Source of the DNA: Posidonia oceanica | Lineage: Eukaryota > Streptophyta > Magnoliopsida > Alismatales > Posidoniaceae | Length of the DNA stretch: 64,000 bases | Reading direction: 5' to 3' | Assembly: GCA_037176725.1 (NCBI GenBank) | Contig: JAZBRS010000035.1 | Span: 43,162,001-43,226,000, forward strand | In this document: positions 1 to 64,000 of the stretch, piece by piece | Layout of the letters: each line of letters starts with the position of its first letter | How positions within the stretch are numbered: the stretch's first letter is position 1 | The notes under the pieces: model-generated | Databases searched by the model: none | Told to the model about the DNA's origin: nothing | What the model saw: only the letters and a program-made list of their open reading frames with translations | Made by a program: the position numbers and the translations under genes

Positions 1-931
1 ACTTCACCCAATAGCCAGCCTTCATCCCCCGATTTCCCATTGCCTTTTCACCACCTAAACTACTCTGAAACACCTCCTAACCCCACCTGAAGCCACCTTC
101 AAACCCAACACAACCCACCAGACAATTCCCCTCACCACAATCCACAGAATCCTTCCAAACTACACCCAGCTACCCACCGAACCCCCACCTTTCCAGAGCC
201 CCGACCTTCAGCCCTCTCTCCCACCACCGTCAGAGAACTCCACAACAAACACCTTGCTTCGCTCCAGACCAGAAATCAACCCAGCCTCCTAACTCCCTCC
301 ACACCTTCCAGAAACCTTCTCCGAGCATCCAGAACGACTCCTCAGACCTCCAGCAATCTCCCGGAAGGCTCCATTCGAGCCGACGAGCAGCAGACACCCC
401 CCCGGCCTCCGGCTGTCACCTGTGAACCCAAATCGGCCGAATCTCCACCTGAGCTGCGAAGCTTGCTTCCGGTCGATCAGGAAGCTCCGGAGGAACGTTC
501 TGAAGCCACTCCATCCCTCGCGAGCAGCCGACAGCACCCGCAGCGACTGGACGAACGCCGCCGGCCACTTCTGGAACCACTGACGTCGGGAGGACATCTC
601 AGACGCGGACTCAGGTACATTTTGCTTCCCTTAGCTTCCTCTTCCTTCCCTCTTGCTTCTCCAGCCTATAGATTAGGATTTCCGGTCTTCCTGCTCCGTC
701 CCCGACTCGCCGGTCAGTTCTCCTTCTCCGGCGCCGGCTGCTCTTCCCCCGGACACTCCGATCAACAGAACGCCGCTCCGACTCGCTCCGGAGCTCTGGA
801 CGATCGCCGCCAGCATCCTTCGTCAGGCAGCGCCTCTCCAGCTCCCCCCTGTCGGTGGTCACGAGTACTGCCGGCGTTCTGCTACAGTGCTCGTCGACCG
901 CCGACTAGCACTGTTCCTTTATTTTCTTGTT

Positions 932-938
932 TATAAAG
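932..938 (+). promoter_or_regulatory. Candidate TATA box in E1 5' LTR
   Basis: TATAAAG lies at the sharp change from GC-rich to AT-rich sequence and is repeated at 22457-22463 in the 3' LTR. It would place U3 upstream and R/U5 downstream. The position is not clearly conserved in the E4 or solo LTR, so this is only a candidate. No transcription start is visible. Confidence 0.25.
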
Positions 939-3082
939 TTTTAGATGTAAATATTGCATGTTTAGCTTAAGTTTTTCAATTATTGCATTCCAGTCTTTCT
1001 GTCATTTAGTTTGCTTAGTTTTAAATTAAATACTATGCCAAATTGCTGTTTTTATTTCCATTTTTCAGTATTTGCTTTTCAGTCCTTCTACTGTGCGTTT
1101 CAGTTATAATATTTTGTAGTTTAGCCTCTCTGCTTTTGATTATTGCTTATAGGTCCTGCAGTAGATCAGTTCATTTAATTGCATTCATTTTACCATACTG
1201 CATTGCATTCTAGGTCCCTGCATGTTTCTGATTTTGCATATAGGTCCATGCACTGTAGGAACTTAGCTTTTATTTTCTTATTTTGCATATTGCATTGCAT
1301 TTCTTTTCCTCTGATTTTGCATATTTGCACTTAGGTCCATTTTAAATGGATAGTGGCTATTATGCATGTATTTTGGCTTATTGTATTGCATTTCTGACCC
1401 TGTTTTTTCCAAAAATCACACACCAGTCCTCAGTCTGTGTTTTCAGAGCATGTTTTCCATATAAAATTGCATATTTGACCCCTGCATGATTTAAAAATCA
1501 CACATAGGTCCTTGCATCTTTCAAAAACCATGTAAAAAGACCATTTTGCCCCTAACTTGCATCCTAGCTCCTATGCTTACCAAATTGCATGCAGACCCTC
1601 CACCAGTATTCTCAGACTCCCCAGAACCCTGTTTTCTGGAAAATTTGCATTTTAGACCCTAGTTTTTCCAAAATTGCATTCTGACCTCTTTCTGCTTTCA
1701 AAACCTCTTTTAAAGCATACCCTCTTTTCAAAACAGCTTTCTGAGCCTAGTTTTTTGCAAAATGGACCCCTGTCCTCTCCTGTTTTCGAAATCCTTTCCT
1801 GTGGACCCCTGTTTTCTGGAAAATTTGCATTTTTAGCCCCTTTCTTTTTCAAAATGCTTTCTGAAATCCTGGCTTTTCCCAGTTTCTTCTCTTTGCTTTT
1901 TCTTGCTTTTGCACGCATCCTGCATCCATCTAGTCTTGCATTTTAGCATCTTCTTGCACACACTAAGCACCTTTAGCTCCCTTTCACTTGGGAGGACCTT
2001 TTGCACATCCCTAGGACCTCTTGAACACCTAGATCTGTTTTTCTCCCCTGTTCTGGCCCTTCTGCCTTGAAGCCGCGATATCTTCCAATCCGACCGTTGG
2101 ATCTTCTCAAGTAAGCTGCCCAGGCGACCGCAGCGAAGCGCCCTTCAGCATGGACCAGACAGATTTCAGATCATGCTCCCGGATTTCCAGGTATGTCCCC
2201 CTGAACCCCTGCATTGCATTTGCATGCCATTTGCATAAGTTTTCCTCGTTTTGGCTTTCTATCTCTTTGAGCATGTAGAATAGGGCCTCCCCTTTCTACT
2301 TCTATCTCCAAATCCTCGTTTCGCGTATCCCTGTGTGTTTTGTGTTGAGTTTTCCTTGGATTTGCCACTTAATGTGACATTCTTCCCCCTTTTCCACGAT
2401 CCGATCGCATCGCGAGCTTTGGGCAGCGTGCGAGACACACCGTGGAACGGTTTAATGGGAAACAGTCGCAAAGAGGTGGTAATCCCTCCGTTTGCACACT
2501 CTCCCCTCCGTAGGTCTTCACACCTACTCTGAGCGGTCCTAAACGACGTCTGTTCTTACACACACGTTGTTTTGCCTCCCCTTTGGCCTCTTCTGATCTT
2601 TTCTGCATTCTTGCATTCGCATGGCTTTTCTGAGGTTTTTGCTTCGCTGTTTTGGCACCGTTTCGCGTGCCCGCTCTCGCTTTTGCACCGTTTTGCGTGC
2701 CTCTTTGCTTCCTTGTCTCGTTTTGTATGCTGCCTTGCTTTCCCGCCTGTTTTGCGTGTCGGTTTTGTTCTTTTGCTCCGTTCCACGTGCCTTTCCTGTT
2801 TCTCGCCTTGTTTTGCGTGTTTTACGCCGTTTTCCCTTGCATGTCGATTGCATTGCATGGTTTTCTCGCTGTTTCGCTTTTTCGCCTGCATTTGCATATA
2901 GGGCTGTGATGCTTATGGTCTGGAGTTCTCACGAGCTAGGTTTCGCCTAATTCGGAACACGGACAGCGTAGCTGAGCACTTAGAAAGCACGCTTACTTCC
3001 TTGCTTTGTTTCTTCCCACTTAGAGCACACCTTGAGCATTCATTTAGGCATTCATAGGCACATAGGCATTCAATCCTGCATT

Positions 3083-3180
3083 TCCCTGCGTATGCGAGCG
3101 TAAGCCTAGAAAGACCGATTCTCGGGCGTGTCGGGGGTGCCTAACACCTTCCCCGCGCGTAACAGGAGTCCTTGCCCTGT
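3083..3180 (+). promoter_or_regulatory. LTR block conserved in all families of the window (E1 5' copy)
   Basis: The block runs from the GCGTATGCGAGCG phrase through GGGGGTGCCTAACACC to GTAACAGGAGTCC. It is recognisable in the E1 3' LTR (24608-24710), the E4 LTR (51308-51412), the solo LTR (54711-54820, minus) and the E2 LTR (36629-36709, minus), although most of these LTRs are otherwise hard to align. GGTG and CACC around CCTAA can pair. It lies about 300 bp from the LTR 3' end, probably in R or U5, so an RNA-level role (polyadenylation, dimerisation or packaging) is my inference. Confidence 0.5.
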
Positions 3181-3350
3181 CTTCTGGCCCGCAATGACCG
3201 TACTACCCTTATCCTAGGCTAGAGTCATCTCATTTGCATTTGCTTGCATTTGTTTTCCTTTGCATTGCTTTGCTTTGCATTTATTGCTCGGTTTTGCGCA
3301 TTAATTCACGCATTACCCCGGTTTTCCTCGTCTTCCGTTAATAGACTTGG

Positions 3351-3650
3351 TGGCGACTCTGATTTGTCTTATCTTTCCTTTTTCTCCTCGATTTTAAGTA
3401 TTTTCGAGTTGAGCCTCTTTCTCGGATCCAATCGCCGCTAAATCAGCGAGCCTGATTCCGATCGGGATAGCTACAGTGGCGACTCTGCTGGGGATTAGAC
3501 TAGACTCCGGCTTTCGTTCCCAGCTTTTCCGCTCGCCTGTTTTGCAGCTTTGTCTGCCTTGTGTGCCTTCTTTGCCTGTTTTGCTCGCCTTTCTGTGCAA
3601 ACCCCTAGCAAGTCGCTTCGTGGCTACTCTGCTTAGGTTCTCGCACCTCT
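3351..3650 (+). repeat. Tandem PBS-like repeats around the E1 LTR/internal junction
   Basis: TGGCGACTCTG occurs at 3351 inside the LTR, the full PBS at 3477, and a decayed copy TGGCTACTCTGCT at 3621. Spacings are 126 and 144 bp. The sequence before the third copy (AGTCGCTTCG) matches the sequence before the second and third copies in E4. See the separate findings. Confidence 0.8.
3477..3494 (+). promoter_or_regulatory. Primer binding site (PBS) of E1
   Basis: TGGCGACTCTGCTGGGGA starts one base after the LTR end. It is complementary to a tRNA 3' end carrying CCA. Tat/Ogre elements are known to use tRNA-Arg, and this sequence fits that pattern; I cannot check it against a tRNA set. Confidence 0.88.
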
Positions 3651-4811
3651 TTCGCTTCGGTTTTTGCTCTCTTTTCTGCCTGGCTTTGCTCCTTTGCTTG
3701 TTTATTTACTTACTGTCTTGCTTGTGCCCTTGTCTCCTTTACAGCCTGCTTACTTTTACCTTGCTTTACCTTACTTGCTCATTATGGCTTTAATTCTTGC
3801 ACATTACATGTCTACATACTTTGTTTGGCTAAAATACATGCTTTTTGAACGTTGAATGCTTCTTTTACACTCTTGCTATGTCACTACGCACGCACATGCC
3901 TTGCATACATGCCTTCTGACTTGATGAATGTTTTTTCTTCACCATTATGCTCACAAATACTTGCACAAGCCATACACTTGCCTTTTGTTGTGTTGAATGA
4001 TTGTCCGCTTGCCATTTTGACAGATTTTCTTCCCTTTTGCACTTGCCATGCTTAGGATAGTAGAGACTTGTCTGCTTCCCCCATGGTTAACTAAAAAATG
4101 CAAGTAAAAAGAACTTCTAGGGGCAACTAGAGACTACAAACAATCCTTCACTCCCTTTGGTTAATAAAATGTGCAAGATAAAAAACTCTAATCATTTTGC
4201 ATAAGCATCATATAGGGCATGCATTCTTCTCCTCTGAGTCCACCTACTAGTCTGCGAAGGACGGTTCCGGCCTCTTGTTCCACTGCTTTGGGCGTGGCAT
4301 AAGTTGGTCGGTCCATCCCCTCCTTGTCCGGGGGTCGTGTCGGTGTTAGTAGAGGGTACCACCCACGCTTTGGCAGGGTAGAGGCCACCAACGCACCACC
4401 CTGTCATTACCTGAGCTTTGGGCCGGGAGTTAGACAGGGGACCTACTTTTTCTGACCTGAGTCGGTGACCCGTACATCCAGGGATACCTGGAGTAGACAA
4501 CCTTGCTAGGAAACACTAGTTAGGTAAGGGGGGCATACTAGAAAGCATGCACATCATTCATGCCACTTAACTAACTCATTTGCATTCATCTTTTAGTTTC
4601 TAACCCTGATTTCCTTCTGTTGTGTCAGCGTGATCGGTAAGCGAGTTTCCCTTTGCCAGAGCTCGAGCACCGACCCTCGTTGGCGCCCTTTTGCGACTTA
4701 GTTCGCGACCATTCCCCTTCTGAGCTATTCGCACTTGCGACGATAGCTCCTCTTAGGAGACACCTCTTGAACACTCGTCGCAGCCCTGTTCTCACATGCT
4801 CTAGGTCAGCG
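3495..4811 (+). other. E1 untranslated leader with conserved block and possible intron
   Basis: No convincing gene. The part at about 4229-4470 is strongly similar at nucleotide level to 52661-52905 (E4) and, inverted, to 35452-35713 (E2). Further on, AG/GTAAGG near 4523 and TTGTGTCAG ending at 4629, with a CTAAC-like branch site and pyrimidines between, could form a leader intron of about 105 bp. E4 keeps an acceptor-like TTTTTGCAG at about 53058. Donor positions are not conserved, so the intron is tentative. Confidence 0.5.
4229..4470 (+). promoter_or_regulatory. Conserved leader block, candidate packaging or dimerisation signal (E1)
   Basis: Begins near GAGTCCACCTACTAGTC and includes GGGTCGTGTCGG and GGGTACCACCCACGC. 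By eye it is roughly 80-90% identical to the E4 and E2 copies, with scattered indels that rule out a shared reading frame. It lies between PBS and gag, where retroelements carry packaging signals. Function inferred from position and conservation only. Confidence 0.45.
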
Positions 4812-7800
4812 ATGGCCCAGTACATTAGTGAGCCTTCTTTTACTCCTGTCACGGAGGGTGTTTCCGTTCCGGCCCCTCCGGTTGCTCCTTCTGTCCCCCT
4901 TGTTCCCCCTCCGACGCCAGGGTTTCCTCCTCCGACGTCTCTAGGTTCTCAGTACACCCCGGGACAGTGGCAAGCCTCCCTTCCTCCGGATCCGGTCGCC
5001 GAGTCTATCTTGACGGCCGTTACTCGCGTTCCGGAGACGCCACTGCCCCCTCCGTCCCAGGGATACGTCGCTTTCGACATCCCTTCCACCGCTGCTGCGA
5101 CTTTTTCCGTAGATCCCCTCCTTCCCGGACCATCTGTGTCCGTGCCCCTTGCTTCTCAATCCCCGCCGGCACTGCACTTCAGCGTCCCCACTGCCGAGAC
5201 GCCCGAAGCGCAGTACCAGCACCTGATGGAGCTTGCCCAGAGACTGCAGGGCATGGCTCTATCAGTTCGTCCTTCTTTTGTCTCTGTCATCCCTGAGGTT
5301 CCTCCGAGGCCAGTTCCTGCATTTCATGCATCAACCTCTGCACCTCCGCCTCGACCATCGTCGCAACTGCTCACGGTTCCGACGATGGGGGCCCGTCTAC
5401 CGCCTCCTGCACAACACTTGGCACAGCATGCTCCACTTCCTTCTGGTGGTCAACCCTTTGGACAGGCTGGAGCCCAGTACCTCACTGGCTTGCTGTCTGG
5501 CACCCTGCCTGTACAGCAACTAGTGCTCTGCCATCCTACCCCTATCCCGGCACAGCATGGCATTTATTCTTCTCCTCTCCATCAAGTCCAGCATCCTGCA
5601 TACACTCCTGCATACACTGTCCCCCAGCACGGATACGCCGGCCATCCCGTTGCTCCACCAGGCGACGCTATGGTAGATCCGGAGGAGCACTTAGGTGCGA
5701 CCCATTCGGCGTATGTGCTCACTACCCCTGCTGATCCCTCTCCTACAGCAGCAATTCCAGACCCCATCAATAACCGGATGGACGTCTTGGAGAAGGCACT
5801 ACGACTAGTGCAAGGTATTGAGCACCAGACCTACCAGTTCCGGGACCTCTGTTGCTTTCCAGAGGCAGTACTCCCTCTGAAGTTCAAAATCCCGGACTTC
5901 GAAAAGTATAATGCTATGGGCTGCCCCGTAGCACACCTGAAGGCGTATTGCGGTGATCTCGCTCAGCTTCAGGCTGACGAGAGGTTGCTGATCCGCTTGT
6001 TCCAGAAGAGTTTGACCGGGCCGGCACTCAAGTGGTTCACATCACTCGATATGTCAGCCATCAAGACTTGGAACGACCTCAGTCAGGCGTTCCTGGAGCA
6101 ATACTCCTTCAACCTCGATCTTGTCCCAAAGAGGGCGGACTTGATCGCCATCAAGCAGAACTCTGGCGAGCCGTTCGGGGAGTACGTCGGCCACTGGCGC
6201 GCTCTTGCCTCTCAGGTTCGAGATAGACCCTCTGACGAGGAGTCTATCGAGATCGTTATCAAAGGAGCGCAGCCGTCTCTCGGAGCTCTGCTTAGCATTC
6301 AGCCAGTCACTACTTTTGCGGCACTCATCGGAGCTGGAGCGCGCGTAGAGAGTTCTTTGCGGAGTGGCAACTTCCCGGCTCTCTCTGCGTTCGCTAAGCA
6401 GGCAGCGATCAGCAGCAACAGTATCAACAACAGCGCCTTCAACAACAACAACAGCGGCAGCAACAGCAACCGCCCGAAGAGGAAGGATTCGCCGAAACCC
6501 GCTGTTGCATTCGTCGATTCTCCTGCTGTGCCTGTTCGCTTGCCATCTCGGCCTGCCCCAGCTCAGATGGTGTACGCTCCTGCACCTAGGAACCCGCACA
6601 CACCGCACATCACTACCACCGCTAGACCGGTCTATCCTGCCGCACCGGTCCAGCAAGGCTCATACCCAAGGCAAAGAAGACCACCTGCTGAGAGGAGGAA
6701 TTTCACCCCACTGGTGGAACCCCTCACGGCCATCTTGCCGAAGGTAGCATCGCTCCTGAAGTTCCCGGAGGTTCGTCCGCCGCCAAGCCCTCTGCCGCAT
6801 TGGTTTAGGCCAGACCTCTTCTGCAATTTCCATCGAAGTGTCGGGCATTCGACGGATAATTGCTTCTCCCTGCGGAACACAATTCAGGACCTGATCGAAT
6901 CGGGAACGATTGTGATCGACACGCACGAGGCTTCCACTCAAGCACGCACTCATGCATCTGCATCTCCAGCTGTTCCCCCGCATTCTGGCATCGTCCGCCA
7001 ACCTTTACCGGAGCACTCTTATCCGGGAGGGGCGGGAACCTCAGGCGTCCACTCTGTCTTTCCTTCTGGGCCCGCTACTTCTGTAGTAGACCCTTCCAAT
7101 TTTATCTCTGACATCTCTGAGCCCTTCCCAGTCAGTCTCTATCTTGCGGCAGTTGCCGGCTCCGAGTCGGGAATCCATTTGATCCGACCGCGTGCCAGGC
7201 CGGAGCGCCCTCTCGTGCCTCCCACAGTGCTCCCTCAGGCTCAATCTCCTGTACACCTCTTTGCTAGAGCCCAGCCTAGTTCTCCCATTCACCTTTTAGG
7301 GCAGCCTCAGCTACACCTTCTAGGCAGACCTCAACCTGCCCCAGTCTTCCCACACAAACAACCATACCTGCTAGATAGACCTCAACATCCTGTAGGTCCC
7401 CCTGTAACCCCTCCTGTGCTCGCAGCACATGCTCCAGTCGTCATTGATTTGACCCTGGACACCCATCGCGTCCCTTACAGCTACGCCACAGAAATGTGCG
7501 CGGAAGTAACGCGATCGGGGAGGGTTTACAGGCCCCCAATACCGGCAACTAGGCCAACTCACCTTGGACCTGTTATACCCCCACCCTCAGGCCAACCCTT
7601 AGCAGATCCAACCCTGGATCAGCCTGTAGTTAGCCAAATCCCTAGCCAACCTGCAGTAACCCAGCTTCCTGTCACCACCCCTTTAGAACCTGCTAGAATC
7701 ACCCCTCCAGCTGCTAGGAGAAGCCAACCTAAAGCGGACCTAACCTCCCAGCTTAAGAAGGTTAAAGCCGACATCTCCATCTGGGATTTGATCCACACTT

Positions 7801-9185
7801 CTGCCGAGCACCGCGAGGCTTTTCTTCGCATGCTCCAGGCTGCTCGTGTGTCCCAGTCCATTGAGTCTTCTGCCTTGGAGAGCATGGTTGGGTTAATCGC
7901 GGAGCCCCAGGTCATCTCTTTCACGAGTGATGAGCTGCCTCCAGCAGGGATTAATCACAACCAGCCCCTATTCATCACGGTGCAGTTCAAAAGCTTCTGC
8001 ATTCCCCTAACGCTGGTTGATAACGGGTCAGGCCTTAATGTCTGCCCCTTGCGTACAGCAACCAAGCTCGGATTCAAAGCCGAGGATATCACGCCAGCCG
8101 TGAAGGGAATGACTGCTTTTGACAACACTCACCATGACGCTCTAGGGATTCTGATTATCCCTCTGGCTATCGGTCCGGTCGTCTTCGACGTAGAATTCTA
8201 TGTCGTCGACTTGAAGCCTAACTTCAATCTTCTGCTTGGGCGCCCTTGGCTCCACAAGCATCAGGTCCTTCCTTCGACCCTCCATCGAATGATAAAGTAC
8301 CGTCGTGGCGATGATGTCATTGTCGTCATGGCGGAGAACTTTGAGAAGGAGCGGATTGAAGCAGTCTCTCCCGTGTCTTCGCAATCCATCCCGTTTGACC
8401 CCGAGACTTCCGAAGCCCTCTATCGCGTTAACCGGTGCGAGCCAGTTAACTTCGTTCCTGATCTTGAACGCGTCAACTCCTTGACCGTTCACAATAACCC
8501 CTTTCGAATGGTCGAGAATGTATGTCACAGGTGGGGTTACACAAAGGGTACGCCGCTCGGGCGTCACGGCCAAGGGATCGCAGAGCCGATCGTAGCAGTG
8601 GAGCAAAGGAAGTCTGAAGGTCTCGGCTACGAACCAAAGCTCAACGAAGATCACTGCTTCCAGCTCAAAGCCCATGCACCAGCCATTCCCAGAGACCTCA
8701 CTAACTTTACCAGTGTAGGAATTCTGGGATCAACCGACTACCAAGCCACAGCGCCGACAGAGGATTGGGTGTGTATTGAGGACTACTACTCGGATGAGGA
8801 GCAGTCTGATGCAACAGAGGCAGTCCCAATCAGCACAGTAGAAACAGTGGTCAGAGCAGAGGCCCCACAGTCAGTTTATTCAGCTCTCCCTCTGGCAGAA
8901 ACGGCAGGCAGCTCAGCAGGCCCTGTGGCAGATGCAAGTTCTCATCCTTTTGCAGCCACAACAGTTCTCCAAGAACAGTCAGCAGCAGTGCAGGAGACAG
9001 AGACACTCCTCTTGGCAGAACCAAGTGTGCTACCAGCGGTCACAAACATATCAGTGCCATTGCCCCCATCTCTGGAGGGGCAGACCATTAGTTCAGTCAG
9101 CAGCGTGGCCCAGCCCGCTCCCACAGCATCATCTTCAGGAATGCAGCTGGCGCAGTCCGCTCCGCATTCTCCTGACAACCTGTAG
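4812..9185 (+). CDS. gag-pro: E1 Gag-protease polyprotein
   Basis: From the chosen ATG the product is 1457 aa. The frame is open from 4653, but MAQ at 4812 is conserved in E2 (35110) and E4 (53200). The 53 upstream codons resemble E2 yet are out of frame in E4, so an earlier start is possible. Domains in order: Pro-rich disordered region (about 1-375); Gag capsid-like domain (about 376-520, ending RVESSL); Ser/Asn-rich stretch; zinc knuckle C671-H674-H679-C684; Pro/Gln-rich linker with a TRSGR motif; aspartic protease with catalytic D1070 in DNGSG and the flap-side LLGRPW near 1141; then a G-patch-like segment (about 1241-1278, GYTKG and GLGY). It would form the particle and cleave the polyprotein. 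The frame ends in TAG at 9183 and continues open beyond it. Confidence 0.93.
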   Translation: MAQYISEPSFTPVTEGVSVPAPPVAPSVPLVPPPTPGFPPPTSLGSQYTPGQWQASLPPDPVAESILTAVTRVPETPLPPPSQGYVAFDIPSTAAATFSVDPLLPGPSVSVPLASQSPPALHFSVPTAETPEAQYQHLMELAQRLQGMALSVRPSFVSVIPEVPPRPVPAFHASTSAPPPRPSSQLLTVPTMGARLPPPAQHLAQHAPLPSGGQPFGQAGAQYLTGLLSGTLPVQQLVLCHPTPIPAQHGIYSSPLHQVQHPAYTPAYTVPQHGYAGHPVAPPGDAMVDPEEHLGATHSAYVLTTPADPSPTAAIPDPINNRMDVLEKALRLVQGIEHQTYQFRDLCCFPEAVLPLKFKIPDFEKYNAMGCPVAHLKAYCGDLAQLQADERLLIRLFQKSLTGPALKWFTSLDMSAIKTWNDLSQAFLEQYSFNLDLVPKRADLIAIKQNSGEPFGEYVGHWRALASQVRDRPSDEESIEIVIKGAQPSLGALLSIQPVTTFAALIGAGARVESSLRSGNFPALSAFAKQAAISSNSINNSAFNNNNSGSNSNRPKRKDSPKPAVAFVDSPAVPVRLPSRPAPAQMVYAPAPRNPHTPHITTTARPVYPAAPVQQGSYPRQRRPPAERRNFTPLVEPLTAILPKVASLLKFPEVRPPPSPLPHWFRPDLFCNFHRSVGHSTDNCFSLRNTIQDLIESGTIVIDTHEASTQARTHASASPAVPPHSGIVRQPLPEHSYPGGAGTSGVHSVFPSGPATSVVDPSNFISDISEPFPVSLYLAAVAGSESGIHLIRPRARPERPLVPPTVLPQAQSPVHLFARAQPSSPIHLLGQPQLHLLGRPQPAPVFPHKQPYLLDRPQHPVGPPVTPPVLAAHAPVVIDLTLDTHRVPYSYATEMCAEVTRSGRVYRPPIPATRPTHLGPVIPPPSGQPLADPTLDQPVVSQIPSQPAVTQLPVTTPLEPARITPPAARRSQPKADLTSQLKKVKADISIWDLIHTSAEHREAFLRMLQAARVSQSIESSALESMVGLIAEPQVISFTSDELPPAGINHNQPLFITVQFKSFCIPLTLVDNGSGLNVCPLRTATKLGFKAEDITPAVKGMTAFDNTHHDALGILIIPLAIGPVVFDVEFYVVDLKPNFNLLLGRPWLHKHQVLPSTLHRMIKYRRGDDVIVVMAENFEKERIEAVSPVSSQSIPFDPETSEALYRVNRCEPVNFVPDLERVNSLTVHNNPFRMVENVCHRWGYTKGTPLGRHGQGIAEPIVAVEQRKSEGLGYEPKLNEDHCFQLKAHAPAIPRDLTNFTSVGILGSTDYQATAPTEDWVCIEDYYSDEEQSDATEAVPISTVETVVRAEAPQSVYSALPLAETAGSSAGPVADASSHPFAATTVLQEQSAAVQETETLLLAEPSVLPAVTNISVPLPPSLEGQTISSVSSVAQPAPTASSSGMQLAQSAPHSPDNL

Positions 9186-9191
9186 CAGTCA
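9183..9191 (+). promoter_or_regulatory. In-frame TAG between gag-pro and pol with a readthrough-type context
   Basis: The stop is followed by CAG TCA, which fits the CAR-YYA context of tobamovirus-type leaky UAG codons. The next frame is in phase, so readthrough would give Gag-Pol. Against this, E2 has a sense codon (CGT, Arg) at the aligned position, with the following SWQ-PM residues conserved, so the stop could be a private mutation of E1. Confidence 0.45.
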
Positions 9192-9206
9192 TCATGGCAA
9201 GACCCT

Positions 9207-12200
9207 ATGGCGTTAGAAGCTACGCTCTCTCAGTTACGGCCCGATACAAAAGGCCAACTGAGCACCACATTCTCCAGGCCCTTGAGCCCTCCAAAGAGCA
9301 CCCCTGCTTACTCTCCGACAGTGACCCTAGAAGCTTATTCATCAGTAGCACCGCTGGCCTGTCTATTTGGGCCTTCTACATCTGAACTGCCATCAGCGGA
9401 CGCGCCTGTGAACCAGATCATGCAGACTCCAAGGGCAGCGATCCATCTTGCAGCCGGGCCAGTGCCGCAGGCCCCCGGCGCCTACTACGTCGACTCCCCC
9501 TCAGACGAAGAAGAAGGAGTGGCGATAGAAGCCCAGGTCGATTCCTGGATGTCCGACTTAGAGTTACTTTATCAAGAACAACTCAAGTCAATAGCAGAAG
9601 ACCTGGCAGACCATCAAGCTGCAGAAAGGAAAGGAAAAGCCGTAGTTACGGATCCTCCTCTGCAAGAGGACCATGCTTCTATCATGTTCCTAGAAGACTC
9701 AGCAGCGCCGGACTCCCCTAGACCAGATGAGCTCATCACTCTTCAACCAGAAGGCGGGTCTAGGTGGTTTGTGCAACCCATGCCTCACCTGAGCAATGCA
9801 TCAAGCGGCAGTGACCAGATCAGCCGCCAGTCTGGCATATCCTCCACGAGCACACTAGAAGACCCAGAGGGGGGAGCATCAGCAGTAGATGCAGCAGCAG
9901 CAGAGCAGAATGCCTCAGCAGCCTCAGCAGCACAGTCGGCAGAGCAGTCAGCAGTATCAGCAGCAGAGTCAGTTGAGCCCTCAGTAAAATCAGTAGAGCA
10001 CTCAGCAGAGTCAGTCAGGCCAGAGAGAGCAGCAGAAGGAGTTGCTGGGACGGAGGTCGCGCACCGAGGCTACAAGAATACTCGAGTAAGCGTGACCATC
10101 CTGAAGCGTCACCAGGGCCAAGCAGCGGAACACATACACTCTTTCAACATCACAAGCCCGTCCTTCAAGAAAGAGATCCTCTCAGAACTTGTTGCTTATG
10201 GAGAAGAGGATGATACGGGCACAGACGAGACTGACGAACCTTTGCCCGAGTTCCGGCCCTATGACGACGACCCAGAAGGCCCCAACCTCCATGTCGAAGA
10301 AGAAACGGAGGTTGTCAACATTGGCACAGCTAAGGAAGTCAGAGAAGTTTGCATCAGTGCCCAGCTGTCCGCCCAGGCTCGAGCTGAATTCATCGCATTC
10401 CTGAAAGAATATGCGGATGTCTTCGCCTGGAGTTATGAAGATATGATCGGCCTTGACATAGAGATAGTGGTGCACAATCTGCCCTTAAATCAGGATGCCA
10501 AGCCAGTAAAGCAGAAGCTAAGAAAATGGCGACCGCAGTGGCTGCTCATGATCAAAGAAGAGATAATGAAGCAGCTTGGAGTCAACTTTCTGAAGGTCGT
10601 TCTTTATCCTGAATGGCTGGCAAACATTGTACCTATGCCCAAGAAAGATGGCCGAATCCGAATCTGCATCGACTATAGGGACCTGAACAAGGCGAGTCCC
10701 AAGGACGACTTTCCATTGCCCCACATTGACGTCCTAGTCGACAATACAGCGGGCCACAAGATGCTCTCCTTCATGGACGGCTTTTCTGGATACAATCAGA
10801 TCAAAATGGCAGAAGAGGACATGGAAAAGACTTCATTCATCACCCCTTGGGGAGTCTTCTGCTACCAAGTCATGCCGTTCGGCCTGAAGAATGCTGGTGC
10901 AACCTATCAGAGGGCCATGACTGCGCTATTCCATGACCTCATGCACCAAGAAGTGGAGGTCTATGTAGACGATATGATTGCCAAAACCAAAGAGCCCGAG
11001 GATCATCTTGCCTGTCTCAGAAAGCTCTTTGACCGTCTACGGAAGTACAAGCTGCGCCTGAATCCCAAGAAGTGCGTATTCGGGGTATCTTCTGGCAAAT
11101 TGCTTGGCTACATTGTTAGCCAAAGGGGGATTGAGGTAGACCCGTTGAAAGCGCAAGCCATCGTGGACATGCCACCCCCTAGAACTGAAAAAGAAGTCAG
11201 AAGTCTGCTTGGGCGTTTACAATATATCAGTCGCTTCATTGCACAGCTTACGCCCATTTGTGAACCCATTTTCAAGCTCTTGAGGAAGAATGCGCAGATT
11301 CACTGGAGCGAGGAGTGTCAGGCTGCATTTGCCAAGATCAAGCAGCTGTTGATCAAGCCTCCTGTCCTGGTCCCGCCTACGCCGGGGAGACCTTTGCTTC
11401 TCTACCTTCTTACCACGCAGCATTCCATGGGCGCCGTCCTGGGCCAACATGACGAATCTGGTAGGAAGGAGCGTGCCATCTACTACCTGAGCAAGAAGTT
11501 CAATGAATGCGAAGCCAGGTACAGTACACTAGAGAAGACTTGCTTGTCACTTGTCTGGGCTGCACAGAAGCTGAGGCACTACCTGATGGCATACCCAGTG
11601 CAGCTCTTATGCCGGCATGATCCTATCAAGTTCCTCTTTCAGAAGCCGGCCATGGTGGGCAGATGTGCTAAGTGGCAGGTGCTATTGTCCCAGTACGATA
11701 TCACCTTCGTCACACAGAAGTCCATGAAGGGTCAAGCAATGGCAGACCATCTTGCTGACCTCCCTCTTCCTGAATACCAGCCCCTCCAGACGCAGTTTCC
11801 TGATGAAGACATTCTCTTTGCAATGGAGGACTCTGAGCAGAAAGATCCTGAAGAGCAAGAGGAATGGCAGCTCTACTTTGATGGTGCAGTCAACAAGAAG
11901 GGCCAAGGTGTAGGCGCAGTGCTGACCACGCCCCAAGGACAGATGACTCCTTTCGCAAGGAAGCAGACTTTCACCTGCACAAACAACGAAGCAGAATACG
12001 AAGCATGCATCCTGGGGTTGAAAGTCACCCTCGAGCATGAGGCGCAGAAGCTGCATGTGCACGGCGATGCCATGCTGGTAATTTCTCAAGTGAACGACGA
12101 ATGGAAGACAAAAGATCCCAAGCTTGTGCCGTATCACGAACACCTGCTGAGGCTGATGAAAGAGTTTGAGAGCATCCGCTTCACATACCTGAACAGAGCA

Positions 12201-12620
12201 AAGAACGCGTATGCAGACGCACTAGCAACTCTGGCATCCTGGCTCACCATTTCAGAAGACAGCACTGTGGATGTATCAGTCACTCGCATTGAACAGCCTG
12301 CATACTGCATGAGCATAGAAGAAGCGGATCCTGCAGAGGGGCAGCCCTGGTATCAAGACATAAAATCTTTCCTGGAGTCTGGTAGCTTTCCCCCTGATAC
12401 CACGGCAGCGGACAAGAGAACTCTGGCGCGTCTGGCGTCAAAGTATGTGCTAGGGGCCGGACAGCTGTACAGAAGGTCATACAATCAGATGCTACTGCGC
12501 TGCCTGAACAAATCGGAGGCTGACACACTGATGCTTCAAGTGCATGCGGGGACCTGTGGCCCGCACATGAACGGCGTCCTCCTAGCCAAGAAGATCATGT
12601 TGCAAGGTTATTTCTGGTAG
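9207..12620 (+). CDS. pol: E1 Pol: reverse transcriptase, RNase H and archaeal-type RNase H
   Basis: 1137 aa from ATG 9207. The frame is open from 9186 and is the same frame as gag. Residues about 1-430 are a low-complexity, acidic and Ala/Ser/Glu-rich linker (CAG-rich DNA at 9880-10030). RT spans about 432-690 with YVDD at 586-589. The first RNase H follows (LEKTC and HDPIK present), but the usual first Asp is missing (LYLLTTQ), as known for Tat elements. A second, archaeal-type RNase H has D892 (YFDGA), E930 (EAEYEA), D954 (HGDAM) and D1004 (YADALA), so it is probably the active one. The H-H pair of the integrase zinc finger starts near residue 1113. The frame stops at TAG 12618-12620, inside the integrase N-terminus. 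Confidence 0.93.
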   Translation: MALEATLSQLRPDTKGQLSTTFSRPLSPPKSTPAYSPTVTLEAYSSVAPLACLFGPSTSELPSADAPVNQIMQTPRAAIHLAAGPVPQAPGAYYVDSPSDEEEGVAIEAQVDSWMSDLELLYQEQLKSIAEDLADHQAAERKGKAVVTDPPLQEDHASIMFLEDSAAPDSPRPDELITLQPEGGSRWFVQPMPHLSNASSGSDQISRQSGISSTSTLEDPEGGASAVDAAAAEQNASAASAAQSAEQSAVSAAESVEPSVKSVEHSAESVRPERAAEGVAGTEVAHRGYKNTRVSVTILKRHQGQAAEHIHSFNITSPSFKKEILSELVAYGEEDDTGTDETDEPLPEFRPYDDDPEGPNLHVEEETEVVNIGTAKEVREVCISAQLSAQARAEFIAFLKEYADVFAWSYEDMIGLDIEIVVHNLPLNQDAKPVKQKLRKWRPQWLLMIKEEIMKQLGVNFLKVVLYPEWLANIVPMPKKDGRIRICIDYRDLNKASPKDDFPLPHIDVLVDNTAGHKMLSFMDGFSGYNQIKMAEEDMEKTSFITPWGVFCYQVMPFGLKNAGATYQRAMTALFHDLMHQEVEVYVDDMIAKTKEPEDHLACLRKLFDRLRKYKLRLNPKKCVFGVSSGKLLGYIVSQRGIEVDPLKAQAIVDMPPPRTEKEVRSLLGRLQYISRFIAQLTPICEPIFKLLRKNAQIHWSEECQAAFAKIKQLLIKPPVLVPPTPGRPLLLYLLTTQHSMGAVLGQHDESGRKERAIYYLSKKFNECEARYSTLEKTCLSLVWAAQKLRHYLMAYPVQLLCRHDPIKFLFQKPAMVGRCAKWQVLLSQYDITFVTQKSMKGQAMADHLADLPLPEYQPLQTQFPDEDILFAMEDSEQKDPEEQEEWQLYFDGAVNKKGQGVGAVLTTPQGQMTPFARKQTFTCTNNEAEYEACILGLKVTLEHEAQKLHVHGDAMLVISQVNDEWKTKDPKLVPYHEHLLRLMKEFESIRFTYLNRAKNAYADALATLASWLTISEDSTVDVSVTRIEQPAYCMSIEEADPAEGQPWYQDIKSFLESGSFPPDTTAADKRTLARLASKYVLGAGQLYRRSYNQMLLRCLNKSEADTLMLQVHAGTCGPHMNGVLLAKKIMLQGYFW

Positions 12621-12623
12621 ACC

Positions 12624-13589
12624 ATGGAAGCCGACTGCTGCCGGTTCGTGCGTAGATGCCACAACTGTCAAATCCATGGTAACTTCATCAAGGCCCCTCC
12701 ACATCAGTTGCACAACATGTCTTCGCCATGGCCTTTCTCCACCTGGGGGATCGATGTCATCGGCGCCATCCACCCTGCTGCTTCGAATGGTCATCGTTAC
12801 ATTCTGGTAGCGATCGATTACTTTACCAAGTGGGTGGAAGCAGCCTCTTACAGGACAGTCACCGCTGCGGTAACAGAAAGATTTATCAGAAACAATATCG
12901 TTGCCCGATATGGGGTCCCGCACTCTGTCATCTCTGATAACGGCTCAAACTTCATTGCCAAAAGGATCGAAGAATACCTGCAAAGTCTCAAGATCAAGCA
13001 CCATCGATCCTCGCCCTATCGGCCTCAGATGAACGGAGCAGTGGAATCTGCAAACAAGAACATTGTCAAGATCCTGAAGAAAATGGCAGAAATCCACAAG
13101 GATTGGCACGATAAGCTCCTGTACGCGCTCTGGGCGTACAGGACATCAATCCGGACCTCTACAGGAGCCACCCCGTACTCTCTGGTATACGGCATGGAAG
13201 CGGTGTTACCTGTTGAAGTGGAGATCCCCTCCCTGCGGATCCTGCGGGAAGCTGAGTTGGAAGAAGCAGAATGGGTCGAAGACCGCTGCGTCCAACTGAA
13301 CTTGATTGATGAGCGCAGATTGCAAGCCATGCACAACGCTCACTACTATCAGAAGCGAATGGCCAGAGCATTCGTGAAGAAGGTCCAGCCCAGAAGCTTC
13401 CAGCCAGGGGACCTTGTCTTACGCGCCATTCATTTGCCTGACGGTCGAGGGAAATTCCGACCCAATTGGCGTGGCCCCTTTGTGGTCAAGCAGATCTTTT
13501 CGGGAGGCACTGTAACTCTTGAGGATATGGACCAGGTCGAGCAGTCTGAGCCCGTCAACCTCTGCTATCTGAAGAAGTACTATCAGTAG
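12624..13589 (+). CDS. pol: E1 integrase (C-terminal part of Pol, separated by one TAG)
   Basis: 321 aa from the first ATG, in the same frame as the preceding ORF with only TAG ACC between. It holds the Cys pair C12/C15 of the HHCC finger and the DDE core D44 (WGIDVIG), D105 (SDNGSN) and E141 (AVESAN); the last spacing is the canonical 35 residues. The C-terminal domain has PGDLVL and a GPY/F-type NWRGPF, ending in KKYYQ. E2 reads Leu (TTG) where E1 has TAG, and E3 reads Pro, so the split is a nonsense change. An initiation at M1 would lack the His pair, so isolated expression would probably not be functional. Confidence 0.9.
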   Translation: MEADCCRFVRRCHNCQIHGNFIKAPPHQLHNMSSPWPFSTWGIDVIGAIHPAASNGHRYILVAIDYFTKWVEAASYRTVTAAVTERFIRNNIVARYGVPHSVISDNGSNFIAKRIEEYLQSLKIKHHRSSPYRPQMNGAVESANKNIVKILKKMAEIHKDWHDKLLYALWAYRTSIRTSTGATPYSLVYGMEAVLPVEVEIPSLRILREAELEEAEWVEDRCVQLNLIDERRLQAMHNAHYYQKRMARAFVKKVQPRSFQPGDLVLRAIHLPDGRGKFRPNWRGPFVVKQIFSGGTVTLEDMDQVEQSEPVNLCYLKKYYQ

Positions 13590-15060
13590 CCGAAAGCGGC
13601 CCCGTTGCAGATGCCCTTCTCCCACTTGCATCTACATTCTCACCTTCTTACTTTATCTCTATTCAAATCATCATCGTCATCCTTTCAGCTCTTGCACCCT
13701 TTCTTTTCAAATCATCATCGTCATCCTCTCAAACATCGCATCTTTTGCCCGGTGATGACAACCGGAAGTGCTTGCCTACTCTGGAAAGAGTCACCCTGCC
13801 TCACCTGGCACTACTTAGATGTCTTAGCGAGTGAGGGAGCCACCACCAACGAAGACAGGCGAAATGCCTAATCTCGCAAGGACATACACCTCTGAGGGAG
13901 AAAAAATGTTAGGTTGTGAGCTTGAAAAAAGTGAGAATAGACATCTAGGTTTGGGCACGTCCAAGGAACAGAAGACAAAGACAGAAGCCGGCCCTAGAGA
14001 TAGGGGTGTGCATTCTAACCCTACTCCTTCTACCCATCACACAGCAGACCCAAAGCCTAAATCCATTACAATTCAAGCACCCTTCTTTTGCCACCAGAAT
14101 GGGGATAGCAAAAGCCTGGAAAAAAAGAGGAAAAAGATCAAGCAAAAAAAAGAAAAAAAGAGATAGAACAAAAACAAAAACAAAAAAGGAGAAAAGCAAG
14201 CAAAACAAAAAAAAAGAAAAAGAAAAAGGCAAAGGTAGCCCAAAAAACACAGGCACCGTTATCCCCCATACTTTACTAGAGATCCCCAGCATGTCAAGCC
14301 TGGAAAAGGGGTCTACCACATCCTCCCAAGAGCAAACACATACCTTCTCCTAGCTAGGGGCAAAGAAAGACTGCATACCTATGAGGGAGAAACCTTTCAA
14401 AAAAAGAGAGCTGAAAGAATAGGTGTAGGTCCTGAGAGTGCAGCCAGTAGCCTGTCCTCACCACATCACCACCTGTATAATGCCAACAACCTGTTCCGGA
14501 GCGCCACCAATAAGCCGAGAGTCTGAGTAGGGCCCAGTGAGTCAAAGACCACTCCCTTCCTCTGCAGCAGGCACCAAAGCACTCCGTATGCTGAGGGCAC
14601 CCAAGCATACCCATCCACCCAAGCATACCCATCCATTCAAACACACTTATTCATCCAATAATATTCATCCTCATAAGCATATCACTAGCATCTTGCATTC
14701 ATGCATCTTCCTTCTTTCCTTTCCCCTTCCGCCAATCTCTCCGCTCTGCAACACGCTCAGGTCCTGAGGCAGTACTTCTCCCCAGCAGAGGCACATCGAC
14801 GACACTCAAGCTGCGCTGGTCCAGATTTCCTACCAACCCTCGCCCTCGTGTCCGCAAGGCTGCTGCAGAATCCCTCTGCTTATCAGTGCTTAATTGCTGT
14901 GTTCTGTTATCACTTTGCCTAGATGCATATTGGAACTACATTTTCAGTCTCAGTTTCTGCTTGTTGTCAGTGATTACATACCTGCGAGATCTGACTGATT
15001 ATTGATAGCAGGTACCTTCAAGCCTTGCAGTAATCAGCCTGTCTTCTGCAATCAAGTATA
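13590..15060 (+). other. E1 noncoding spacer between integrase and extra ORF
   Basis: No gene seen. A 50-bp direct repeat around TCATCATCGTCATCC lies at about 13660-13735. An A-rich tract dominated by AAAAG and AAAAC lies at about 14118-14235. The part at about 14535-14600 (CACTCCGTATGCTGAGGGC) is shared with E2 (25330-25390, inverted). This region may hold the leader or promoter of the extra ORF, but I see no clear signal. Confidence 0.6.
14118..14235 (+). repeat. A-rich tract downstream of integrase (E1)
   Basis: Long runs of A with G or C interruptions. Equivalent tracts lie in E2 (25742-25806, T-rich on plus) and E3 (about 39515-39610, T-rich on plus), each 0.5-0.9 kb past the integrase stop in element orientation. 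Confidence 0.6.
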
Positions 15061-16104
15061 ATGGGTTTTCCTACTCTGCTGACTCTCGCACATTGCTCGG
15101 AAACCCTACAAGAATGGATCAGCAGGCTCACCCAACAGGACTGCGAAAAGTTGCGCCTGTGGGGTATACCAACCAAGCTGCTAAAGGCTGTTGATGTGGA
15201 GGTCAGCCGCCACCTTGTGTGTGCCGCCGCGAGATTCTGGAAGCCGGTGCACCATGTCTTCCGTTTCAACAAGACTAAGCTGACACCTACACTAGAAGAG
15301 GTGCGTCGAGTCTGCGGCTTTTCAAAGATCTTGGGACCGCCTGTTTTCATGAGGCGCGACGGATATCTCCGGGTCCTGAACCAACTGACTGGGCTCTCCA
15401 CTCAAGACTGCCAACAGAAGCTAATCTGCACCAGTGGACCAGAGCCCATGCTTCGCCTTGCACACTTTGATGATATCTTGAACAAGCGCGCTGACCTCGG
15501 AGATGAGCTGTGGCTCCGAGGATTCGTCATCTGCTTTCTGGGCGAACTAATCTTTACTCATGGCCGACTGACGGTGGCCATCGAGGTCGCAGAGATTGCA
15601 TTAGCTGTGGTGACCCAGCACATAGATCTGGCACCTGTTGTCTTGGCAGAGACTTATCGCGGGCTGGATCGCATTTCTCATCGCTGCCGCCACTTCCACG
15701 GTTGCGGAGCACTTATACAAGTCTGGCTGACCGCGCACTTAGAGATGGACCTTCTGCGCCCTCAAGTGCATGCTTTCGAAGCTTACTGTAGCAGCGCCCG
15801 TACCAGAGCAGACAAGAGCGTCAAAGACGAGTACGAGAGGTTGTCAGCACTGACTGACGACGCTGTGATCTGGCGCATCGTTCCCTCTGCAGCAGAGCCA
15901 TTCACAATCTTCTTCAGCGCGCGTGACACGCGGCTGATCGTTCTTCCAGGCTTCACAGCAGGCGTAGAGTACCATCCAATCAGGGTCATGTGCCAGTTCG
16001 GCTTCCAGCAGGGCGCCTTCATTGACAGTACAGCGCTCGAGCTTCTACAGACTTATCCTCTCAGCACCACTGCCCCAACCAAGAAGCTTGCTAGTCTGAT
16101 GTAG
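15061..16104 (+). CDS. E1 extra ORF: plant mobile domain-like / DUF7745-like protein
   Basis: 347 aa, sense strand, about 1.5 kb after the integrase stop. Recognisable features: EWISRLTQQD and KLRLWGIP near the N-terminus, FRFNKTKLTPTLEEVRRVCG at about 88-107, and a hydrophobic helical middle (about 150-200). These match my memory of the plant-mobile-domain/DUF7745 family found in plants and in Gypsy and Mutator elements; a profile search is needed to confirm. Extra ORFs between pol and the 3' LTR are known in the Tat lineage; their role is unknown. The frame remains open after the TAG at 16102 for 52 more codons to TAG 16261, with a basic tail (KQPKKARVD), so the ancestral protein was probably about 400 aa. 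The stop most likely came from TGG. Confidence 0.8.
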   Translation: MGFPTLLTLAHCSETLQEWISRLTQQDCEKLRLWGIPTKLLKAVDVEVSRHLVCAAARFWKPVHHVFRFNKTKLTPTLEEVRRVCGFSKILGPPVFMRRDGYLRVLNQLTGLSTQDCQQKLICTSGPEPMLRLAHFDDILNKRADLGDELWLRGFVICFLGELIFTHGRLTVAIEVAEIALAVVTQHIDLAPVVLAETYRGLDRISHRCRHFHGCGALIQVWLTAHLEMDLLRPQVHAFEAYCSSARTRADKSVKDEYERLSALTDDAVIWRIVPSAAEPFTIFFSARDTRLIVLPGFTAGVEYHPIRVMCQFGFQQGAFIDSTALELLQTYPLSTTAPTKKLASLM

Positions 16105-16263
16105 CATGGGGTCCAATCTACAGACATTGCAGCTGTGAGAGGTACAGGATGCACTCCGGATTATGAAGCTGAAGTCCGACAGCTCTGGCCAATTACTGAA
16201 ATTCCGCCAGACGGCCCCTTATTCCCCGACTCCAAGCAGCCAAAGAAGGCCCGGGTTGACTAG
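16105..16263 (+). pseudogene. Continuation of the extra ORF beyond an in-frame TAG
   Basis: 52 codons in the same frame as 15061-16101, ending in TAG at 16261. The text looks like protein (DYEAEVRQLWP, then PPDGPLFPDSKQ) and ends with a lysine/arginine cluster that could act in nuclear import or nucleic-acid binding. No start codon of its own is evident. Confidence 0.6.
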
Positions 16264-16870
16264 GCCCTTGTGCGACCATCATGTGGTCTTCTTTCAAATT
16301 GTGCTGTACATTTCTGGCCTGCCGCAGGCATCGTACTTATCAAGATCATATCAATGAAAACTGTTTCTGCTTTCTGTTTGCACATCAAGACTCTTTGCTG
16401 CATTGCATATCATCATCATCATTATCTTGGGCCCTCTAATCAGACTTGCAGACATCCCAACGCGGCGAAGTCCTCAGCACCCAATCCGGGGCCCAGAGCA
16501 TCTACGGGCCCGCGACACCAAGCTCCGCCGTCCGGCGTCCCCAGCTGGTCATCCCCAGCTGGATCATTACCCTTGCGGGCTGGCACCCCAAACTGCCCAG
16601 CGAAAGGTCTGTCAACCTGTCATCCTCCTCAGCTGTTCATCCTCAGCTGAGTCCCTTGCGGGCTGGCACCCCAAACTGCTCGGCGATGGGTTCGTCAACC
16701 TATCATTCATCCACTCGCTTATCTATCTTTGCATCTTGATGCCAGGGGCGCATCGGCCATCCCCTGGTATCATCCTGATGCCAGGGGCGCATCGGCCATC
16801 CCCTAGTATCATCCTGATACCAGGGGCATCTTTTGGCTGCCCTGTGGTATCATCCCCAATTGGTCGCCCC
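16264..16870 (+). other. E1 3' region, first part: degenerate repeats and stem-loops
   Basis: No gene. From about 16550 the phrase GCGGGCTGGCACCCCAAACT recurs with variation. Inverted pairs appear: GATACCA 16816-16822 with TGGTATC 16845-16851. The GATGCCAGGGG / CCCCTGGTATC phrases at 16740-16810 pair likewise. Confidence 0.6.
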
Positions 16871-16871
16871 T

Positions 16872-17219
16872 AGCTGGATCATTATCTCTGCGGGCTGGCA
16901 CCCCAAACTACTCGGCGAAAGGTCCGTCAACCTGACACTCTTCTCGGCTGGTCATCCCCAGTCGAGTCCCCAGTTGGTCGCCCCCAGCTGGATCATTATC
17001 TTTGCGGGCTGGCACCCCAAACTGCTCGGCGAAAGGTCCGTCAACCTGACACTCTTCTCGGCTGGTCATCCCCAGTCGAGTCCCCAGTTGGTCGCCCCCA
17101 GCTGGATCATTATCTCTGCGGGCTGGCACCCTAAACTGCTCAGCGAAAGGTCCGTCAACCTGACACTCTTCTCGACTGGTCATCCCCAGCTGAGTCCCTA
17201 GCTGATCGCCCTCAGCTGA
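16872..17219 (+). repeat. 114-bp tandem repeat, about 3 copies
   Basis: AGCTGGATCATTATC starts at 16872, 16986 and 17100, giving a period of exactly 114 bp, with a partial fourth unit. Copies differ at few positions. The period is a multiple of three, which explains the open frames 16833-17201 (plus) and 16908-17243 (minus); I do not consider these genes. Hypervariable tandem repeats in the 3' UTR are known for Tat/Ogre elements. Confidence 0.9.
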
Positions 17220-17254
17220 GTCCCTTGCGGGCTGGTACCCCAAACTACTCGTCT

Positions 17255-17275
17255 GACAAGCACGACACTCTTGTC
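17255..17275 (+). repeat. Stem-loop GACAAG / CTTGTC
   Basis: Perfect 6-bp arms at 17255-17260 and 17270-17275 with a 9-nt loop. It has the same geometry as the stem-loop array further on. Confidence 0.55.
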
Positions 17276-17450
17276 ATCACTCTCTGCTTTCGATGCCATG
17301 GACGCGCTGGCCAACCCCTGGTGTCATCCCGACACCAGGGGCATCTTTTGATCGCCCCGTGGTATCATTCTTTCCCTCTTTCCCCTATGACGTTCCTGGC
17401 ATCATGGGATGATTTCTTCTCATCATTCCCTTATCCCTTCTTTACCGGCC

Positions 17451-17725
17451 GATAAGTCCGATATCTTATCATTCTCATCATTCCCTTATCCCTTCTTTGC
17501 CGGCCGATAAGTCCGATATCTTATCATTCTCATCATGATCTCATCCCCCTCTTTAGCTTAATTTCTCATCATGATCTCACCCCCCTCTTTAGCTTTAACT
17601 TCTCATCATGATCTCATCCCCCTCTTTAGCTTAATTTCTCATCATGATCTCATCCCCCTCTTTAGATCAACTTCTCATCATTATCTCATCCCCTCTTTGC
17701 CGGCCGATAAGTTCGATATCTTATC
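17451..17725 (+). repeat. Three GATAAG / CTTATC stem-loops and a 36-bp tandem repeat
   Basis: Stem-loops with 6-bp arms and 8-nt loops lie at 17451-17470, 17506-17525 and 17706-17725, each preceded by GCCG or GGCC. Between them CATCATGATCTCA recurs at 17531, 17567, 17604, 17640 and 17676, a period of 36-37 bp. Confidence 0.8.
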
Positions 17726-17778
17726 ATTCTCATCATGATCTTGCCCCCTCTTATCAATCAATCAATCACTCTCAGGCT

Positions 17779-18770
17779 GATATTCCTAAACTATCATCAA
17801 TCAATCACTCGTGCTAGGCTGATATCCGAAACTATCTCAGGCTGATATTCCTAAACTATCTTCTGGTCGATCCATGGTCGGCCCGCAGTTGTGTTATACG
17901 GCTGACATCCAGTAACTGTCCCTCGTAATTGCACTTTTCCAGTTGATAGGTCTGTAAACTATCCACCGGTTGACAGGACCGTAAACTGTCGCTCTAGTTG
18001 ATAGGTCTGTAAACTATCGCGTGCAATTACGTTATACGGTTGACATCCAGTAACTGTCCCTTGCAATTGCGGTTTCCAGTTGATAGGACTGTAAACTATC
18101 CTCCAGTTGATAGGTTTGTAAACTATCCACCGGTTGACAGGACCGTAAACTGTCGTTAGGCTGATACTCCTAAACTATCACCAGCAATTGCATTATACGG
18201 CTGATATCCAGTAACTATCCCCCATCATTGCGCGTTTCCAGTTGATAGGTCTGTAAACTATCCGCCGGTTGACAGGACCGTAAACTGTCGCTCCAGTTGA
18301 TAAGTCTGTAAACTATCCGCCAGTTGGTAGGACTGTAAACTACCACGCGCAATCATGTTATACGGCTGACATCCAGTAACTGTCCCTCGCAATGCCGTTT
18401 CCAGTTGATAGGACTGTAAACTATCCTCCAGTTGATAGGTCTGTAAACTATCCGCCGGTTGACAGGACCGTAAACTGTCGCTCCAGATGATAGACTGTAA
18501 ACTATCCGGCATTGCGTTATACGGCTGATATCCAGTAACTATCCCTCATGGTTTGTGGTTTCCAGTTGATAGGTCTGTAAACTATCCGCCAGTTGATAGG
18601 TCTGTAAACTATCCACCAGTTGATAGGACTGTAAACTATCCCACAACCATGTTATACGGCTGATATCCAGTAACTATCACTCACAACTGCCTCCGGTTGA
18701 CAGGACCGTAAACTGTCACTCCCGGTTGATAGGACCGTAAACTATCTGGACGATAAGCCCATCACCTTAT
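17779..18770 (+). repeat. Array of about 30 covarying stem-loops
   Basis: Each unit has a short left arm, a 7-9 nt loop usually ending GTAAA or GTAAC, and a complementary right arm. Examples: GATAG 17945-17949 with CTATC 17959-17963; GACAG 17972-17976 with CTGTC 17986-17990; GGTAG 18326-18330 with CTACC 18340-18344. In all 30 units I counted, a T or C at arm position 3 is matched by A or G on the other side. Adjacent units are mostly 27 bp apart. A higher-order unit marked by TTATACGG recurs at 17894, 18032, 18193, 18358, 18517 and 18652. The minus-strand frame 18258-18512 is a by-product of the 27-bp period. Confidence 0.92.
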
Positions 18771-19234
18771 CATTTTTTTTCTCCTTTTCGGCGCGGCCTT
18801 GTCCCAGGAAGACGAAGTCACGCACCCCCTTCCTGCGATAGGAGAGTTGGCCTCTCTCCCCTCGCACCCTTCTTTCCTGCTAGCTTGCTCCCCGGGCGGG
18901 GACCAGCTGCACCCTGCTTTCCTTTGCTTTGTCGCACAAGTCTGGCCTCCCTGCCAGATATTCGCGCCACATCGCACCTTTTTATCATTTTTCCTGCATC
19001 ATCTCTGCACTTTCTTAGATAGCACTGCATATTACTCCAGTATCACTTGCACAGCATCAGCATTTTCTTCTAGCTGCACTAACTTTTATACTAACTCTTG
19101 CATTGCACTCGCATCAGCATGCATACACACAGCACAGCATCCATCTGCACTGGCATCTTGCATTGCGGCAATGGGCTACGATCTTCGGTGCATCCGTCGA
19201 ATAAGTAGCTCACGCCCATAGCAACCCGCTGCTC
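18771..19234 (+). other. E1 3' region between stem-loop array and PPT
   Basis: No gene or clear repeat. Contains GC-rich sequence with CTCCCCGGGCGG, then GCATC/GCACT-rich sequence. The frames 18799-19221 and 18762-18977 show no domain. Confidence 0.5.
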
Positions 19235-19333
19235 CTGCCGGTCAGATGGGGTGTCTTGTCAACCCTGAGCAGCGGCTGCGCTCCGCTTGCCCTCGCTCAG
19301 GGAGGGGCATCTGTTGACACCCCATCTTGGCAG
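19235..19333 (+). repeat. Large inverted repeat that brackets the PPT and the start of the 3' LTR
   Basis: AGATGGGGTGTC at 19244-19255 pairs perfectly with GACACCCCATCT at 19316-19327, the LTR start. CTGCC 19235-19239 pairs with GGCAG 19329-19333. Inside, CCTGAGC 19264-19270 pairs with GCTCAGG 19295-19301 and AGCGG 19271-19275 with CCGCT 19283-19287. The PPT falls in the unpaired stretch 19302-19312. Confidence 0.8.
19300..19311 (+). promoter_or_regulatory. Polypurine tract (PPT) of E1
   Basis: GGGAGGGGCATC directly precedes TGTTGACACC, the LTR start. It is the primer for plus-strand synthesis. Confidence 0.85.
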
Positions 19334-22300
19334 GCCCGGACCCTTGGAGCCCTCCCGGTGATTGCTGGTTCAAACCCCAACCAAACCCTAACCCTAACCC
19401 TCCTCTTTACCCTTCAAAATCAGCCTATCTTGGCCCAAACCTTTACCCCCCTTCCCAACCTCAAAACCTAACCAAAAACCATAGGAAAATCCACCACTAT
19501 CCACCCAACAAACCTACCCAAGAACTTAGAAATTTCCAAACCTAACCCATTCCCAAAAACCCTAGAAAACCTAGGTGAAACTACCCTTTTTCTACACCTT
19601 GAAACCCCTCCAAAACCTCCTTAGAATCAAACCAAAACTTCAGAACCAAGACTTCAAACCCTAGACTACCCACTCACCAATTCTCACCCCATTCCAAGAC
19701 CATTAAGACCTTCTTTCACCCAAATTATCCTTTTCTCTCTTCGGGATTATCATTTTCTCTCTCCTCTCTCTCTCCTGATTATCATCTCTCTTTTCATCCC
19801 TTTCTTATCCTTTTTCTGGTCTGGCTGTGGGCCCCCTCTGTGCTTCTATCCTTCCTCTATCTTATCCCTATTTTTACTTTATTTTTAACACTTTTTCTGA
19901 ATTTTAAAAAATCGTTTTCCTCCAACCTATCCCTTTTCCTCTTATCTCCCTCTTTTTTCCATTTCTTTCCTCCTTCTCTTTTCCTTTTCTCCCTTTTGCA
20001 AAAATCCACAAAAACCCATAAAAATCTGTAAAACCTCAAAACATAAAATAAACAAATCAGAACCCTAAGAAAAACAATTAAAAAACATTAAACAAGCAAT
20101 TAAAAACTTAAACTTAACTAAATCAAGCTAAAAAGAAAACCAAACATGCAAACTAAAAAATGCAAAACAAATCAAAAGAAAACACTGAAAAATCAAGGAA
20201 AAAACTAAAATGAGATCTAAACCCAGCAAAAGTAAAAACCCCACTAAAAGAATTAAAAAACAAACCCTAAAAAGAAGAATTAAAAATCAAACACTAAAAC
20301 AAGTAATTAAAGAAGGCAAAAGACTTAACCTAATAAACATAAGAAAAACAAGTTAAAAACTTAATTAAAAAAGAAAATAAAAACACATCTGAAAGACTTA
20401 AAAACATCCTATCAAACCAGAAAAATCCAACTAAAAACTTCAAGAAAAATCAACAAATAAAAATTAAAACATAACTTAAAAGACTTAAGAAGGAAAAAAC
20501 CCTAAGAAGACTAAAACTTAAAAACCTAAAACCAACCCTGATTAATACGAAATTAAATCCTAAAAAATCTTAATCAATATCCGAAGTGTCCCACAAAGGA
20601 AACATAATTTTAAAATAATTTAAAAAAGGGTTTAACAAACACTTAATCAAGAGAAAACTAATTAAAACCCTAATTAAGCCCAAAACACATTAATCAACTC
20701 AAAATGACCATTAAAAATTCTAATTAAAATCCTAATCTATAGCACAACCCTTCTAATATTTTTATTTATTTTTAGTTCCTTTTTTACTAATTTTATTTCC
20801 CCATCCTACCCTCTCTTTCTTTCTTATTTCCCTTCTTTCTTTCTTTCTTTTCCTTACTGGGCCCGTCAGCCCGTTTCTTCTTTTTCTTTATTTCTTTTTC
20901 TTCTCGGCCCGCAGCACAGTCCGGCCCTTCTCCACCCTTCTTCTTCCCCACCTCCTTCAGCTGATTTCTTCACCATTTTCTCCCACGAACAGCCAGCTGC
21001 AGTATTCCCTCCTCCGGTTTGAATTCAAGCTTCAATCCTTTCAATCTACAGCAGCCCACCGCTCTCCTTCCTCTCTGCGGCTTTTCCGGAGCCGGTCGCC
21101 CCGTCCCCTCCGCTGCAGTAACCGCCGGCCGAGTTTGAATTCTCAGCTCGCGCCCAGCAGCAGCAGCTCCTCATTCATAAGCCTCCCGTCCTCCCTTCAA
21201 TCCAGAGTGTCAGACAGAGCCGGAGTGAGAGCAATCCAGAGCGAACCAGAGAGTGGAGAGCCATCAGACCAGAATTCCGGCAATTTCCTCCACCTGTGCG
21301 CCCCTCCTCCTTCTCCTCTTCACCTCCCAATTTCCAGAGAGAAGAGAGCAGTGAGAGTAGAGCTTGAGAGAGCCTTGGCATCTCGGAGAGAGACCTGGAT
21401 CCCAGAGCAATCCCCACCTGAAGCCTTCCTCTTTCTCCCCAGAAATCTTCAGAAAAACTTCCTTCACCTTTTCCGGTAAACCAAGCCCCGTCCAAGCCTT
21501 CATCCTTCTCCCAATTCCTCCCCCAACTTCACCCAACAGCCAGCCTTCATCCCCCTATTTCCCATTGCCTTTTCACCACCTAAACTACTCTGAAACACCT
21601 CCTAACCCCACCTGAAGCCACCTTCAAACCCAACACAACCCACCAGACAATTCCCCTCACCACAATCCACAGAATCCTTCCAAACTACACCCAGCTACCC
21701 ACCGAACCCCCACCTTTCCAGAGCCCCGACCTTCAGCCCTCTCTCCCACCACCGGCAGAGAACTCCACAACAAACACCTTGCTTCGCTCCAGACCAGAAA
21801 TCAACCCAGCCTCCTAACTTCCTCCACACCTTCCAGAAACCTTCTCCGAGCATCCAGAACGACTCCTCAGACCTCCAGCAATCTCCCGGAAGGCTCCATC
21901 CGAGCCGACGAGCAGCAGACACCCCCCCGGCCTCCGACTGTCACCTGTGAACCCAAATCGACCGAATCTCCACCTGAGCTGCGAAGCTTGCGTCCGGTCG
22001 ATCAGGAAGCTCCGGAGGAACATTCTGAAGCCACTCCATCCCTCGCGAGCAGCCGACAGCACCTGCAGCGACTGGACGAACGCCGCCGGCCACTTCTGGA
22101 ACCACTGACGTCGGGAGGACATCTCAGACGCGGACTCAGGTACATTTTGCTTCCCTTAGCTTCCTCTTCCTTCCCTCTTGCTTCTCCAGCCTATAGATTA
22201 GGATTTCCGGTCTTCCTGCTCCGTCCCCGACTCACCGGTCAGTTCTCCTTCTCCAGCGCCGGCTGCTCTTCCCCCGGACACTCCGATCAACAGAACGCCG

Positions 22301-24999
22301 CTCCGACTCGCTCCGGAGCTCTAGACGATCGCCGCCAGCATCCTCCGTCAAGCAGCGCCTCACCAGCTCCCCCTTGTCGGCGGTCACGAGTACTGCCGGC
22401 GTTCTGCTATAGTGCTCGTCGACCGCCGACTAGCACTGTTCCTTTATTTTCTTGTTTATAAAGTTTTAGATGTAAATATTGCATGTTTAGCTTAAGTTTT
22501 TCAATTATTGCATTCCAGTCCTTCTGTCATTTAGTTTGCTTAGTTTTAAATTAAATACTATGCCAAATTGCTGTTTTTATTTCCATTTTTCAGTATTTGC
22601 TTTTCAGTCCTTCTACTGTGCGTTTCAGTTATAATATTTTGTAGTTTAGCCCCTCTGCTTTTGATTATTGCATATAGGTCCTACAGTAGATCAGTTCATT
22701 TAATTGCATTCATTTTACCATACTGCATTGCATTCTAGGTCCCTACATGTTTCTGATTTTGCATATAGGTCCATGCACTGTAGGAACTTAGCTTTTATTT
22801 TCTTATTTTGCATATTGCATTGCATTTCTTTTCCTCTGATTTTGCATATTTGCACCTAGGTCCATTTTAAATGGACAGTGGCTATTATGCATGTATTTTG
22901 GCTTATTGTATTGCATTTCTGACCCTGTTTTTTCCAAAAATCACACACCAGTCCTCAGTCTGTGTTTTCAGAGCATGTTTTCCATATAAAATTGCATATT
23001 TGACCCCTGCATGATTTAAAAATCACACATAGGTCCTTGCATCTTTCAAAAACCATGTAAAAAGACCATTTTGCCCCTAACTTGCATCCTAGCTCCTATG
23101 CTTACCAAATTGCATGCAGACCCTCCACCAGTATTCTCAGACTCCCCAGAACCCTGTTTTCTGGAAAATTTGCATTTTAGACCCCAGTTTTTCCAAAATT
23201 GCATTCTGACCTCTTTCTGCTTTCAAAACCTCTTTTAAAGCATACCCTCTTTTCAAAACAGCTTTCTGAGCCTAGTTTTTTGCAAAATGGACCCCTGTCC
23301 TCTCCTGTTTTTGAAATCCTTTCCTGTGGACCCCTGTTTTCTGGAAAATTTGCATTTTTAGCCCCTTTCTTTTTCAAAATGCTTTCTGAAATCTTGGCTT
23401 TTCCCAGTTTCTTCTCTTTGCTTTTTCTTGCTTTTGCACGCATCCTGCATCCATCTAGTCTTGCATTTTAGCATCTTCTTGCACACACTAAGCACCTTTA
23501 GCTCCCTTTCACTTGGGAGGACCTTTTGCACATCCCTAGGACCTCTTGAACACCTAGATCTGTTCTTCTCCCCTGTTCTGGCCCTTCTGCCTTGAAGCCG
23601 TGATATCTTCCAATCCGGCCGTTGGATCTTCTCAAGTAAGCTGCCCAGGCGACCGCAGCGAAGCGCCCTTCAGCATGGATCAGACAGATTTCAGATCAGG
23701 CTCCCGGATTTCCAGGTATGTCCCCCTGAACCCCTGCATTGCATTTGCATGCCATTTGCATAAGTTTTCCTCGTTTTGGCTTTCTATCTCTTTGAGCATG
23801 TAGAATAGGGCCTCCCCTTTCTACTTCTATCTCCAAATCCTCGTTTCGCGTATCCCTGTGTGTTTTGTGTTGAGTTTTCCTTGGATTTGCCACTTAATGT
23901 GACCTTCTTCCCCCTTTTCCACGATCCGATCGCATCGCGAGCTTTGGGCAGCGTGCGAGACACACCGTGGAACGGTTTAGCGGGAAACAGTCGCAAAGAG
24001 GTGGTAATCCCTCCGTTTGCACACTCTCCCCTCCGTAGGTCTTCACACCTACTCTGAGCGGTCCTAAACGACGTCTGTTCTTACACACACGTTGTTTTGC
24101 CTCCCCTTTGGCCTCTTCTGATCTTTTCTGCATTCTTGCATTCGCATGGCTTTTCTGAGGTTTTTGCTTCGCTGTTTTGGTACCGTTTCGCGTGCCTGCT
24201 CTCGCTTTTGCACCGTTTTGCGTGCCTCTTTGCTTTCTTGTCTCGTTTTGCATGCTGCCTTGCTTTCCTGCCTGTTTTGCGTGTCGGTTTTGTTCTTTTG
24301 CTCCGTTCCACGTGCCTTTCCTGTTTCTCGCCTTGTTTTGCGTGTTTTACGCCGTTTTCCCTTGCATGTCGATTGCATTGCATGGTTTTCTCGCTGTTTC
24401 GCTTTTTCACCTGCATTTGCATATAGGGCTGTGATGCTTATGGTCTGGAGTTCTCACGAGCTAGGTTTCGCCTAATTCGGAACACGGACAGCGTAGCTGA
24501 GCACTTAGAAAGCACGCTTACTTCCTTGCTTTGTTTCTTCCCACTTAGAGCACACCTTGAGCATTCATTTAGGCATTCATAGGCACATAGGCATTCAATC
24601 CTGCATTTCCCTGCGTATGCGAGCGTAAGCCTAGAAAGACCGATTCTCGGGCGTGTCGGGGGTGCCTAACACCTTCCCCGCGCGTAACAGGAGTCCTTGC
24701 CCTGTCTTCTGGCCCGTAATGACCGTACTGCCCTTATCCTAGGCTAGAGTCATCTCATTTGCATTTGCTTGCATTTGTTTTCCTTTGCATTGCTTTGCTT
24801 TGCATTTATTGCTTGGTTTGCGCATTAATTCACGCATTACCCCGGTTTTCCTCGTCTTCCGTTAATAGACTTGGTGGCGACTCTGATTTGTCTTATCTTT
24901 CCTTTTTCTCCTCGATTTTAAGCGTTTTCGAGTTGAGCCTCTTCCTCGGATCCAATCGCCGCTAAATCAGCGAGCCTGATTCCGATCGGGATCGCTACA
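19312..24999 (+). repeat. E1 3' LTR, complete, 5688 bp
   Basis: Starts TGTTGACACCCC and ends GCTACA, with the TG...CA ends of LTRs. Parts in order: CTAAACCC-rich sequence (19377-19700); pyrimidine-rich; A-rich with many TTAAAAAC phrases (about 20030-20720); GC-rich (about 20860-22440); T-rich with TTGCAT and AGGTCC (about 22465-23520); TTTTGCGTGCC phrases (about 24095-24420); conserved block (24608-24710); PBS-like half site near 24875. Three AACCCT units at 19377-19400 are too few and too degenerate for a telomere remnant. Open frames within have no recognisable domains. Confidence 0.95.
22465..23520 (+). repeat. Degenerate TTGCAT / AGGTCC repeats in the LTR
   Basis: Loose repeats of about 50-75 bp combining GCATATAGGTCC, TTTTGCATATTGCAT and A-runs. 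The same style occurs at 940-1980, in the E4 LTR at about 49430-50620 and, inverted, in the solo LTR at about 56500-57440. Spacing is irregular, so this is old, degraded repetition. Confidence 0.5.
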
Positions 25000-26525
25000 C
25001 CTGTCACCAAGGCTGTGGATTATCAGATCACATGCAGACATATAACTATTGATTGATAAGGAAGTAGACTCCGAAGCTAGTGACGCAGTTTAATTATGTT
25101 CAGTAGTTAGCATTCAACATGCAGAGACTTTAGTATATTCAAACAAAGCAAGGGGGATTCCGCCTGCACAGGGAAGGACTGGCAGGAGCTCTGGATCAGC
25201 ATAGCTCGGAGGAGGTCAACCTGTACTTGGTAGGAGTACTATCTCAGTGTTGAGGCAAGTTTTGTAGAGCGGGATGATAGCAGAAAAGGAATGATTGGTG
25301 ATGTATGTGTATGCATGATTTATGCTTGATATGCTTTGCCCTCAGCATACGGAGTGCTTTAGCACTTGCTGTAGAGGAAGAGAGTGGTTCCTAACTCACT
25401 GGACTCTACTTGGACTCCTAACTTGTTGGTGGCACTCCGGAAAGAGTGTCGGTGTTATTTGGGTGGTGGTGTAGTGAGAACAGGCTCCATGCCAAACTCT
25501 CAAGGACCTACACCTACTCTCTTCACTTTCCCTGTTTGCTCCCACATAGGTGTGCAGGATTCCCCCTATCCCTGGCTTGGGGATGATGGGCACCTGGTTT
25601 GAAGCTAGGGAGCTGCTACTGGACAATGGTTACTAGGCCCCATAGGATTTGTGGATTCTACAGGCTTGAACTTTGATTTCTCTCTAAGGCTAGAGGATCG
25701 GCATCACGCTGCTTGCCCTTACTTCTAGGGCTGACTTTTGTCTCCCATTATTTTTCTTTTCTCTTTTTTTTGTTTTCTCTTTTTTTTTGTCTTTTTTTTT
25801 TTTTTGGCTCGCAGGTTTCCTCTGTCCCTGACTTAGAGGTAATGGGTGCCTGGTTTTGAGATAGGGGGCTAGGCCTTGTAAGGCTTGGATTCACAAGTGT
25901 GAATTTTGAATCCTTTCCAAGGCAATTTGGAGGGATAGGGTTGTGCTGCACACCTCTATCTCTAGGGCCGACTTTTGTCTTCGCCTTCTATTCTTTTTCT
26001 TTTGTGCCCAGGCTCAGACATGTGTTCTTTTCTTGCTCATACTCTTGCCTATACCCTAGCACTTTTCCTCCCTCTAGAGGTATAAGTCCTAGGGGTTTGG
26101 GCATTTCGCCTGTACTCATTGAGTGGTAGCTCCCTCACTAGCTAGGACATCTAAGCAGTGTCAGGTGAGGTAGGGTAGACTCCTTCCAGAGCAGGTAAGC
26201 ACATCTGATTTTCATCACCGGGCTGATGGTAATGCATGATTGATTGATGATGATGATGATGATTTTTTTTGGATTTTGAAAGAGACATGCTTGGAAAAGG
26301 AGGAATGCATGGAGCTGTACAGTGGTGAAAATGCAAAAGATAGAACAAGAGGATGTATGAAGATGTACAAGGAGTGAGAATGCAAGAGATAGGGCAAAAA
26401 ATGTGTGCAGATGTACAAGTTGTGAGAATGCAAGAGATAGGACAAAAGATGTGTGTAGATGTACAAGGAGTGAGAATGCAAGAGATAGAACAGTAAGGGG
26501 GATCTGCAAAGTGGGTTGCCCCAAG
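25000..26525 (-). other. E2 3' noncoding region
   Basis: No gene. Inverted, it corresponds to E1 13590-15000: the CACTCCGTATGCTGAGGGC phrase and the A-rich tract (25742-25806, T-rich on plus) are shared. The break at 25000 falls just before where the E1 extra ORF would start. Confidence 0.7.
26317..26492 (-). repeat. 48-bp tandem repeat, about 4 copies (E2)
   Basis: On the plus strand GTGAGAATGCAAGAGATA starts at 26374, 26422 and 26470, a period of 48 bp, with an older copy upstream. It lies just after the integrase stop in E2 orientation, in the position of the E1 TCATCATCGTC duplication. Confidence 0.8.
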
Positions 26526-29500
26526 TCACTGATAGTACTTCTTGAGGTAGTACGAGTTGACCGAATCCGGCTGTTCAACCTGGTCCATGTCCTCAAGAAC
26601 TGTTGCACCACCCAAGAATGCTTGCTTAACCACCAAGGGGCTGTGCCAGTTGGGTCGGAATTTGCCTCGACCATCTGGTAAGTGAATGGCATGCAGAACA
26701 AGATCTCCTGGCTGGAAGCTTATAGGCTGAACTTTCTTTAGGTACGCTCTGGCCACCCGCTTATGGTAACAATGAGCGTTGTGCATAGCCTACAGCCTGT
26801 GCTCATCAATCAGATTCTGTTGGACGTAGCGGTCTTCGACCCATTCTGCCTCTTCTAGCTCAGCTTCTCATAGGATCCGTAGTGAGGGGATCTCCACTTC
26901 GACAGGCAGCACCGCCTCCATGCCGTACACCAGCGAGTACGGGGTGGCTCCTGTTGAGGTCCGGACTGATGTCCTGTACGCCCAAAGTGCGTACGGAAGC
27001 TTGTCATGCCAGTCCTTATGAGTTTCTACCATCTTCTTCATGATTTTGATAATGTTCTTGTTGGTAGACTCCACTGCTCCGTTCATCTATGGCCGATAGG
27101 GTGAGGACCTATGATGCTTGATGTTGAGGCTCTATAGGTATTCTTTGGTTCTCTTGGCAATGAAATTCGTGCCATTGTTAGAGATGATGGAGTGCGGGAC
27201 CCCATACCGGGCGACGATGTTGTTTCTGATAAACTTCTCTGTCGCCACGGCTATGACAGCTTTGTAAGAGGCATAGCTTCCACCCACTTAGTGAAGAGTC
27301 GATCGCCACCAGGATGAAGCGATGACCATTTGAAGCAGCAGGATGTATGGCGCCAATGACATCGATCCCCCAGGTGGAGAAAGGCCATGGCGATGACATG
27401 TTGTGTAGCTATTGTGGGGGAGCGCGAATGAAGTTACCATGTATCTGGTAGTTGTGGCATCTACACACAAACTGGCAGTAGTCTGCTTCCAAGGTTAACC
27501 AGAAATAGCCTTGGAGCATGATCTTCTTGGCCAGGAGGACGTCGTTCATATGCGGGCCGCAGGTCCTTGCATGTACTTGAAGCATCAGCGTGTCAGCCTC
27601 CGTCTTGTTCAGGCAGCGTAGGAGCATTTGGTTGTAGGATCTTCTGTATAACTTCCCTGCCCCTAACACATACTTCGACGCTAGACGTGCCAAAGTTCTC
27701 TTATCTGCTGCTGAGGTGTCGAGTGGGGGACTACCAGATTCCTGGAAAGCCTTGATGTCATGGTACCACGACTGTTCTCCTACTGGTTCTGCCTCCTCTA
27801 CACTCATGCAATGCGTAGGCTGTTTTATGCTGGTAACTGATACATCCACCGCACAGTCTTCAGGTATGCTGAGCCAGGACGCTAGGGTTGCCAATGCGTC
27901 TGCATATGCGTTCCTTGCTCTGTTCATGTACGTGAAGTGGATGCTCTCAAACTCTTCTATCAGCTTCAACAGGTGTTTGTGATATGGCACAAGCTTTGGA
28001 TCCTTTGTTCTCCAGTCGCCATTCACTTGAGAGATTACCAGCATGGCATCGCCATGCACATGCAGCTTCTGCGCCTTATGCTCGATGGTGACCTTCAATC
28101 CCAAGATGCACGCTTCATATTCTACTTCGTTGTTGGTGCATTTGAAAGTCAACTTCCTCGCAAAGGGAATCATCTGTCCTTGTGGCGTTGTCAGTACTAC
28201 GCCTACGCCTCGGCCCTTCTTTTTGACAGCACCATCAAAGTACAACTGCCACTGCTCTTGGTCCTCGGGGTCCTTCTTCTCAGAGTCCTCCATTGCAAAA
28301 AGGATGTCCTCGTCCGGGAACTGCGTCTGGAGAGGCTGGTACTCAAGCAGAGGAAAGTTAGCAAGATGATCTGCCATGGCTTGACCTTTCATGGACTTCT
28401 GCATGACGAAGGTGATGTCGTACTGAGACAACAACACTTGCCACTTGACACATCTGCCCACCATTGCTGGCTTCTGGAAGATGAATTTGATGGGGCCATG
28501 CCAGCATAAGAGCTGAACTAGGTACGCCATCATATAATGCCTTAGTTTCTATGCTGCCCAAACAAGAGATAAGCAGGTCTTCTCTATAGTGCTATACCTG
28601 GCTTCACATTCATTGAACTTCTTGCTCAGGTAATAAATGGCGCTCTCCTTTCTACCCGATTCATCATGTTGGCCCAAGATGGTGTCTATGGAATGCTACG
28701 TGGTAGAAAGGTAGAGAAGTAGAGGTCTCCCTCGCGTGGGAGGAATCAAAACAGGAGGCTTGATTAGTAGCTGCTTGATTTTGTCAAATGCAGCCTGGCA
28801 CTCCTCGCTCCAGCTGATCTGTGCATTCTTCTTTAGGAGCTTGAATAAGGGTTCGCAGATGGGCGTTAGCTGCACAATGAATCGACTGATATACTGTAAT
28901 CGCCCCAGCAGGCCTTGGACCTCCTTTTCAATTCTAGGGGGTGGCATCTCCACGATGGCTTTTACCTTGCTCGGGTCCACCTCAATCCCCCTCTGGCTGA
29001 CAATGTATCCTAGGAGTTTCTCGGATGACACCTCGGACACGCATTTGCTGGGGTTAAGCCGCAGTTTGTACTTCCTCAAGCTGTCAAAGAGCTTCCTCAG
29101 ACATGCGAGGTGATCTTCGGGCTCTTTGGTCTTGGCAATCATGTCGTCCACGTAAACCTCAACTTCTTGGTGCATGAGGTTGTGGAATAGTGCTGTCATC
29201 GCCCTCAGATAGGTTGCGCCAGCGTTCTTGAGCCCAAACGGCATAACTTGGTAGCAGAAGACTCCCCAGGGTGTGATGAATGAAGTCTTTTCCATGTCTT
29301 CTTCTGCCATTTTGATTTGGTTATAGTCAGAGAAGCTGTCCATAAAGGAGAGCATCTTGTGGCCTGCAGTATTGTCGACTAGTACGTCAATGTGGGGCAA
29401 TGGGAAATCGTCTTTGGTACTCGCCTTGTTCAGGTCCCTATAGTCGATGCACATGCGAACTCAGCCATCTTTCTTAGGCACTGGCACAACATTGGCAAGC

Positions 29501-30864
29501 CATTTAGGGTAAAGGATGACCTTCAAAAAACTAACATTGTACTGCTTCATGATCTCCTCCTTGATCATGAGCAGCCATTGTGGTCACCTTCTTCTTAGCT
29601 TCTACTTTACTGGCTTGGTGTCTGGATTCAAGGGTAGGTTGTGCACTACTATTTCGACATCGAGGCCAACCATGTTTTCATAGCTCCAGGCGAAGACATC
29701 TGCATACTCTTTCAAGAATGCAATGAACTCTAATCTGGCATGGGACGACAGTTGGGCATTGATAAGGACCTCTCTGGCTTCTTCGGCTGTGCTGATGTTG
29801 ACAACCTCTGTCTCCTCTTCGACATGGAGGTTGGGGCCTTCTGGATCGACGTCAAAGGGCTGGAACTCAGGCGATGGTTCATCATTCTCATCCTCGCCTA
29901 TATCATCCTCCTCTCTGTATGTAATAAGTTTCGAGAGGATCTCCTTCTCAAAGGTGGGGTCTGTTATGTCAAAGGAGTGTATATGTTCCACTTCTTAGCC
30001 CTGGTGACGCTTCAGGATGGTCACGCTTACTCGAGTGTTTCTGTATCCTCAGTGCGCGACCTCTGTCCTGGCAACTTCCTCTGCCTGCTCTGCTATTGCT
30101 GGCTCTGCTGAATCTACCACTGACTCTGCTAACTCTGCTGTAGACTCTACTATTGCTTGTACTGCTGATGCTTCCTCCTCTGCCTTTTCTGTTGCACTCG
30201 CGGAGGGTATACCAGACTGGTGGCTGATCTGGGTACTGCCGCTTGTTGTACTGCATGAGTGGGGCATGTGCTGCACCAACCACCTAGACCTGCCTTGTGG
30301 CTGCAGAGTGATTAGCTCATTTGGTCTAGTGGGGTACTGTGCTGCTGAATCTTCTTCTACGACCATGATAGAGGCATGGTCCTTCTGCAAGGAGGGATCC
30401 GTAGCCATAGCCTTCCCCTTCCTCACTACCTGGTACTCGGCATGGTCCTCTGCCAGCGACATGAGCTATTCCTAGAACAGTAGCTCTAAGTCTCCCATTC
30501 ACGAGTCGACCTGGGCCTCTACTGCCGCTCCTTCCTCCTCATCCGAGGGTGACTCGACGTAGTAGGTGCCGGTTGCCCTTGGTTCTAGCCCGGCTGCTAG
30601 ATGTACCACTGCTCTGGGTGCTTGCTCTAACTGGCCTGTAGGTACGGCTGATTGCGGTGGCCTCGTGATCAAAGATCCAAACAGATTGGTCAGCAGTGCC
30701 GCAGATGGGTGGGCTACCAAAGTCACTACTGCAATTGGAGGGGAGGCAAAGCTGCTCTTCTGGAGGACCGATGACTGGGAGGTTGTGCTACTCGACAGGA
30801 CCTCTGTATCTGGTTGTGATGGTGACTGCACAGCCTTTGATGCCATGGGGACCTGCCACGAGGC
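26526..30864 (-). pseudogene. pol: E2 Pol remnant: RT, RNase H, aRNH, integrase
   Basis: Aligns along its length with E1 Pol. RT (about 29600-28700) keeps YVDD near 29146. The second RNase H (about 28250-27790) keeps YFDGA. Integrase ends in KKYYQ at 26526. Damage: premature stops mostly at sites where E1 has CAG, CAA or CGA (for example Gln-Lys-Leu before RT, Gly-Arg before the CIDY motif, Gln in PYRPQMN, Gln in EYLQS); the second catalytic Asp of integrase reads Asn (SNNG); the last Cys of HHCC reads Tyr; and there is a frameshift after the IDVIG region. At the E1 integrase-splitting stop E2 has Leu. Not functional. Confidence 0.92.
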
Positions 30865-33800
30865 TTGACGTCCTGAGGCACGAGGATGTGTGACTGACTG
30901 AGCCACCGGCGTTGCTTGTGACACGGTTACTAAAGCGGGCTGAGTCGCACTGCTGGCTGAACTGAGTGATTGACCCACCAGAGAGGGTGGCAGTTGTACT
31001 AATGCGACTGCGGCCATGGGCAGACTGGCTAACTGTGCCTGAGCTGGTGCTCCTGACTTTGGAGCTACTACTACTGGTATCAGTGATGCTGACTAGACTA
31101 TAGAAACATGAGAGACTGTCAATCCTGCCAAAGGACCTGCCAAATTTGCTGCCTTATCTGTGGAGGGAAGGGCCAGACAAACTGACCGAGATGCTGCCGT
31201 GCCGAGCTGGATCTCACTGTAGGTCTGGGCTGCCCCTACTATGCTAGACTACTCCTCATCCGAGTAGTAGTCCTCAATGCAGACCCATTCTTCCGTCGGC
31301 ACCGAAGGGCTCTAGCATGGCTTTAGTTGCGCTATGGCTTGACCTCCGCCTGAACCTAGGGTACCTGCACTGGTGAAGTTAGTGAGATCCCAGGGAATGA
31401 TCATCCTCTGATTCTTTGGCTGCGGGTGTCTGTCCTCATCGCCCTGCGGGTCGTATCTAAGACTCTCGTTGTCTCTTTGCTCCTCTACCATGATCGGCTC
31501 AGCGATTCCCTGGCCGTATCGCCCAAGTGGCGTCCCCTTGACGTAACCCCACCTGTGACAGACGTTTTCTACCATCCGGAAAGGGTTATTGGGAATGGCC
31601 AAGGAGTAGACACGTTCAAGATCTGGAATAAAGTTAACCGGCTCACACCAGTTGACATGATATAAAGCATCTGAAAGCTCAGGATCAAAGGGGACAGTCT
31701 GTGAAGAGACAGAGGATACCACCTCGATCCGCTCCTTCTCAAAATTTTCCACCATGACGACGATGACATCATCGTCTCGGCGAAACTTGATCATGCGATG
31801 GAGGGTCGAGGGGATGACCTAATGCTTGTGCAGCCAAGGGCGCCTAAATAGAAAATTGAAGTTAGGCTCCAGGTCGATGACCTAAAATTCTACATCGAAT
31901 GTGACTAGACCAATGATGAGATGAATAATCAAAATCCCTAGAGCGTCATGGTGGGTGTTATCAAAAGCTGTCATTCCCTTTATAGCTGGAGTGATATCCT
32001 TGGCTTTGAATCCAAGCTTTGTTGTTGTACGCAAGAGACAGAGTTAAGGCCTGACCCATTATCAACTAGCACGAGGGGAATGCAGAAGTTTTTGAATTGT
32101 ATCATGACAAAAAAGGGTTGGCTGTGATTAATCCCTGTCGGAGGCAGCTCATCACTTGTGAAAGAGATGACCTGGGGCTCCGCAATCATCCCTACCATGC
32201 TTTCGAAGGCTACAGGTTCAATAGTTTGGAACACATGGGTGGCTTGGAACACGCGAAGAAAAGCCTCGCGGTGCTCAGTGGATGTGTGTATGAGGTCCCA
32301 AATGGAAATGTCGGATCTAACCTTCTTTAGTTGGGAAGTGATGTCAGCCTTAGGTTGGCCCTTTTTGGTGGTAGGAGGAGTGGCTTTGGTGGTAGGCTCA
32401 ACTATGATGGGTACAGGGGGATGGTCTGATGGAAGAGGTGCAGCTGGTTTTGGATGGCTAGGCCTAACCGCCGATGTTGGAGGCTTGTAGACCCTCCCCG
32501 ATCACATCACTTCTGCACACATTTCTGTGGCGTAGCTATAGGGTACGTGATGGGTGTCCCAGGTTAGGTTGATAACCACAGGAGTATGTGTTGCGAGCAC
32601 AAGAGGGGCTGCAGCGGTGTTTGTTGGTTGATGGGGAGATGGATGAGGTTGCTGGGAAGGCAAAGCGGGTGCAGGCTGAGGTCTACCTAGGCAGTGGACA
32701 TGGGATCCTGACTGAGGCCTACCTAAGAGGTGTACAGGGGCTTGAGCCTGAGGAAGCATGGTGGGCGGCGTAGAAGAGTGCTCCAACCTGGCGCGCGATC
32801 GGATCATATGAATGCTCGACTCGGAGCCGACGACAGTCGCAAGGTAAAGAGAGACTGGAAAGGGCTCAGAAATGTCATGAGCGAGCTCAGAAGGGTCTAC
32901 CATAGAGGTGACAGGCTTAGAGGAAAAAAGAGAGTGGATTCCCGAGGTTCCTGCACCTCCCAGATCGGAGTGCTCTGGTAGAAGCTGGCGGATGATGCTA
33001 GTAGGGGAAGATGCTGATGCTAATGTAGGGGTTGATGTCGGGGGAGGTGCAGAGGTGGAAGCCTCGTGCGCGTCGATCACAATCGTTCCTGATTCGATTA
33101 GATCCTGAATAGCATTCCGCAGGGTGAAGCAACTATCCATCGAATGCCCGGTATTTCGATGGAAGTCGCAAAAGAGATTCGCCTTATACCAATGCAGAAG
33201 TGGGTTTGGCAATGGGCGCACCTCTGGGAAGTTCAGGAGCGACGCAACCTTGGGGAGGACAGCCCTCAATGGTTCTGCCAATGGGGCAAACTTTCGCCGC
33301 TCTGAGAGAGGCTGTCTTTGCCTTTGGTATTGTCCTTGCTGGACCGATGGGGCGGAGTAGACCGGCTAAGCAGTGGTGGTGATCTATGGTGTGGGGGGTG
33401 TCCTAGGTGCGGGTGTGTAAACCATCTGAGCAGGGGCATGCCGAGACGCCAGATGAACAAGCGTAGCAGGAGAGTTGACGTATGCAACAGTGGGCGGCTA
33501 CTGCTGCTACTGCTGCTGTTGTTGGTGGTGTTGCTGCTGCAGCTGTTGTTGCTGGCAGAGGCCTACTTGGCAAACGCAGAGAGTGCGGGGAAGTTGCCAC
33601 TCTGCAACGAACTCTTTACGCGAGCACCAACTCGAATGAGTGCTACAAAGGTTGTGACAGGTTGGATGCTAAGTAGAGCCCCGGTAGATGGCTACGCCCC
33701 TTTGATTAGGATCTCAATAGACTCCTCGTCAGAGGGCCTATCTCGAACCTATGATGCAAGGGCGCGCCAGCGACCGACGTACTCCTCGAACGGCTCACCG

Positions 33801-35110
33801 AGATTCTGCTTGGTTGCGACCAGGTCCGCATGCTTTGGGACATGGTCGAGGTTGAAGGAGTATTGTTCCAGGAACACCTGGCTAAGGTCGTTCCAAGTCT
33901 TGATGACGGTCATGTCAAGCGAGGTGAACTACTTGAGAGCCAGACCAGTCAGACTTTTCTAGAATAGGCGGATCAGCAACCTCTCGTCAGCCTGGAGTGG
34001 AGCGAGATCACCGCAGTACGCCTTCAGATGGGCTATGGGGAAGCCCCTACCATTGTATTTTTCAAATTCCGAGATTTTGAACTTCGGTGGGAGTACCACC
34101 TCTAGAAAGTAGCAGAGGTCCCGGAATTTGTAGGAGCAGTGATCAATACCCTGCACTAGACGTAGTGCTTTCTCCAGAACGTCCACCTTGCTATTGATGG
34201 GGTCTGGATTGGCTGCCGGAGGTGATGGGGCAGTCGGGGCAGAGACCACATATGCCGGTTGGGTCGCACCAAGGTGCTCCTCCGGATCCACCATCGCGTC
34301 GCCTAGTTGTGCGACGGGATGGCTGGCATATGCGTGCAATTGTGTAGTGTATGAGGGAATGCATGGAGGGGCCTGAGCCTGATGCAAGGGGTAAGGATAG
34401 CTGGAAGGCTGTGCAGGTGGTGATGCAGAGTGCTGGAGCAACAGTGGCCGTGCCAGCACGGTGCCGAGCAGCGAGCCTCTGGGGTACTGTGCTCCAACCA
34501 GCCTGAAGGACTGGCCACCAGGTGGCGGAGGTGCATGCTGTGCAGATGCGGAAGGCAAAAGCCGTGCCTCCATCGCTAGAGCAGTGAGTAGCCGGAGCGA
34601 TGGTCTACGTGGGATTGTAGAGGGGAATGCATGATGTGCAGGAGCAGGCTGCAGGGGAACCTCAAGAGCAGCTGGAATGAAAGAGGGGCGAACCGATAGA
34701 GCCATGCCCTATAGCCTATGGGCAAGCTCCAACAGGTGCTGGTACTGCATGTCAGGCATGTCGTCAGTGGGAATGCTGAGGTACAGTACCAGCAGGGGAC
34801 CAGATTCAAGAGGCTGGGACACAGACTGTCTAGGAGATAGGGAATCTGTGGCAAGGGTCGCTGTAGTAGGAGGGGTCAGAGGCGCCTCTGGAGCGTGAGT
34901 AGAGGTCATCAAGATGGACTCGGTGACCAGATCCGGAGGGACGTGGGTCTGCCAATGCCCCACAGCATACTGGGGTGCCTTAGACACCAGAGGGGGAAAC
35001 CCTAGTGTCATATGGGGCACAGAGGGAGTGGAAGCGAGAGTTAGAGGGACCGAAGCAGAAATCCCCTTCGGGGTAGCAGTAAGTAGGGGTTCAATGGTGC
35101 ACTGGGCCAT
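30865..35110 (-). pseudogene. gag-pro: E2 Gag-protease remnant
   Basis: Starts at the conserved MAQ (ATG at 35110-35108). It has the Pro-rich N-terminus, capsid-like domain, zinc knuckle CDFH...GH....C (about 33176-33135), TRSGR-equivalent, protease DNGSG (about 32065-32050) and G-patch-like segment (about 31590-31480). Many in-frame stops sit where E1 has CAG or TGG (FQKSL, KWFTS, ASQVRD, GAQPS). A frameshift follows the protease active site. At the position of the E1 gag-pol TAG the frame has Arg, so the ancestor may have been one continuous polyprotein. Confidence 0.9.
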
Positions 35111-36305
35111 CGCTGACCGAGAGCGAGTAAGAATAGGACTGCGACGAGAAGAAAGAGGACGAGTCCTAGGAGGAGCTATCGTCGCAAAAGCGGATAGCTC
35201 CGAAGAGGATGGTCGTGAACAAGTGTCACAACAGGGGTGCCAGTAAGGGAAAGAACTCGAGCTCCAGTTTGGGAACTCGCTCACTGACCTCTGCTCGACA
35301 CAACACAAACAAAAACAGGGATTAGAACCTGAAAGTAAAATGTAGATGTATTTAATAGTGGTATGAATGACATGTATGCTTTCAAGCATGCTTTCCCTCA
35401 CCAATCTAGTGTATCCTAGTAGGTAGTCTACTTCGGACACTCACAGGTGTACGGGTCACCGACTCAGGCTAGAAAAAGTAGGTCCCTGTCTAAATCTTGG
35501 CCAAAGCTTAAGTAGTAACAGGGTGGTGCATTGGTGGCCTCGACCCCACCGAAGCGTGGGTGGTATCCTCCACTAGCACCGACACGACCCCTGACAAGGA
35601 GGGACAGACCGACTGACTTGTGCCATGCCAAAGCAGTGGGGCAAGAGGTCAGGACTGTCCTTCTCAGACTAGTAGGTGGACTCAAATGAGAAGATGCATG
35701 CCTTATACGATGCTTCATGCAAATGATTAAAGTCTTTTATCTTACATATTTTATTAACCCATGGGGGTGCAGGTGTGTTGATGTCTCTAGTTGTACCTAG
35801 AATTTATTTTTACTTGCCCTTTTTAGTTAGCTATGGGGGAAGCAATTAGTCTCTAATTGTCCTTAGGCTTAATGCAAAAGGGGAAGAAAATCACCCAGAC
35901 ATGGCAAGCAAACAATAAGCATCACTACAAAAGGCATGCTCATGGCATGTGCTAGTGTTGTGGGCATGCTTAGTGAAAATGAAAAACAACTAGCACGTTA
36001 AAAGGCATATACAAGCATGGCATGTGCATGAGTGAAGTGACATGGCATATTGGTGTAAAATAAACCAAACATCAGACAAAAGGCATGGACTAAAGCAATA
36101 ATCATGCAAGCATGGTAATCAAATGCTGGAGTAAGAAAAGTGCATGAATTAAAGCAATGAATAAGCAGGTAAAGTAATTAAATGTTGAGATAAGCGATGA
36201 GTAAAGCATAATGCTGTAAGCAAATAAACAAGGCAACAGGTGCTAAGCTAAGCAAATGAATAAGCCACACAGAAAGCCGAAGAGTGGAACGAAACTTGGA
36301 GTCTT
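35111..36305 (-). other. E2 leader, with conserved block at 35452-35713
   Basis: No gene. Part 35713-35452 (minus) matches the E1 and E4 leader blocks. Upstream of ATG the frame stays open to 35440 and resembles the E1 53-codon extension (ATIAP, SRRSP, RSAMAQ). The rest (35720-36300) is AT-rich with recurrent GGCATG phrases. Confidence 0.6.
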
Positions 36306-36326
36306 GTTTCCCCAGCGGAGTCGCCA
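36306..36326 (-). promoter_or_regulatory. PBS of E2
   Basis: On the minus strand TGGCGACTCCGCTGGGGA follows the LTR end after one base, as in E1. One T-to-C difference from the E1 PBS. I see no second PBS copy downstream. Confidence 0.85.
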
Positions 36327-36327
36327 C

Positions 36328-39232
36328 TATAGTAGCCTTGAAAATCGGATCGTCCATGCACGATGCCAGAGCTTGTGTGCACCGATCGAAATTAGGTTGC
36401 TATTAGCGGTTGGTTCCGATGAGGGATCTTCGACTTGAAAACAACGGAAAATAGAGGCAAACGCAAAAGGAAAGTAAAATAAAGGAAACAGAGTCACCAC
36501 CTAATTTATTACATCGGGAAAACTAGGAAAGCCATGTTAAGAATATGCAAGGAAAACGTGTGTGTTTCGAAAGCATGCAAGATCTAATGTAAATGGATGA
36601 CACAAAGTCAATGCGGTCCAGAGAAAGGGCAAGGACTCCTATTACATGCGGGGAAGGTCTTAGGCACCCCCGACATGCCCGAGGAATCGGTCTTTCTAAC
36701 TGATCCGCTACAGTGTGGCAAAATGTTGGTAAATGAATGCCGGTTTATATACGCCCTAAGGTGGTATGCAAAATGTAATTTTATAAACCATGCAAAGCTT
36801 AGCAACCTTGTTTAAAAGCAAATAAGTGAAATCGAGATGTTGCAAAAAGGCGATAAACAACGAGAAAGCAAACTGAAAACGGAGGCGTCGAAGAAAACAA
36901 GCGGAAGGCGGCAAAGACGGCAATTCAGCACTCTGTCTGGATCAAGGCTCGGTCGTCAGCCTGGTCAGCACCTGTGCCGGTCGCCGGTGAGGCAGGAAAA
37001 GAAAACCAAAAACTGAGAACCAAAACTTGCATGCTTAGGATCAAGATTTGCATCAAACGAGTTGGAAAATCCAAGCGATGCTGTGGGAAAATCAGAGGCT
37101 AGCCAGCTGCTCAGACTGCAGGTGGGTCACCGGTGATAGCAGCAACTAGCTCAACCACTACAGAGAGCAACGTCCAGGGCCAGTCGCCACCATGTCAGGC
37201 GGCTCCGCCGTTAACAGACCTCCCAAGCTGAGGCTTTCATCGCCAAAAGCAGACAACACAATCACAGTAAAATCGGAAATAAACCTCGCGGAGCTAAAGC
37301 TGGCTCGACGTGGAATAAAAGCATGCATTCAGATCATAAAATGAGTGGATGAGTCACCAGGTATATTGACTGGAAGTTGGCCGGAGAACTGCCCCGAGCT
37401 GCAGCCAAGTCGCTGGTTGGACCGGCGGCAGGACTGCAACCCAAGTGTTCTACACAGCCCACTTCGTGGCTAGATTTGGGACTCACAAGCAAGCTAGATA
37501 GAAAAGCAATCACATAGGCACACAGATCAAACATCCATGATGACACAGAAGCAAGAATCACATGAAATAGATGAGTGGGTCGCAAGATATCATGGCCAGA
37601 AGTTGGCCGGAAGGCTGGCCCGAGTTGCAGCGTAGTCGCCGGTTGGACCGGCGGCAGGACTGCAACCCAAGTTGCCTCGACAGCCAAGTTCTCGGCCGAA
37701 TCGAGAACCCACAAGCAAGTAAAAAATGAAATCATTCATGCAGTTATACAGAGCATTTATCAGAGATTAAAAATATGTATTGAACATGCAAAATGGGACT
37801 TCGAGGCAGCTAGAGCAAAGCCTCAAAGTCAGGCTGGTAGGTTGGCTGTGTTGTAGGTCAGTCGCCTGGCCTGGCAGTCCGATGACTGGACTTCAACGCT
37901 AAAATTCGCCATGGTGGCGAAGCCTAAAATGCTGTCGAGGGTTGGGAAAGCTTGACGACGCTTCCAGGAACCCAACCACACCATCGGTGTGGAGAATGGT
38001 GGTCCGAGGCAGTCCACCCATCCCCGCCCCGTTTCGCCACCATCGTCCACCGAGGTCCAGCCACATGAGTGGCCGAGCGCACGGGGAGAAGTCTGGGAAG
38101 CGTTTGGGCATGGAGGAGGATGCAAGGCTGCATCCCGGAGCCAAGGAGGGAGGTCGGCACCTCCGTCTCGCCTTCGTCGGCACCTCACAGGCGTTGGCAA
38201 ACGGCCGTGACCGTTGGGTCGACCAAGGATGCGAGAAGAAGAGGAAGTTATCTAGGAGGAAAGTGGGGAGGTCTAGGAAGCTTCCCAGACCCTCAGACTG
38301 ATAATGAGGTTAGGGGCTAACCTGTGGGATGACGTCGGAGTTGGTGGACTACGACCGAGGTCCTTGCCAGAGCTGGGGAAGAAGGTGCAGCGCAGATGCG
38401 GAGTGGCTTGGAGATGCTTTGGAGAGGGTGGAAACGCACAAGGGTGGACTGGGGAGACTCTCTGGACACTCAATTCTGCTCTGGAAGCGAAGGAGGAGGA
38501 GAGGAGTGCTCGTGAATTTTGTGTGGTGGCTGTGAAAATGGCGGTGAAGATGGTTTTGTTCAATGGGTTCCACTGCGCCCGAGGTCGGAGAGAGCTAACA
38601 AGCGTAAAGGTGGCGGCAATGAGAGTGTGTGAGAGAGGTCCGGAGGCCAAGAAAGTAAGTGTGGCTCAGAGGGGGGACAACGAAGTCGTCAGTGGCAGGG
38701 AGGTGGACGGCTGCGCCAGTGAGAGGCTATGAGTGCGAGTTGGCCACCGGTAGAGAAGGTGATCGGTGGTAGGGAGTAAGTGGCGCTTGGCTTGTAGCGC
38801 GTGGAGGTAGTGGCGAGTAAGTGCGGAGGGGACTTGCGTGGCAGGAGACCGACGACCGGCAGCAACCGTGGCAGGGAAGCTTGGGTGGTGGTCTGATTTA
38901 CAATAGAGTCGCCACATCACCTGGCATCTAACTCAGTCGCCCCTAGACCTGGCGACAGAGTACAGCCTTCAGTCTCCTGTGCATGCGGTGCCTAAACCTA
39001 TAATTCAGTAGCTGGGCTGAAAATGGGCTTGGGCTTGGTTGAGGACTTAGGTTAGGTTTTGACTTATTTTGGGTTGGACTTGGGTTAGGTTTTTGAATTG
39101 GTTTTGGGATTAAGTTTGGGAAATGAAATTGGATTGGTTTGGGTTGGGTTTTGAAGTGGATTCGCCGCACCTTCTTCTAAGCCAACTTCCAGAAATTCTC
39201 TAACAAAAGCCTGTCAAAATGGGGTGTCTACA
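36328..39232 (-). repeat. E2 5' LTR, about 2.9 kb
   Basis: On the minus strand it begins TGTAGACACCCC and ends CTATA; the usual CA end appears mutated to TA. It has a GC-rich middle (about 37860-38950) and the conserved LTR block (36709-36629), but lacks the long A-rich part of E1, which explains half the length. GGTGGTGACTCTG near 36490 is the PBS-like half site also seen in the other LTRs. Confidence 0.85.
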
Positions 39233-40383
39233 ATAATGAAACCAAAATGACCTTTGAAAAGACTTAAGACAACCTTAACACAATGGGACTAAAGTGACCT
39301 TTGAAAAACTTAAGACTTAGAATGACCTTAAAATAATGAAACCAAAATGACCTTTGAAATGAAAAATTTAGGTTTTGGATAACAAGCATTGGTCTCAACT
39401 TTGTTGTCAAAAGATGATTTGCCTGACGAGGGGCTGTCTCTTCTTGAGATCCCAGTCCTGACTCGTAGGTGAATACCAAGTGACCGTCCTGAATAGGAGG
39501 GGTCAAGTACGAGTTTGTTTTTTGGATTTTTTGTTTTCTTATTTTTTTTGGATTTTTGAGTTTTTCTTATTTTTTTGGATTTTTTCAGTTTTTTTTTTTT
39601 TTGGATTTTTGGGGAGTAGAAGAATCTTCCATGGAGTTGGGAAATAGGAGACCTCAAGGTCGGGAAACCTTGATAATCGAATCCCTCGTGCATCTCGGAG
39701 TCAGGGATACTTCAGGCTTGCTTTGGCGTCTAACTGCCCCTAGACCTCAATTTCTACCCCTTGCCTCTAAGTGTGCAGTGCAGGGTGTGGTGAAGGAGGG
39801 TCAATGTCTTATCCTAGGATTTCAGCTAAAGATTTGAAGCATATACTCCTCCTAGTTCATGGTTGATTCCTACTGCGCTTGGTAATTCCCAATTTTTAGT
39901 TTTGACTCTTTGGACAGCTTTTTTGCTGCCTTCTTTTCCTCTCTTTCTTTCCTTGCACATGGACAGCTTCTTTGCTATCTTCTTTTTACCTCTTCTTTCT
40001 TTCTTTTTTCGTTCTTTTTTTGGATATTTTGGCAAGCATCAGTAGTCTCACCCCTTTGAGTGCTTGGCCAACATATATTTATTCATTGATGGACCGAAAC
40101 ACTCTTCTATTTGATATACTCCCCTCTTTTCTATGCTTCTAAGCTTGGCCTTAGACGCCTACCCTTTTTGCACTAGGTCGTGTATTTGACTCAAGGGATG
40201 TGTATGGACTTGTTATTTCATAAACTGGGAGGGGGCTTCTTATGATTTGCCTCTATCTCAGTGTTGGATCAATTTCCCTCCTTCTCCCACAAGGTGTTTG
40301 TGAGGTGAGGCTAAGGTATGATTCCTAGGCTTCGGAAATAGTAGGTCCACAAGCACAGGTAATCCAGTAGCTCATTGCGCATG
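39233..40383 (-). other. E3 3' noncoding region
   Basis: No gene. ATAATGAAACCAAAATGACC occurs at about 39232 and 39334, a repeat of about 102 bp next to the E2 LTR. A T-rich tract at 39515-39610 (A-rich in element orientation) parallels those of E1 and E2. Confidence 0.6.
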
Positions 40384-41640
40384 TCAAGGGTAGTACCTTT
40401 TGAGGTGCAGCACATTTGAGGGATATTCAAGCCTAATGCCATCCTCTCTGGCCAAACAATAGGCATTGCCCAGATATACCTCAATTATCAAGTACCGTCC
40501 TTCCCAATTAGGCCTCAGTTTCCCATGCTTACGAGGAAGGATTTCTTTAAGCACCCATTCACCAATATTGAATTTACGTTCAAGTACTTTCTTTTTATAA
40601 GTTCTTGCAAGTCGTTCTTGGTAGAGGCATGCATGCTCAGCTGCCTACAACCGCTTCTCATCTAGTAAATCTAACTGTAAACTTAACAGTTGCCTATTAT
40701 CCTCGGCATTTTTCTCATCATCGAGTTGGATTTTAGATGAAGGGACCATGATTTCAAATGGAACTATTGTCTCCATACCATAAGTAAGCACAAACGGGAT
40801 TTGACCCGTAGGCGTTCTTATGGAGGTTCGATAGGCCCATAAGGTATCAATTAGTTTATCTGTCCAATATAGTCCCTTGGCACCTCCTACCGTTTTCTTA
40901 AGGATTCGGATTAACATTTTATTAGTAGCTTCAGCTTGCCCATTACCTTGGGGGTAATATGGTGATGAATGATGCAGCTCGATCTTGAACTTCTTGCAAA
41001 GCTTTTTGAATTCCTAGGATACGAAGATTGCGCCATTATCTGCTACCAATCTCTTTGGAATCCCGAATCTTGAGAGAATGTTCTTTTGCACGAACTTGCA
41101 AAGGTTTGAAGCTTTGATTTCAGTGAACGCTTCTACTTCGGCCCATTTGGTGAAGTACTCAGTAGCAGTGAGTATGAACTTGTTCTGCTTTTCGGTGTCG
41201 AAGGGTCCTACGACACCGAACGCCCACATGGAGAAGGGCCATACTACTTGAGTTGGATTTAACTCTGATGCTGGTGCATGTATTCTATCTGCATGGATCT
41301 AGCACTACCTGCACCTTCTCACATTATCTACACAATCTGCCTCAATTGTGGGCCAGTAATAGTCCCTCCGCAATATCATTTTTGCCATGAATTGAGAACT
41401 GATGTGTCCTCCACATATCCCTTCGTGCATTTCTCTAAGGATGACTTCGAGCTCTTCATAGGTGGCGCAACGAAGATCTATTCTGCTGAAGGATCTCTTG
41501 AAAAGGACTCTAGCTCTCATGAAGTATCTTGTGACCATTCTTCTGACTACCTCTTTATCCTGTGAAGTTGCATATTCAGGGAAGGTCCCGTCTTGAATGT
41601 AGTTCTAAATGTCAAAGAACCACGAGTTTCCGTCATCTTC
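40384..41640 (-). pseudogene. pol: E3 integrase remnant
   Basis: Reads through WPTIEADC (HHCC region), the core and a C-terminal domain with RPNWEGRY, ending KRYYP before TGA at 40386-40384. The first catalytic Asp is replaced by Gly (WAFGVVGPF); the second Asp (ADNGA) and the Glu (AEATNK) are present. Several in-frame stops, two after the RRC pair, and one before EFKK. Inactive. Confidence 0.88.
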
Positions 41641-41763
41641 TATTTTGTAGCAAACTTCAAACTTGGTTGTCTTTGATTCCCCAATTCTCTGTTTGAGCTC
41701 CACCACCCATGATTCAGTTGAGTCAATGACGGATGTCCCATGCTGCTGCACCATTATCATCTA

Positions 41764-44175
41764 CTATTGGGTATTGATAGGGAACTCAATTGAAGAAGCC
41801 AATGAAGCAAGAGCATCTGCCAGAAGGTTGTGACTCCAGAGGGTATGGACATACACCAATTGTTGAAACTGGGCTAACAGTAGACGGGTAATGCCCTTGT
41901 ACGTTTTTGGCTTGGGGTTGAGGGTTCTGTATTTGTTTAGAATTTGTCTCAGAACCATCTGGGAGTCTATGATGAGCTTTAGCCGCTTTGCCCCTAGCTC
42001 CAGAGCTAGGCATAATCCAAGAATCAAGGCCCCGTATTCTGCAATGTTGTTAGTATTTGCAGCAAAGTTCAGTTGCACAGCTCGTGGGGTGAGGACTCCT
42101 TCTGGGTTGAGAAGCACCACTCTGATGCCTGGTCCTTGCTTGTTGAGTGCTCCATCTAAGTAGAGGGTCCATTGTTGACTGGGAGGCTCTGCAGCTTGTA
42201 TTTCCTCATCTAGGAAGTCTGTCTGGACTGGTTGATAATCCTCTATTGGTAAACCTACCAAATGATCCGCTATGGCTTGCCCCTTGACTGCTTTCTGAGG
42301 TATGTATTGAAGGTCAAATTCGGTGAAGAGGAGCTGCCACCTTGCTAGCCTTCCAAAGAGAGCTGGCTTTTCAAACATATACTTGATTGGATCCATTTTG
42401 GCAATGTAGCAGACTTTATGAGCCAGGAAATAGTACCTCAATTTCTGGGATGCCCATACTAAGGCTAGGCAATGCTTTTCTATGGATCTGTACTTTTTCT
42501 CGTACTCTAGGAAAGTTCTACTCAGATAGTGGATAGCCTTCTCTTTCTTTCCGTCTTCATTGTGCTGGGCTAGCACTACTCCAATGGTGGATGAGGTGAC
42601 CGCTACATATAGCAACAAAGGTTTTCCTGGTACGGGTGCTGATAGGACCGGAGGGGTCATGAGGTATGCTTTGAGCTCATCAAAAGCTTTCTGGCAACTT
42701 TTATCCCAAGCAAACTCTTTTCCTCTCTTTAATAGCTCGTAGAAAGGCTTACAACAGTCGGCATGCTGCGAGATGAATCTCATTATGAACTGTAAGCGGC
42801 CGATGAGTCCTCTGAGCTCCTTGATATTCTGTGGAGGAGGAATTTGTGCTATTGCTCTAGCCTTCAGTGGGTCTACTTCAATTCCTCTTTTGTTGATGAT
42901 GAAGCCTAGTAGTTTCCCAGCAGTTACTCCAAACACACACTTCCTCGGGTTCATCTTTAACTGATATTGCCTTGCTCTGCTCAGTACCCTTCTTAGTGCT
43001 TCGAAGTATCCTTCCCTTGTTTTTGATTTGACCAGGATATCATCAACATATACCTCTATGCAGTCGTGCATCATGTCGTGGAAGATTGCCATCATTGCTC
43101 TTTGATATGTTGCACCGGCATTCTTGAGACCAAAAGGCATAACTACATAACAGTATGTTCCCCATGGTGTAATGAATGATGTCTTTTCTTGATCTTCTTC
43201 TAGTAGCTTGATCGGATTGTAGCTGGAGAAGCCATCCATGAATGATAACATCTCGAATCCTATTGTATTGTCAACTAGCAAGTCGATATGTGGCAAAGGG
43301 AAGTCATCTTTAGGACAAGCGGCGTTGAGGTTGCGATAGTCAATGCAAACCCTAACTTTTCCGTCCTTCTTGGTTACTGGCACTATGTTGGAGACCCAGT
43401 CAGGATATACAACTACTCTGATGAATTTTGCTTTATGAAGCTTGTTGATCTCCTTTTTGACTTTGAGTACTAGCTCTGGCCTCAATCGCCTTAGTTTCTG
43501 CTTAACAGGTTTGGCTCCAGGGTTCAGTGGAAGCAGGTGTTCCACTAGGGCTGATTGTAGGCTGGGCATGTCTTCATATTTGAAGGCCAACACATCCACA
43601 AACACCTTCAAAATTTGCACCGTCTCTGCTTGCTCTTCTGGGCTCAAACTAGCACTTATGAGTATTGGCTTTGGCTCTTCTGTGGTCCCCAGGTTGACTT
43701 CTATGGTCTCTTCTTCGGCTTCCTTAGTCTGCTCATTATATTTGTCCATGAGGTGCTTGAGCAGGTCTGAGTCGGTCTCTTGGTCCTCCTCATCATTGCT
43801 ACAGTTGACTAGCTCATATGCCTCGATTCCTGCACACTTCCTAGATTGATCAAATGCTTCTACAAAGAAAACCATGTTAGCAGCAGCTAGCTCCTGAGGC
43901 ATTGCCTCCGTGTATTGACACACGCGTACATTTTTTGAAGTAGTGGTCAATGTTGACCGCGAGCTGCTACAACCAACATGGTGATCCTCTCCATTATTGA
44001 GAACAGAAAGTAAATTGCAACTATTCCTAGGAAAAGAGAACAATGCAGAATTAAACAGGGTTTTATCTACAGAATCTAGGGGAATGCCCCTAGAGTTACC
44101 TCCATCAGTAGAGGTTGGTGCCTTTCTAGGCGGGCTCATCATCGCTGACGTTCCCACCATCTTTGAAAAGCTCAT
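41764..44175 (-). CDS. pol: E3 Pol: RT, RNase H and archaeal-type RNase H
   Basis: 803 codons without a stop, unusually well kept compared with the rest of E3. The N-terminal 150 aa are a linker. RT begins near KPVKQKLRR, with CIDYRNLN, FGLKNAGATYQRAM and YVDD (about 43050-43039). The first RNase H lacks the usual first Asp (LYVAVTSS). The second RNase H keeps all four acidic sites (YLDGA, IAEYGA, IIDSQ, LADALA). The frame overlaps the preceding Gag-protease frame (ending at 44126) in another phase, so a frameshift, splice or mutation lies there. Ends with two stops before the integrase region. The element is dead because integrase and proteases are damaged. Confidence 0.9.
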   Translation of the reverse strand: MSFSKMVGTSAMMSPPRKAPTSTDGGNSRGIPLDSVDKTLFNSALFSFPRNSCNLLSVLNNGEDHHVGCSSSRSTLTTTSKNVRVCQYTEAMPQELAAANMVFFVEAFDQSRKCAGIEAYELVNCSNDEEDQETDSDLLKHLMDKYNEQTKEAEEETIEVNLGTTEEPKPILISASLSPEEQAETVQILKVFVDVLAFKYEDMPSLQSALVEHLLPLNPGAKPVKQKLRRLRPELVLKVKKEINKLHKAKFIRVVVYPDWVSNIVPVTKKDGKVRVCIDYRNLNAACPKDDFPLPHIDLLVDNTIGFEMLSFMDGFSSYNPIKLLEEDQEKTSFITPWGTYCYVVMPFGLKNAGATYQRAMMAIFHDMMHDCIEVYVDDILVKSKTREGYFEALRRVLSRARQYQLKMNPRKCVFGVTAGKLLGFIINKRGIEVDPLKARAIAQIPPPQNIKELRGLIGRLQFIMRFISQHADCCKPFYELLKRGKEFAWDKSCQKAFDELKAYLMTPPVLSAPVPGKPLLLYVAVTSSTIGVVLAQHNEDGKKEKAIHYLSRTFLEYEKKYRSIEKHCLALVWASQKLRYYFLAHKVCYIAKMDPIKYMFEKPALFGRLARWQLLFTEFDLQYIPQKAVKGQAIADHLVGLPIEDYQPVQTDFLDEEIQAAEPPSQQWTLYLDGALNKQGPGIRVVLLNPEGVLTPRAVQLNFAANTNNIAEYGALILGLCLALELGAKRLKLIIDSQMVLRQILNKYRTLNPKPKTYKGITRLLLAQFQQLVYVHTLWSHNLLADALASLASSIEFPINTQ

Positions 44176-44459
44176 GATCTGTTGCTCGGTTAGGATCGAT
44201 TTCGAGCCTGTAGGGCTGCAGATCTTTGGAGAGGTTCGCAGTGATGCAGCGAGCTTTATCTACCAATCGTTGTGACCTGCATAGATTTTTCTCCGTCAGT
44301 TGCTCCAAAGAAGAACAGAGGTTCGGAGCTGGAGGATGAGAGGACTCGGAAGCAGCGGTGCTGGAAGGAGAGGGAAGAGAAAGAGGTGGCTTGTCCGGAG
44401 GTTCGCTAGCCGGTGTGCCTAACAATGGTGGCGATGATGATTCCTCAGTAGGTAGAGGA

Positions 44460-44590
44460 ATTTCTATTGCAGTCTAACCTTCTGGAGGTTCTGCTGGCAA
44501 CTCTATTGTAGTCTGACCTTCTGGAGGCTCTGCTGGCAACTCTGTTGCAGTCTAACCTTCTAGAGGCTCTGCTGGCAACTCTAATGTTTG
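44460..44590 (-). repeat. 45-bp coding tandem repeat, 3 copies (E3)
   Basis: On the minus strand it encodes ELPAEPPEGQTTI-like units three times, two of which contain a stop where the third has Gln. It lies in the linker between G-patch and RT. Confidence 0.75.
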
Positions 44591-45412
44591 GAATAAGTCG
44601 GAAATGTATTCGTCGGTTGTGTCCTCTTCACTTGGGAGGGTAGATTTGGTTGGTTTCGCCAATATGATATTTCCCAGCGGGAATGTATTTGGATTGAAAA
44701 TTCGTATGCTGGTGAAATGCTTTCGTAAACTCCACTGTAACGGTTGCTTGTTGCAGGATTGGTCGAAACCAAGTCCTCCTTTCTCTTCTTTGTCATAAGC
44801 CTGGACTAGCTCCTTTATTCCTTTTCCTTCTGGTCCTAAGCCCTAGCCTTCCTTATAGCCAATCTTTCTCATGATCTCCCAACCTACGCTCATGGAAGGC
44901 CTTCTGGATTTTGGAGATGCTTTCTTTTTGTGAACCAGCTTGTGCTTGGCCCATTTGTCCCTCAGCTCAGCCATAAATACAATATTCTTGCCTTTCTTAG
45001 CTCTGGTTGGCTTTTTGTGCACACTGAATTGGTGTGGTAAATATATCACATTCGCCTTAGCTTCCTTGCCTAGTATGTCCCCCATTATTTTGATAATTTT
45101 CCCATTGTGAGGGAATTTCAGACATTGGTGTCGGGGGGATGATACTCCTTTCAGGTTGTCAAGCCATTGCCTCCCCAAGATGATTTGATATGGAACATTC
45201 ATGTCTATGACAATCAATTGGGTTAGAACCTGGGTTGGTCCTATCCCGATCTTGGTAGTCCATTTGCCGTGAGCCTTTCTCTTGCTGTCATCATATCCGA
45301 CAATTGTCATGTCTATGGGGGTCAGTGAGGCTTCATTCACACCTAGAGCCCTTATTGTATTCAAAGAACAGATATTCATTGATGCTCTAGTATCTATAAG
45401 CACGCCATACAC
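44590..45412 (-). pseudogene. E3 second protease-like domain with G-patch
   Basis: Protease text from YGVLID to the ILGRQWLD motif. The active site reads DTRAS (Asp about 45394), with Gly of DTG replaced by Arg. Upstream (about 45640-45530) the sequence ISIFDLISSS corresponds to ISIWDLIHTS just before the E1 protease, so this is the positional equivalent of the E1 protease. Downstream a G-patch is clear (IGYKEG, stop, GLGPEGKGI, GGLGF; about 44880-44770), with one stop inside. Probably inactive. Confidence 0.82.
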
Positions 45413-45642
45413 TAAATGATTATTTATGGAAATTGTTACATTTAGTGGTGCTTTCCTCCTTTCTAATGGTACTAGCTCACTATCAGCAAATGTAATATAG
45501 GCTCTACAAAAGCTGCTGTAGCTATTACATAGAGATCTTCTACTAGTATGTTCGGGGCGACTTGAGCCTTCTCCAACACTTCTTGCAAAGCTTTTCGATG
45601 TAGGACTGAGCTACTTATGAGATCAAAAATGGAGATCCTGGC

Positions 45643-46518
45643 TTATGTTTTCTTCAGCTGCTCCAAGATGTCATACTCTATTGGCACAGGTCCTTCTTGT
45701 GGTCTAACCAGCTCTATTTGCTCTGCTGGTGGCACTATCCGGTTTGATAACCGTCCTCCTCTTGTAATGGGTGCCACTGCCTCATCCTCTCTGCTTTGAC
45801 TGCCTGATTCTACCTTCTTTTTATGTGGCAAGGTGAAGACAGACTTCTTTTGCATGGGCACCCCAAGCCCTGGTGGTTTAATGGCTCTTGCTGGTTGTTC
45901 TGCTGGTACTCGGAAGATTGAGGATGGCGGAGTAGTAGTGTTCCGAAATACCAAGGTACTTTGTGAGCATGGTGCTTTGAAGATTGGCAACTGGCTTGAT
46001 GGTGGCCTAACTACTCTGAAGATTGGGGAGACCGGCGGTGATTGTGGCTTGGGACCCCATAGTGATGACTTTTTCCATGGTGGGAGTTGTGCCTCTTCCT
46101 TATCCCAAAGGGTAGCTATTTGAGGTTCAGGCATTTTGAATTTGCATAATATCCCCAAGCAATTAGCAGGGATGCTAACAACCGCTTCCTCATACGTGAA
46201 TTTTAGCAATTGGTGAACAGGGGATGCTACAGCTCCGACTTCTGCCAGCCAAGACCTCCCAAGGATGAGAGGTTCCAGGACTTCTTCCTTCATGATGATT
46301 ACTGTGGTGATGCTGGTCAAAGGGCCCACTGTAATTTCCATTGGTATTGTCCCTAGAGCTAGTTTCTCACTTTGATTGAACCCAATGCACATGAAAGGGG
46401 TCTTGTCTAGTCCGTCCTCATTGATCCCCAGGCTTTGGAGCGTGGATAAAGAACTAAGGCTTCGGCTTACTCCAATATCAACTAGCACTCCATGTAGCAC
46501 ATGGTCATTGATGCCCAC
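45643..46518 (-). pseudogene. E3 first, extra protease-like domain and linker
   Basis: 291 codons open. HGVLVDIGVSRS (Asp about 46479) and LILGRSWL are an aspartic-protease fold signature, though DTG/DSG reads DIG. A Pro-rich linker follows, then a TRGGR motif equivalent to TRSGR in E1. E1 has no protease-like text at this place, between zinc knuckle and TRSGR. The frame ends TAA where E1 has a sense codon, then continues in phase toward the second protease. Confidence 0.8.
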
Positions 46519-46599
46519 TGTAATGATGAGTGGCAGTTCCTGCTTATGCGGTGCTGGAAGCTCGGATTCTTGGAAGACAATGTTTTCTTGCTTAAATTG

Positions 46600-47445
46600 C
46601 TTGGTGGCTTTTTGAACTAATGTGAGAGAGTTTTCTTCCTCTGTGCTATCTTGCGGCTCATCTACTATCGAGAAATTGAACTGGCAAAAAAGATCTTCAA
46701 TTGTTAGCCCATCACCTGCCTCGCTGTCCCAGTCATCATTTGAGATTATTTCTTCATTATTGGCTTGGTTGCCCCAGTCCTCATCTAAGATTGCTTGGCT
46801 TCCCCAGTCCTTTGTTATTAATGGGTTGGGGATCTCGTCATCCTTGAATCATTATTTGATGATTAGGGACGGGGTCATTGTAGATTTGCTGAGATGTCCC
46901 TATTTGCTCCCTCAGTTTGGCTCTTTTTACCAGGACGTCCCATTCAAACACGTCCGCCGCTACCATGTCATAGACTGTGTCTCTGAAGGTCCAGTAATCA
47001 TCTATGTTGTGACCATGTCTTCTATGGAATGGACAATACTTGTTCTGGTCACAGTTTGGAGTTTCTGGCTTGGTTGGCGGGAGTTCAATTGCTTTTGCGC
47101 TTTCTAGCTCTATGAACATATCCACCAGTGTGAGTAGTAGAGGAGGGTAATGGTCCCTTTTTCCCCCTTTGGGTGGCAGTAGCTGTGGAGGGGGGACATT
47201 ATGATAATTGCTCCTATTCCCATTGTTGTTTTGAGGGTTACCATTGTTGGCTTGATTGCTCTGATTGCCCCTATTCCATTAGGGTTGGGGGGTATTCCAT
47301 AGAGGGCGGATTCGCTGCTGCTGAGGGGGATTGCTCCATGCTTGCTGCTAAGGAGGGCAGCTCCATGATTGTTGCTGCTGAGGAGGGTGGCTCCATGATT
47401 GTTGTTACTGAGGAGGGCGACTCCATGATTGCTACTAAGGAAGAC
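46600..47445 (-). pseudogene. gag: E3 Gag C-terminal fragment
   Basis: Minus-strand text: Gln/Pro/Trp-rich repeats (QQQSW, HPPQQ), an Asn-rich stretch, then CPFHRRHGHNIDDY, a zinc knuckle with the last Cys replaced by Tyr, and TFRDTVYDM, equivalent to SLRNTIQDL in E1. Frameshifts follow. The capsid part is missing, cut by the junction with the E4 LTR. Confidence 0.8.
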
Positions 47446-50400
47446 CTAACCTAAACCCTAGAAACCTAAACCCATTTCAAAAACCGAGGAAAAATCACTC
47501 ACAAAAACCTAGAAAATCCCATTCAAAATCTAAGAAAACAAATTAAAAAATCTAAGAAAACAAATCAAAAACCTTGGAAAACAATTCAAAAAACTTAGAA
47601 AACAATTCAAGAAAAAAAATTAAAATCTTTAAGAAAACAATTAAAGAAAACAAATCAAAAGTCTAAGAAAAAACAATTAAAAAACTCAGAGAAGAATCAG
47701 AAACAAACAAACAAAAACAATTAAAAAAGAAAAGCATAAGAAAAATAATAAAAAACCCTAATTAAAAAAATTAACAAGAAAACAATTAATTAAAGAAAAG
47801 GAAAAACACACATAAGGATAAAATCAAACTAAAAAACTTAAAAACAATTAACAAACTTAAAATTGAAAAGAAAAACTTAAAGTCAAAAGACAAGCTTAAA
47901 ATCAAAAGACAAACCTAAAATCAAGAGAAAAATTTAAACAATTAAAAGAATTAGGAAAAAACTTAAAAACTATTAACAAACTTAAAAGAACAATTAAAAA
48001 GTAAAAAAGAGAAAAAAACTTAAAAAACAATCATTCAAAAAACCCCCAAAACTCAACCTCTTTTCTTCTTTTTTCTTCTTCTTTTTCTTTCCTTCCCTCC
48101 TTCCTCCTTTATTTCTTTCCCATCCAGCCCAGCCCATGACCACCGGCCTCTCCTCCTCTTCTTTTTCTTCACCTCTTCCACAACCCAGCCCATGAACCTT
48201 CCTCCTTCTTCTCTTATTCTTCCTTCACCCCTAACACACAGCGACTTCTCCCTCCATTTTTCTCCCCCCGTCTTTTTTCAAACCATTGCCTTCTCCCCCC
48301 CATTTTCAAACTCCATCACCTCCTCTTTATCTCCTCTTCACCACACTCCCCAACACTCCCAGACTTTAGCCCCTCCTCCACAGCCAACACTCCCAGACCA
48401 CGAACCAACTCCTCCACAGCCTCCTCCACACAGACCAACTCCTCCAGACCTTCTCCACCTCTTCCAGAGCTTCTCCACCTCCTCCAGACCCTTCCCCACC
48501 ATCAGCAGCCACGACCACCACCTGCCCTCGACCACAGCAAAACCCATAGCCAAACACACAACACCAAACTCACCAGCAGACCAAGAAAGAAGGTGGAAGA
48601 AGATGACACACACGCACAACCCAGAGCATTCCTCCCCCTTGTGCACACCCACAACCCACAACAAACGCACCCACAGAAGCTAGTAGAGAGAGAGGAGGAA
48701 GAGAAGAGAGAGAGGAGAGAAAACCTAAACCCAACACATAGAAAACACCTCCAGCCACCTCCTCTTCCTTGTGCACTCTCCACCCTCAGTCCTCACTCAC
48801 CACCACCCCGAAGCCTCCAGAAGCCCACCTATGCGAGCCACCTCCGGTGAGAGCCACAAAGAGAGAGAGGAGAGAGAATTATCGTCCTTTACACCCACTC
48901 CGGCCATCTACGTGCGGAGGGGAGGAGAAAGTCTCCGTTGCCTCCCAGACCACCTCCACACCTCCATGAGCTCGCCCCGATCCCTCTTGCGCGCCATTGC
49001 CACCTTCGGAGCCCCCTCTGCCTTGCAATGCCATCATAGAACCCACCTGAGGTCACCGGACGTCCCCATACGCTCCAACAGGCAACAAGCTCCTCCACTA
49101 GCTCCGCCTCACTCCCCTCTTGCTCCCCATATCTTTTTTTGTGCGTTTCGAGCTCTGTAGCATGTTTCGGACCTCGCCGGCAGCCTCCTTCTTCCCTGGC
49201 GACCTCACCAGTACAACCAGTCGCTCCACCGCTCCAGACCACTCGCCGCCCCCCGCTCGCCTCCAGATCACTCTGCTGGACGTTTAGAAGCCTCGCCGAG
49301 CTCCGCTGTACTCCACCACCGCCTGTAGAGCAGCCTCCACCTGCGATTCGCCGCAGCCTCGTCGGAGGCCGTCGGGGGCACTGTAACACTGTGTTTTTTT
49401 TTATTTATTTAAGTTTCGTATAGTTTAGATGCATGCATTACTATTAATTCCTTAAGTTTTAAATATTTGCAAGTAGGTCCTGCAATAGTTAAACGTTTGT
49501 TTGATTTCGTTTTTTTTTAAATTGCAGCAAAGCCCTCAGATTATTTTTATTTGCGTTTAGGTCCAATATCAACTATTGTCATTTAATTTTATTTTTCTAA
49601 CTTTATTGCATTGCTCATAACTCCTACAGCTTATTTTATTTGCACTTGGATCCTGGCACAGCACACATTCACTGCATTTTGTTTTTTTCTATTTGCATTT
49701 GCATCCCCAGCATTTTAAATAATTGCATCTAGATCCTGTATCAACTAAAGTCATTTAATTTGCATTTTTTGACTTTAATGCATTACCGAGAACCCCTGCA
49801 GCATTTAAAAATTGCATTTAGGTCCTATTTAGTTGTAAACTTGATTTAAATGTGATTTTTTAACTTTATTGCATTGTAAATAAATCCATAAGGTTTTAAA
49901 ATTTTCATTTAGGTCCTGTTTTGTTATAAACTTGATTTAAATGTGAATTTTAATCTTATTACATTGCAATAAAGTACAGCAAGTTTTAGAAACTACATTT
50001 AAGTTGAATTTGTTCTAAATTGAGATTTTAAATGCAATTTTTAAGCCTTATTGCCTTGTAAATAAGTCCTGAAGGTTTTGAATATTACATTTTAGTCCAG
50101 TTTGATTCAAATTGCATTTTAAATGTTACTTTTCAACCTTATTACATTGCAATAAAGCCCTGCATGTTTTGAAAAGTGCATATAAGTCTTGCATGCATCC
50201 AAAGGCCATCAGATATCATTCCATGCACACATTGGCATTGCATTTGCATCCTGCATTGCATATAAGCCCAGCATGCATTTATTTTTGCACATTAACTGCC
50301 ATTTTGCCTTGCAATCTTTACGACAATTGCTTTTAATTGCATATCAATTTAATTTTCAACTGTTGCTTGTCTAATTGGCCATTTTGCATTGCATTTCACT

Positions 50401-51750
50401 TGTCCTGCATTCTGCATTGCATATAGGCCCACCTTTGCATGCATTCACCCACTTTTGCACAGCACTTTGCATTTAGACCCTATAATTTTGCATTATTGCA
50501 CATAGGTCCCTGTAGTTTTTCTAAATTACACTTAGGTCCCTACATTGCATTTCTGCATGCATTTGCACTCCCATATTAGTGAACATTGCACCTATGCATC
50601 CATTCAAGCATCCTCAGCACTTCTGCATGCACACATTTGCACTGTTATGCACACCCTTAGGGATTATTTACACTCAGGCCCCTACCTTTTCTGGCCCTTG
50701 AGCCTTCTGACTTGAAACCTGAATAATTTTTGATCGGACTATTGGATTTCCACGATCTAACTGTCCAGCTCTTTCTAGTTGAATGATCTTTCATTTTAAC
50801 TAAAGTTTTCTCAGATCAGGCCTCAGATTGTCAAGATAAGTCCATCTGAACACTGCACAGCACTCATTGCTCCTTCATTTGCATTGCATGCATCGTTTTG
50901 CGTGCCCGCATCTGTTTTTGCTCATTTTCGCACTGTTTTGCGTGCCTACTATTGCTTTTGCACCGTTTTGCGTGCTCGCATCCATTTTCCTTCGCTTTCG
51001 CACCGTTTTGAGATCCTGCTTTTGTTTCTTGCATCGTTTTGCGTGTTTGCTGTTGTTTTCCTTTGCATGTCGCTTGCATGTGTATTGTTTTACTACTGTT
51101 TTGTTTTATCGCTTGCATTTGCATTTGGGGCAGTGTTGCTTATTGTTTGGAGTTCTCACGAACCAGGGTACGCCCTGTTCAGAACACTGACAGCACTGCT
51201 GAGCACTTAGATAGCATGTTTAATTCCTTGCACGCATTTCATCACTTAGAGCGCCATTTGAGCATTTAGATAGGCATTCATGGCACTTAGGCATTCAAAG
51301 CATGCATCTCCCTGCGTATGCAAGCGTAAGCCTAGAAAGACCCATTCTCGGGCGTGTCAGGGGTGCCTAAAACCTTCCCTGCACGTAACAGGAGTCCGTG
51401 CCCTTTCTCATGGCCTGCAATGACCATATTGCCCTCATCCTAGGCACTAGTCACATAATTTGCATCATTACATATCATTTCATTTGCATTGCATTACATT
51501 GCATCTTTTGCTTGGTTTTGCGTGTTCATTCACGCATTTCCTCGATTTTCCTTGTCTTCCGATTTAATAGACACGATGGCGACTCTGATTTGTCTTATCT
51601 TCTCCTTTTCTTTCTCTTTTTTCCCTTTTTAAGTGTTTTTGAGTCAAGTCTTCCTTCTCGGATACACCCATTAATAGTGAACCTGATTCCAATCGGTGCA
51701 TGCGAGCTTTGGCAGCGTGCATGGACGATCCGGACATCGGGATTACTACA
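47446..51750 (+). repeat. E4 5' LTR, 5'-truncated, about 4.3 kb
   Basis: Ends GGGATTACTACA before the PBS. The start has no TGTTGACACC; it begins in CTAAACCC/A-rich sequence, so roughly 0.7 kb or more is missing relative to the solo LTR. Parts in order: A-rich (47450-48050), GC/CT-rich (48050-49390), T-rich with TTGCATTTAGGTCC (49400-50620), TTTTGCGTGCC phrases (50890-51060), conserved block (51308-51412). No genes recognised in it. Confidence 0.85.
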
Positions 51751-52060
51751 GTGGCGACTCTGCTGGGGAGATTGCACTTCGACTTTCGCTTTGGCTTTCG
51801 CTTGCTCGCATTTTGCATCTTTGTTTGCCTTTGTGCTTTTTGTCTGCCTTGTTTGCTTGCTCTCTTGTCTGTGTTGATTCCCAGTGAGTCGCATAGTGGC
51901 GACTCTGCTGGGGAGATTGCACTCCGGCTTTCGTTTTGGCTTTCTCGCTCGCTTGTTTTTGCAGCTTTGCTTGCCTTGTGCCTTTGCCTGTTTGTTTGCT
52001 CCCTTGTGTCAATTCCTAGTGAGTCGCATCGTGGCAACTCTGCTTGGGTTTTGCACTTCT
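51577..52060 (+). repeat. Tandem PBS array of E4
   Basis: TGGCGACTCTG at 51577 (inside LTR), full PBS TGGCGACTCTGCTGGGGA at 51752 and again at 51897, decayed TGGCAACTCTGCTTGGG at 52032. Spacings 175, 145 and 135 bp. The 145-bp unit repeats with GTGAGTCGCAT before copies two and three. Confidence 0.9.
51752..51769 (+). promoter_or_regulatory. PBS of E4 (first copy)
   Basis: One base after the LTR end at 51750, identical to the E1 PBS over 18 bp. The second identical copy is at 51897-51914. Confidence 0.88.
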
Positions 52061-53199
52061 TTGCCTACTTTGCCTTGGCATGCTTTGTTATTTGCTCTGC
52101 CTTGTCTACTTTGGTTTTCTCGCCTGTTTACATGCTTTATTCTTTGATCTACTTTTATTTGCTCTACTGCTTACCTATCTTTACTTACTTTATCTACTAG
52201 CTCATCATTGCTTTATTTCTCAAATTATGCATGCCTACATACTTGCTTGGCAATAATACATGCTTTTTGGGTGGTGAACGCTTTGTTTTACACACTTGCT
52301 ATGCCACTACGCACGCACATGCCTTGTATACTTGCATTTTGATGTGATAAGTGTTTTTCTTTTCACTATCGTGTCCACAAACACTTGCACATGCCATGTG
52401 CATGCCTTTTGCCTTGTTGTGTGATTGTTTGCATACCATGTTTGTCTGTCTCTTTCCCCTTTGCATATGCCATGCCTAGGATAGTAGAAACATGCTTGCT
52501 TCCCCTTTGCTTAATTTAAAAGCTATAGTAAAGCCAAGCAATAACATTTAAGCACAACTAGAGCCAAAAACTTGTAATTTTCCCCCTTTGGTTAATAGAA
52601 TGCAAGTAAAAGACTCTAAAGCATTTCGCATGTTTGATTCATTCTAGAAGGCACGCATCCTCTCTTCTGAGTCCACCCACAGTTTGCGAAGGACGGTCCC
52701 GACCTCTTGTTCCACTACTTTGGCATGGCCCAAGTCAGTCGGTCTGTCCCCCCATGTCCAGGGGTCGTGTCGGTGCTAGAGGAGGGTACCACCCACGCTT
52801 TTGGCATGGTCGAGGCCACCAACGCACCAACCCGTTACTACTTGAGCTCTGGCCAGGATCTAGACGAGGACCCACTTTTTTTGACCTGGAGTCTGTCCAA
52901 ACCCATTACCTATGAGTGCGTCCTAGTAGGCCATCTACTCAGGACATGCATGGTGAGAGAGCACATATTAGGGCATTCATCTGCACGTATGCCATTCATG
53001 CCACCTTTAATAACTATTTATTGCATTCAACCTCTAAAACCTTTACTCTTTTTGCAGGTAGGTGCGAGATCCGCTGGCCGGACCCTGAGCGTCCCTCCTC
53101 TATCTCTAAGCTACTCGTCGCTTCCAGCAGTAGCTCTCCTTTAGGTCTTGCATCTTTGTTTCCTCGTCGCAGCCTTCCCTCACTCAGACTTGGTCAGCG
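52061..53199 (+). other. E4 leader with conserved block at 52661-52905
   Basis: No gene. The conserved block aligns with E1 4229-4470. An acceptor-like TTTTTGCAG lies near 53058. The frames 52634-52915 and 52707-53144 come from the conserved block and are not shared in phase with E1. Confidence 0.6.
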
Positions 53200-54374
53200 A
53201 TGGCCCAGTTTGCCAGTGAGCTCCGCTTTTCTGTTGACTTAGAGGGGTTTACCACTTGGGTCCCTCCAGATTTCACTTCCACTCTCTCTGTGCCCTCTAT
53301 GACACCAGGATTTCACCCTTTGGTGTCTAGGGCACCCCAGTTTGTTGCGGGGCATTGGCAGACATGCGCCCCTCTAGATCTGGTCACTGAGTCTATCTCG
53401 ATGACCGCCCTTTGCGTTCTGGAGGCATCTCTGACCCCTCCGTCCCAAGGTTATGTCGCTCCCGACATCCCTTCTGCTGCGGCGACCTTTACCCTAGGTT
53501 CCCGACTTCTTGAGTCTGCCCCTTGGCCAGTCCTGCAATTCAGCGTTCCCACTGATGGGTCCCCTGAAGTGCGGTATCGACACCTGATGGAGCTTGCCCA
53601 GATATTACAGGGTATGGCTCTATCGGTTCGCCCCTCTTGTATTCTTGCTGCCCCTGAGGTTCCTCTGTAGCCTGCTTCTGCACACACTGCACTGCCGCCC
53701 AGACCATTGCCCCAGCTACACACTACTCCGGTGTTGGGGGCGCGGCATCTGTCTCCTGCTTCTGCACAGCACTATGCAGTGCATGTAACTCCGCCACCTG
53801 GTGATCAATCCTTCAGGCTGATTGGAGCACAGTACCCCACTGGCTCATTGCCTGGCACTGCACCTGTGCAGCAACTGTTGCTCCAGCACTCTGCACCACG
53901 CACTGCATAGCATATTATCTATCCATCCCCCTTGCATTAGGTTCAGAACCCAGCATACTTTCCTACCTACACAGCACCACCGCACGAATACGTTGGCCAT
54001 CACGTTGCACCACCAGGCGACGCGATGGTGGATTCGGAGGAGCACCTCGGTGCGACCTAGACGGCGTATGTGGTCCCTGCCCCTACTGCCTCACCTCTTG
54101 TGACGGCCAATCCAGACCCCATCAATGATAGGATGGACATTCTGGAGAAAGCACTACGTCTAGTACAGGGCAAGGACCACCAGTTTTACCAGTTTCGCAA
54201 CCTCTGTCTTTTTCCAGAGGCCGCACTCCCTTCAAAGTTCCACATCCTGGAATTTTAAAGGTCCAATGGTAGAGGCTGTCCAATTTCACATCTGAAAATG
54301 TACTACGGGGACCTTGCTCAGCTTCAGGCTGATGAAAGGCTCCTTATTCGCCTATTTCAGAAGAGTTTAACCGG
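53200..54374 (+). pseudogene. gag: E4 Gag, N-terminal part, ending at the solo LTR
   Basis: Starts MAQFASE at the conserved ATG. Pro-rich N-terminus and beginning of the capsid-like domain (DLAQLQADERLL, FQKSLTG). In-frame stops, several where E1 or E2 have Gln (for example after PEVPL). The reading is cut at 54374 within the codons for FQKSLTGPALKW and resumes after the solo LTR. Confidence 0.88.
54370..54374 (+). repeat. Target-site duplication ACCGG, left copy
   Basis: ACCGG at 54370-54374 matches 60603-60607 on the other side of the solo LTR. E1 has an uninterrupted GACCGGGCCGGCACTC here. Confidence 0.9.
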
Positions 54375-57300
54375 TGTAGTAATCCCAGTGTTCAGATCGT
54401 CCATGCACATTGCCAAAAGCTCGCATGCACTAATCGGAATCAGGCTCACTATAAGCGGCTATGTCCGAGGAGGAAGGCTCAACTCGAAAACACTTGAAAC
54501 AGAGGAGAAAAGATAAGAAAAGAAGGAGATAAGACAATTCAGAGTCGCCACCGTGTCTATTATCGGGAGACAAGGAAAATTGAGCGTAATGCGTGGATTA
54601 ACACACAAAACCAAACAAAGGGTGCAATGCAAAGCAATGCAAAGGAAAACAAATGCAAATGATATGACTCATGCCTAAGATAAGGGCAATATGGTCATTA
54701 CGGGCCAAAAGACTGCGTAAGGACTCTTGTTACATGCGGGGAAGGTGTTAGGCACCCTCAACACGCCCGAGAATCGGTCTTTCTAGGCTTACGCTCACAT
54801 ACGCAGGGAAATGCAGGTTTGAATGCCTAATTGCCAATGAATGCCTAAATGAATGCTCAATGGGGTGTTCTAAGTGATGGGATGTAATGCAAGGAAGTAA
54901 ACGTGCAGTCTAAGTGCTCAGCAATGCTGTCTATGTTCTGAACCAGTTGAAACCTGGCTCGTGAGAACTCCAGGCAGTAAGCATCACTGCCCTATATGCA
55001 AATGCAAGCGAAAAAGAAAAACGGTGGTAAAACCAAACAATGCGGGCGACATGCAAGAGAAAACAACATAAAACATGCAAAACAATGCGAGAAACGGAAG
55101 CGGCATGTGAAACGGTGCAAAAAACAAGATCAGCACGCAAAACGATGCAAAAGACAAAGCAAGCATGCAAAATGGTGCAAGAAATAAGAGCGGCACGCGA
55201 AATGGTGCAAGAAACAGAAGCGTCACGCAAAACGGTGCCAAAAGCAAAGCGAGCACGCAAAACGGTGTCAAAAGCAAAGCAGGCACGCGAAATGGTGCCA
55301 AAGATAGAGTGGGCATGCAAAACGGTGCCAAAAGCAAAGCGGACACGTAAAACAGTGCCAAGGACAGAGCGGGCACGCAAAACGGTGCCAAAAGCAAAAC
55401 GGGCATGCAAAACGGTGCCAAAAGCAAAGCAGGCATGCAGAACGGTGCCAAAAGTAAAGCGGGCATGCAAAACGGTGCCAAAGACAGAGCGGGCATGCAA
55501 AACGGTGCCAAAAACAAAGCAGGCATGCAGAACGGTGCCAAAAACAAAGTAGGCACGCAGAATGGTGCCAAAAGCAAAGCGGGCACGCGGAACGGTGCCA
55601 AAGACAAAGCGGGCACGCAAAATGGTGCCAAAAGCAAAGCAGGCACGCAAAACCATGCCAAAAACAAAGCGGGCACGTAGAACGGTGCCAAAAGCAAAGC
55701 GGGCACGCGAAAAGGTGCAAAAGCAAAGCGGGCACGCGAAACGTTGCAAAAGCAAAGAGGGCACGCAAAGCGGTGCCAAAGACAGAGCGGGCACACAAAA
55801 CGGTGTCGAAACAGGCAAAATAAAACATCGAGAAGGCCATGCAGATGCAGATGCAAGGAGAAAGAGTGGATCAAGTAAAGGGGAGGCAAACGATGCAAGT
55901 GTAAGAACAAGCGCCGCTTAAAAGACCACGCAATGTAGGTGTGAAGACCTACAAAGGGGAAAGGAAGTAAGTAGAAGGATTACCACTGTTCTGTGACCAT
56001 TTCCCACCAAAGTGTCCCACGATGTGCCTCGCACGTTGCCAAAAGCTCGCAATGTGATCGGATCGTGGAAAAGGGAGAAGAAAGTCGCAATTTGTAGTGA
56101 ATCCAGGGGAAACACAACACAAGGCACTGAGGGTACACAAAAAGGGGAAACAGAGTTGATAGATAGGAAGAGGGAGTCCTAATCTATATGCTCGAGGTGA
56201 CAGAAAGCAAAAACCATGCATGCAATGCAAATGGTGTGCAAATGAATGCTGTGCAGGGGTTCAGGAGGACTTACCTTGGGAATCCGAAGCCTGATCTAAG
56301 AAATGCTTGGTCCATGTGGAAGAGCGCTCTGCTAGGGTCATCCAGGTATCTTGTTTGAGAAGATCTGGCGGCCAGATCAAAAGATAAGCTGGCTTCAAGG
56401 CAGAGGGGCTAGAACAGGGGAGAAGAATCGATCTAGGTGTAAAGGAGGTCCTAGGGGTGTGCAAAACAGGTCCTCCCATGTAAGTGGGAGCTAAGTATGC
56501 TTAAGTGTGTGCAAAAATGCCAAATGCAAAGATGCATGGGTGCAAATGCATGCAGGAATGCAAGAAAGGACCTAAGAATGACTTTTCAGAAAACTTAGGA
56601 ACTTATGTGCAGGTTTTGAAAAAGCGGGACCTAAATGCAAAGATTTTGAAAAATTAGGGGCTTATATGCAAGATTTTTGAAAATTGGAGGGTCTGAGTGC
56701 AATTTTGCAAAATGCAGGGTTTAAAATGCAATTTTATAAGGTAAAACATGCATTTGAATAAGTTTTGAAACCATGTGGAGGATTAATATGCAATTTTGAA
56801 ACATGTAGGGGTTGAAATGCAATTTTACAAGGAAAACTGGGATTTTAAATGGTCTGTGAATTAAACAGTGGATCTAAGTGCAATATTTAAATATGTAGGG
56901 TCTAAAATGCAATTTTGTAAGCAAAAATATACATTTAAATGATTTTTATAAACATGCAGAGGACCTATGTGTAATTTTAAAACATGTAGGGTCTAAAATG
57001 CAACTTTATAAGCAAAAATGTTAAAAAATAGATGCTATGCATGCAGGTGAAGGACTTATGTGCAAAAATTAAAATGCATGGGGGAAACAATGCAAGCAGT
57101 AAGAAAAGATGAAAAATAAATGCATTGATTAACAGATCAGAGGACTAAAACGTAAATAGAGGAAAAGATAGGGTTTAAAAATGCAATTTACTAAGGTAAA
57201 ATTAGAATATTAAATGAGATTATTAACTAAAGGACTGATATGCAAAAATAAGAAACTACAGGACCTGAACTAAAATAAATTTAAAAGGAAAACACAGCAG

Positions 57301-60300
57301 AAGGACTAACATGCAATTAGACAGTTTTTTAGATTTTTCATGCAATTTCATATGATTTAAATTCAAACTTAAATGAATCTTAAGCGATGGCAGGACCAGA
57401 ATGTAATAAAATAAAACAGCAAGGCAGATATGCAATTTTTGGTAAAATATGCATGGCAAGGGGAAAATAAATGAACAGTAATTTGCAGCGGCGTGGCCAC
57501 TGTAGCAACTGCTACCAGTGGCCAAGAAAGCCGGAGGGAGGCTGAGGCGGCGCAGACCAGCGGGCAGGCTTCACCGGAGGCAGGCGGAGCTCGGAGAGAC
57601 GTCGGCGAGCGACGGCGTTGCCTGGAGCAGGTCGGAGAGGCCGGAGGAGGCTGCAGACCTGCTCGAAGGTTGACTGGGCGATCGGGGTGGCGTCGTGACG
57701 ATCTGAGGCTACCGGAGTGATCCTGGAGTCGGTGAGGACCTCGGGCGATGTATGGATCGGCATTCTGCTGCCGGAGCAACGTTTCCAGTCGCGGACCTTG
57801 CTAGAGAAGAAGAAGTGGCGGCGGCGGCGACTCGGCGGAAGAGGGGAGGAAACTTAAAACTAAAGGGCGGAAAAGCACGAGAGGAGAAAAATTAGACTAA
57901 GGGAGAAGAGTGACACCTTTTTTGTAGGCTGGATCGTTCTCTCGACATCAGCTGCTTCTGTGTGTGCCGGTGGAGGTCGTCCGGAGGATGCAAAGCTCGT
58001 CGTTGGCTTGGAATTGCTGGAAACGGTTCAGTGGAGTTCTCCGGAGCTTCCTGGATCTCTGGAACGAAGCTTCGACGGACGGAGTGGAGTTTTGCTTCTA
58101 TGGGTGGACTACAGATCGCCTGAGGTGGGTAGGGCTGTCTACTGCTCTCCGGATCAAGTGGAGGACGCCGGTGACTTGTTGGAGGTTAGGCGAGTGTTTC
58201 TGGATGCTCAGGAGGGTCGGGAAAAGGCTGGAGAGGAAGTTTGGTCGTCGAGTGAATTTTGGACAGAATTGGGTAGAGGTGTTTGTTGTGGAGGTCTCTG
58301 GCTGTGAGGGAGGAGATGGCTAATGGCTTGGGGGTCTAGAAGGTAGTGTGTTGGTGGGTTTGGTGATAGAGTTTGGAGGGATTTTGTGGACGGAAGAGGA
58401 GGGAATTTTCCAGGAAGGGGATGATGGGTTCTGGCTTGGTTCGGGGTGAACTGGGGGGTGGATTCAAGGTGGTTTTGTTTGCTGAATGGAGGGCTGGAAA
58501 GGTGGTTGTCTGGGTGAGATTGGGGACAAAAATTGGAGGTGGTTTACTAGGTGTCGGGTGCTCTGGTGTGGATGGAAAAGAAGAGGAAGAAGGATGCTGA
58601 TTTTCAATGGAAAGAGGAGGGGATTTTGGGTGCTGGATGCTCTTAAATCTCTTGCTCTCTCTTGGACGATCAAAAAGGTAGTGAAAGAGGAAGAGGTGCG
58701 AGGCTTTATCAATTGCTGAAGACTGGAGGTGCGCTGGGGATTTGAAATCCTCCACCGGCGGGAGCAGCAGCTGGTAGGGAGAAGGACGACCAGAGGTGAC
58801 GGTATTAATTGCCCCCGGGGATCCTACTGAAATGCTGAGAGAGGAGGGGTGAGCTGGACTGATGGTGATCGGGAGGGAAGAGAGAAATCAAATTCAAAGA
58901 GGAGGGGGAGAGAGCTGGCGGGAGAGAAGGACTATGGAGGAAGAAGAAGAAGAAGGAGGAGGGAAGGAGGCTGAACGAGTGGGCCGGGCCTTGTGCAGGG
59001 AAAAGAAATAAAAGATAGAAAGAAAAGAAAGAAGGGGAAGAGGTGGGCCGGACCAAAAGCAAAGGAGGAAAAAAAAGAAATGGAAAAGAAAGGGAGGAAG
59101 AAAAAGGAAGAAGAGAAAGAAGGAAATAAAAATAAATAAAAATAGAAAAGGATGGGAAAAGTTTTTAGAATAGTTGCGTTTTAAGTTAGGACTTTGATTA
59201 AGTTTTTTAATGGTTGTTTTTGATTAGTTAATTAGGATTAAAGAGTTTTAGTTTTGATTAGGGTTTTTAGGGTTTTCTTTTAGAAATGTTTTTGATTTTG
59301 TTAAAATGTTTATTGAGTTTTTTAAATTGTTTTTGAGTTATGTTTTTCTTGTTAGGTATTTGGGATTTTGATTAGGGTTTTTCAAAGATTGTTTTTAGAT
59401 TAATTAGGATAAGTTTTAGCTTTTGATTTTAATCTTTTAGGGTTTCGTTTAAATTTGATTTTGTTTGTTGAATTCTTTTAATATTTTTAGTTAAGTTTTT
59501 CTTGTTAAATTAAGTGTTCTTAGATCTTTGATTGTTTGTTTTTCTTTTTAATTAAGTTTTCAAATTGTTTCTTTTAGAAATGTTAAGTTAAGTTTTTTCC
59601 TTAATTACTTGCCTTAGCATTTTTTAATTGTTCTCTTTCTTTTTAGGATTTGTTTTTTGATTGTTTTTAGTAGGGTTTTTACTTTTGCTTGTTTTGATTA
59701 TATTTTGGTTTTTTCCTTGATTTTATAGCATTTTCTTTTTATTAGTTTTGCATTTTTTAAGTTGCACTCTTAGTTTTCAATTTTAGTTAGGTTTAGTTAG
59801 GTTTTGGTTTTTAATTGTTTGTTTAATGTTTTTAATTATTTTTCTTGGGGTTTCGATTTGTTTTTCTTTTGTTTTAGAGTTTTGAAGGTTTTTAAGGGTT
59901 TTTTAGGGATTTAGTAGAAGAGAGAAAAAGAAAAGAAAAAGGAAGAAGAAAAAGGAGAAATGAAGAAGTAAAGAAGAAAAGGAGGAGTTGAAAGAAAATA
60001 ATTTTTAGAAAATCAAAGAAAAAGCTAAAAATAAGATAAAAATACAAAGAAGATTCAGAAGAGATAGATGCACAAGGTAGGCCCACAGCCAGGCAAGGAA
60101 AAGAGAGAGAAGGGAGTGAAAAGAAGGAGAATAATCAGGAGAGAGAGAGGAGAGAGAAAAGGATAATCTAGGAGAGAGAAAAGGATAATTTGATGAAATG
60201 AAGGGGTTAGAGGCTTAGAAAAGAGGTGAAATTTGGGGAGTGTGTGGCCTAGGGTTTCTAGTGTTGGACCTAGGGTTTGGGTTTGGATTTGGCAAAGTTT

Positions 60301-60602
60301 TGGAAGGGTTTTGAGGTGTAGAAAAAGGGTAGTTTTACCTAGGTTTTCTAGGATTTTTGGGAGTGGTTTTGGTTTTGAAAATTTTGAGGGTTTTTGGTGG
60401 GTTTGCTAAGTTGGGGATGGTGAGTTTTCCTATGGTTTTTGGGTAGTTTTTGGGCTTAGGAAAGAGGTGTGATTTTAGGTTAAGTTTGGGCTTGTTTTGG
60501 AGAGAAAGATGAAAAGGAATGTGTAGGTTTGGACCTAGATTTGGATCCAGAAGTCACCAGGAGATTCCAATTGACTCAGCCTGTCAAAATGGGGTGTCAA
60601 CA
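54375..60602 (-). mobile_element. Solo LTR, 6228 bp, inserted in E4 gag
   Basis: On the minus strand it starts TGTTGACACCCC (60602) and ends GGGATTACTACA (54375), the same ends as the E4 LTR family. It shows the usual LTR order: A-rich, GC-rich, T-rich, GCGTGCC phrases, conserved block. No PBS, PPT or coding domain is inside. A perfect 5-bp duplication flanks it. It represents a complete element reduced by LTR-LTR recombination. The extra length over E1 is largely the 30-bp minisatellite. Confidence 0.93.
55080..55800 (-). repeat. 30-bp minisatellite in the solo LTR, about 24 copies
   Basis: Plus-strand unit approximates AACGGTGCCAAAAGC plus AAAGCGGGCACGCAA. E1 LTRs carry only a few degenerate copies of the reverse complement near 2640-2800. 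The 30-bp period keeps several frames open on both strands (54931-55910 minus, 55040-55552 plus and others); these encode only simple repeats. Confidence 0.95.
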
Positions 60603-61646
60603 ACCGGCCCCGCGCTCAAGTGGTTCACTTCCCTTGACATGGCTACAGTTCAGACTTGGACTGATCTTTCTCAGGCCTTCCTTGAGCAGTATGCATTCAA
60701 CCTTGACCTGATCCCCAAGAGGGAGGATCTCGTCGCCATCCGGCAGAGGCCCCAAAAGCCATTCGGGGAGTATGTCGGTCGCTGGCACTCCTTAGCCACC
60801 CAGGTCAAAGATAGACCCTCCGAGGAGGATTCTATCGAGATGATTATCAAGGGGGCACTGCCAGCGACTGGGACTCTGCTATGCATTCAGCACAACACTA
60901 GCTTTCCATCGCTGATTAGGGCTGGCGCCCGCGTGGAAAGCTCGCTGTGAAGTGGGCATTTCTCCGCACTTTGTGCATTGGCTAGGCAGGCCAACACCTC
61001 CAGCAATCGCCGTAGCAGCAACAACAACAACAACTCCGCTCCTGATTGCTTCCAACAGCACACCGAAGCATACGCCGATCCTTTTGAAAAGCCTGCCTAT
61101 GCAGTGAGTCAGCCAGACCCTTTCCCGCTAGAGCACGCACCTAATTTTGCACCCACTTCACACACTGCCTCTGTCGAGCCCGTGGATCACGTCGCACCCG
61201 CTCGGCAAGGACTCCATCCAGGGTGAAGACGACCTCCTCAGGCTGAGTGTGATTACACGCCTCTGCCCGAACCATTGAGCATTATCTTCCCTCAAGTTGA
61301 GTCACTCCTGAGACTCCCGGCTGTCCGTCTATCACCAAATCCCCCTCCGTGATAGCATGATATAGATTAGTTCTGCAGTTTCCATCGGGCCACTAGGCAC
61401 TCGACGGACAACTGCCTCACTCTCCGGGATGCTGTTCAGCGCTTGATTGATCGCAGGATCATCAGCGTTGACGAGCAGGAGCCAGCACTTACACATACAC
61501 CTGCACTTGCACTCGCACACCCTAGTGTAGCCGACCCTTCCTCTTATGAGCCTACAGGCTTCACAGCTGCTGGAACCTCGGGGGTCTACACTAGACTTTT
61601 CTGAGTCCAGCTCTGCCCCGGTGGTCCCTTCTGATCCCATCGGCAC
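60603..61646 (+). pseudogene. gag: E4 Gag, C-terminal part, after the solo LTR
   Basis: Resumes at GPALKWFTSLD, in register with the first part if one ACCGG copy is removed. Capsid-like domain to RVESSL, then a stop (CGG-equivalent site reads TGA), an Asn-rich stretch, and a zinc knuckle CSFHRATRHSTDNC in which the conserved Gly reads Arg. Several stops. Text fades after GTSGVY, where E1 continues toward the protease. Confidence 0.88.
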
Positions 61647-64000
61647 AATCCCCTTTTCCTGCCTTTCCTGTCTCGTCCGAGGGACGCTGGGAGATGCAAT
61701 GGCAGCATTGACAGCAAGACCAGTCGTAGTGTCATCTAGGTTAGCTCCTCCTCAAACTTTTGCAGCTCTAGTAGTCCCAGTGCTCCCCACATTGCCAACC
61801 GTGGACCTCGCCGACAGCACCAGCAGCGTAGGAACGAACCCAGTGCCTCCCTCCCTAGGTTGCTGACAGGTAAGTCTCCCTTGCCTCTCTTTTGTTTCCT
61901 GTCTTTTCTTTTCTTTTTGTTTTGTTTTTGTGTCTTCTCGCCTTGCCTGAAAATCATAAAAAACATAAAATCAACAAAACTTAAAAACATGCATCCCTTT
62001 CTGCTTCTTGCATTCATTCCCTCATTCGGGCTGATATCCCTAACTATTCGGCGATAGGTCCGTCAACCTATCACTCTACACATTCTTCTACACATTTATG
62101 CCATCCTGCACGTATCTATCATCATGCATTCTTCATCTTCTGCACAGACACATCATTTCTTCCATCCTGTAAAGACAAAAGCACCAAAAAAATCAAGAAA
62201 ATCAAAAAACGCAAAAATATTTTCTCGCCTTGCTGTTGGTTTTCCTTTCTTATGTTTTCTTAAACCAAAAACCATAAAAATACAAAATCAATGCAAAAAC
62301 CCAAAAACATGTTTGTCCTTTCCCTTCTAAAAATACAAAACCCACAAACATTTGTATAATCTGAAAACCGGCTTTGGACAAACAAGCAGCGCCTAGAGGG
62401 TGTTAAGCAGTGACAATCTCAGGCAGGTCTCACCCGAGCAGTGCCATCTCTTGCATGTGGCTACAGAGTGAGACTGAGTGCAGATTAGAGCATCTCGTTG
62501 AGTTTCAGAACTCCAGAAGTGAGATCCACCATATCAAGAGAGTCCACCAGACATGGAGGGGACCAAAATAGAGCAGAGCATAGCCCGAGGCTGCGAGCAC
62601 ACATCACAGAGGCCGAAGGTGTACGCCGATCAGTCGAACTCTTAACGCCTCGTCCGGGACCGCTACCCCAAGAGGGCGAAGACATGTATGTCCAAAAGAA
62701 TAGAGATCATGTGAGAAAAGAATATGATAATATGATATGCATGCTGAGCATAAAATAAAAATGAAGACAGAAGTTGAAGAAAGAAGGCGCTCATGAGAGG
62801 AGTGACTCAGACGAGTGTCGAAGCCCCCTCAGCTTTCAACTCCAAGCGCCACGCTGGCAACTGCACGGGACACATCATCAGGAAGACCTGGCCCATCTTC
62901 CGAGTGCAGCAGCATGCTCCAATCCCCTCTGCAGACAACAACCACCCCCTGGTAGGCTAGTGCAACCCCAGTCACTCAAGAGGGGAAAAGAAATATCATT
63001 CTGTGAGCGTCAAAAGCAGTAGTTGGTCCCCGAGGATTTGAGACGGAGGCTGTGAAGCTACATCCAACGCTTCTGCTACCTGCCTGTAGCCAAAGGCTAT
63101 TCTCTGCAAAGTCAAAGCCTCATCCCGAGCCAAGAGTGAGAAAGAGAGGCACCGACCACAACTCGACATGGCATTGCTCGAGGATCGAGTCTCTTGAGTC
63201 AGAAAGTGCAGAAGCACCCTCTTAGCGGCTACTTTTGAGTCCAAAGCCACCAAAACGTGCATGCTATAATAACTTATCTTCCCTTCACCCTGTTTTCGAA
63301 AACCGAAGCCAAGGATGAGCACTTTTTGCCTAACCTCGCTCAAAGGCTCCGTGCTTTTCAAATTTCGCTGCCCACCGCGTTGGGCAGGTCCGTGATGACC
63401 GGCATGTCCCTTGTTTGTCTCTCTGTGATGTTGCATCGCATGCCCATGCCAAGACCATTGCACACCCACCACGGGGGGGTTTCCTGTTTTCTCCATATCA
63501 TTTTGCATTCCTCATTTCTTGCATTCAGGCTGGCACCCCTAACTGCTCGGCGATAGGTCCGTCAACCTATCATCCATTCACCCATTCATCCATCCTTTGC
63601 ATTTTGGTGCCAGGGGTGCTTCAGCTGATACCAGGGGCATCTTTTTTGCTGCCCTGTGGTATCATCCCCTTCATCTCATCTGGTTGGCAGCCTTAAACTG
63701 CTCGGTGATGGGTCCATCAACCTATCACCTCGCATTCAATATTCCATCGCATCCCCCACTGGCATTGCACCTCGCACAGTGAGCCCCTGCATCCATTCCA
63801 CTACATTCGGGTTGGTATCCCTAACTACTCGGCTGACAAACCCATTAGTGTTGTCTCCACCTTGCATTTTGATGGCATGGGCGCTTCGGCTGTCCCCTGG
63901 TGTCGTTCACTGATACCAGGGGCATCTTTTTGCTGCCCCATGGTATCCCATTTCCATCTACATCGGGCTGACATCCCCAACTGTCACGGGAGCATCTCTG
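61647..64000 (+). other. E4 region after gag, with stem-loops; no pol
   Basis: No recognised gene. GACAG/GTAAGT near 61866-61875 looks like a splice donor. Stem-loops: GATAGG 62053-62058 with CCTATC 62067-62072; GATAGG 63552-63557 with CCTATC 63566-63571; GACAA 63835-63839 with TTGTC 63851-63855; GACA 63970-63973 with TGTC 63982-63985; GATACCA with TGGTATC at about 63628-63662. The stretch 62380-63500 is unassigned. Confidence 0.6.
62996..63508 (-). other. Unassigned antisense open frame, 170 codons
   Basis: Longest open frame in the E4 3' part, opposite to the element. The composition is protein-like in places (SKVAAKRVLLHFLTQ, ARDEALTLQRIAFGYRQVAEAL), but I recognise no domain. Antisense extra ORFs are known in some Tat elements, so it could be one, a captured host fragment, or chance. 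Confidence 0.25.

Follow-up and report, generated by a model that had tools for sequence, protein, structure and literature searches.

Tandem repeats in the 3' untranslated regions (UTRs) of Tat and Ogre retrotransposons are already known, and include the minisatellites of GmOgre/Gmr9, the repeats of Retand, and Ogre arrays that seed satellites (PMC3305785, PMC7004042, PMC11963269). The repeats described here belong to the same lineage and resemble them in being short, family-specific and tandemly arranged, and in occupying the stretch that separates the coding region from the 3' LTR. The accessible portions of these three papers do not mention hairpin, stem or secondary structure; the present repeats are able to fold, show covariation, and are gathered into groups by outer stems. 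Among the open-licence papers listed, judged by title and opening of the abstract, none was recognised as describing a 3' UTR of a plant LTR retrotransposon with hairpins that covary or with stems that close them. The window analysed is a stretch of 64,000 nucleotides of Posidonia oceanica DNA, in which an earlier note had described about 30 covarying stem-loops in a retrotransposon 3' UTR. The observation is larger than first described, with outer stems, two-hairpin relatives and genome-wide abundance now added to it. On balance, we favour the reading that the sense transcript of an Ogre-type element carries the array as a folded, repeated RNA domain, kept by selection during replication.

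The host retrotransposon

The array resides in a Ty3/gypsy element, downstream of an ORF that encodes a plant mobile domain and upstream of the 3' LTR. The main parts of this element are as follows.

1 to 3475, plus strand: 3' part of the 5' LTR, the 3475 bases inside the window being 98.5% identical to 21526-24999
4641 to 9185, plus strand: gag-protease open frame with G-patch (Retrotrans_gag, G-patch; Asp_protease_2 weak, below its cut-off)
9186 to 12620, plus strand: reverse transcriptase, RNase H and additional RNase H (aRH), in this order (RVT_1, RT_RNaseH, RVT_3)
12621 to 13589, plus strand: integrase (rve)
15034 to 16104, plus strand: extra sense ORF with plant mobile domain (PF10536, 1.9e-19, domain match from 15064)
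19312 to 24999, plus strand: 3' LTR (TG...CA) of 5.7 kb, with a purine-rich tract directly before it

The 3' LTR has a partner inside the window for 21526-24999, and its start was placed at the TG after the purine-rich tract. By the domain criteria in the accessible part of PMC6317226, the element fits the Ogre clade of Tat. Its domain order (RVT_1, RT_RNaseH, RVT_3, rve) puts the aRH between RNase H and integrase, a criterion that the same source gives as common to Ogre and Retand; the extra ORF with PF10536 is typical of Ogre and not required, having been found in 57% of Ogre elements (PMC6317226); and tandem repeats between the last ORF and the 3' LTR are a further feature of Ogre/Tat. The Retand clade was considered and rejected on the length of the LTR, which is 5.7 kb here and 315-1,194 bp in the recent Retand elements surveyed in PMC11963269, a source that, in its accessible part, also reports an antisense TRP28 ORF in 97% of Retand clusters.

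The genome searched comprises 2.96 Gb in 80 contigs. With the integrase as query, 124 scored places (window included), of 96,633 candidates, were 97-100% identical. The gag-pol frame of the focal copy (4641-13589) is broken into three successive open stretches, and relatives exist with one undivided frame of about 3,012 residues. Elsewhere in the window, a 30-bp tandem array at 55098-55805, the unit of which holds GGCAC-GCAAAACG-GTGCC, a possible hairpin, sits in a region whose opposite strand matches the focal LTR.

An array of hairpins with matching arms

The units were extracted by anchors on the loop and on the shape of the arms, and complementarity was not demanded. Two hairpin types were obtained, HP1 of the form GAYA - mostly TCCAGTAAC - TRTC with a 4-bp stem, and HP2 of the form GAYAG - G.CYGTAAA - CTRTC with a 5-bp stem.

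17779, 17821, 17844, 17904, 18042, 18163, 18203, 18368, 18527, 18662, plus strand: starts of the ten HP1 hairpins (anchor extraction)
17945, 17972, 18000, 18082, 18109, 18136, 18244, 18271, 18299, 18326, plus strand: starts of the first ten of 19 HP2 hairpins
18407, 18434, 18461, 18489, 18568, 18595, 18622, 18699, 18728, plus strand: starts of the last nine HP2 hairpins
18752 to 18771, plus strand: terminal hairpin GATAAG/CTTATC
17451 to 17725, plus strand: three hairpins GATAAG/CTTATC (17451, 17506, 17706)

Thus, the roughly 30 stem-loops of the earlier note are borne out as 29 hairpins at 17779-18746 and a thirtieth of another type at 18752, and their placement in a 3' UTR was right. The variable arms match in all 29 array units, 20 of which are GAT/ATC, eight GAC/GTC and one GGT/ACC, with no mixed unit; the earlier counts agree except for GAT/ATC, which had been put at 21, and the thirtieth unit of that list was probably the different hairpin at 18752-18771. 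The near-constancy of the loops also holds, with two variants of the HP2 loop and TCCAGTAAC in most of HP1. In the HP2 unit at 18299 the fifth pair is broken (A.C), both in the window copy and in one of 27 other copies.

The number of hairpins is far above chance. The array contains 20 non-overlapping perfect 5-bp stems with loops of 8-9 nt. Dinucleotide shuffles (500) contained 1.95 such stems on average and 6 at most, and 61 other tiles of the window 2.15 on average and 7 at most. When the 3' arms were dealt at random to the 29 units, which are duplicates of one another, all of them matched with p 1.1e-8; when the shuffle was confined to classes with identical loops, the fractions were 1/20, 1/6 and 1/4 for the array and 3/66 for a relative of the element, termed relative B. 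Within a single loop class, moreover, the two arms switch type together, with three units of each type for TCCAGTAAC, five and one for GACCGTAAA, and three and one for GACTGTAAA.

Two-hairpin dyads and related elements

Upstream of the array, in a relative at 62-64 kb and in other families, the motif takes a two-hairpin form, a 44-nt dyad.

16578 to 17275, plus strand: six two-hairpin dyads (starts 16578, 16661, 16893, 17007, 17121, 17230)

The dyad reads GCUG-xyA-loop-Uy'x'-bulge-CGGC, followed directly by GAUAGGU-CCGUYA-ACCUAUC. In the dyads at 16893, 17007 and 17121, which are 114-bp units, HP2 is broken (GAAAGGT/ACCTGAC), and in that at 16578 it has one mismatch. Among 157 dyads, collected with the loci of focal-array and integrase copies left out, one HP2 class has a constant T.C mismatch (GATGAGT/ACTCCTC, 43/157). 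A set of 88 dyads, drawn from twelve tandem loci after filtering on register and number of mismatches, has G-C at pair 5 of HP1 in 66, A-T in 20 and other in 2. In the dyads the HP1 loop has the sequence CCCTAA(A)C, and telomere-like CCCTAA repeats are found at 19376-19402, near the start of the 3' LTR. Tandem dyads of several relatives (L091, L092, L093 and L096, and at about 61866 in the window) come after a splice-donor-like GGTAAG and an A-rich stretch, and to judge from these motifs may lie in or near an intron. A third hairpin class, with ACCAGGGG... and ...CCCCTGGT-like arms (for example TGATGCCAGGGG/CCCCTGGTATCA), is present at 16741-16840, 17296-17370 and 63620-63660, both in the focal 3' UTR and in that of the element at 62-64 kb; by eye, both of its arms appear to be altered.

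Relative B is about 82% identical to the focal element in pol, and its pol lies in the window at 26528-36064 on the minus strand. Beyond the focal 5' LTR lies a similar putative 3' UTR, L097, and the focal element may have been inserted into relative B. From its position, we infer that L097 (minus strand) is the 3' UTR of relative B. Its 17 HP1 units comprise 7 GATA/TATC, 8 GATG/CATC, 1 GATG/TATC and 1 AATG/CATC; a third stem position has thus been altered on both sides, and the wobble intermediate, GATG/TATC, is itself present.

Abundance and arm matching across the genome

Patterns that fixed the loop and left the arms free retrieved 373,585 genome matches for the focal HP2, 129,613 for the focal HP1 and 10,600 for the dyad, and a further pattern, from which pairs 4 and 5 of the dyad HP2 were tallied, retrieved 27,067; the reversed-pattern control of each gave 0. 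Tallies were made by eye on the first 100 matches listed for each pattern, all on contigs C1 and C2; being copies related to one another, and drawn from one or two contigs, these do not amount to independent trials. The earlier note had regarded frequent mismatched arms elsewhere in the family as evidence against maintenance of the hairpin. Among the matches listed, the arms agreed in 100/100 HP1 units (of 129,613), in all 42 HP2 units given in letters among the 100 listed (of 373,585), and in 96/100 dyads (of 10,600). The HP2 pattern of the dyad had 0 matches in viral contigs, and the Rfam covariance models had 0 matches in 16400-19400 at E up to 1.

Outer stems and flank-loop pairing

On folding of the array, the spacers paired with one another and formed five outer stems that enclose groups of hairpins, the arms of each stem being the spacer before the first HP2 and the spacer after the last HP2 of the module.

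17924 to 18031, plus strand: module 1, outer stem 17924-17934 with 18021-18031, 11 bp, three HP2, duplex -16.0 kcal/mol
18062 to 18192, plus strand: module 2, outer stem 18062-18073 with 18180-18192, three HP2 and one HP1, -15.8 kcal/mol
18223 to 18357, plus strand: module 3, outer stem 18223-18235 with 18345-18357, four HP2, -15.0 kcal/mol
18388 to 18516, plus strand: module 4, outer stem 18388-18397 with 18507-18516, 10 bp, four HP2, -17.7 kcal/mol
18547 to 18651, plus strand: module 5, outer stem 18547-18558 with 18641-18651, one bulge, three HP2, -14.2 kcal/mol

The five stems are five different sequences, each of which pairs in register across at least 82 nt. In-register duplexes had energies of -14.2 to -17.7 kcal/mol, against -0.4 to -11.9 kcal/mol across modules, and the real assignment of arms was the best of the 120 that are possible for five modules. 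In L103, 331 bases of an array with another module spacing, two modules are closed by stems of -14.4 and -13.2 kcal/mol, one of them of yet another sequence, and the out-of-register duplexes have -9.9 and -4.9 kcal/mol. When the seven modules were pooled, two of 5040 assignments equalled the real one, itself included; the second was a swap of two stems with a common GCAATTGC, in module 2 and in one L103 module, the same two that gave the off-register exceptions of -16.4 and -15.4. It is to be noted that GCAATTGC is a self-complementary 8-mer, so that a tandem copy of it would pair immediately; modules 3, 4 and 5 have diverged from it with their pairing retained.

The 5' flank of a hairpin also pairs often with its loop, as in CGG/CCG, CAG/CTG, TTAGG/CCTAA, TTTGG/CCAAA, TAGG/CCTA, TTCAG/CTGAA and TTCGG/CCGAA. 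A helix of this kind overlaps the hairpin, and the element could therefore form an H-type pseudoknot or switch between two hairpins; H-type pseudoknots are found in the 3' UTRs of plant RNA viruses. Of 34 distinct units, 24 had at least three flank-loop pairs, where shuffles gave 16.0 (reached by 0/3000); the counts were 15/17 for focal units (1/3000) and 6/7 for L103 (96/3000). Among the matches listed, the free flank and loop positions of 42 HP2 units gave 38 Watson-Crick, 1 G.U and 3 A.C combinations. However, L097 had 5/13 against 5.0 in shuffles (2111/3000), at least four pairs were not in excess (8 against 5.7 in the pool, 422/3000; 1 against 1.9 in the focal array), the TCCAGTAAC loop class is without the helix, and the signal was weak in the dyads (p 0.05 and 0.62 for two pairs; tree-aware E 102 or more). 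The flank-loop helix is thus suggestive, and as a specific form of the RNA reading, in which it would be part of the element, it is rather doubtful.

Covariation and the copying of units

A covariation test of the kind proposed for these hairpins was performed with an R-scape-like, tree-aware null (FastTree) on 155 of the 157 dyads, two having been dropped for length or similarity, and bore out one of 14 dyad pairs: HP1 6-19 was clearly significant (E about 0) and the other 13 were not clearly so. Three of the latter, 7-18 (E 2), 28-41 (E 6.6) and 29-40 (E 9.4), were within the top eight of all column pairs, and an unpaired combination, 7-19, had E 0.017 in this sample, which is dominated by a few clades. 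The tree of all columns gave one double event for HP1 pair 5, and HP2 underwent several wobble-mediated changes; a second tree, built from unpaired columns, contained many more double changes, to which no weight was given as it had only 16 columns. Twenty-three distinct dyads (25 were chosen from the 157 and two dropped as chance regex hits) showed an excess over shuffles in three of five measures and none in two. Their stem cells pair in 93.8%, against 89.1% in shuffles (reached by 0/500) and 25.8-47.8% in slid controls, but pairs changed on both sides numbered 4 against 3.0 (130/500) and further pair types 15 against 15.0. Changes in 29 C-type copies (85-92% identical) were mostly one-sided, with few double changes. 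Energies of folding were mildly unusual on both strands (MFE z-score -2.19 sense and -2.75 antisense, 20 shuffles each) and, being similar, give no strand preference. For the focal HP1 taken alone and for the HP1 of relative B, the hairpin was not the minimum-energy fold.

These results bear upon an explanation by block amplification only, namely that a small number of ancestral units, already matched, underwent tandem copying and spread with the element too recently for their arms to diverge. The units are indeed of few types, the tree-aware null leaves a single clearly significant pair and the all-column tree one double event for HP1 pair 5. Within the array, the earlier caveat that few ancestral types may have been copied as blocks applies in part, as GAT, GAC and GGT need only about three or four double changes. 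Amplification alone, however, does not account for five different outer stems, for GATG/CATC in L097, for the wobble-mediated changes in HP2, or for an excess of G.U over A.C that is seen in the dyads listed and is absent among the focal copies, and we consider it unlikely. Maintenance of the hairpin, as first proposed, is instead supported by the matched arms across the genome, by GATG/CATC in L097, and by outer stems that differ and yet pair.

Wobble pairs and variants among copies

The wobble bias on the sense strand is a direct observation, as are the sequence, its pairing and its copy number. Among the matches listed for the dyad HP2, pair 3 was T-A in 33, U.G in 67 and C.A in 0 of 100 (of 14,315); pair 5 was G-C in 54, G.U in 20, A-U in 23 and A.C in 3 of 100, and pair 4 had 21 G.U and 0 A.C in the same 100 (of 27,067). 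Pairs 4 and 5 together thus had 41 G.U against 3 A.C in 200 cells on the sense strand, in related rows where one wobble lineage may count many times. The classes of HP2 pairs shift through A-U, G.U and G-C; at HP1 pair 6 there was no wobble preference (four events from C-G to C.A, two to U.G).

Variants were also compared among 28 focal copies, out of 40 array places scored. Their majority sequence is Watson-Crick at 191/191 chosen pairs, of which the hairpin pairs alone constitute a test, the outer ones having been chosen as complementary. Stem variants fell at 15 G.U sites, 15 A.C sites and 10 others, mostly in one or two copies, and a compensated double change was found in none of the 28. 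With CpG excluded, variants present in at least three copies occupied 1/354 arm sites against 14/548 others (p 0.007). Private variants were also rarer in arms (29/354 against 79/548, p 0.005), a deficit that is neither predicted by neutral decay nor explained by selection. Strand-symmetric decay predicts equal numbers of G.U and A.C, as found among the focal copies; that equality, together with the large excess of G.U over A.C among transmitted changes, favours selection on sense RNA over the copying of arms in DNA.

By the latter we mean a mutational mechanism, such as template switching within the hairpin during reverse transcription or repair, that would match the arms with no selection. 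It would suit arms that match, units of which few are broken, and repeats that sit in a reverse-transcribed element. It should, however, erase wobbles, bulges and mismatches, and yet U.G persists in HP2 pair 3, one unpaired base in the HP1 stem is retained across the 23 aligned dyads, and T.C recurs in one class of dyad HP2; moreover, the focal copies lack a compensated double change, and the outer arms are far apart. Such copying is quite improbable, and the choice between selection and arm correction that had been left open leans to RNA on the transmitted wobbles. That the hairpins are instead dyad-symmetric DNA sites for a dimeric protein, a host factor or the plant-mobile-domain protein, would suit the inverted repeats, their constant spacing and the extra ORF of the element, but is very improbable, as a protein that reads fixed half-sites would hardly tolerate GAT, GAC, GGT and GATG arms around unchanging loops, duplex DNA would not be expected to show a G.U bias on one strand, and the outer stems are too long and too variable.

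A proposed model of the array as a folded RNA

Selection on the fold of the sense-strand RNA is, judging by pairing and wobble, the likely main cause of the pattern. Each module would be a multi-branched RNA, in which an outer stem surrounds short hairpins, three or four in number, that vary little in their loops; the loop-constant HP1 would stand between modules. Conservation of the loops with covariation of the stems suggests recognition of stem-held loops, many times over. We infer that the array is transcribed, folds in the cell, is bound by protein and has a function, the most plausible of which would be the handling of full-length element RNA (Gag capture, export, stability) through multivalent protein binding. 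That the job is specifically packaging or export of genomic RNA is a tentative suggestion. Equally tentatively, the array may represent a new class of repeated cis-acting RNA domain, consisting of multi-branched modules with their own covarying closing stems that hold loop-constant hairpins, these being pseudoknots or two-state switches; with several hundred thousand units in one genome, it might serve as a multivalent landing array for Gag or a host RNA-binding protein.

Comparison with known systems

Satellite DNA is known to be seeded by the 3' UTR repeats of Tat elements, and a structural reason for the repeats is absent from the accessible portions of PMC3305785, PMC7004042 and PMC11963269. 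Should they prove to be a folded RNA required by the element, the question of why Ogre-type elements keep such arrays becomes testable, and hundreds of thousands of copies in one genome constitute a natural library for measuring which base pairs matter and on which strand. Retroviral export elements of the constitutive transport element type are structured and lie upstream of the 3' LTR, after the last gene; the focal array resembles them in this position and in its potential to fold. In the 3' UTR of tobacco mosaic virus (TMV), eEF1A binds two pseudoknot regions of the upstream pseudoknot domain (PMC11599109, accessible part). The focal array differs from it in belonging to a retrotransposon, in having about 30 units, and in that its pseudoknots are only suggested. 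In both, a plant RNA would carry folded units downstream of its coding region, and the TMV domain may be considered the nearest functional parallel in plants, by likeness rather than by kinship.
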